Below, piece by piece: positions 1-34,028 of a stretch of 34,028 nucleotides of DNA. The notes beneath the pieces are model-generated. The model had not been told where the DNA came from. It made no database searches and saw only the letters and a list, made by a program, of their open reading frames with translations. Where the stretch lies: contig CAIKBD010000020.1 in the NCBI GenBank assembly GCA_903825565.1, forward strand, positions 1 to 34,028, in the 5' to 3' direction. The DNA comes from an uncultured Anaerolineales bacterium. GTDB taxonomy: Bacteria > Chloroflexota > Anaerolineae > UBA4142. Numbering within the stretch: position 1 is the first letter of the stretch; each line of letters opens with the position of its first letter. Made by a program: the position numbers and the translations under genes.

Positions 1-134
1 AATGTGCCACGTCATGTCCGGGCGTGTTCGCGGCGGGCGATGTGACGGACGTGTTCATCGAGCAAGTGTTGGTGGCGATTGGCGAAGGCGCCAAAGCCGC
101 GCTCAGCGCATACGAGTATCTGTTGAATCAGTAG
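1..134 (+). CDS. Thioredoxin-reductase-like flavoprotein, C-terminal end (partial)
   Basis: The reading frame enters from the left edge (first full codon at 3) and stops at TAG 132-134, giving 43 residues. They contain the segment [11 protein letters not shown] followed by [20 protein letters not shown]. This is the FAD-binding C-terminal signature of thioredoxin reductase and AhpF-type pyridine nucleotide-disulfide oxidoreductases. The family reduces thioredoxin or a similar dithiol partner in the cytoplasm with NAD(P)H. The part carrying the CxxC pair and NADPH site lies outside the window, so the exact member cannot be named. A strong terminator follows directly, so this is the last gene of its unit. 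A second, divergent homologue is encoded at 15002-15922. Confidence 0.85.
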
Positions 135-139
135 AACGC

Positions 140-177
140 AGAGGGGCGTAACAAGTACGCCCCTCTTTTTATTTTTT
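140..177 (+). terminator. Rho-independent terminator after the trxB-like gene
   Basis: A perfect 11-bp stem (AGAGGGGCGTA at 140-150, TACGCCCCTCT at 156-166) with a 5-nt loop is followed by TTTTATTTTTT. It closes the upstream unit before the promoter at 191. Confidence 0.9.
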
Positions 178-190
178 AATGATTGGTCTA

Positions 191-218
191 TTGACGTACC
201 GTTGGTGAAAAATATAAT
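191..218 (+). promoter_or_regulatory. Sigma-70-type promoter for the aromatic-cleavage operon
   Basis: TTGACG (191-196) and a consensus TATAAT (213-218) are separated by 16 bp. They lie about 30 bp upstream of the GAGGAGGGG ribosome-binding site of the gene at 249. No operator palindrome is evident between promoter and start. Confidence 0.75.
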
Positions 219-248
219 ACGGGGCGCATATATTTTTCGAGGAGGGGC

Positions 249-965
249 ATGAGCAAGAAAAAAATTCTCGTCGTCGGCGCGCACTCCGCTGATTTTGTGT
301 GGCGCGCGGGCGGCACGATTGCTGTGATGACCGCACAGGGTGGCGAAGCACTCGTCATCGCATTGTCGTATGGCGAACGCGGCGAATCGGGCGAGTTGTG
401 GAAAGAGCCGAATCAAACGATTGAAAATGTGAAACGCATTCGACACGCCGAAGCTGCTGTCGCCGCGCAAGCAGTCGGCGCGTCGTTCCAAGCATTCGAC
501 CTGGGTGATTATCCGTTGACGATGACCGATGCTGGGATGGAGCGGCTCGTCAGCGTGTTCCGCGATTGGGAGCCGGAGATTGTGTTGACGCACACTGCCG
601 TTGATCCGTTCAATCCCGATCATCCCACCGCGTATCAAGCGGTGCAACGCGCGCGCTTGCTTGCTTCGGGCGCGGGCGTGGCAAGTGCGTTCAAACGCAT
701 CGTGCCGCCGGACATGTACTTGTTCGAGCCGCATCAACCCGAGTTGTGCGATTTCAATCCGAACACGTTTATTGACATCACGGCAGTGATGGAACAGAAA
801 ATCAAAGCGATGCAAGCGATGAAATCGCAAGCGTACCTGGTCGGCTATTACGCCGACCTGGCTTCGCGGCGCGGCAATCACGCGCGACGCATTTCCGGAA
901 AAGAAAATGTAAAATTTGCAGAGGCGTTGCAACGCACGCTTCCGCAGGTAGTGGAGACGCTATGA
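249..965 (+). CDS. PIG-L/LmbE-family metal hydrolase, 4-oxalomesaconate hydratase (GalB)-like
   Basis: This 238-residue protein has the PIG-L (LmbE) fold. The N-terminal zinc motif reads AHSAD at residues 11-15, where most members have AHPDD, and a downstream NPDHPTAY segment supplies His125. The family includes N-acetylglucosaminyl deacetylases and GalB, the zinc-dependent 4-oxalomesaconate hydratase of gallate and protocatechuate 4,5-cleavage. The next gene is a LigK/RraA-type aldolase that starts inside this stop codon (ATGA overlap at 962-965). GalB and LigK catalyse consecutive steps, so I favour the hydratase over a deacetylase. The start is ATG 249 behind GAGGAGGGG, and a promoter lies at 191-218. 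The Pro to Ser and Asp to Ala changes in the first motif leave His12 and Asp15 intact. The function is inferred from context. Confidence 0.7.
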   Translation: MSKKKILVVGAHSADFVWRAGGTIAVMTAQGGEALVIALSYGERGESGELWKEPNQTIENVKRIRHAEAAVAAQAVGASFQAFDLGDYPLTMTDAGMERLVSVFRDWEPEIVLTHTAVDPFNPDHPTAYQAVQRARLLASGAGVASAFKRIVPPDMYLFEPHQPELCDFNPNTFIDITAVMEQKIKAMQAMKSQAYLVGYYADLASRRGNHARRISGKENVKFAEALQRTLPQVVETL

Positions 966-1600
966 CAAACGACGAATTGAAACGTTTGAGCGACCTGGGT
1001 GTGGCGACAGTGTACGAAGCGGCGGGCAGAGAGGGCTTGCTCGATGTGCCGCTCATTCAACTGATTCCCGGGTCGCGTGTGGCGGGTCCCGCGCGCACGG
1101 TCTTGTGTGGTCAGGATGACAACTTGATGGTTCACGCGGTGATCGAACAAATTCAACCGGGCGAGGTGTTGGTATTGACGATGCCCGAACCCGCGCCGGT
1201 TGGCATTGTCGGCGAATTGCTGGCGACCCAGGTCAAGATTCATGGCGCGGCGGCGATTGTGATTGATGCAGCCGCGCGCGATGTTGAGGAAATCGCCAAA
1301 CTCGGCTTGCCGGTATGGACGCATTTCATTCGCGCGAGAGGCGCGACGAAAACAAAAATCGGCGAACTCAACGGTACGGTAACGGTCGGCGGCACGCAAA
1401 TTTCATCAGGCGACATCATCGTGCTCGATGCGGATGGCGCGGTATGTGTCAAGCGCGAACGTGTGGCGCAAGTCTTGAAGGCATCGGAAGACCGCTGTGA
1501 AAAAGAAAATCGTGCGCGCGAAAAATACCTGGCTGGGCAAACGTCTTTTGATTTGAATGAGCTACGCGAGTATGTAGAAAAGAAAATTGGACGCAGATAA
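962..1600 (+). CDS. RraA-like aldolase, probable 4-carboxy-4-hydroxy-2-oxoadipate aldolase (LigK/GalC type)
   Basis: This 212-residue protein belongs to the RraA/LigK fold family. It shows GELLATQ at residues 84-90 and IDAAARDVEE near 101-110, matching the metal- and pyruvate-binding segment with its Arg-Asp pair. In the 4,5-cleavage pathway LigK splits 4-carboxy-4-hydroxy-2-oxoadipate into pyruvate and oxaloacetate. It can also decarboxylate oxaloacetate or act as an HMG aldolase. Coupling to the GalB-like gene through a 4-bp overlap supports the CHA-aldolase reading over RraA, the RNase E inhibitor. The C-terminus ends inside a palindromic repeat (1589-1647), so the last residues (GRR) may derive from repeat insertion. 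A generic dimethylmenaquinone methyltransferase annotation would be the usual misnomer for this family. Confidence 0.8.
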   Translation: MTNDELKRLSDLGVATVYEAAGREGLLDVPLIQLIPGSRVAGPARTVLCGQDDNLMVHAVIEQIQPGEVLVLTMPEPAPVGIVGELLATQVKIHGAAAIVIDAAARDVEEIAKLGLPVWTHFIRARGATKTKIGELNGTVTVGGTQISSGDIIVLDADGAVCVKRERVAQVLKASEDRCEKENRAREKYLAGQTSFDLNELREYVEKKIGRR

Positions 1601-1647
1601 ACGCGCCTGAACGCGGATAGAAAAATTGTCCGCGCTCGTCAGCGTCC
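1589..1647. repeat. Intergenic GCGGAT-type palindromic repeat, copy 1
   Basis: Inverted ends GGACGC (1589-1594) and GCGTCC (1642-1647) flank CGCGGAT-rich sequence. The stretch AATTGTCCGCGCTCGTC is shared exactly with the copy at 27702-27769. It overlaps the end of the aldolase gene. Confidence 0.6.
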
Positions 1648-1677
1648 TGTGGAATTTTGTCTGATGAGGGGCAATAT

Positions 1678-2634
1678 ATGACTGAACTCTGTTATGATCT
1701 AGCACATCTGGCGCACATTGAATTGCTGACGCCGAAACTCGAAGAGAGCGCGCGTTTTTTTATCGATGTGATGGGAATGTCCGAGACGACGCGGCAAGGC
1801 GATTCGATTTATTTGCGCGGGTGGGATGATTACGAACATCACTCGCTCAAGTTGACCCAATCGCCGAAACCTGGGTTGGGGCATTACGCATTCCGCGCAT
1901 CGAGTCCGCAGGCATTGCAACGCCGCGTCGCCGCCATCGGAAAATCGGGCTGGGGCAAGGGCTGGAGTGACGGCGACCTGGGTCATGGTCCCGCGTACTG
2001 TTTCACCGATCCCGATGGGCACAACATGGAAGTGTACTACGAAACCGAATGGTATGTTGCGCCGCCCGAATTGAAACCCGCGCTCAAAAATCAATCATCG
2101 CGTTTTCCAGATCACGGCGTTGGCTTGCGTCGCCTCGATCACATCAACATTCTCGCGTCGGATGTGCGCGCGACGCGTGTGTTTATGGAAAATGTCCTGG
2201 GGTGTCGCCTCACCGAGCAAATCGTTTTCGATGATGGCTCGGAAAAAGCATCCTGGGTCACGGTCTGCAACAAAACGTACGATGTCGCCATTTCCGAAGA
2301 TGCGTACGGCGCCAAGGGTCGCTTGCACCATTTCACATACGCGGTGGATAATCGCGAGGATATTTTGCGTGCCGCCGACATTTGTTTAGAGCACGGCGTG
2401 TTTATCGAGAGTGGTCCGCACAAGCACGCGGTTCAGCAAACATTCTTCCTCTACGTCTACGAACCCGGCGGCAATCGGTTCGAGATTGCCACGGCAGGTG
2501 CGCGGTTGCTTCTCGCGCCCGATTGGAAACCGATTGTGTGGACACAAGCCGAACGGCAAAAAGGGCAGGCGTGGGGAATGAAGACGATTGAATCGTTTCA
2601 CAAACGCGGCACGCCGCCGGTGGAGGACGAGTGA
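1678..2634 (+). CDS. Type I (VOC-fold) extradiol ring-cleavage dioxygenase, catechol 2,3-dioxygenase family
   Basis: This 318-residue protein has two vicinal-oxygen-chelate repeats (about residues 8-125 and 150-275). The second carries the Fe(II) ligands: His155 in RRLDHINI, a His of the pair at 217-218 in GRLHHFTYA, and Glu269 in GGNRFEI. A further conserved His lies at 250 in GPHKHAV. Spacing and length match XylE-like catechol 2,3-dioxygenases, which open a catechol ring next to the hydroxyls using O2. The ATG at 1678 is preceded by TGAGGGG at a good distance. An upstream TTG at 1657 has no such site. It lies between the aldolase and a CHMI-type isomerase, so its substrate is probably a carboxylated or substituted catechol. 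Homoprotocatechuate 2,3-dioxygenase is the main alternative. Confidence 0.88.
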   Translation: MTELCYDLAHLAHIELLTPKLEESARFFIDVMGMSETTRQGDSIYLRGWDDYEHHSLKLTQSPKPGLGHYAFRASSPQALQRRVAAIGKSGWGKGWSDGDLGHGPAYCFTDPDGHNMEVYYETEWYVAPPELKPALKNQSSRFPDHGVGLRRLDHINILASDVRATRVFMENVLGCRLTEQIVFDDGSEKASWVTVCNKTYDVAISEDAYGAKGRLHHFTYAVDNREDILRAADICLEHGVFIESGPHKHAVQQTFFLYVYEPGGNRFEIATAGARLLLAPDWKPIVWTQAERQKGQAWGMKTIESFHKRGTPPVEDE

Positions 2635-2739
2635 ACAGAGAGACAGTGAACAGTGGGACAGTAAGACAGTGTTCAGTAATCAGTATTCATGCCACACGTA
2701 ACACGCAATACGTAATACGCAACAAGCAAGGAGTAGGCT
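2635..2739. repeat. Low-complexity intergenic spacer with ACAGT and ACGCAA repeats
   Basis: The spacer contains iterated GACAGTG/AACAGTG units followed by repeated ACACGYAA/ATACGYAA units. It ends with the AAGGAG ribosome-binding site of the next gene. A short echo (CGACAGTGAGATAGTGTTCAG) follows that gene at about 3132-3152. No promoter or gene is visible. Confidence 0.5.
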
Positions 2740-3129
2740 ATGCCACATCTCACGTTAGAGTACACCGATAATTTGCAATTCGAGGTTCAGCCGTTGTTGG
2801 CGCGTTTGCACGAGGAACTCGTCGCGACGGGCGCGGTCAATCTCAAGGGTGTCAAGAGTCGCGCGATTCGGCTCACTGATTATCGCATCGCCGACGGCAA
2901 CCCGGCATATGCGTTTGTTCACGTTGGCTTGTTGCTTCGCGAAGGACGACCTATCCCAGTTCAACAAGAAGCGGCAAAGCGTGTGATGACCGTGCTGAAA
3001 GAAACATTCGGGCATCGTTATGAGACTGGGTATCTCTCGTTGTCGGTGGACATTAAAGAAATGCGCGAGGGCATCGCTATCACCGACCACAACATACCTG
3101 GCGAAGGAGTCAAACATAAAGTGTCCTAG
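2740..3129 (+). CDS. 5-carboxymethyl-2-hydroxymuconate Delta-isomerase family protein (HpaF/HpcD-like)
   Basis: This is a 129-residue tautomerase-superfamily protein beginning MPHLTLEYTDNL. Removal of Met would expose the catalytic N-terminal proline. Length and the tail VDIKEMREG...HNIPG fit CHMI, which isomerises 5-carboxymethyl-2-hydroxymuconate in the homoprotocatechuate meta-cleavage route. Here it may instead tautomerise the product of the upstream dioxygenase and aldolase set, in the role GalD or LigU plays for oxalomesaconate. That substitution is inferred. The AAGGAG site lies 6 bp before ATG. Confidence 0.85.
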   Translation: MPHLTLEYTDNLQFEVQPLLARLHEELVATGAVNLKGVKSRAIRLTDYRIADGNPAYAFVHVGLLLREGRPIPVQQEAAKRVMTVLKETFGHRYETGYLSLSVDIKEMREGIAITDHNIPGEGVKHKVS

Positions 3130-3171
3130 TTCGACAGTGAGATAGTGTTCAGAGTTTACGGGAGAACCCTC

Positions 3172-5730
3172 TTGACTGACATAGCCAGATCACTGCAAGC
3201 ATTTTTGAAACCAGAACAAATAATCACCAACCCCATAGAAAGAATGACGTACGAAATGGATTCGGCGTTGGACCGCGGCACGCCGGATGTCGTGGTATTT
3301 CCGCGCATGACCGAACAAGTGAGCCGCATTGTGCGCTGGGCGCTCGAAAACAAAATGCCGCTGGTCGGTCGCGGTGCCGGCACGGGACGTTCGGGTGGGG
3401 CAGTGCCGGAGCGCGGCGGTGTCGTCGTTGCATTTTCGCGAATGGACCGCTTGCTCGAATTTGATGTCGCTTCGCGCATCGTCGTCGTTGAACCTGGGAT
3501 GGTTAATCTCAATCTCGATAACATCGTCAAAGAAAAAGATTTGTACTATCCGCCCGATCCATCAAGCGGACGCGTGGCGACACTCGGCGGCAACGTCGCG
3601 GAGAATGCGGGCGGCCCCCATTGCTTCAAGTACGGCGTGACGACCAAGTACATCACTGGCTTGGAAATTGTGCTCGCCGATGGTCGCGTGATGAACCTGG
3701 GTGGCGGTGCGCTCGATGCGCCCGAATATGATTTCACCGGGATTGTGACAGGAAGCGAAGGCACGCTCGCGCTCATCACGAAAATTCGCGCGCGCTTGTT
3801 GCGCCAGCCACCTGGGATGCAAACGATGATGGCGGCGTTCGATTTGGTTCGCACGGCGGGCGATGCCGTGTCGGCGGTCATCGCGGCGGGTCTCGTGCCA
3901 GCGACGCTCGAAATGATGGACCAGAAAATTATGCAGTTCGTCGAGCCGTTTGTTCACGCCGGTTTGCCGATTCACGCGGGCGCGATGCTCATCGTCGAAG
4001 TGGATGGTGTGCCATCGAGTTTGTCACCGCAGATTCAAGAGATTGCGCGCATCCTTGAACAGCACGGCGGCTTTGATTTAAAAATTGCGAACACGCCGGA
4101 GGAACGCAACAAAATTTGGCACGGGCGCAAAAGCGCGGGCGGCGCGTATCCGCATTACACGGTGGACAGCACCGTACCGCGCAGTCGCATTGCCGAAACG
4201 CTTGAAGCGGCGAACGAAATTTGCGCGCGTCACAATGTCAAGGTCGGGCACGTGTTCCACGCGGGCGACGGCAACTTGCATCCTTCGATTGTCGTCAATC
4301 CAGCCGACGAAAAAGAAATCGCGCGCGTGATAAAGGCGGGCGAAGAAATACTAGAGCAAGTGGTTTTGCGCGACGGCGCCATCAGCGGCGAGCACGGCAT
4401 CGGCATCGAAAAGCGCGAGGCGATGACGTTGATGTTCAACGCCGCCGAGTTGACTGCGCTCTGGGACATCAAGCAGGTGTTCGACCCGACGAATGTGATG
4501 AACCCAGGAAAAATTTTCCCAACCAAGATGCCGACGTACACGCCGCCAACTCCGAGCGAAATAAAAATCGGTGACGAGTTTGCGCCGACCACAGCGGAGC
4601 AAGCGGCGCAAGGTTTGGTCGCGCTGTCCGCGCAAAAGCGCAAGGTCGCCATCAATCGCAAAGTAAAAGATGCGGTGATGCTCGACACAAAAAAATTATC
4701 GGGCATTAAAAAATTCGCGCCCGACGATTTGTATGTGACGGTCGGCGCGGGCACACGCTTACAAGACGTGCAAACATTTTTGGCGGACACGGGACGTCAG
4801 GTCGCGCTCGTGTCGCCGTGGCGCGAATCAACGGTCGGCGGACTGATTGCCGCGAATGTGAATTCGCCGCAACGTTTGCTTTACGGTTCACTGCGCGACC
4901 AACTCTTGGCGACGACGGTTGTGCTGGGCGACGGACGAGTTTTGCGCGCGGGTCGTCCCGTCGTTAAAAATGTCGCGGGTTACGATTTGCCGAAAATTTT
5001 TGTCGGCTCGTTCGGCACGCTCGGCTTGATGATTGATGTCACGCTCAAGTTGTATCCGCGCGCGCGATGCAAACGCACCTTGCTCGCGCCCATCGAAAAA
5101 ATGGATGCGGGTCTCGCACTCAGCACACAATTGTTGTCGCGTGCGCTTGTCGCTTCGGCGATTGTGCTTTACAAAGGCGATGTGTTGCCAGGTTTGTCGC
5201 CATCGCGTTACGTGTTGGCGTACACGGCTGAGGGCGTCGCGGAAGAAGTGGATGCCGAGTTGAATGAGGCACGCGGCATTTTGCGTGGGGCAGGGTATTC
5301 GATGACGACCGAATCGAATGAGCTGAGTGGTACGGATTTGTGGTTGAAACTTTTAGGCAAGGTCGAATCGGACACGGTGCAAATTCGTTTGGGCGTTGCG
5401 CCAAAACAATTGTCGTCGTTTGCCGTCGAACAATCGGCAACGCTCGACGCGGGCGCATTTCTGATTGACGCGCCGAGTGGTTTAGTTTATGCGACCAACC
5501 ATTTCGACAACGCGAGCGCGGCGAAATCCTGGGTTGGTTCGTTGCAACGTGCGACACTCGACAAACAGGGCTATGGCATCGTGATGACGCAACCTGATGC
5601 GAGGGCAAGCGAAATCAATCGGTGCAACTATCAACCTGAATCACTGGCGCTGATGCAAGGTCTCAAAACGAAATGGGACCCGCAAGGAATTTTGCGCGGG
5701 GACTTGCAAGAATTCCAATTTCAGGGATAA
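3172..5730 (+). CDS. Fused GlcD-GlcE FAD-linked oxidase (glycolate/D-2-hydroxyacid dehydrogenase type)
   Basis: This protein of about 852 residues joins two vanillyl-alcohol-oxidase-fold flavoproteins. The first half (to about residue 455) is GlcD-like, with an FAD_binding_4 core (VGRGAGTGRSGGA, TLGGNVAENAGG, TGSEGTL) and the C-terminal HGIGIEKREAM and NPGKIFP motifs. The second half (about 490-850) is GlcE-like, with STVGGLIAANVNSPQRLLYG, KNVAGYDLPK and a second FAD domain ending in LKLYPR. Glycolate oxidase normally uses separate GlcD, GlcE and the Fe-S protein GlcF. No GlcF gene is seen nearby. I chose TTG 3172 because GGGAG lies 7 bp upstream. A GTG at 3145 in the same frame would add 9 residues. 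Likely role: oxidation of a 2-hydroxyacid with electron delivery to quinone. Confidence 0.85.
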   Translation: MTDIARSLQAFLKPEQIITNPIERMTYEMDSALDRGTPDVVVFPRMTEQVSRIVRWALENKMPLVGRGAGTGRSGGAVPERGGVVVAFSRMDRLLEFDVASRIVVVEPGMVNLNLDNIVKEKDLYYPPDPSSGRVATLGGNVAENAGGPHCFKYGVTTKYITGLEIVLADGRVMNLGGGALDAPEYDFTGIVTGSEGTLALITKIRARLLRQPPGMQTMMAAFDLVRTAGDAVSAVIAAGLVPATLEMMDQKIMQFVEPFVHAGLPIHAGAMLIVEVDGVPSSLSPQIQEIARILEQHGGFDLKIANTPEERNKIWHGRKSAGGAYPHYTVDSTVPRSRIAETLEAANEICARHNVKVGHVFHAGDGNLHPSIVVNPADEKEIARVIKAGEEILEQVVLRDGAISGEHGIGIEKREAMTLMFNAAELTALWDIKQVFDPTNVMNPGKIFPTKMPTYTPPTPSEIKIGDEFAPTTAEQAAQGLVALSAQKRKVAINRKVKDAVMLDTKKLSGIKKFAPDDLYVTVGAGTRLQDVQTFLADTGRQVALVSPWRESTVGGLIAANVNSPQRLLYGSLRDQLLATTVVLGDGRVLRAGRPVVKNVAGYDLPKIFVGSFGTLGLMIDVTLKLYPRARCKRTLLAPIEKMDAGLALSTQLLSRALVASAIVLYKGDVLPGLSPSRYVLAYTAEGVAEEVDAELNEARGILRGAGYSMTTESNELSGTDLWLKLLGKVESDTVQIRLGVAPKQLSSFAVEQSATLDAGAFLIDAPSGLVYATNHFDNASAAKSWVGSLQRATLDKQGYGIVMTQPDARASEINRCNYQPESLALMQGLKTKWDPQGILRGDLQEFQFQG

Positions 5731-5773
5731 TAGCCACGATTAAAAAACCGATTACCTAAACAGGAGAAGTTGT

Positions 5774-7078
5774 ATGCCTACTCTCAGTCCCAAGCCGATT
5801 CCCCCAGCCGATGGTGCTAAAATCACAATTCAAGATGGCAAGTTGAATGTGCCCGACAATCCGATCATTCCTTTTATTGAAGGGGATGGAACAGGGCGTG
5901 ACATTTGGCGTGCCAGTATCCGCGTGATGGATGCCGCCGTGAAAAAAGCGTATGGCGGCAAACGTGAAATCAAATGGATGGAGGTGTATGCGGGTGAAAA
6001 GCCGTTCAACCTTTTCGGTTCGTGGCTTCCCGATGAAACCGTCGAAGCGTTCCGCGAATATTTGATCGGCATCAAAGGTCCGCTCACTACGCCAGTCGGC
6101 GGCGGCATTCGCTCGTTGAATGTGGCGCTCCGTCAATTGCTCGATTTGTACGTTTGCTTGCGTCCCGTGCGCTGGTTCAAAGGCGTGCCCTCGCCGGTCA
6201 AGCATCCCGAAAAAGTGGATGTGGTGTTCTTCCGCGAAAACACTGAAGACATTTATGCGGGCATCGAGTTTGAAGAAGGCACCCCCGAAGTCAAAAATTT
6301 CCTTGCCACGTTCAAGCAAATGTACCCGAAGGAATTTGCCAAGATTCGTTTCCCCGAAACCTCGGGTATTGGCATCAAGCCGGTTTCGCGCGAAGGTACC
6401 GAACGCTTGGTGCGCGCGGCGATTCTCTATGCGTTTGAAAATAAGCGCAAGAATGTGACGCTCGTGCACAAGGGCAACATTATGAAGTACACCGAAGGTG
6501 CATTCCGCAATTGGGGTTATGCGTTGGCGGAACGTGAATTCGGCGACCGCATCTATACCTGGGAACGTTGGAATCGCACGAAAGAAACTCAAGGCGAAGA
6601 TGCGGCGAACGCCGAACAAAAAGCCGAACTCGCCAAGGGCAAGTTGTTGATCAAGGATGTGATTGCAGACATTGCGTTGCAACAATTCCTCACGCGCCCG
6701 GACGAATTCGATGTGGTTGCCACGTTGAACCTCAACGGCGATTACGAATCGGATGCGGTGGCGGCGCAAATTGGCGGCATCGGCATCGCGCCCGGCGGCA
6801 ACATCAACTATGAAACCGGGCACGCGGTGTTCGAAGCGACGCATGGCACCGCGCCCAAGTATGCCGATCTCGATGTCGTGAATCCTGGGTCGGTGCTCTT
6901 GTCCGGCGAAATGATGTTCCGCCACATGGGTTGGACTGAAGCGGCGGATCTCATCATCAAAGCGATGGATGCGACCATCGGCGAAAAAATCGTGACGTAC
7001 GATTTCGCGCGTTTGACCGAGGGCGCAACCAAGGTCAAGTGCAGTGAGTTCGGCACGGCATTGATCGAGCACATGTAA
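5774..7078 (+). CDS. icd: NADP-dependent isocitrate dehydrogenase
   Basis: This 434-residue protein closely resembles E. coli Icd. It oxidatively decarboxylates isocitrate to 2-oxoglutarate in the TCA cycle. Visible features are the substrate loop [13 protein letters not shown] with Ser114 (the phosphorylatable serine of E. coli) and Arg120, CLRPVRW with Arg130, [11 protein letters not shown] with Arg154 and Tyr161, VHKGNIMK with Lys233, and NGDYESD with the metal-binding aspartates. The segment [10 protein letters not shown] (355-364) carries the Lys-Tyr pair typical of NADP rather than NAD use. AGGAGAA lies 7 bp before ATG. It closes the + strand cluster and is followed by two hairpins, so it may be co-transcribed with the catabolic genes. 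Confidence 0.97.
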
Positions 7079-7149
7079 TTGACAGCCAGACCCTAAGGTT
7101 GATGCGAAAACAACGCACACGACCAGGAAACCTTTAAGGTCTCTGTCAA
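7079..7149. repeat. Imperfect palindrome after icd, AGACCCTAAAGGTTT family
   Basis: Outer arms TTGACAG (7079-7085) and CTGTCAA (7143-7149) enclose AGACCCTAAGGTT (7088-7100) and AAACCTTTAAGGTCT (7128-7142). The inner element also occurs as a perfect hairpin at 8446-8480 and as a half-copy at 13404-13416. Confidence 0.6.
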
Positions 7150-7164
7150 AATTCATCAAACACA

Positions 7165-7207
7165 CAAGGGCGTACAGACTAGAGTCTGTACGCCCTTGAT
7201 CATTTTT
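7165..7207. terminator. Bidirectional terminator between convergent icd and thiolase genes
   Basis: A perfect 16-bp inverted repeat (CAAGGGCGTACAGACT at 7165-7180, its complement at 7183-7198) is followed on + by ATCATTTTTG. It sits between the stop codons of two convergent genes and could end transcription from either side. Confidence 0.8.
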
Positions 7208-7225
7208 GCAATTATTTTTCCGGCT

Positions 7226-8428
7226 TTAGTTAATCTGCTCGACGATCAGCGCCGCGCCTTGCCCCACGCCGATGCACATCGTCGCCAGCCCATAGCGCAC
7301 CTGGCGTCGCTTCATCTCGTGCACGAGCGTCGTCACAAGCCGCGCGCCGGTGCACCCTAACGGATGTCCCAGGGCAATCGCACCGCCGTTGACATTGGCA
7401 AGCGCGGGATCGATCTCCAACTCGCGCACGCACGCGACCGACTGGGACGCGAACGCTTCGTTCAACTCGATCAAGCCAATGTCACGCATCGTGAGACCCG
7501 CGCGTGCCAGCGCCTTTTTGGTCGCCGGAATTGGACCCAGCCCCATCAACCCAGGATCAACACCGGCAACCGCCGAGGCAACGATCCGGAACATGGTCGT
7601 GTGTCCGCGCGCGCGCGCTTTGTTCACACTCATCAACACGAGCGCCGCCGCGCCATCATTGATGCCCGACGAGTTGCCCGCTGTGACCGTGCCGCCTTTT
7701 TTGAACACGGGTTTGAGCGCGGCGAGTTGCTCAAGCGTCGTGTCGGGTCGGGGATGTTCGTCAGTGTCCACGATGATCGCCGCGCCTTTGGGTTGGGGAA
7801 CCTCGACCGGCACAAGCTCTTCTTTAAAGCGTCCCGCGCGAATTGCCGCACCGGCTTTTTGCTGGCTCGCGAGGGCAAACTCGTCCTGGTCTTCGCGGCT
7901 AATTTTGCATTGCTCTGCCACGTTCTCCGCCGTCTCGCCCAAACTGATCGGCGGATATTGCGCCGCCATCCTGGGATTCACAAACCGCCAACCCAGGGTG
8001 CTATCTTGCAATCCGATCTCGCCGCGGGGAAAACCGGTCTCGGGCTTGAGCATCACATAGGGCGACCGAGTCATGCTTTCGACGCCGCCCGCGATGATGA
8101 CCTCGCCATTCCCTGTTTGAATGGATTGCGCGCCAAAGATGATGGATTGCAAACCCGAAGCGCACAGACGATTGATGGTCACGCCCGCGACCTCGATCGG
8201 CAAGCCGGCGATGAGCAATGCCATGCGCGCGACGTTGCGATTGTCCTCGCCAGCTTGATTGACATCGCCAAAGATCACGTCTTCGACCTCGGCTGGGTTT
8301 ACGCCCGAGCGCTTGACCACTTCCCGGATCACGAGTGCGGCGAGATCATCCGGGCGCACATTTTTCAAAACGCCGCCATAGCGACCAATCGGCGTGCGAA
8401 CAGCTTCGACGATTACAGCATCTTGCAT
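7226..8428 (-). CDS. Thiolase, 3-oxoadipyl-CoA/acetyl-CoA acyltransferase type (PcaF/PaaJ-like)
   Basis: This 400-residue thiolase has the complete catalytic set: nucleophilic Cys89 in NRLCASGLQ, His355 in GHPLGCTG, and Cys385 in MCIGVGQG. The GWRFVNPRM and ETAENVAEQ segments resemble PcaF and PaaJ, which split 3-oxoadipyl-CoA into succinyl-CoA and acetyl-CoA. A general acetoacetyl-CoA thiolase is the alternative. It is the last gene of the - strand run that starts at 19682, so it would carry out the final CoA-dependent cleavage of the pathway. The ribosome-binding site AAGGAG lies 8 bp before ATG. Confidence 0.88.
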   Translation of the reverse strand: MQDAVIVEAVRTPIGRYGGVLKNVRPDDLAALVIREVVKRSGVNPAEVEDVIFGDVNQAGEDNRNVARMALLIAGLPIEVAGVTINRLCASGLQSIIFGAQSIQTGNGEVIIAGGVESMTRSPYVMLKPETGFPRGEIGLQDSTLGWRFVNPRMAAQYPPISLGETAENVAEQCKISREDQDEFALASQQKAGAAIRAGRFKEELVPVEVPQPKGAAIIVDTDEHPRPDTTLEQLAALKPVFKKGGTVTAGNSSGINDGAAALVLMSVNKARARGHTTMFRIVASAVAGVDPGLMGLGPIPATKKALARAGLTMRDIGLIELNEAFASQSVACVRELEIDPALANVNGGAIALGHPLGCTGARLVTTLVHEMKRRQVRYGLATMCIGVGQGAALIVEQIN

Positions 8429-8445
8429 TTTGATTACTCCTTAAA

Positions 8446-8480
8446 AGACCCTAAAGGTTTTGGGGAAACCTTTAGGGTCT
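8446..8480. repeat. Perfect hairpin repeat, AGACCCTAAAGGTTT
   Basis: A 15-bp perfect inverted repeat (8446-8460 and 8466-8480) with loop TGGGG lies in the 62-bp gap between the thiolase and CoA-transferase genes. It belongs to the same family as 7079-7149 and 13404-13416. It may attenuate or protect the transcript, but there is no T-tract on the - strand. Confidence 0.7.
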
Positions 8481-8490
8481 GCGCTCACAG

Positions 8491-9708
8491 TTAGTAGATA
8501 ATCTGCTCATCCTCTAGTTTTTTAATTTCTTCGCGTGACATACCGAGCAGACCGCCAAAAATTTCTTGGTTGTGTTCTCCCAAAAGTGGAGACGCTTGGC
8601 GAATCTTGGCAGGTGTTTCCGACAATTTCCAGGATGGATTGATCACCACCTTTTTGCCCATCACCGGATGATCAACCTGGTTGATCAAGTCGCGCGCCTT
8701 GACGTGCGGATCGGAAAGAATTTCTTCCGCGCTGAGCGAGGGCATCGCCGCGACGCCAGCATTTTGCAACATCGTCATCACTTGATAATGCGTATAGTTG
8801 ATTGTCCACGCCGAAATGAACTTGTCCAATTCACACCGATTCACCCAGCGATTGTACACGGTGGCAAAGCGTTCGTCCTGGCTCCATGCCGGATTGCCCA
8901 TCACGCCACAGAGCGCGCGCCACTCTTCGTCCGTTGCGACGGCGATGCTGATCCATTTGTCGTCGCCCTGGCAACGATAACAGTTGTGCGGTGCCATAAT
9001 CGAATCTTGATTACCCCGGCGAAACGGCGAGGTTTTATTCATCGTGTATTGCATCAGTTCAGAACCGATTAGCGCGCTGACACATTCGGACGAAGAGAGA
9101 TCAATGTACTGCCCCTCGCCGGTTTTTTGGTGATGGACGAGCGCGGCAAGTAAGACGAATGCCGATGCAGTGCCGACGCGCAAATCCATCACGCCGCTCA
9201 TCGTGTTGGGTTCGCCATCCTCATAGCCGGTGAGATGTGCCAGTCCGCCAAACGCGGCAAAGATCGGCGCATACCCGGCATACTCGCGATACGGTCCCGA
9301 GGAACCAAATCCCGATGCCGAGAGCATGATGATGTCGGGCTTGACCTTGACCAGGTCTGGATAGCCCAGTCCCAATTTGTCCATCACGCCCGGGCGCATG
9401 TTCTCGACGACCAGGTTGCTTGCCGCGATAATTTTTTTCGCCAGGTCTGCGCCTTCGGGACGACTCAGGTCGAGCGTGACGCTTTTCTTGTTCAAGTTGG
9501 CATTGTTGAAAATCGGCGAGGCATTAAAATCTTTGAAACTATCGCCGGTGGTAATTGAACCATGACGCGTTTGGTCAATGCGCTTGCGGCTTTCGATCTT
9601 GATGATTTCGGCTCCCAAGAAAGAGAGGAGCAAAGTGGCAAGCGGTCCTGCCCAGACCCAACTGAAATCGGCGACGCGGACCCCTTTGAGAGCATTTCTA
9701 TTTAGCAT
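8491..9708 (-). CDS. CaiB/BaiF family (class III) CoA-transferase A
   Basis: This 405-residue protein has the class III CoA-transferase fold. The N-terminal segment VRVADFSWVWAGPLATLLL and the LGAEIIKIE motif bind CoA. Asp175 in SGVMDLRVG is the likely catalytic residue that forms the acyl-aspartyl anhydride. Family members move CoA between organic acids (formyl-CoA:oxalate, carnitine, bile acids, benzylsuccinate). It lies 19 bp downstream of a second, divergent class III enzyme, and the pair may form a heteromer or activate two different acids. GAGGGGGAA precedes the ATG. The substrate cannot be read from the sequence. The neighbouring decarboxylase and thiolase suggest a dicarboxylic or branched acid. 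Confidence 0.9.
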   Translation of the reverse strand: MLNRNALKGVRVADFSWVWAGPLATLLLSFLGAEIIKIESRKRIDQTRHGSITTGDSFKDFNASPIFNNANLNKKSVTLDLSRPEGADLAKKIIAASNLVVENMRPGVMDKLGLGYPDLVKVKPDIIMLSASGFGSSGPYREYAGYAPIFAAFGGLAHLTGYEDGEPNTMSGVMDLRVGTASAFVLLAALVHHQKTGEGQYIDLSSSECVSALIGSELMQYTMNKTSPFRRGNQDSIMAPHNCYRCQGDDKWISIAVATDEEWRALCGVMGNPAWSQDERFATVYNRWVNRCELDKFISAWTINYTHYQVMTMLQNAGVAAMPSLSAEEILSDPHVKARDLINQVDHPVMGKKVVINPSWKLSETPAKIRQASPLLGEHNQEIFGGLLGMSREEIKKLEDEQIIY

Positions 9709-9727
9709 CTAAAAATTCCCCCTCGTT

Positions 9728-10936
9728 CTAAATAACGCCCGCTTCTCTGAACTTGACCAAGTCTAGCTTGGTGTATCCCAAGCGATTGCAATAAATTTCT
9801 TCGTTATGCTGACCCAGAAGCGGCGCACCGTGATTGTCGCGCGGCGCGGTTTTGGAAAGTTGGTACGGCAACCCCGGATACATCAATTTGCCGGCAAGTG
9901 GGTGATCGATCTCGACGTAAAAACCGCGCGCTTGCGCTTGCGGCGAATGGAACACTTGCTCCGCCGAGCAGACGGGCGCGCACGCCGTGCCTTGCGATTG
10001 GACGCGATGGAATAGTTCCTGGGTATCGTACTTGAGCGATTCTTCACGCAAACGAATCCGCAGATCGTTGAAATTCGCCTCGCGCGCTTTTTGCGTGCAG
10101 AATTTTTCTTCCTTGATCCATTCGGGATTGCCCAGCGCTTCCGCCAAGCCGGTCCACTGTTTTTCCGGATGCAAGACCACCATCACATAACCCCCGTCGC
10201 GACAGCGCAAGAGCGTATCGCGCACGCGGTTGATTTCATAACGCGTGGGGTTTTTACCCAGTTCATAATACCGCGCAATGTTCACGCGTTCGAGCGCCAT
10301 CTGCGCTTCTTGTTTGGAAATGTCGAGATACTGCCCAGTGCCGCCGGCAGTGCGCCAGTACAACGCGCCCATAATGCCGACCGATGCGCTGACCCCCGCA
10401 TCACATTCGCCGACAAAGCCGCCGCCCTTGATCGGTTCGCGCTCTGCATTCGGCGACGCGGCGGGCAGGACATAACCCCCGCCACTCGCGTGATAGGTGT
10501 TGAGATAGTATGCTTTGTAATCGCGATACGGTCCGTCTTGACCAAACGGCGTAATCGAAGCCATAATCAAAGCCGGATTGATTTGTTTGAGCACATCCCA
10601 GCCCAGCCCCAGCTTTGCCATCTCGCCCGGTGCGCGATCCTCAACCAGAATGTCCGCATCGGCGATCAATTTCTTAAAGATATCGCGCCCGGTTGCCGAA
10701 TCGAGATTGAGCGTGATTCCAAGTTTGTTCGTATTGAGATAGAGAAACAATCCTGCCAGTTCTGGATCGGGATGATCACCCAGAAACGCGCCGCGCTTTC
10801 GGGCTGGGTCACCTGCTGGTGTTTCGACCTTGATCACTTCTGCGCCGAGATCAGCAAAAAGTTTGGTGCAATACGGTCCCGCTACAAAACTACAATATTC
10901 AACTAGCTTCACACCGCTTAACGGTCCATCTGCCAT
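9728..10936 (-). CDS. CaiB/BaiF family (class III) CoA-transferase B
   Basis: This is a second class III CoA-transferase, 402 residues. It has VKLVEYCSFVAGPYCTKL at the N-terminus, LGAEVIKVETP, and Asp179 in GECDAGVSA as the probable catalytic aspartate. It is clearly divergent from the adjacent paralogue, so this is not a recent duplication. Adjacent pairs of unlike CaiB/BaiF proteins are known to form heteromers in some pathways, for example BbsE/BbsF. That arrangement is an inference here. GAAGGAG lies upstream of ATG. The gene follows bioY by 54 bp. Confidence 0.9.
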   Translation of the reverse strand: MADGPLSGVKLVEYCSFVAGPYCTKLFADLGAEVIKVETPAGDPARKRGAFLGDHPDPELAGLFLYLNTNKLGITLNLDSATGRDIFKKLIADADILVEDRAPGEMAKLGLGWDVLKQINPALIMASITPFGQDGPYRDYKAYYLNTYHASGGGYVLPAASPNAEREPIKGGGFVGECDAGVSASVGIMGALYWRTAGGTGQYLDISKQEAQMALERVNIARYYELGKNPTRYEINRVRDTLLRCRDGGYVMVVLHPEKQWTGLAEALGNPEWIKEEKFCTQKAREANFNDLRIRLREESLKYDTQELFHRVQSQGTACAPVCSAEQVFHSPQAQARGFYVEIDHPLAGKLMYPGLPYQLSKTAPRDNHGAPLLGQHNEEIYCNRLGYTKLDLVKFREAGVI

Positions 10937-10990
10937 TCTACCAACTCCTTCATTGCGTCATCAAAATGAGTTTGCGCCTGCGCCAAGTGT

Positions 10991-11587
10991 TTAACTCAAC
11001 GCTTTGAGCAACGTCGCCAACGCACGTCCCGAAAGCGCAACGCCGCTCGCCACGATGGCTTTGCCCGCATCCACCAACACGAACGGCAATACGCCGAACT
11101 GCCACGCGCTCGCCAACTCCATAATCCAACTTGTGCCCTTGCCTATCGCAAACCAGGTCGCCAGCCACAACGCGCCGCAGAGATAAATTCCCGCCGTGCC
11201 CGCCAACCCAGCCACGCAAAAACGAATCCGGCTTGGGCGCGCGACGGACGCGGCGATCAACCCAGCCAGGTACGCACCCAGGACGAAGCCGAGCAGATAA
11301 CCGCCGGTCGGACCCAGCAACGCGACCAAACCGCTCTTGCCTTGTGCGAACACGGGCGCGCCGGCAAAACCCAGAGCCAGGTACTCGAGTTGACTCACCG
11401 CGCCCAACTTGCTTCCCAGCACCAAACCGGACAGCAAGACGAACAACACTTGCAGAGTGATCGGCACAGGACCGATGGGGATCTGAATCTGCGCGCCCAG
11501 CGCAGTGAGCAACGCAAAGCTGGTCGCCAGCAGAATCTGGCTTGGGAAAGTGGCCATTCGTGGAACCGATCGTGCGAACGCAGTCAT
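10991..11587 (-). CDS. bioY: Biotin transporter substrate-binding membrane protein BioY
   Basis: This 198-residue integral membrane protein has about six hydrophobic helices. It carries the BioY hallmarks IPIGPVPITLQVLFVLLSG near the N-terminus and GPTGGYLLGFVLGAYLAG in the middle. BioY is the biotin-specific S component of ECF transporters, working alone or with shared EcfAAT, which are not in this window. Its position between the CoA-transferases and the OadB/biotin-carrier genes fits a supply role, because the carrier protein encoded two genes upstream must be biotinylated. No biotin operator (BirA site) was recognised, so expression probably follows the operon. Confidence 0.92.
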   Translation of the reverse strand: MTAFARSVPRMATFPSQILLATSFALLTALGAQIQIPIGPVPITLQVLFVLLSGLVLGSKLGAVSQLEYLALGFAGAPVFAQGKSGLVALLGPTGGYLLGFVLGAYLAGLIAASVARPSRIRFCVAGLAGTAGIYLCGALWLATWFAIGKGTSWIMELASAWQFGVLPFVLVDAGKAIVASGVALSGRALATLLKALS

Positions 11588-11629
11588 CGTTCAACCTCTT
11601 TTGTAGTTTTTGTCTTTTTGCGAAACATT

Positions 11630-12760
11630 CTAGCGCGCGAGCAGAGCCAGAATCGCGCCGCCCGCCATCACCGAACCGATTTGCCCCGCCGTGTTCGACG
11701 CCATCGCGTGCATAATCAAAAAGTTGTTTGGGTTCGCTTCCAACCCGAGCCGGCTAATCACGCGCGCCGACATCGGAAACGCCGAAATTCCGCACGCGCC
11801 GATCAGCGGGTTCACCTTGCCGCGCGTGAGAATGCTCAACGCTTTGCCGAAACTCAACCCCGCCACCGTGTCGAGCGCGAACGCGACCAAGCCCATTCCC
11901 AGAATACCCAGGGTTTCCCATTGCAAAAACTTGCCCGCTGTCATCGTCGAACCAATCGTCAGTCCCAGGAACAGCGTCACGATGTTGATCAGTTCGTTCT
12001 GCGCTGTGTTCGACAAGCGCGGCACCACGCCAGCTTCGCGAAGCAAGTTGCCCAGCATCAACATCCCGATCAGCGGCGCGGACAACGGAGCGATCAATCC
12101 GCACACCAACGTCACCACAATCGGAAAAACAATCTTGAGCCACTTGGACACTGGCTGGTTGTTCGTATACGGCATCGGCACGGCGCGTTCCGCTTCGGTC
12201 GTCAATGCCTTGATGATCGGCGGCTGAATGATCGGCACGAGCGACATGTACGAATATGCCGCCACCGCAATCGGCGCGAGCAAATCTGGTGCGAGCGCCG
12301 CGGCGACATAGATCGAAGTGGGACCATCGGCGGAACCGATAATGCCAATCGCAGCCGCGTCATTGATCTTGAAACCCATCAGCGTGGCGAGCATCAGCGT
12401 GCCAAAGATGCCAAACTGCGCCGCCGCGCCCAGGAGCACCGTGTACGGTCGCTCGAGCAGTGGACCAAAATCGCACATCGCCCCTACGCCGATAAAGATC
12501 AACAACGGAAATAATTCGTTCTTGATCCCAATGTTGTACAGAATGCCAAAAACACCATCGGGCTCGGTCATGCCCGTCACGGGGATGTTTGCCAGGATCG
12601 CGCCAATGCCGATGGGTAAGAGCAGAACTGGTTCGTACTCTTTTGCAATCGCCAGGTAGATCAGCACGCCGCCCACCAGAATCATGATCACATGACCCAG
12701 GCTGAGATTCGTCAAACCCTGGATCAATCGGGTCGAGACGGTTATATCAATGCCATTCAT
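11630..12760 (-). CDS. Na+-translocating decarboxylase beta subunit (OadB/GcdB/MmdB family)
   Basis: This 376-residue polytopic membrane protein forms the Na+ channel and carboxybiotin-decarboxylase part of the sodium-pumping decarboxylases. The family's ion-site segments are visible: GIIGSADGPTSIYVAAAL with the conserved Asp, and NPLIGACGISAFPMSARV near the C-terminus with the Asn, Gly, Ser and Arg positions used for Na+ and proton passage. It forms a unit with the OadG-biotin carrier gene 15 bp upstream and the carboxyltransferase beyond it. Sequence alone does not tell whether the complex acts on methylmalonyl-, glutaconyl-, malonyl-CoA or oxaloacetate. The CoA-transferases favour an acyl-CoA. 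Confidence 0.93.
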   Translation of the reverse strand: MNGIDITVSTRLIQGLTNLSLGHVIMILVGGVLIYLAIAKEYEPVLLLPIGIGAILANIPVTGMTEPDGVFGILYNIGIKNELFPLLIFIGVGAMCDFGPLLERPYTVLLGAAAQFGIFGTLMLATLMGFKINDAAAIGIIGSADGPTSIYVAAALAPDLLAPIAVAAYSYMSLVPIIQPPIIKALTTEAERAVPMPYTNNQPVSKWLKIVFPIVVTLVCGLIAPLSAPLIGMLMLGNLLREAGVVPRLSNTAQNELINIVTLFLGLTIGSTMTAGKFLQWETLGILGMGLVAFALDTVAGLSFGKALSILTRGKVNPLIGACGISAFPMSARVISRLGLEANPNNFLIMHAMASNTAGQIGSVMAGGAILALLAR

Positions 12761-12775
12761 TGCACTTTACCTTTG

Positions 12776-13297
12776 CTATTCAATCTTGAAGAGCGGTGTG
12801 CCAAAGGGCACCGAGTCGCCGACCGCAACCAACACTTCCAGGATCGTACCGTCTTGCTGCGCCTTGACACTGTTCGCCATTTTCATCGCTTCGATCACGC
12901 ACAGCTCTTGCCCTTTGCGAATCGGGTCGCCGGGTTTCACCGCGACGGCAAGTAATTTGCCGGGAAGCGGCGCGGTAATTTTTTTACCGCCCACCGCTGG
13001 TTTAGTGGCAGTTGGTGCGACTGGCGCTGGAGCTGGGGCAGGACGCGGGGCGGAGGCAAGCGGTCTCAACGCGGGCGCGCTGGGCGCGGATGCCGCCGCG
13101 CTCACCGGCTTGACCGATGGCGCGGGTTCTGCCGGCGCAGATTCTTCGGCGGCGACTGGGACGGCGAGAAAATCTTTGCCGGTCGCCAGTGCAAAGATGC
13201 GACTGAGCACCATGATGGCAAACATCACGACGAGCAAAGCCAGGAACACAATGCCCAATCCATAGATCGTGACATTTAATGCGGTTACGAAATCCAT
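12776..13297 (-). CDS. OadG-type membrane anchor fused to biotin carboxyl carrier domain
   Basis: This 173-residue protein has a single N-terminal transmembrane helix (about residues 10-34), as in OadG/gamma subunits. An Ala/Pro-rich flexible linker follows (about 48-103), then a biotinyl domain (about 106-173) with the biotin attachment motif EAMKM, Lys139. It would carry CO2 as carboxybiotin from the soluble carboxyltransferase to the OadB membrane subunit. In many complexes gamma and the biotin carrier are separate chains. Here one chain does both, tethering the swinging arm to the membrane. RBS AAAGGAC precedes the ATG. Confidence 0.9.
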   Translation of the reverse strand: MDFVTALNVTIYGLGIVFLALLVVMFAIMVLSRIFALATGKDFLAVPVAAEESAPAEPAPSVKPVSAAASAPSAPALRPLASAPRPAPAPAPVAPTATKPAVGGKKITAPLPGKLLAVAVKPGDPIRKGQELCVIEAMKMANSVKAQQDGTILEVLVAVGDSVPFGTPLFKIE

Positions 13298-13403
13298 TGT
13301 TAGTCCTTTTCAATAATCTGGTCAGACCCGTCAAGTTTTCTGCGTACAGCAGTTACCTTGTCTTTGCGTCAGTCTTGGCGAATCGTGCGTCGGTTTGCAC
13401 AGG

Positions 13404-13416
13404 AAACCTTTAGGGT
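13404..13416. repeat. Half-copy of the AGACCCTAAAGGTTT repeat
   Basis: AAACCTTTAGGGT, preceded by GCACAGG, lies in the 123-bp gap between the carrier and carboxyltransferase genes. The surrounding GTCAGACCCGTCAAG may be a fragment of another intergenic repeat. No promoter is convincing here. Confidence 0.5.
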
Positions 13417-13420
13417 TTTA

Positions 13421-14983
13421 TTAAAGTGGAATGTTGCCGTGCTTTTTCCAGGGGCGATCACTCTTTTGTTTTTTCGCCAAACCGCGCAGAGCATTGATCA
13501 ACATTGGGCGCGTGTCGCGCGGGTCAATGATCTCGTCCGCCCATTGCATCGCCGCGGCGTGATACGGAAACTTGCCAAACGTCGCCCGGTATTCCTCGAG
13601 TCGGCGCGCGCGCACCTCATCCGGGTTTGGCGCGGCGGCAATCTCTTTGCGATAAATGATCGCGACCGCGCCCTCCGCGCTCATCAAACCCAGTTCGGCG
13701 GTGGGCCAGGCAAGCAACAAATCCGAACCCAGGGGTTCCGAGCACATGGCTTGGTTGCCGCCGCCGTACGCCTTGCGCACATACACCGTCACCATCGGCA
13801 CGGTTGCTTCCGAAATCGCGTGCAGAACTTTGGCGCCGTGCCGCAAAATTCCACCGTGCTCCTGATCAACCCCCGGCAAATACGCGGGCGTGTCTACCAA
13901 AAATACCAGGGGAATGTTGAACGCATCGCAAAAGCGAATAAAGCGCGCTTCCTTGTCGCTCGCGTTGATGTCAATCGTGCCTGCTAATGCTTGGGGATTG
14001 TTCGCCACAAATCCGACCGAGTGTCCATCGAGCCGACCGAAGCCGGTGATCATGTTTGGCGCGTATTCGGGTTTGATTTCAAAAAAATAATTATTGTCCA
14101 CGAGTCGCGTAATGATCGCGTGCATATCGTAGGGTTCGTGCGCGTCAGTCGGCACAATGTCAATCAAGTCCTCATCCCGGCGATTGGGATCGTCGTCGCT
14201 CTGATAAACTGGGGCTGGATCGGTATTGTTCGCCGGCAAGAAACTGATGAGTGCCCGGGCTTGGCGCAAACAATCTTCGTCGTCCTCCGCGACCAGGTCA
14301 CAACAACCGCTGATCGTCGCGTGGACTTGAGCGCCACCCAGTTCTTGTTCGTCAATCTCGACGAACTGCGCGGCTTTGATCAGCGTCGGCGAAGCGACGT
14401 ACATCGTACTCGTCTCGCGCACCATCAAAACAAAATCGGTGAGTGCAGGAGAGTACGCCGCGCCTGCCGCGCACGGTCCCATCATCAGCGTAATTTGGGG
14501 AATGACACCCGAGGCGAGGGTGTGCGCGTAGAACAGCGCGGGATAACTGTCGAACATACTGCGCGTGACCGCGTCTTGCACGCGCACGCCGCCCGAGTCC
14601 ACCAAGCCGATGCAGGGCACGCGTGCATCCAACGCGCGGCGCATAATGCGCAAAATCTTTTTTCCGCCGGTACTTGCCATCGTGCCGCCCGCGATCGTAA
14701 AATCTTGCGCGTACACGTAAACCGTCCGACCATCTACCGTGCCCGAGCCGGTGATGACACCATCGCCGGGCAATTCGCGCTCGTCAATATCAAACCCCGT
14801 CGGGCGCGATTTTGCCCACAGTCCCAGTTCGACAAAACTGCCGGGGTCGAGAAATTTTTCGATCCGCTCGCGCGCGGTGAGTTTGCCGCGTTGATGTTGC
14901 CGTTCCACTTCTTTTGCGCCGCCGCCTTGCACCAGCGCGGCGCGGCGTCGCGCGAGTTCGTCCAGTTTCGCTCGCATATCCAT
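13421..14983 (-). CDS. Biotin-dependent acyl-CoA carboxyltransferase subunit (methylmalonyl-CoA decarboxylase alpha / propionyl-CoA carboxylase beta family)
   Basis: This protein of about 520 residues has two crotonase-like carboxyltransferase domains. The N-terminal half shows KLTARERIEKFLDPGSF and the oxyanion segment YAQDFTIAGGTMAS. The C-terminal half shows GFVANNPQALAGTID and LVDTPAYLPGVDQE. The length suits MmdA or PccB better than the longer GcdA. No biotin carboxylase gene is nearby, but a Na+ pump and a membrane-bound biotin carrier are adjacent. The enzyme therefore most likely decarboxylates an acyl-CoA, transferring CO2 to biotin, rather than carboxylating one. I chose ATG 14983, 8 bp after AGGAG. 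A GTG at 14992 overlaps that site and is less likely. Confidence 0.9.
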   Translation of the reverse strand: MDMRAKLDELARRRAALVQGGGAKEVERQHQRGKLTARERIEKFLDPGSFVELGLWAKSRPTGFDIDERELPGDGVITGSGTVDGRTVYVYAQDFTIAGGTMASTGGKKILRIMRRALDARVPCIGLVDSGGVRVQDAVTRSMFDSYPALFYAHTLASGVIPQITLMMGPCAAGAAYSPALTDFVLMVRETSTMYVASPTLIKAAQFVEIDEQELGGAQVHATISGCCDLVAEDDEDCLRQARALISFLPANNTDPAPVYQSDDDPNRRDEDLIDIVPTDAHEPYDMHAIITRLVDNNYFFEIKPEYAPNMITGFGRLDGHSVGFVANNPQALAGTIDINASDKEARFIRFCDAFNIPLVFLVDTPAYLPGVDQEHGGILRHGAKVLHAISEATVPMVTVYVRKAYGGGNQAMCSEPLGSDLLLAWPTAELGLMSAEGAVAIIYRKEIAAAPNPDEVRARRLEEYRATFGKFPYHAAAMQWADEIIDPRDTRPMLINALRGLAKKQKSDRPWKKHGNIPL

Positions 14984-15001
14984 GACCCACACTCCTGTGA
15001 A

Positions 15002-15922
15002 CTAGAGACTTCGAATATAGCGACCCAGTGCCATCGCCGCCGTCACGCCGTCGCCAACCGCGGTCGCAAATTGCATCGGCGAATTGTGGCGAATGTCACC
15101 CGCCGCGAAAATACCTGGGATGCTCGTCTCCATATTTTCATTAACCGCAATTTGTCCGAGCGGGGTCAGCGGCAAAATATCGCGCACGAATTGCGTATTC
15201 GGAATGAGACCAATCCGCACGAGCAAGCCGGCGACCGCCAACTGACTCTTGACGCCGGTGGCGACATCTTCCAGTTCCAGCCCAGTCACCTTGTCATCGC
15301 CCAGCACTGCGGTGATCTTGGTCGCCAACTTGATTTCCATGTTCGGATTTGCCGCGACGCGATCCAACAACACCTGGGTCGCTTTGGCTTGGGGTAATAA
15401 TTCGACGATTGTAATTTTGCAACCCAGCGTTTGGAGATTCAGTCCGTCGTCCACGCCGGAATCGCCCGCGCCGGCGATGGCGAGCGGTTTGCCGGCATAT
15501 TCAGGTCCGTCGCACGTCGCGCAGTAGAACACGCCCCGTCCGTTGAACTCATCTTCGCCCGGCACACCCAGTTTGCGCGGATGCGCGCCGGTTGCGAGGA
15601 TGACGCCCTTGCACGTGCGGCTCTGGTCTTCGGTCTTGACGAGTTTGTATTGGGATTTGCTTTCGATGCCAAGGACCGTGCCGATTTCAACTTCCGCGCC
15701 GGCGTTCATCGCTTGTTCGAGCATCGCGGAACCGAGTTCGGGACCTTGGACGCCGTTCGCAAACCCCGGATAATTTTCGATGAGTTGGCGATTCATCAGT
15801 TCGCCGCCCATGATCTCTTTTTCGAGAATCAAGGTACGAAAGCCGGCGCGGCTCGTGTAGATGCCCGCCGCCAAGCCCGCACACCCAGACCCAATGATGA
15901 TTACGTCATAGTCGGTATACAT
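15002..15922 (-). CDS. Thioredoxin-reductase-like flavoprotein lacking the NADPH HRR motif
   Basis: This 306-residue protein has the bacterial thioredoxin reductase layout. There is an FAD site GSGCAGLAAG (Cys where most have Pro), an internal redox pair in FYCATCDG, a second nucleotide fold GAGDSGVDDGL, and a C-terminal PGIFAAGDIRH. The HRRxxxR segment that binds the NADPH 2'-phosphate in E. coli TrxB reads VELLPQAKATQ here, so NADPH may not be the donor. NADH or a ferredoxin-type donor is possible. It likely reduces a dithiol or selenenylsulfide partner, and the UGSC selenoprotein two genes upstream is the obvious candidate. Start ATG 15922 follows AAGGA by 6 bp. An upstream in-frame ATG lies inside a repeat arm region and was rejected. 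Confidence 0.85.
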   Translation of the reverse strand: MYTDYDVIIIGSGCAGLAAGIYTSRAGFRTLILEKEIMGGELMNRQLIENYPGFANGVQGPELGSAMLEQAMNAGAEVEIGTVLGIESKSQYKLVKTEDQSRTCKGVILATGAHPRKLGVPGEDEFNGRGVFYCATCDGPEYAGKPLAIAGAGDSGVDDGLNLQTLGCKITIVELLPQAKATQVLLDRVAANPNMEIKLATKITAVLGDDKVTGLELEDVATGVKSQLAVAGLLVRIGLIPNTQFVRDILPLTPLGQIAVNENMETSIPGIFAAGDIRHNSPMQFATAVGDGVTAAMALGRYIRSL

Positions 15923-15937
15923 ATTTGTTCCTTGCTT

Positions 15938-16014
15938 GTAAGGGCGAAGCATTTTTTCGTCTCTGAATTTCACGTTGCTCACGCAAAGCGTGCGAAAAAA
16001 TGCTTCGCCCTTAC
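15938..16014. repeat. Perfect 22-bp inverted repeat element between flavoprotein and MaoC-like genes
   Basis: The arms at 15938-15959 and 15993-16014 are perfectly complementary over 22 bp (core AAGGGCGAAGCATTTTTTCG) and separated by 33 bp. Inside is a smaller palindrome around CACGTTGCTCACGCAAAGCGTG. It looks like a non-autonomous, MITE-like or REP-like element. The length of 77 bp and absence of an ORF fit this. In RNA it would fold into a long hairpin between two operon genes. Confidence 0.75.
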
Positions 16015-16023
16015 CCCAATACC

Positions 16024-17256
16024 CTAAAAGCTACCCTTGTATTCCGCACGCGAGACCAGTCGCACGATAAAGTTGGCGCGCGTGTGCACAACACCATCCT
16101 GGTTCTCGCCCCACACTTCGACATCTACCAAATGCTCGTCGTGCTCGACGAACTTGCGGACGACCTTGCCCTTGACCCAGGTCATGTCGCCCAAGAAATT
16201 CATGCGGCGATCCTGGGAATCCATCGTCTTGACGAACGCGTCGTCGCCCATCCAATCGGTGACGGCATGCACGAGCATCATCTCGTTGTGAATGCCGCCG
16301 ACATTCGCCAGCGGAATGCCGAACAGGCGCGCGGCGTGGTCTTCGTAATGCCAATCGCGGCGAATGCGATGCTCGCCGGTTTCCGGGTCAATCGGATGAT
16401 GTTGCAAATGTTTTCGCATCACCGCCCACTTGATCGCGAACGCGTACGGGTATGTGCTGACGATGGTGCGCGCGCACGCATCGGACACATCGTACGGTCC
16501 CTTGATGACGGGACGGATGTCCGCGCCCTCGACCACGTCTTCCCAGTAGAGCGTGTTCGCGCCGCGTCGCCCAACGCCGGCGAGTTGATCTTCGTACCCT
16601 TGATGAATCATCGCGAGTTCTTCTTCGCTGTAATGACGACGTTTTTTGTCGGCGTAGGGTTTGTTCTTTTTCTCTTCGCGTCTGCCCGGCGGCGTCGCCA
16701 TGTAAATGTTGCGCCCGGTGGCGACGGCGACAATCTCATCGCGCTGATTGATAAAATAGCGCGGCACGCTTTCGATAAACATGCGGTACGCTTTGCCTTC
16801 GGTCTTTTTCTCTTCAAAGCCCATGTATTTGTCATAGATGTGAAATTCATCGCCCGGGCGAATCGGCTTGAGATAATCGTGCTTGTTGCCCGCCGCCAAT
16901 CGCGCCACACCTGGGACGCGCAAACGTCCGCCGAACGACGAGCCAAACGAGATGCACGATTCAAACGTCGGCGGCGCGATGATGCCGCCCCAGCGCGTGC
17001 CCGCCGCGTACGATGGGTCGCGCCAAAATGGGCTTGGGTCGCCGATGGCATCGGCATAGTGTCGAATCAGGTCTTCGGTGACAAGTTTGTTGTTGATGCC
17101 GCGCTCGTACTCATTGTCCATGATCGCGTGCACCGGCGGCGGCGTTTTGATGTCGCCGCGTCCTTCGTTGAATTTGGCGATGTGCTCATCGAGCCGCTTG
17201 TTCCACTCGTCGTCGCTCAAATTATCCCAGTTGTATTCTGATGCATTCTCTGCCAT
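16024..17256 (-). CDS. MaoC/FAS1-like double-hotdog acyl-CoA dehydratase or hydratase
   Basis: This 410-residue protein appears to have two hotdog domains. The N-terminal domain (about 50-190) contains YADAIGDPSPFWRD, GGIIAPPTFESC and IRPGDEFHIYDKY, the signature of MaoC_dehydrat_N/FAS1-like dehydratases. The C-terminal domain (about 230-405) has WEDVVEGADI, a central HxxxDxxxA-like region (NEMMLVHAVTDWMGD) and a final FLGDMTWVKGKVV segment. The family adds or removes water at the 2,3 position of acyl-CoAs. It follows the selenoprotein gene by 43 bp and has RBS GAGGAG 6 bp before ATG. The substrate is unknown. Its position suggests hydration or dehydration of the CoA intermediate before decarboxylation and thiolysis. 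Confidence 0.82.
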   Translation of the reverse strand: MAENASEYNWDNLSDDEWNKRLDEHIAKFNEGRGDIKTPPPVHAIMDNEYERGINNKLVTEDLIRHYADAIGDPSPFWRDPSYAAGTRWGGIIAPPTFESCISFGSSFGGRLRVPGVARLAAGNKHDYLKPIRPGDEFHIYDKYMGFEEKKTEGKAYRMFIESVPRYFINQRDEIVAVATGRNIYMATPPGRREEKKNKPYADKKRRHYSEEELAMIHQGYEDQLAGVGRRGANTLYWEDVVEGADIRPVIKGPYDVSDACARTIVSTYPYAFAIKWAVMRKHLQHHPIDPETGEHRIRRDWHYEDHAARLFGIPLANVGGIHNEMMLVHAVTDWMGDDAFVKTMDSQDRRMNFLGDMTWVKGKVVRKFVEHDEHLVDVEVWGENQDGVVHTRANFIVRLVSRAEYKGSF

Positions 17257-17299
17257 ACGGCACTCCTCTGAAAATGTAGGACAAATTTACAAATTTGTC

Positions 17300-19003
17300 T
17301 TACTTGTTTTTACTTGCTTTCAACAACTCGTCCCAGTTCGCCGGCAATTCGATTTTTTTGCTGACCGGATAACCGATGTAGCCGTTGTTCGCGCAAATGA
17401 GCACATGGTCGCGGTCTGGGTCGCCGCTAATCATCACCAGGAAATCATCGGGACACGAAACCATTTGAATATCGCGCTCCAAATCTTTGGTCGTGCCGAG
17501 TTGTTCGGGCCAATTGCCTTCCCCAATGCCCTTGTAAAAACGATTGACGATCATGCCGCTCAATCGGCTGACGCGCAGTTTCGCGTTTTTGTAGAAATGC
17601 TCTTTCACTTGGGCTTTGCTATAACCCGCATCCGTCAAAACTTTCAGCACTGCCGGCGTGAGCACAATCGTGGGGCGCGTCCGCATGCCACGGAAAAAGA
17701 ATTGGATGAACATGTGATTGTCCGCCATGCGCGCTTCGATGTTTTTCAGAATCTCTTCCGCCGTTGGCGCGCCCACCTCGATGGCTTGGGTCTTTTCCGT
17801 ACACGATATAATCGTGATGATGTTGTCGCCTGCCGCGAATCCTTGGTCAACGCTCATCGGCTCCCAGCCCATCTTGGCAACCGCCTCTTCATTTTCGGCG
17901 AGGACGATGCGAAAGTTACTGCCAAAGCATCCCTTGTCGGTTTTGTGTGGCAAAAAGCCGGCGACGTTACGCAGATACATGCGCCAGAAACGACCGACGC
18001 TCGTGTTCGCTTGAAAGCCCGGACGCAACGCGCCTTGCGTGCAATTGAATCCCAGGTCCTTGATGATTTTGCCGTTGAGCATTATCAAGGTCTCTGTCCC
18101 CGGTGTGTGTCCCAGGTGTTCTTGCCCAAACACCGGGTCAACCATCGCTTCGACAATCGCAATCAAGACCGGCATGTATTCCGGCTTGCAACCCGACAAC
18201 ACGCCGTTGACCGCAACGTTCCAAATCGTCGCTTCACGATTGTCGGGCAACAGTTTGCCGATGACATCGTCCGCCAAACGATTCGTGAACTTGAGGAATT
18301 GTTCCACCTTGGTAACGGTCGGCGGAACAATCGGCAGACCGTCGCTCCACTCGCGGTCGTAGAAAAATTCGTTGACCTCTTCAAACGAGCCGCTAAAAAC
18401 GACATCGCGCAGCCCAGGTTCGGGAGCGGGTTTGGCTTCTGGCGGTTGGACGGTTAAACCTTTGACAACCTGATCGAGCATGATCGTCGTGGCATTCTTC
18501 TTCACCTGCTCGACTGTCGCGAGATTGAGATGCCCGGGATGAACTGTGTACGGCAAATTCGGCATGCCCATGCCTTTTGCCGACAGACGACCCTGCGTCA
18601 AGAAACCATCGCAAACAATGCTGACGGTGGGGATGCCCAGTTTTTCAACCAGGACGCTTGCCCGTGTAACCGCGGGCGTGCAACTCCCTCAACACCCGAC
18701 GCCGCAGATCACGGCGTCAACATTAAACTGTTTGAGTTTTTCGGGGAGCGCTTTGAGCACCTCGGCTTCATTCGCGCCGTGAATTTCGCCGAACTCGCGC
18801 CAACTCACAAATTTAATCCCAGGATATTTTTTCGCGAGTTCTTGTTCAAAGACATCGAACAGCACGTCGCCTTTGAAAATCCAGTCCCACAACTCGGCGA
18901 CGACTTTGCCTTCGAGCGATTTGTGTCGCTTTGCCAGTTTGCCGCCGACATCAATTCGTTTGCCGCGCGGCCATACAACATCGTATTTGAAAGAATCAGT
19001 CAT
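17300..19003 (-). CDS. UGSC-family selenoprotein; in-frame TGA read as selenocysteine (Sec105)
   Basis: Two open segments, 18692-19003 and 17300-18688, are in the same frame and separated only by TGA at 18689-18691. Read through, they give 567 residues with the motif Cys104-Sec105-Gly106-Ser107-Cys108. UGSC is the defining motif of a selenoprotein family of unknown function. Residues 1 to about 185 form the UGSC domain, including FNVDAVICGVGC before and SCTPAVTRASVLVEKLGIP after the site. After a Pro-rich linker, residues from about 200 form a second uncharacterised domain with EWSDGLPIVPPT. The start ATG 19003 follows AAGGGGAG. TGA works as a normal stop elsewhere (for example tctA and the dioxygenase), so this is not global recoding. 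Sec next to two Cys suggests a selenenylsulfide redox or selenolate-nucleophile chemistry. No signal peptide is seen. The alternative is a nonsense mutation, but its location exactly at the motif argues against that. Confidence 0.9.
18651..18691 (-). promoter_or_regulatory. Candidate bacterial SECIS hairpin following the Sec codon
   Basis: Numbering the mRNA from the U of UGA, GCCCG (15-19; genomic 18677-18673) pairs with CGGGC (28-32; 18664-18660). This leaves the 8-nt loop CGGUUACA with GG at 21-22. A lower stem GGGA (4-7) with UCCU (38-41) is possible across an internal loop. Distance to the apical loop and a G-containing loop agree with bacterial SECIS elements recognised by SelB. The fold was judged by eye. 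Confidence 0.6.
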
Positions 19004-19025
19004 TCAACTATTCTCCCCTTGCGTT

Positions 19026-19682
19026 CTAAATTCCCAGGTCTTCGCCGACGATGATCACCGTGATTCGCCCCTTTTCCGCCGGCTGGCATCCGTCAATAAT
19101 CGCCGTGTACCGAAGCGCGCCCCAGCCGAGACCTTCTTGCCGGTGCTTGGTCTGATGCCGCAATGCATTGAGCGGCGCGCAAAAATTCCGGATGCGTTTC
19201 AACGCTTCGTCGAGGTCTTGCACAATCTTGTTGCCGCCGGTGACGACAATTGTTTTCTTGGGTCCGAACATCATCGCGGCGACACGATTGCCCGCGCCAT
19301 CCGTGCTGACGATGGTTCCTTCAAGCGTTATCGCATTCGTGCTCGTCAAATACACGTCAGAGGTCAACGCCTCACGTTGCAGTTGCCGCCGCTCCTCGCG
19401 CTTGGGATTGTGTCCCTTTTCATCTGTTTGGACGGGGTTGATAATCCGGTTCTGCCCGCGCTTTTGCAGTTCCTCGATCACGTCCAATTGGTTCAGCGTC
19501 ATCGAATCGCCCCGCCCGACGACTGCGCCGGGTGGAACAAGCGACAGCACCAGAGCGAGCGCCTCTTGACGATTGGGCACATAAAACCCATCCATATTCT
19601 TTTTTTGCAGGTTCTCGATTACGGTTTTCGAGCGCATTTCGTAGAACTGGCGCAATTCGTTGCTGTAATCCACATCACCCAT
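19026..19682 (-). CDS. LUD-domain (LutC/YkgG-like) protein
   Basis: This 218-residue protein matches the LUD fold. It starts with a helical segment (NELRQFYEMRSKTVIENLQKK), then VGRGDSMTLNQLDVIEEL, where LutC proteins have a glycine-rich VxxGxSxT loop. It ends with TDGAGNRVAAMMFGPKKTIVVTGGNKIVQDLDEAL. LutC with LutA and LutB oxidises L-lactate, but here no LutA or LutB is present. The gene is first in the run leading to the selenoprotein 22 bp downstream and follows promoter 19744-19773 with its TGAAAC operator. LUD proteins bind a nucleotide- or CoA-like ligand by fold similarity. The actual role in this operon is unknown and may be accessory to the UGSC protein. Confidence 0.85.
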   Translation of the reverse strand: MGDVDYSNELRQFYEMRSKTVIENLQKKNMDGFYVPNRQEALALVLSLVPPGAVVGRGDSMTLNQLDVIEELQKRGQNRIINPVQTDEKGHNPKREERRQLQREALTSDVYLTSTNAITLEGTIVSTDGAGNRVAAMMFGPKKTIVVTGGNKIVQDLDEALKRIRNFCAPLNALRHQTKHRQEGLGWGALRYTAIIDGCQPAEKGRITVIIVGEDLGI

Positions 19683-19719
19683 TTGAAATCCCTCTACGCC
19701 ATTTTTATAGCGTATATTT

Positions 19720-19773
19720 TGAAACGTTGTTTCATTTTTTTTGATTATAACACGCCTAAATGTGATTTGTCAA
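19720..19773 (-). promoter_or_regulatory. Promoter and palindromic operator of the LUD-selenoprotein operon
   Basis: On the - strand, TTGACA (19773-19768) and TATAAT (19749-19744) are 18 bp apart. Nine bp further downstream is the palindrome TGAAACAACGTTTCA (19734-19720), a 6-3-6 inverted repeat over the expected transcription start. The placement suggests a repressor site. The same architecture occurs at 25525-25578. The regulator family was not identified. Confidence 0.75.
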
Positions 19774-19784
19774 TACTTTTGGAC

Positions 19785-19813
19785 AAAAAAAGGCGTAGGT
19801 TACCGGTTTACGC
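19785..19813 (-). terminator. Probable terminator of the ABC transporter operon
   Basis: On the - strand GCGTA (19813-19809) and TACGC (19797-19793) form a 5-bp stem around the stop codon of the last ATPase gene. They are followed by C and seven T (to 19785). The stem is short but the U-tract is clear, and a new promoter begins 12 bp further on. Confidence 0.55.
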
Positions 19814-20795
19814 GGATACAAGCGACTTGGTGCCCATTTCCTACATCGTGCAATTGAGGCGCAATTTGACGGCATTCGGCGATTGCCTCGCTACAACGGG
19901 GGTGAAATGCGCATCCGGGGGGAGGATTTAACGGACTAGGCACCTCGCCTTTGAGAAGAATGATCTTGCGCTTTGCCTCAACGAACGGATCGGCGATGGG
20001 CACAGCCGACAGCAATGCTTTGGTGTATGGGTGGAGCGGGTTCTGATACAGCGCGTCCGAGTCGGTGATTTCGACAATGCGTCCCAGGTACATCACGGCG
20101 ATTCGGTCGCTGATATGGCGGACGACGGAAAGATCGTGCGCGATAAAAATGTACGTCAACCCTTGGATGCCGCGTTGCAGTTCTTTCAACAGGTTGATGA
20201 TCTGCGCTTGAATCGAAACGTCGAGAGCCGAGATGGGTTCATCGCAAATGATCAACGATGGGTCGCACGCCAGCGCGCGCGCGATGCCGATGCGTTGGCG
20301 TTGTCCGCCGCTAAACTCGTGCGGCACGCGATCCGTCATCGAGGGATCGAGTCCGACGCGTTGAAAAAGATGCTCGATCCGTTCGTGGTACTCGGCTTTG
20401 CTCTTGGTCATCCTGTGAATGATCAACGCTTCGCCGACGATACTGCCAGCGCTTTGGCGCGGATCCAACGAGCCATACGGGTCTTGAAACATCAACGCCA
20501 TCTTGCGGCGCAGTTGGCGCATTTTGCCGGATGATAGGGTGAGGATATTTTGTCCTTCAAAAAACACTTGCCCCGCTGTTGGCTCGATCAAGCGCAAAAC
20601 GCCGCGCCCCACGGTCGTTTTGCCGCAACCGCTTTCGCCGACTAGTCCCAACGTTTCGCCGGCGTTCACTTGGAAACTCACGTCGTCTACGGCTTTGACA
20701 TCGGCGACTTTGGTTCGCAATAGCCCCCGCGTCACGGGGAAATACATCTTGAGATTTTTTACATCAAGCAGAGGATTATTTGTCGTCGTTTTCAA
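19800..20795 (-). CDS. Peptide/opine-type ABC transporter ATP-binding protein (DppF/OppF family)
   Basis: This 331-residue cytoplasmic ATPase contains Walker [10 protein letters not shown] at about 53-61, Q-loop region [13 protein letters not shown], signature [15 protein letters not shown] and Walker [13 protein letters not shown], followed by the H-loop FIAHDLSV. The C-terminal oligopeptide_HPY extension includes [22 protein letters not shown] in the Q-loop region is typical of the F-type subunit. It pairs with the D-type ATPase whose 3' end overlaps its start by 20 bp. It powers import by the two permeases encoded upstream. Confidence 0.95.
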
Positions 20796-21780
20796 GCGTT
20801 GCCTCCAGGTTCACGAAACACGCCGCCGAATGATGTTCTCCCACCGGGGTCAGGGGGGGCCAATGCGATTTTTCACACCGATTGATGCGGTACGCGCACC
20901 GTGGCAGGAAAGCGCACATCGGCGGCATCTTGATCAGATTGGGCGGCAAGCCCTCAATCGGAACGAGTTGTTTGTCGCGCGGTTGATCGAGTCGTGGCAC
21001 ACATTTCAGCAAGCCCACCGTGTAGGGGTGGCGCGGATGCGCGAAAATTTCATTGGTCGGTCCGGCTTCGACGATGCGACCGGCATACATCACATAGATG
21101 CGTTGCGCGTACCGCGCGACGACACCCAGGTTATGGGTGACGAGTGTTAATGACGTGTTGAATCGTTTGACCAAATCCTTGATCAATTCTAGCAACACGG
21201 CTTGGGTGGTCACATCGAGCGCAGTTGTGGGTTCGTCTGCGATAATCAGTCTGGGATTGCAGGCGAGTCCGATGGCGATCATCACGCGTTGCCGCATCCC
21301 GCCGCTGAATTGATGCGGGTAATCATCAATCCGACTTTCAGCGGCGGGGATACCGACCAGGGATAATAATTCAACGGCGCGCTTGCGCGCATCGGCTTTG
21401 TTCAGTCTCAGGTGCAATTGCATGGATTCGCCAATCTGTTCGCTGATCGTGAGCACGGGATTCAGCGAAGTCATCGGCTCTTGAAAAATCATCGAGATTT
21501 TCGAGCCGCGCACCGACCGCATTTCCGAACCATTCCGTTCGTATTTCAGCAAGTCCTTGCCGTCAAACCACACTTCGCCGCCGATGATGCGACCGGGAGG
21601 ATTCGGGATGAGTTGCATGACGGACAACTGCGTCACCGATTTGCCACAGCCGCTTTCACCAACAAACCCCACAATCTCCTGTTCGTTGATATGAAAGGAG
21701 ACACCGTCCACTGCCTTGACCACACCGGCTTCGGTGTCGAAGCGTGTCTGCAAATTTTTTACGTCCAACAAGATTGCCAT
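20776..21780 (-). CDS. Peptide/opine-type ABC transporter ATP-binding protein (DppD/OppD family)
   Basis: This 334-residue ATPase has Walker [23 protein letters not shown] in the Q-loop region, signature [17 protein letters not shown] and Walker [13 protein letters not shown]. The C-terminal HPY region [20 protein letters not shown] contains the cysteines often seen in this subfamily. It is the partner of the DppF-like subunit in a heterodimeric motor. The ATG follows AAGGGG, 14 bp after the permease stop. The substrate class (peptide, opine, glycoside, nickel) cannot be read from the ATPase. Confidence 0.95.
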
Positions 21781-21794
21781 AATTTTTCCCCTTG

Positions 21795-22691
21795 TTACAA
21801 CCGTCCGCGCAATCTGGGATCCAGGGCATCGCGCAGTCCATCGCCGATCATGTTAAAGCCAAACACCACGAGCATGATGGCAACGCCGGGAGCGATGGAT
21901 AGGAGCGGATGATCCATCAAGTATTCGCGGGCGTTGGAGATCATTGCCCCCCATGCCGGCGTCGGTTCTTGAATCCCAATACCGAGAAAGCTCAAGGTGG
22001 CTTCCGCGAGAATTGTTCCGCCAAGTGTCAACGTGAATTGCACAATCAGAGGCGCGACGCTATTCGTAAAGAGATGATTGAAGAGAATTCGCCAGTCGTT
22101 TGCGCCGAGGGATTTGACCGCGAGGATATAATCGTTTTCCTTGACCGAAACAACTTGCCCTGCCATCAAGCGCGCGTACTGCGGCATCTGGCTCACGCTC
22201 AGAGCGATGATGACATTCGTTTCGCCTCCGCCCAGCAAGGCGGCGATGACGAGCGCCAACACGACGACGGGGATGGACATTAACGCGTCAATAAAGCGCA
22301 TGATGATCGCTTCGATCCAGCCACCATAATATGCGGCGACGCCTCCCAGGATCATTCCGACGATGCTGGCAAGCCCCACCGACAGCAAGCCGATTTGGAG
22401 CGAAGTCCTGGCTCCGTAAATGATGCGGCTCAAGATGTCCCGTCCATAGTTGTCGGTGCCGAGCCAGTGTTGCCAACTCGGATCCTGGAGACGTTCACGC
22501 AGATTGATTTTGATCGGATCATACGGCGCGATCCAGGGTCCGATGATCGCCATTAAAACCAAAAAGCCAATGATCACCGTGCCAAAGACCACAACCCGCC
22601 GACCGAAAAAGACGCGGCGGAACCGGCGCCATTCGCTGGCACGGGGCGGAGTTTCACTTTTGTCCGTCCAAGTGGTTTCGTTACTGGACAT
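21795..22691 (-). CDS. Peptide/opine-type ABC transporter permease (DppC/OppC family)
   Basis: This 298-residue permease has a cytosolic N-terminus, one helix (about residues 33-55), a periplasmic loop with the typical HWLGTDNYGRDILSRIIYG segment, and then five helices. The EAA-like loop reads VKSLGANDWRILFNHLF and contacts the ATPases. The C-terminus FGFNMIGDGLRDALDPRLR is the family end signature. It forms the channel with the DppB-type permease 9 bp upstream. RBS GGAGAAGAG precedes ATG. Confidence 0.95.
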   Translation of the reverse strand: MSSNETTWTDKSETPPRASEWRRFRRVFFGRRVVVFGTVIIGFLVLMAIIGPWIAPYDPIKINLRERLQDPSWQHWLGTDNYGRDILSRIIYGARTSLQIGLLSVGLASIVGMILGGVAAYYGGWIEAIIMRFIDALMSIPVVVLALVIAALLGGGETNVIIALSVSQMPQYARLMAGQVVSVKENDYILAVKSLGANDWRILFNHLFTNSVAPLIVQFTLTLGGTILAEATLSFLGIGIQEPTPAWGAMISNAREYLMDHPLLSIAPGVAIMLVVFGFNMIGDGLRDALDPRLRGRL

Positions 22692-22700
22692 ACTCTTCTC

Positions 22701-23657
22701 CTAACTGTAGCGAATGCGCGGGTCAGCCCAACCGTAGACGATATCAATCAACACGTTGATCGCTACAACCGTCGCCGCAATAATCAAAATGATGCCCTGA
22801 ACATAGGCATAATCCAGATTGCTCACGGCACTCACGAGCAGACGCCCCATCCCCGGAATGCTAAAGACAGTCTCGACGACGGTTGACCCGCCGACGATGC
22901 CACGCGCGCTCAAGCCGAGCGTGGTGATGACCGGGATGAGTCCATTCTTGAGCGCATGTTTGAAGATGATCGCATTTTCGTTCAGCCCTTTCGACCAAGC
23001 CGTGCGAATGTAATCCTGGTGCATCACTTCCAACATGCTGGAACGAGTTTGTCGCGCGAGTGCCGCCACGCTAAAAAGCGAGGAACAAATGACCGGCATG
23101 ACGAGTTGCTTGAAATGCATGCCCGGGTCTTCGGTGAGCGGGGTGAAACCCATAACGGGGAGCCATTTGAGATAGAGACTGAACACCAACATCAAGATCA
23201 CGCCGAGCCAAAACACCGGAATCGTGACGCCAATGTTGCTCAGCGTGACGACGAGTTGATCAATCCACGTGCCGCGTCTGACCGCGCTGATGATCCCGAC
23301 GGGCACACCAATCACAATACTTAGCAAGAGCGACCAGAGACCGATTTCAAAGGTGATGGGGAGCCGCCGAAAAATCTCTTTTGCGACCGGCGTCTTGGTA
23401 AAGACCGAGATACCCAGGTTGCCCTGCAAAACTCCGCCGAGCCAATCCAAGTACTGCAACGCCAGCGGCTTGTCCAGACCATATTCGTGGCGTAAATCGG
23501 CAAGTTGCTGTGGGGAAAGCCCCGTAAGATTGCTTTCGTACACCATCAATTTGATTGGATCGCCTGGCATGAGCCGGATTGCCAGAAAAACAAAAATACT
23601 GACCAATAGCAAAACCACTATTGATTGCAACAACCGTCTGACGATATATGTTGTCAC
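22701..23657 (-). CDS. Peptide/opine-type ABC transporter permease (DppB/OppB family)
   Basis: This 318-residue permease starts at GTG 23657 (VTTYIVRRLLQSIVVLLLVS), with AAGGAA about 8 bp upstream. An in-frame extension to 23846 would run through a palindrome and antisense to the neighbour gene, so it was rejected. Typical features are IRLMPGDP after the first helix, LGLDKPLALQYLDWLGGVLQGNLG-like sequence, and the EAA loop HALKNGLIPVITTLGL. It ends with VYGWADPRIRY. Six helices fit the family. It is the inner-membrane partner of the DppC-type permease. Confidence 0.93.
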   Translation of the reverse strand: MTTYIVRRLLQSIVVLLLVSIFVFLAIRLMPGDPIKLMVYESNLTGLSPQQLADLRHEYGLDKPLALQYLDWLGGVLQGNLGISVFTKTPVAKEIFRRLPITFEIGLWSLLLSIVIGVPVGIISAVRRGTWIDQLVVTLSNIGVTIPVFWLGVILMLVFSLYLKWLPVMGFTPLTEDPGMHFKQLVMPVICSSLFSVAALARQTRSSMLEVMHQDYIRTAWSKGLNENAIIFKHALKNGLIPVITTLGLSARGIVGGSTVVETVFSIPGMGRLLVSAVSNLDYAYVQGIILIIAATVVAINVLIDIVYGWADPRIRYS

Positions 23658-23670
23658 GTCCGATTCCTTC

Positions 23671-23711
23671 AGCCCGGTCAGGTCTCGCCGAAAGGGAGAC
23701 CTGACCGGGCT
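23671..23711. repeat. Perfect 16-bp hairpin between binding-protein and permease genes
   Basis: Arms AGCCCGGTCAGGTCTC (23671-23686) and its complement (23696-23711) enclose a 9-nt loop. On the - strand it starts 8 bp after the binding-protein stop and ends just before the permease ribosome-binding site. Such a hairpin could lower expression of the permeases relative to the binding protein by partial termination or by mRNA stabilisation. Confidence 0.75.
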
Positions 23712-23718
23712 TGACATT

Positions 23719-25422
23719 TTACGGGTCAAGCCACGCATCACCCGGGTTCCACGAATGAACCGAGTACGCGTCGAGATCGAAATGGACTTTGGAGGTATAC
23801 ACGACTGTGCGCGAGGTAATGAACAAGGGAATAAAGAGCGCTTCATCCTGGACGTACTTGATCAATGCTTCGCTCGTCGCTTTCTGCGTCGCCGCATCTT
23901 TCGCGGCGGCGGCTTGCGCCAGCAGTTCAGTGTACTTGGCGGGGACATCCGAGCTAAAAATCTTGGCGCGATTCGGTCCATCCGATTGCAACGCCGCAAC
24001 GTAGCTGGGGCTATCGGTGGTTAGACCTTGAAGCCAGACGCCATTTTTCCAACCCTCCAGGTGGAGCGTCGTGCCCGTCGCCGAATCGGGTTTCGACATT
24101 TCGGCTTGGATGCCCACGTCTTTAAGGTATGCTTGAATGGCAGTCAGCATTTCGTTTTCGATGCTACCCACCGCGTAGAAAGACATCTTGAAACCGTTGG
24201 GATAGCCCGCTTGCGCCAGCAACTGCTTGGCTTTGGCAGGATCGTACTTGCGCGCGTTCGCCGTAGCCACCGCACAGCCCAGGTGGGTTTCGGCGCAGGG
24301 ACCTACGGCGACTTTCCAAGTGCCATAACCAAACGCATCCACGATGGCTTGTTTGTCAATCGCGTGCTCGAAGGCATAGCGAACTTCTTTTTTCGAAAAA
24401 GGCGAGTCGGCATTGATGCTATCCGTGTAGATGATGCGACCCAGACCCGGCGTGGTATTGATCTTGTATCCTTGCTTGACCAGCTCGGGCGCGTTTTTCG
24501 CGTCGAGATAATCCCAGGCATTTGCCTGTCCGCTCAAGAACGCATTTTTCGATGTGTTTTGGTCGGCGACGAGGAGATAGGTGATTCCATCGAGGTAGGG
24601 CTTGCCCTTTTCCCAATAGTTGGCATTCTTGGTGAACACCAATTTTGTTTCGGCTTGAAATTCCTTGAGCATAAAGGGACCCGTGCCAACGACGTGGGTC
24701 GCGATGTATTCCGCAGTTTGTCCCTTGACGGAAGCCGGCGAGATCATCACGCCGTTGTGCCAGCTCAATTGATTCAGAATCGTGTTCGACCAATCGGAAA
24801 GATTGAGCTTGACGGTATAGGTGTCTACGACATCAACCGAAGTGATGACTTTTAATTCAGCGCGAGCGGTTCGGGTCGCGTCCAGGTTGTACTTGACGGC
24901 TTCGGCGTTAAAGTCGGTGCCATCGTGGAATTTGACACCTTGACGAAGTTTGAAGGTAATCGCTTTGCCATCCGGCGCAACGTCCCAACCGACCGCCAGT
25001 TTGTTTGGCACAAATTGTCCATCTGGGGCGACGCCGACGAGTGGCTCTGCCGCCGGAAAGAGATACAGCGTATTGCCCGGCGCAAAATTCGTGAGCGTGT
25101 TGCCGATTGGGTTGGGGAGCGCGCGGACGAGAATCGTCAACGTGCCGCCGGTTTTGGGTGTCACGCCGGCTGCCGGCGCTTTCGTCGGTTCGGGTGCTTT
25201 GGTCGCCGCCGCCGGCGCTTTCGTCGGTTCAGGTGCTTTGGTCGCCGCCGGTGCGCTCGTTGCGGGAGCGGTGGTCGCGGCGGGCGCTTTCGTCGGTTCG
25301 GGGGCTTTGGTGCTGGCTACTGGCGCGCTAGTCGGCGGCGCTTTGGTCGGTTCGGGGGTGGGTGTTGAACATGCCGCCAGCAACAAACTGGCGAGCACCA
25401 ACACAAACAATACTTTTTTCAT
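23719..25422 (-). CDS. ABC transporter substrate-binding lipoprotein (family 5, DppA/OppA-like)
   Basis: This 567-residue protein begins with a lipoprotein signal (KKVLFVLVLASLLLAACS), so Cys18 should be lipidated. A Thr/Pro/Ala/Lys linker follows (about 19-85) with repeats of EPTKAPAA, then a family 5 solute-binding fold. Recognisable segments are VAPDGQFVPNKLAVGWDV, KFHDGTDFNAEAVKYNLD and RYAFEHAIDKQAIVD. It captures peptides or other oligomers outside the membrane and delivers them to the two permeases. RBS AAAGGAGG is strong. Low-complexity linkers of this kind are common in Chloroflexota surface lipoproteins. Its promoter is at 25525-25578. Confidence 0.94.
   Translation of the reverse strand: MKKVLFVLVLASLLLAACSTPTPEPTKAPPTSAPVASTKAPEPTKAPAATTAPATSAPAATKAPEPTKAPAAATKAPEPTKAPAAGVTPKTGGTLTILVRALPNPIGNTLTNFAPGNTLYLFPAAEPLVGVAPDGQFVPNKLAVGWDVAPDGKAITFKLRQGVKFHDGTDFNAEAVKYNLDATRTARAELKVITSVDVVDTYTVKLNLSDWSNTILNQLSWHNGVMISPASVKGQTAEYIATHVVGTGPFMLKEFQAETKLVFTKNANYWEKGKPYLDGITYLLVADQNTSKNAFLSGQANAWDYLDAKNAPELVKQGYKINTTPGLGRIIYTDSINADSPFSKKEVRYAFEHAIDKQAIVDAFGYGTWKVAVGPCAETHLGCAVATANARKYDPAKAKQLLAQAGYPNGFKMSFYAVGSIENEMLTAIQAYLKDVGIQAEMSKPDSATGTTLHLEGWKNGVWLQGLTTDSPSYVAALQSDGPNRAKIFSSDVPAKYTELLAQAAAAKDAATQKATSEALIKYVQDEALFIPLFITSRTVVYTSKVHFDLDAYSVHSWNPGDAWLDP
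25172..25249. repeat. Tandem 39-bp repeat in the lipoprotein linker
   Basis: Two 39-bp units (25172-25210 and 25211-25249) differ at one base. Degenerate partial copies continue to about 25358. They encode the EPTKAP-type linker repeats. Copy number may vary by slippage. Confidence 0.85.
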
Positions 25423-25524
25423 CGAACAATCCTCCTTTGGATTTGATTAAAGGGGCATGGAATTCAGGCGTTTGATTTTCTGTTCGCTGGTAATCACTCC
25501 TTTTTCCGCTCAAACGGCATTTTT

Positions 25525-25578
25525 TATAACACCGTTTCACTTTTTTACATTATATCACGGAGATTCGGCAGATGTCAA
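25525..25578 (-). promoter_or_regulatory. Promoter and candidate operator of the ABC transporter operon
   Basis: On the - strand TTGACA (25578-25573) and TATAAT (25554-25549) are 18 bp apart. TGAAACGGTGTTATA (25539-25525) begins 9 bp after the -10 box. Its left half is identical to the operator at 19720-19734 and its right half matches at 4 of 6 bases. Confidence 0.7.
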
Positions 25579-25585
25579 AAGTAAT

Positions 25586-25628
25586 GAAAAGGGCGACGCT
25601 TTTTCTAATCCAGAAAAATGTGTCGCCC
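25586..25628 (-). terminator. Terminator-like hairpin after the CocE-type hydrolase gene
   Basis: GGGCGACGCTTTTTCT (25591-25606) pairs imperfectly with AGAAAAATGTGTCGCCC (25612-25628). On the - strand the hairpin is followed by TTTTC, just before the next promoter. The inverted GGGCGA ends resemble the repeat at 15938-16014. Confidence 0.55.
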
Positions 25629-25634
25629 CGATGT

Positions 25635-27680
25635 CTACTTTTTCGCCGTGAACGCCATCTCGTCCCCGTAATAGTACTTGGCTCCGAATTTCCCTTCGAT
25701 GGTGATGTTCGATTGGTTGGCTAGATCGCGGAAGGTGACGATCAAGTTGTTGCCATCCACCTCGACCAATTCGGCGGGCACACCCTGGGCTTTGATCGAA
25801 TCGAGCTGGAGGTCGTGCAGATAACGCTTGTCCATCGTTTTGGGAAACGCCACGACCGCTTGCACACGATTATCCCGCGACTCGATTTTTTCGATGGTCG
25901 CCTCGATGGGCGCGTTGACCGGCAGAGTGATGTGCGAACAGCGCGTTGCATCACGATAGAAACTGACGACCGGCGCGGGATCGAACACGGGTGTGATGGG
26001 CGGCGAGTTGCGGCGCGGGATCGCAACACACGAGATCACCAAGCGAATGCGATGCCCGACTTTGAAATTGTAGGCGAGTGTCGCCAAATCAAAACTCAAT
26101 TCGACCGGTTCGCCGGGCGTGAGCGGTTGATAGTCCTCGGCAAAGCAACGATGATACGGCAGTCCCGAATTGTTGAACGGCGGATCATTGAGCGCGCGCA
26201 ACGACGCACGGATTTGTCCATCATCCGTTCCCGGAATTTGCGTGGCGTTTCCGTTCTCATCCACATCGTAAAGAAAAGCCAGGAAGTCGTTGTCAGTGGC
26301 AGTCGAAGAAATCCAGAGATGCACCACCGGATTTCCGGTGACGATGGCATCGGCGGTCAGCGCATCGGTTGTATAGACCATGCCTTTTTGATTGCGATTA
26401 TCTGCCGTCACGGTGTAATCAACGGTGTACTGATCGTTCGCCTCGGTGCTTGTGGGCGCGATGGTGTTGAGCGTTCCCCGGTTGACGCCGGTATGCATCG
26501 CCTCCACGCTTGGCGCGCCAAAATAATAATTGACGCACTTGGCATTCGGCGGAGACCACTGCCAGGCAAATCGCCATTGCTTGTCTTTCGATGGAGCGTG
26601 ATTCAAATAATAATAAATGGGTGGCTCATTCATAATGCCATTTGGCACACCCTTGAGCCAGTAATCGAACCAGCGCAGTTCCTCGGTGGTGATGTTGAAA
26701 TCGTTCAAAGGATGAGAATGAAAATCAGAGCACCAGTTGCAATGATTGCCGCCACCCAGGATTGTTTTCGACGGATTCGTGAGCGTGTTGAGCTTGATGA
26801 TGACGCCACTCTTGACGCGATAATCTTCGCCCCAGTTTGACGATTGATAAAACGGAATGTTCGCCGCTTGAATTTCCGGAAAATGCGTGAACGTGTTGAC
26901 GAGCAAATGAATTTGCACATCTCTGCCGATGAGGGCTTGCACCCAGGAGGAAATACTGTCGCGAAAAGGTGTAACGCCGAATTCCAAATTCCAACGATGC
27001 TGATCTCGCGCGGCATTCAACATCTCGCCGGTGGCATCTTCGTCAACTGCAACCGCGTCCGCATCCTGGGTCGGATATTGCGCGGCAGGGTACGCCGGCG
27101 GATTCGGTCCGGTCACGGCAGTCACGCCATTGATGTCATAGTACTCGCTCGGTGCGCTCAACGGCATAATCGCTTTGAGATGCGGCGGATTCGTTGCCGC
27201 GGCTTGCCATTGCGAATGTCCCGTCGCCGAGCAACCCCACATGCCCACGTTGCCATCCGACCAGGGTTGCGCGGCGAGCCACTCGGTAATGTCATACGCA
27301 TCCCAGTATGCCTCAGGTTGCCACTCGGTTCGTTTCGGCGTAATCGCCCAACCGAACGACGCATAACTGCCGCGCATATCCGCAATCGCCACGACATAAC
27401 CGTACTTGACGAGAGCCATCGCCGCGCCGGGATAATGTTCGCCGGTCAGTCCGCCCTCGAACGCGCGCCGGTTGTACGTCATGTGCATCCAGACGACAGG
27501 GAGTTTTGCTTCAACCACTTGTCCGTGCAACGTAGGGCGGATAATGTCCACCGCGATTTTGGTGCCGTCGCGCACGGTCACATATTGCGCGGTGAGTTGA
27601 TAGCCATCGTACAACACCGGCGAATAACCGCTGTACTGACCTGGTTGGGAGACCTTGTTCTCGACCATTCCTATCGCCAT
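25635..27680 (-). CDS. CocE/NonD family serine hydrolase (X-Pro dipeptidyl-peptidase S15 type)
   Basis: This 681-residue alpha/beta hydrolase has the S15/CocE layout. The catalytic domain opens with VTVRDGTKIAVDIIRP and has the nucleophile elbow GMWGCSATGHSQW (Ser in GCSATG). The probable active-site His lies in GGGNHCNW. The C-terminal jelly-roll domain contains LWISSTATDNDFLAFLYDVDENG and HRIRLVISC. The family hydrolyses esters, acylated antibiotics or X-Pro peptides. No signal peptide is seen, so it is probably cytoplasmic. ATG 27680 follows GAGGAG by 6 bp. An extension to 27731 lies in a repeat and was rejected. It lies next to the peptide importer operon, so a peptidase role is possible. 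Esterase action on the pathway substrate is equally possible. Confidence 0.9.
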   Translation of the reverse strand: MAIGMVENKVSQPGQYSGYSPVLYDGYQLTAQYVTVRDGTKIAVDIIRPTLHGQVVEAKLPVVWMHMTYNRRAFEGGLTGEHYPGAAMALVKYGYVVAIADMRGSYASFGWAITPKRTEWQPEAYWDAYDITEWLAAQPWSDGNVGMWGCSATGHSQWQAAATNPPHLKAIMPLSAPSEYYDINGVTAVTGPNPPAYPAAQYPTQDADAVAVDEDATGEMLNAARDQHRWNLEFGVTPFRDSISSWVQALIGRDVQIHLLVNTFTHFPEIQAANIPFYQSSNWGEDYRVKSGVIIKLNTLTNPSKTILGGGNHCNWCSDFHSHPLNDFNITTEELRWFDYWLKGVPNGIMNEPPIYYYLNHAPSKDKQWRFAWQWSPPNAKCVNYYFGAPSVEAMHTGVNRGTLNTIAPTSTEANDQYTVDYTVTADNRNQKGMVYTTDALTADAIVTGNPVVHLWISSTATDNDFLAFLYDVDENGNATQIPGTDDGQIRASLRALNDPPFNNSGLPYHRCFAEDYQPLTPGEPVELSFDLATLAYNFKVGHRIRLVISCVAIPRRNSPPITPVFDPAPVVSFYRDATRCSHITLPVNAPIEATIEKIESRDNRVQAVVAFPKTMDKRYLHDLQLDSIKAQGVPAELVEVDGNNLIVTFRDLANQSNITIEGKFGAKYYYGDEMAFTAKK

Positions 27681-27701
27681 AAATTCTCCTCGTGAAAATA
27701 A

Positions 27702-27769
27702 GACGCGGATTACGCGGATGAACACGGACAAAAATAAATTGTCCGCGCTCGTCTACGCTCGTCCGCGTC
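27702..27769. repeat. Intergenic GCGGAT-type palindromic repeat, copy 2
   Basis: Ends GACGCGGA (27702-27709) and TCCGCGTC (27762-27769) enclose an inner hairpin CGGACAA/TTGTCCG (27725-27731 and 27739-27745). It lies in the 140-bp gap between the PrpD-like and hydrolase genes and shares AATTGTCCGCGCTCGTC with 1589-1647. Confidence 0.65.
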
Positions 27770-27820
27770 CTAGTGATTTTTAACGATTCACGAAAATGTT
27801 TCGTGCGACGCCATCGCGCA

Positions 27821-29233
27821 TCAAAACGCCATCAACGCCGTCAACTGATTGACATCGTTCACGGTTTCGATATGCCAAACCGTGTCAAAGATTTTTTTGA
27901 TTTGCTCGTCGCGCATGTATTTCGTCGCCATCTTGCCAAACTTGTCTTCGAGTTCCTGGTCCGTCAGCGGATCATTGCCGAAACCGTGCGGCACATCAAT
28001 ATGCTTTTCGAACTTGCGCCCATCGGTCGTGGTAATCTCGGAACTGCCGGCGCGACCTCGTTCGGGAATACTGGGATCAGGTTCAACGGTGATTTTTTCG
28101 ATCAGGTCGAGCACCACCGGGTCGGTGAATTTTTTCGGATCGAACGCGTCAGGACTGTACGCGCGTTCCTTGATCGCGATGGCGTTCGCATAAAACGCGC
28201 TGTGGTCGGCGCTCTCGGCATTCCTGGGATATTTTTTCGCCGCGTACGTCGTGTGTTGCGATTCCTTGAGACCGGCTTTGATTCGCACCGAAGCGATTTG
28301 TTCCGGCTTCAAATCGTACTCGTTTACGATGGCGAGCGTTGCCAAGATGTGGGCAATCGAACTGATGTTGGCGGGCAGATACTTGTGGCGCGTCTGCAAA
28401 ATTCGCCAGCCGCTAAAATCGGTGAGCCGGTCGAGCACCAGGTTGTCCTGGAACACCACTTGGCGCAAACCGTTTTCGCCTTCGACGATGCGTTCGGGTC
28501 CGGTGAAACCTTGTTGCGCCATCAAGCACGCCAGCACCGCGCTGTGCGCGACGAAACCAAAGCGCAGATTTTTCGACATGGTGTTTTCTTCATAGTTCGT
28601 GTCGAGAATGCCCAGCGGCAAACTGTGCGACGCGCAAATGCCAATCGCATTCGCAATTTGGTCTTCGCTCAGATTCATCAGCTTGCCCAACGCTGGCGGC
28701 ATGTTGAGTCCGCCGCGAATATCCGGCGTCCAGCCCTTGATGCCCAACGACTCGCCCCAGGATTTGCCGGTCGCTTCGGTGACGCGCGCGCCCAACTCGT
28801 ACGAAATCACAATCGAGGTGAGCACATCGCGTCCACTCGATTTTTCGCGTTCGGCAATCGCCAGGATGCCGGGAATCGAATCGCTGTTGTGCGCGCCGCC
28901 GCCCACATCGTTGAAATCGAGAAAGCGCACCAGGAAACTGTTGAGCAAAGTTACATTCAACACCGTGCTTTTTTTCCCAGAACCAAACAGCGTCGCTTCT
29001 TCTTTACCGCCCAATTCTTGCAAAACCGTTTCGCACATCACGCGCCCCGGCGCATCGTACGCGCCAATCGCGCAACCGAGCGCATCGAGCAGACAGCGTT
29101 TGGCTTGATGCACCACGTTCGCCGGTAGCATTTCGAAATCGAGACCCAGGGCATAGCGCGCGAATTGATGCGCGACGCTCGCACGATACGCCAGTTCGAG
29201 TTCTTGCCACGCGAGGTCACGTTGTAGCGTCAT
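27821..29233 (-). CDS. MmgE/PrpD family protein (2-methylcitrate dehydratase-like)
   Basis: This 470-residue protein has the MmgE/PrpD fold. It starts with an alpha-helical domain containing CLLDALGCAIGAYDAPG, continues with FLDFNDVGGGAHNSDSIPGILAIAE and GWTPDIRGGLN, and a smaller C-terminal domain includes PHGFGNDPLTDQELEDKF. PrpD dehydrates 2-methylcitrate. Relatives include cis-aconitate decarboxylase and iminodisuccinate epimerase, so lyase chemistry on a di- or tricarboxylate is the safest call. It follows the flavoprotein gene by 11 bp, and a tricarboxylate-type importer lies upstream, which fits a polycarboxylate substrate. ATG 29233 with GAGGAAA upstream was chosen over an in-frame extension to 29461 that overlaps the flavoprotein gene. 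Confidence 0.9.
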   Translation of the reverse strand: MTLQRDLAWQELELAYRASVAHQFARYALGLDFEMLPANVVHQAKRCLLDALGCAIGAYDAPGRVMCETVLQELGGKEEATLFGSGKKSTVLNVTLLNSFLVRFLDFNDVGGGAHNSDSIPGILAIAEREKSSGRDVLTSIVISYELGARVTEATGKSWGESLGIKGWTPDIRGGLNMPPALGKLMNLSEDQIANAIGICASHSLPLGILDTNYEENTMSKNLRFGFVAHSAVLACLMAQQGFTGPERIVEGENGLRQVVFQDNLVLDRLTDFSGWRILQTRHKYLPANISSIAHILATLAIVNEYDLKPEQIASVRIKAGLKESQHTTYAAKKYPRNAESADHSAFYANAIAIKERAYSPDAFDPKKFTDPVVLDLIEKITVEPDPSIPERGRAGSSEITTTDGRKFEKHIDVPHGFGNDPLTDQELEDKFGKMATKYMRDEQIKKIFDTVWHIETVNDVNQLTALMAF

Positions 29234-29244
29234 GGTAATTTCCT

Positions 29245-30822
29245 CTATCTCCAGAGCGGTTCTTGCGCGACGTTCTCGCCGGCGAGACTGCCCATCGCGA
29301 TATTTTCCGCGATGTTGCCGCCGCCGTTGTACAACATGCCAAAGAACGAGCCGAACTCGCCCGCCGCATACAACCGGGGAATGGGCGTTTTGTCCGGGCG
29401 CAAAACCTGGCATTGGATATTTTTCAACGGACCACCCTGGGTGTTCGGTCCGCCGGGCCACAACTTGACCGCATAGTACGGCGGGTCTTGGAGTGCGCCC
29501 AAACTTTTGGGTGGACGATGGAAATCCAGGTCTTGCCCGTCGCGGCTGAATTGATTGTACCGTTCGACGGTGGCTTTGAAATTTTCGACATTCATCAAGC
29601 CGTCATTGTCCGGGTCGGCGGCGAGAATCTGTCCGATGTCTTCAATCGTATTTGCTTTCCAAACCCAGCCCTTTTCGATTTCGGCTAGATTGTCTTGGCT
29701 CCACACGTAATGAATCGCGCCCTTGACACCGCGCGGCGGATTGCACGCGCCGTGTACGCCGGCGAGTGGACCCAGTTGCCGGCGCTTTTCGTCAAAAATC
29801 CAATAACAAGGAATGCGTGGATAACACAACGCATGACCATCATAGCCGGCAAGTTCGTAACCGAACGCGTGTCCCTTGAAGCGTTCGTTGCTAAAACGAT
29901 TGCCGCGCTTGTCCACAAAAATACTCATCTGCGAATGATGCTGGGTGCCAAAGGCGATGGGATGTTCGGGGAATTTCATCGTGACGCGGTACGAGATGCT
30001 GTTCATGTGCCACAACGCCGCGCCGACTTCTTGCACCATCTTGATGCCGTCGCCGGTGTTTCCTGGGTTGCCGGTAAATTCGATTGGCAAGGGGCGCAAA
30101 TAATTTTTCTTGAGGAAATGATCGTGCTCAAAACCGCCACAGGTCAGCACGACGCCGCGTGTCGCTTTGACCGCAACTTGTTCGCCATCGCGCACGCCGA
30201 TGACGCCGCGCACCGCGCCATCTTCCACGACGAGATGTTGCGCGGGCGTGCCCCACAGCACGCGGATATTTCTTTTTTCGACGGCATTCGAGAGCGTCCT
30301 GAAAAACGCCGCGCCGTGCCGATAGTCGTCGGTCTTTGCCATCCAAAACACGCGCATCACTTCCGAGCCGGGCAATTCCGGAAAATCGGCATCGTACATC
30401 GCCGATGCCTTGCCGACGTTTTCAACTTTGAGACCGGAAAACGCAAATGCTGGGCTGGAGCTTTCCTTGCCGCCCACCACGCCGCCGATAGATTCCATCC
30501 ATTTGGCATTTTGCGTCATGCGTTGCGCCAACAATCGAATCATTGCTTCTTCTTCGCTATCGGCTGGTTCGTTGGCAATCCGCCGCAAGCCGAGAAAATA
30601 TTGCGCGGCTTTTTCCGCGTCTTCGGGGCACAGAAACGCGCCGCCGCTCATGCGCGTACTCGGCGTGTGATTCGTGCGCGTCGGCGTATCCGCAAGTTGC
30701 TTTTCCATAATCACCACTTGTGCGCCCACATTCGCCGCGGCGATGGCGGCAACGCCTCCCGCGCCGCCGTACCCAACGATGACAACTTCTGCTTCTTCAG
30801 TCCAATGGATATGCTCGTTCAT
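29245..30822 (-). CDS. FAD-dependent fumarate-reductase/ketosteroid-dehydrogenase-like flavoprotein
   Basis: This 525-residue protein has an N-terminal dinucleotide fold (AEVVIVGYGGAGGVAAIAAA), the GVVLTCGGFEHD segment and a C-terminal FAD end with LYAAGEFGSFFGMLYNGGGN. This is the soluble flavoprotein family of fumarate reductase, urocanate reductase, KstD and tricarballylate dehydrogenase (TcuA). It would oxidise a CH-CH bond to C=C or the reverse. No signal peptide, Tat motif or haem-binding motif is seen, so it is cytoplasmic with an unknown electron partner. Start ATG 30822 follows AAGGAG. An upstream ATG at 30837 has no such site. Its neighbours (tct transporter, PrpD-like lyase) suggest a polycarboxylate substrate, but this is inference. 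Confidence 0.87.
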   Translation of the reverse strand: MNEHIHWTEEAEVVIVGYGGAGGVAAIAAANVGAQVVIMEKQLADTPTRTNHTPSTRMSGGAFLCPEDAEKAAQYFLGLRRIANEPADSEEEAMIRLLAQRMTQNAKWMESIGGVVGGKESSSPAFAFSGLKVENVGKASAMYDADFPELPGSEVMRVFWMAKTDDYRHGAAFFRTLSNAVEKRNIRVLWGTPAQHLVVEDGAVRGVIGVRDGEQVAVKATRGVVLTCGGFEHDHFLKKNYLRPLPIEFTGNPGNTGDGIKMVQEVGAALWHMNSISYRVTMKFPEHPIAFGTQHHSQMSIFVDKRGNRFSNERFKGHAFGYELAGYDGHALCYPRIPCYWIFDEKRRQLGPLAGVHGACNPPRGVKGAIHYVWSQDNLAEIEKGWVWKANTIEDIGQILAADPDNDGLMNVENFKATVERYNQFSRDGQDLDFHRPPKSLGALQDPPYYAVKLWPGGPNTQGGPLKNIQCQVLRPDKTPIPRLYAAGEFGSFFGMLYNGGGNIAENIAMGSLAGENVAQEPLWR

Positions 30823-30864
30823 GCCGCTCCTTATCAACTTGACTCGGCTAAGCCAAAACCAAAC

Positions 30865-30930
30865 CGGTTATCCGCGAATAACGCAAATCTTTGCTAATCT
30901 TTTTCATTCGCGCAGATTGGCGGATGAAAA
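30865..30930. repeat. Diverged palindromic repeat in the tctB-flavoprotein gap
   Basis: TTATCCGCGAATAACGCAAATC and ATTCGCGCAGATTGGCGGATGAA form an imperfect inverted repeat resembling the GCGGAT family at 1589 and 27702. The rest of this 235-bp gap holds the terminator-like hairpin at 30976-31017. I see no convincing promoter in it. Confidence 0.45.
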
Positions 30931-30975
30931 AATTTTTGCTTGATGTACACAAATTTCACGAGGCAGGCACTAGAA

Positions 30976-31017
30976 GAAAAATACGAATCTGGAGTCTCCG
31001 GAAAACGGGACTCCAGA
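30976..31017 (-). terminator. Terminator-like hairpin after tctB
   Basis: On the - strand TCTGGAGTCCCG and CGGAGACTCCAGA (genomic 31017-31006 and 31000-30988) form a stem with one bulge and loop TTTTC. It is followed by TTCGTATTTTTCTTCT. It may end the transporter transcript in part before the flavoprotein gene. Confidence 0.6.
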
Positions 31018-31057
31018 CTGATGCCGAAACGCGTCCACTTGCGACTTGGGTTTTCGC

Positions 31058-31555
31058 TTATGGATTTAGTTGGCGGTTGAGCCACTCGATCACGATGCCT
31101 GGGTACAGCTCAATCTGCAACAACGTGGTGAATACCAAGTAGATGATCACGATCATGCCAACGCCCAGCAGGATTGCCGTCCACCACTGGCTTCCGTGCC
31201 GCCACAAGTACACAAACATCCAAAGCGGTACTGCGATGATGAAACCCAAGCCGTAGACCAATGCGATCAGCCCGGCAAACCAGAGGAAGGCTTGGAAGTA
31301 CGCGCGGAGCGGTGTGCCGATTATTTTCTCGTCCTCGATCACATCGCCATCTTCATCGGTCGGCATATTTTGCCTAGCGCCCGCTTTCAAATCTTGGATC
31401 AGCGCAAACAACGCCAACACGATGGTCAACCCAGACATTAGCGCCGGCATCAGTTTGACTTTGATGTCAGAATAACCGAGCGAGGCGACAAAGAACACGC
31501 TCATGACGAGCAACACGACGATCAAGAACCAGGCGGTTGGACTGAGTTTTCTCAT
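31058..31555 (-). CDS. tctB: Tripartite tricarboxylate transporter small membrane subunit (TctB family)
   Basis: This 165-residue protein has four hydrophobic segments (about residues 8-26, 33-52, 92-112 and 120-150) and a charged central loop (DEDGDVIEDEKIIG), which matches the TctB layout. TctB partners TctA in the inner membrane to import carboxylates with the TctC binding protein, driven by an ion gradient. Its ATG overlaps the TGA stop of tctA (ATGA), so the two are translationally coupled. Sequence conservation in this subunit is low, so the identification rests mostly on size, topology and neighbours. Confidence 0.85.
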   Translation of the reverse strand: MRKLSPTAWFLIVVLLVMSVFFVASLGYSDIKVKLMPALMSGLTIVLALFALIQDLKAGARQNMPTDEDGDVIEDEKIIGTPLRAYFQAFLWFAGLIALVYGLGFIIAVPLWMFVYLWRHGSQWWTAILLGVGMIVIIYLVFTTLLQIELYPGIVIEWLNRQLNP

Positions 31556-33078
31556 GCGGATTGTCCCTTCGCGGCGACTTTGCCACCCCGCATCCGTTCA
31601 ATTTGCGATTTAATGGGGCTCCAGAAAATTGAGATCACGATGATGCTGCTTAGTACTAGAGCGGTTGGTGATGACCAGAAGAGTCCCACGCCGTACAGAT
31701 CCAAGGAGCGAACCAAGAACCTTTCAAACAAGTTCCCCATCACAAACCCCAAGATGATCGAGGGGGCTGAGAATCCGAAACGTTTGATGGACAATCCGAG
31801 TAGCGATGTGATGCCGATGACGATGATATCCACACCAAACTCGCGCGTCACATACGCGCCCAATACGATGATGGGCATAAGCACGGCGAAGAGCATGTGC
31901 GGCGAAACTTGCGTAATCCTGACCATGAACGGCGCGCCAAAGTAGCAGATCACTGCGCCGATCAGAACCGACAGCCCCATCGTCAAGATCATCTGGAAAG
32001 CCAGCGCCGTATGCTCGATGACCAGCGTGGGACCCGGTTGAATTCCCATCATCAAGAATGCGGCAAGAAAGACCACCATAATCGAACTGCCCGGAATGCC
32101 AAACACCAATGTGGTGAGGAGATCGGCGGACGCGCAGACGCCGCGGGCGGATTCCGGCGCGACGATCCCTTCCGGCGATCCTTTGCCGATCTCATCGGGA
32201 TTCTTGGATGCCTGCTTGGCTTGAGCGTACGCAATCCACACCGCGGTGGTTGAACCGAGTGCGGGCGCAATGCCGATGAGGTAACCGATCAGGGTTCCGC
32301 GCAACCAAGTCCACAGATGTTTGGTGAATAGTTCCTTCGTGCCTTTGAATAGTTCGATCAATTTGCCGGCGGCTAATGCGCCGACGGGCGCGATGGCTAC
32401 TCCTTCTGCTTGCAACTCGAGCAACGTGGGCACAGCCAAAATCCCCATGAGCACCGTAGCGGGTTCAATGCCGTCATACAAGTACATGTTGCCAAAGGTG
32501 AGTCGCGCGATGGCGCTTGCTTGTTGCAAACCGACACACGATAAGGTGAGGCCAATGCCTGCAGAAATCAAACCTTTGACCCGCGATCCTTTTGTGAGAA
32601 CTGCCAAGAACAGCAACGCCACAAGGATGATCAATAACATTTCCACGGTTTTGAAGGACATTAAAATCGGCGTCATGAGCGGAATGATGAGGATCGAAAA
32701 CACCACGCCAAATAACACGGACATGACCGCCGCGCCGATTGCCAGACCCAACGCCCTGCCCGCTTGCCCCTGGCGAGTCATGGCAAAACCGTCTATGGCG
32801 GCTGGACCGTTGGCATTGTCGCCTGGGATCCCGGTGAGAACAGAGGTGATGGCGCCACCCATGCCCGACGAAGCCAGGAGCGCGCAGAGAAATGGCATAG
32901 CGACAATCGGGTCTGCGCCAAACAGAAAGGGAAGTACCATGATCACTACCAACGCGCCGGTAATGGCAGGGATCACACCGACGATCAGGGAGATGATCGT
33001 TGCGGCAAAAACCGCCAAGAGGGGCATCGGCTGGAACATATTGCCGAATGCCTGTAGTAGAGCCGGAATCGTATTCAT
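31552..33078 (-). CDS. tctA: Tripartite tricarboxylate transporter large permease (TctA family)
   Basis: This 508-residue membrane protein has about a dozen helices. It has the TctA signatures GVIPAITGALVVIMVLPFLF near the N-terminus (with Gly/Pro-rich motif), SSGMGGAITSVLTGIPGDN, and the repeated motif in LTTLVFGIPGSSIMVVFLAA, which together form the duplicated transport core. It imports a carboxylate using a Na+ or H+ gradient with TctB and TctC. TGAGGAG lies upstream of ATG. It ends with TGA overlapping the tctB start, showing that TGA acts as a stop in this genome. Confidence 0.95.
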   Translation of the reverse strand: MNTIPALLQAFGNMFQPMPLLAVFAATIISLIVGVIPAITGALVVIMVLPFLFGADPIVAMPFLCALLASSGMGGAITSVLTGIPGDNANGPAAIDGFAMTRQGQAGRALGLAIGAAVMSVLFGVVFSILIIPLMTPILMSFKTVEMLLIILVALLFLAVLTKGSRVKGLISAGIGLTLSCVGLQQASAIARLTFGNMYLYDGIEPATVLMGILAVPTLLELQAEGVAIAPVGALAAGKLIELFKGTKELFTKHLWTWLRGTLIGYLIGIAPALGSTTAVWIAYAQAKQASKNPDEIGKGSPEGIVAPESARGVCASADLLTTLVFGIPGSSIMVVFLAAFLMMGIQPGPTLVIEHTALAFQMILTMGLSVLIGAVICYFGAPFMVRITQVSPHMLFAVLMPIIVLGAYVTREFGVDIIVIGITSLLGLSIKRFGFSAPSIILGFVMGNLFERFLVRSLDLYGVGLFWSSPTALVLSSIIVISIFWSPIKSQIERMRGGKVAAKGQSA

Positions 33079-33250
33079 CTAAACTCCTCACGCCAGTGTG
33101 TGAGCAATTAGGTTAGGAAGAACAGAGTCGTATGAAAAAAATAAGAACATGGGTAAACGCTCATCCCCGGTCTGCTTGCCGTTCTCGCCAATCCGCGCAA
33201 GCCCTGGAGAACCATTGGCCTCGACCAAGACCGATGGTGCCCCACTTAAA

Positions 33251-33286
33251 TCATCCCAGCAACTCGCCAAAGAGTTGCTGGGATGA
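33251..33286. repeat. Perfect 15-bp hairpin between tctC and tctA
   Basis: TCATCCCAGCAACTC (33251-33265) and its complement (33272-33286) with a 6-nt loop lie 13 bp after the tctC stop. There is only a weak TTT run on the - strand, so mRNA protection or partial attenuation of tctAB is likelier than full termination. The rest of the 220-bp gap shows no promoter or gene that I would defend. Confidence 0.7.
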
Positions 33287-33298
33287 CAAGGGAATAGC

Positions 33299-34028
33299 TT
33301 ATTTCACGTACTTGTTCAACAGATCATCCCACAACTTCATGTCGCCTTTTTTGGCTGCCAAGTTGGATGCCCGTTTGCTCAACTCATCGCCGCTGACATA
33401 AGGTCCCACGTCTTCGCCGATGGTCTTTTTCAGATCCGCTTTAAAGTCGGCGGAGTCGTACACTTTTTTGAAGGCATCCGCCAAAAAGGTCATGCGATCT
33501 TGCGGAGTGCCTGAAGCGACAAACACCGACTTGGAATCGGCGAGAATGTCAATGGTGGCGATCAGACGTTTTTGCATGTCGGTCAAACTATCGGATTTCA
33601 CGAGCTCCATTACGGAGGGAACATCATCGCCTGGTTTCGTACGAGATGCCACGACGCCAACCTGCATGATCGGATTCAAAATCCCTTTTTGCTTGGCAAC
33701 CATAGCGGTGTCGGGAGCCATGACCGTTGCTTCGGCTTCGCCCTGCTGAACCGCCAACTGTCTGCCCGTTGCTCCATCAAAGCCCAAAATGATCTTGCCA
33801 TCCAAGCCCAGCAGATCAATTGCCAAAGCGTTAGCCAAGGTAATGGTGCTAGTTCGGGCGGAATGTGCGAATTTGAGATTCTTCGCCTTTTTCAAATCAT
33901 CCACCGTCTTGATCGAGCTATTCATGGCTACGGACATGAGATAGTTTCCGCTCTCAACGCCGCCGAGGTAAACATACTTGGTGATGTCATACTGCACTGC
34001 CGGATCATTGGTCATATAGCCGGGCCAC
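33299..34028 (-). CDS. tctC: Tripartite tricarboxylate transporter substrate-binding protein (TctC/Bug family), C-terminal part
   Basis: The frame continues through the right edge. About 242 residues are visible of the usual 320 or so, and the N-terminus and any signal peptide are missing. Typical Bug-family segments are the NSSIKTVDDLKKAKNLKFAHS region, GFDGATGRQLAVQQGEAEATV (the usual place for ligand-site and domain-hinge residues), and the C-terminal FVASGTPQDRMTFLADAFKKV. It binds a carboxylate outside the membrane and passes it to TctA/TctB, encoded next. A TAXI-type TRAP binding protein is an unlikely alternative because TctA and TctB follow. Confidence 0.88.
   Translation of the reverse strand, partial: WPGYMTNDPAVQYDITKYVYLGGVESGNYLMSVAMNSSIKTVDDLKKAKNLKFAHSARTSTITLANALAIDLLGLDGKIILGFDGATGRQLAVQQGEAEATVMAPDTAMVAKQKGILNPIMQVGVVASRTKPGDDVPSVMELVKSDSLTDMQKRLIATIDILADSKSVFVASGTPQDRMTFLADAFKKVYDSADFKADLKKTIGEDVGPYVSGDELSKRASNLAAKKGDMKLWDDLLNKYVK

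Follow-up and report, generated by a model that had tools for sequence, protein, structure and literature searches.

A probable two-domain selenoprotein of the UGSC family in an uncultured Anaerolineales bacterium, with a UGSC domain that resembles the selenocysteine end of GrdB and PrdB

Analysis of a 34,028-nucleotide stretch of DNA from an uncultured Anaerolineales bacterium (hereafter, the window) revealed that the gene at 17300..19003 on the minus strand (ATG to TAA, 567 residues) very probably encodes a real selenocysteine (Sec)-containing protein of a known but uncharacterised family, in which the UGA codon would otherwise be called a stop. On the evidence of profile comparisons, the kinship of its UGSC domain to the Sec end of the selenoproteins GrdB and PrdB appears well supported, and the domain seems remotely related to the enzymes with which anaerobes degrade glycine and proline.

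The frame from 19003 to 17300 on the minus strand is interrupted by a single TGA (18689..18691, minus strand), interpreted here as Sec at the first position of the UGSC motif (U105); in the translation with TGA as Sec, residue 105 lies in the context GVGC-U-GSC. An earlier note on this DNA had described one frame broken by this codon alone, in the context C-U-G-S-C, and both its coordinates and the length of 567 residues were correct. Its assignment of the protein to the UGSC family also held. The read-through protein matched PF24696 (UGSC) over residues 8–184 with an E-value of 1.9e-36 and 126.2 bits (gathering score 25), spanning profile positions 1–171 of 172, and the separate halves matched the same family with E-values of 2.6e-10 before the TGA and 3.8e-17 after it. 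Since each half alone matches PF24696, the TGA codon lies inside one domain. This UGSC domain, a GrdB/PrdB-like Sec domain by PF24696 and profile comparison (residues 8–184; 18452..18982, minus strand), is joined by a Pro-rich linker (residues 185–197; 18413..18451, minus strand) to a second domain (residues 198–567; 17303..18412, minus strand). The NCBIfam model UGSC_fam (NF041046) matched with an E-value of 2.3e-16 and 60.1 bits, which is below its curated equivalog cut-off of 125. With U105 first and C108 fourth in the motif, the window protein fits the Sec/Cys...Cys pattern of the UGSC family. TGA is still the stop codon of 4 of the 28 listed window genes; a wholesale reassignment of the codon is therefore unlikely and was set aside.

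A scan of genome contigs for relatives yielded 16 loci, which together with a second copy in one of them (L034) gave 17 relatives and a close alignment of 18 sequences, the window protein included. The relatives were 48–83% identical to the window protein and collinear with it across the TGA, the Pro-rich linker, and the second domain (EWSDGLPIVPPT), which bears out the fusion through this linker proposed in the earlier note. TGA occupied the site in 13 of the 16 relative loci, as in the window, and Cys in the other three, which belong to Novosphingobium flavum, Paracoccus aminovorans, and Amaricoccus solimangrovi. A wider set of UGSC domains comprised 80 rows, reduced to 57 distinct ones, and included two partial repeats of genes from the bacterium's own genome. 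In this set, which was gathered by homology and consists of mutually related rows rather than a random sample, the residue at position 105 was U (TGA) in 50 of the 57 distinct rows, and Cys in 4, while Gly, Thr, and a gap occurred once each; Cys was present at position +3 in 53 of the 57. The comparison of homologues suggested earlier was thereby carried out, and a conserved true stop was not the pattern. Because this TGA recurs in independent genomes, it is very unlikely to be a local sequencing error.

The motif varies among these sequences. Seven rows (L054, L057, L061, L062, L063, L067, and L069) carry GVGH-USTC instead of UGSC, so the name of the motif does not suit every member. In addition, GASG replaces UGSC in the tandem copy beside the Sec-form gene in L034 (L034:1385-3025); this copy nevertheless shares 59% identity with the window protein and is possibly a catalytically silent partner.

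The genome bin of the window has a size of 6.37 Mb in 530 contigs, with 93.2% completeness and 4.55% contamination. A search of this bin for selA, selB, selC, and selD, also proposed in the earlier note, detected selA, selD, two selB genes (one of them partial), and two tRNA-Sec genes over the cut-off, with the anticodon tca (ARAGORN); since the bin may hold foreign contigs, the linkage of the window contig to this machinery rests on the binning. The selD gene at locus L017 (own-genome contig C39) itself has an in-frame TGA and lies approximately 190 bp upstream of selB. The bin contains seven UGSC loci, six of them with an in-frame TGA. Among the genomes of the 13 Sec-form relatives, tRNA-Sec was over the cut-off in 11 (missing in L036 and L041) and selB in 10 (missing in L034, L036, and L041). 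All three Cys-form hosts have tRNA-Sec and selB; thus, a lost Sec machinery does not account for their Cys, and the contrast between Sec and Cys hosts proved uninformative in this respect.

Further UGSC paralogues of the same genome have motifs of their own. Four UGSC-fusion paralogues with the motifs CGCI, UGSC, UGSC, and UGTC stand in tandem at locus L088 (contig C488). The paralogue L026/L090 (contig C435) reads GIGG-U-U-A-C at the motif, with two consecutive TGA codons, and has two further in-frame TGA codons near its end (GGHUTU). The second, third, and fourth of these codons were absent from the other fetched relatives, and the end part of the gene could alternatively represent a frameshift. 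Its N-terminus is signal-peptide-like by reading of the sequence, a tRNA-Sec gene follows it on the same strand after approximately 60 bp, and its post-UGA fold z-score was −3.62.

A candidate bacterial SECIS hairpin was located at 18660..18677 on the minus strand, with 5 pairs and a loop of 8 nt starting 16 nt after the UGA. Across 17 distinct Sec genes, 75.5% of the cells paired at the named position versus 21–47% when the partner was slid by 1–3 columns, and the observed pairing was reached by 1 of 500 shuffles. Of the six slid hairpins, two scored higher than the named one in covariation, and five equalled it in pairs changed on both sides; thus, these data support a hairpin, but covariation does not prove it. 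For the window gene alone, the results were not significant, since 61 of 200 shuffles folded at least as well and 55% of synonymous resamplings scored as well; the resampling test gave values below 0.05 for only 2 of 18 Sec genes. In 49 Sec genes, the stretch of 42 nt following the UGA folded more strongly than in their synonymous versions (mean z −1.00, SE 0.19; window gene −1.4). The same test gave mean z values from −0.15 to −0.52 for six control windows and −0.44 (SE 0.26) for four Cys genes, in which one control window reached −1.47; because the genes are related, these standard errors are too small. Rfam returned no match at gathering scores. The hairpin appears to be supported at the level of the family only, not for the window gene taken alone.

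The relationship to GrdB emerged from several profile comparisons. A profile of 47 UGSC domains scored one GrdB at 50.8, compared with at most 28.9 for 187 ORFs of the neighbourhood (the value of a TrxB-like protein), some of which are probably not real genes, at most 20.8 for 50 shuffled GrdB sequences, and 25.9 for the reversed GrdB. In hhalign, the E-values of which refer to single comparisons, the UGSC domain aligned with 11 GrdB sequences over 101 columns at a probability of 95.7% (E 8.9e-9), with Sec aligned to Sec. The alignment with three PrdB sequences, whose name rests on PF07355, length, and motif, had a probability of 80.4% and placed UGTC and GIPT against UGSC and GIPT. In the reverse direction, read-through GrdB and PrdB matched PF24696 with E-values of 0.0043 and 0.0029 (17.6 and 18.2 bits), below the cut-off of 25, and GrdB also matched HGD-D at 0.004, which is equal in strength to its UGSC match. 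The PF07355 (GRDB) model stops just before Sec, and the shared part after Sec is therefore missing from it. PF07355 was absent from the 12 Pfam families matched by the 18 members at E-values up to 10, a range in which the HMMER filters drop most matches above approximately 0.1. No member of the GrdB family was found in the bacterium's own genome, 14 controls were silent, and the same model found a match in one of six genomes of relatives. The search of the PDB by sequence gave a best E-value of 0.025 (tropinone reductase) for query A1 and nothing convincing for GrdB or PrdB.

The predicted model of the fusion protein (pLDDT 86.4, pTM 0.88) alternated regularly between strands and helices in the UGSC domain, with Sec105 between strand 97–103 and helix 108–121, and suggests that this domain is flavodoxin-like alpha/beta rather than thioredoxin-like. 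Of 1318 Foldseek matches to the whole protein, two had an E-value of at most 0.001; both were fumarate hydratases with poor superposition. None of the best 50 of the 1318 was named thioredoxin, and several of these 50 (azoreductase, NQO1, SsuE) are proteins that we take to be flavodoxin-like. Such rows were absent among the best 50 Foldseek matches of the second domain alone; thus, they probably come from the UGSC domain. Given the strand-helix alternation of the model and the lack of a named thioredoxin in the best 50 of 1318, a thioredoxin fold was regarded as unsupported.

The second domain was uncharacterised, as the earlier note had stated, with chance-level Pfam and NCBIfam matches only. 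The best Pfam E-value other than that of UGSC was 0.035 among the 18 relatives, and the best NCBIfam E-value for the domain was 0.021. Foldseek with the second domain alone gave no clear fold match, and the listed rows were headed by fumarate hydratase (best E 3.3e-3). A kinship to this enzyme was set aside, both for the domain and for the whole protein (E 1.6e-4), because the rmsd was approximately 14–20 and the TM-score 0.14–0.29. No kinship was detected between the second domain and the proteins at the GrdE/PrdA position (profile probability at most 0.12%), where the names GrdE and PrdA are assigned from gene position; among the window genes, the comparison covered this domain. The substrate chemistry therefore need not be the same.

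The second domain was matched at an E-value of at most 1e-20 in 32 of 301 genomes of the same phylum, own genome included. Thirty loci were fetched, one each from 30 of these 32 genomes: 13 were fused (window gene included), 16 were split, with one frame for the UGSC domain and another, on the same strand, for the second domain, and 1 showed the second domain only. Because the two domains are fused in some genomes and encoded by neighbouring genes elsewhere, this distribution suggests that they are two parts of one enzyme.

The genes from the LUD-domain protein to the thiolase (19682 down to 7226) are all on the minus strand, with gaps of 9–123 bp. The LUD-domain protein (19026..19682) is encoded directly upstream of the UGSC-fusion gene after a gap of 22 bp, and a MaoC/FAS1-dehydratase-like protein (16024..17256) directly downstream. 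These are accompanied by genes for a thioredoxin-reductase-like (TrxB-like) flavoprotein with a CATC motif, which is a candidate electron donor (15002..15982; TIGR01292, 315.8 bits, below the cut-off of 343.45), a carboxyl transferase domain protein, probably a decarboxylase alpha subunit (13421..14992), a biotin carrier protein (12776..13297), a Na+-transporting decarboxylase beta subunit (OAD_beta; 11630..12760), a BioY biotin transporter component (10991..11587), two family III CoA-transferases (9728..10936 and 8491..9708), and a thiolase (7226..8428). The operon is catabolic. Upstream on the same strand are TctA/TctB/TctC-type and oligopeptide ABC-type transporter genes (31058–34027 and 19800–25422 of the window), of which TctA was named by Pfam and the TctB/TctC-type and ABC-type from the sequence only.

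Comparison of 37 loci revealed a TrxB-like gene in 13, namely in 12 of the 17 close loci, the window among them, and in 1 of 20 more distant ones, three of which are own-genome paralogue regions. Homologues of the MaoC-like protein were found at 9 of the 37 loci, of the CoA-transferase at 9, and of MmgE/PrpD at 6; all of these counts are approximate, as gene calling relied on a simple script and contig edges cut some loci short. The UGSC frame of L037 directly adjoins the TrxB-like gene. The neighbouring transporters and CoA enzymes suggest that the substrate is a carboxylate.

The reading that we favour, tentatively and without holding it to be probable, is that this two-domain UGSC-family protein contains Sec, acts as a selenol reductase, is fed by NAD(P)H, and cleaves a bond in a substrate of the carboxylate/CoA pathway. 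It builds on the observed conservation of the Sec site, the machinery in the bin, the pairing of the domains, and the gene order. As conservation and gene content indicate, the UGA at 18689–18691 would be decoded as Sec by the cell's own SelA, SelB, SelD, and tRNA-Sec. In the predicted model, Sec would lie between a beta strand and the next helix, immediately ahead of that helix, within an alpha/beta domain of the flavodoxin-like type. The second domain would hold the substrate, and the selenolate of Sec105 would attack it and reductively break a carbon-heteroatom bond, after which Sec105 would be joined to Cys108 of UGSC in a selenenyl-sulfide. Thiols that draw on NAD(P)H via the TrxB-like flavoprotein of the same operon would then reset this bond, while the product may be passed on to the CoA-transferase, hydratase, Na+-pumping decarboxylase, and thiolase that are encoded alongside. 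More generally, it is conceivable, although we consider it doubtful, that UGSC proteins and their partner stand beside GrdB and PrdB as a third branch of this type of selenol reductase, in which a new partner replaces GrdE/PrdA and a dedicated TrxB-like donor serves reductive cleavage in CoA-ester catabolism, with hosts including Actinobacteria, Alphaproteobacteria, and Clostridia.

Other explanations were weighed against the reductase reading. A Sec thiol-disulfide oxidoreductase or peroxidase-like protein of redox defence, with the thioredoxin-like fold proposed in print, would account for the UxxC motif and for the TrxB-like gene nearby. However, the UGSC domain of the predicted model alternates beta and alpha elements at the pLDDT and pTM given above, no thioredoxin is named in the best 50 of 1318 Foldseek matches, several of which we take to be flavodoxin-like, the profile similarity goes to GrdB/PrdB, and the operon is one of catabolism, so that we regard this role as unlikely. 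A selenol isomerase, lyase, or acyl-transfer unit, in which Sec would act as a nucleophile on CoA/carboxylate substrates with no net reduction and in an Asp/Glu-racemase-like catalytic-Cys fold, seems more doubtful still. The neighbours are indeed CoA-ester enzymes, and over its Sec region GrdB matches a glutamate racemase at chance level (E 0.99), but the racemase family PF01177 was absent from the Pfam matches of the 18 relatives (nor did it match in the own genome, searched for comparison), and redox turnover is suggested both by the conservation of UxxC and by the neighbouring TrxB-like gene.

The view that the gene does not encode a selenoprotein, being a pseudogene, a sequencing error, or two proteins separated by a true stop, could draw on the stop codon in the sequence itself and on the weakness of the SECIS hairpin for the window gene. 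It is nevertheless extremely improbable: both halves are conserved in many genomes, as is TGA or Cys at the site, the bin contains the Sec machinery, and six of seven own-genome UGSC loci carry the TGA.

The UGSC family and its abundance are known (PMC2398784, PMC9402790, PMC9312934, PMC5029168). According to a marine survey, UGSC-containing proteins made up 8.2% of selenoprotein genes and were among the commoner ones (PMC9402790), and in a 2026 review, UGSC is placed among the families with largely uncharacterized functions (PMC13188914). Zhang and Gladyshev (2008) reported a UGSC/Unknown_1 fusion and, in the same paper, a Trx-like fold was suggested (PMC2398784). The fusion described in the earlier note is thus real but not new in kind. 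A UGSC domain is fused to an unknown conserved domain in both cases, and the architecture of the window protein is possibly that of UGSC/Unknown_1. Compared with the PF24696/NF041046 family, the window protein shares the whole UGSC domain with Sec, whereas it adds a 370-residue domain with chance-level matches only and remains below the NF041046 cut-off. The UGSC family and the fusion of UGSC to an unknown domain are already in print; the resemblance to GrdB/PrdB, the split or fused partner pairing, and the TrxB-like neighbourhood are added here. A link between UGSC and GrdB/PrdB was not found stated in the searched part of the open-access literature. The codon called as a stop and the GRDB model ending before Sec suggest that the link was easy to miss, as the Pfam model omits much of the part common to UGSC and GrdB/PrdB. 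With a partner domain defined and a candidate donor that recurs, this link offers a concrete, testable reaction type for an unknown family.

In glycine reductase, according to PMC13188914, GrdB is the substrate-binding subunit and Trx is the reductant via GrdA. GrdB (PF07355; glycine/sarcosine/betaine reductase selenoprotein B) and the UGSC domain share UG[ST]C with Sec after a DAVI strand, as well as E..GIP.V followed by a conserved P/HP region. In contrast, GrdB has approximately 245 more residues before its Sec than the UGSC domain, and its neighbouring protein is unrelated to the second domain of the window protein. A thioredoxin-reductase gene is known from GrdB operons. PrdB, the small Sec subunit of D-proline reductase, shares UGTC and GIPT, aligned to UGSC and GIPT, and differs in that its adjoining protein, presumably PrdA, is dissimilar to the second domain of the window protein.
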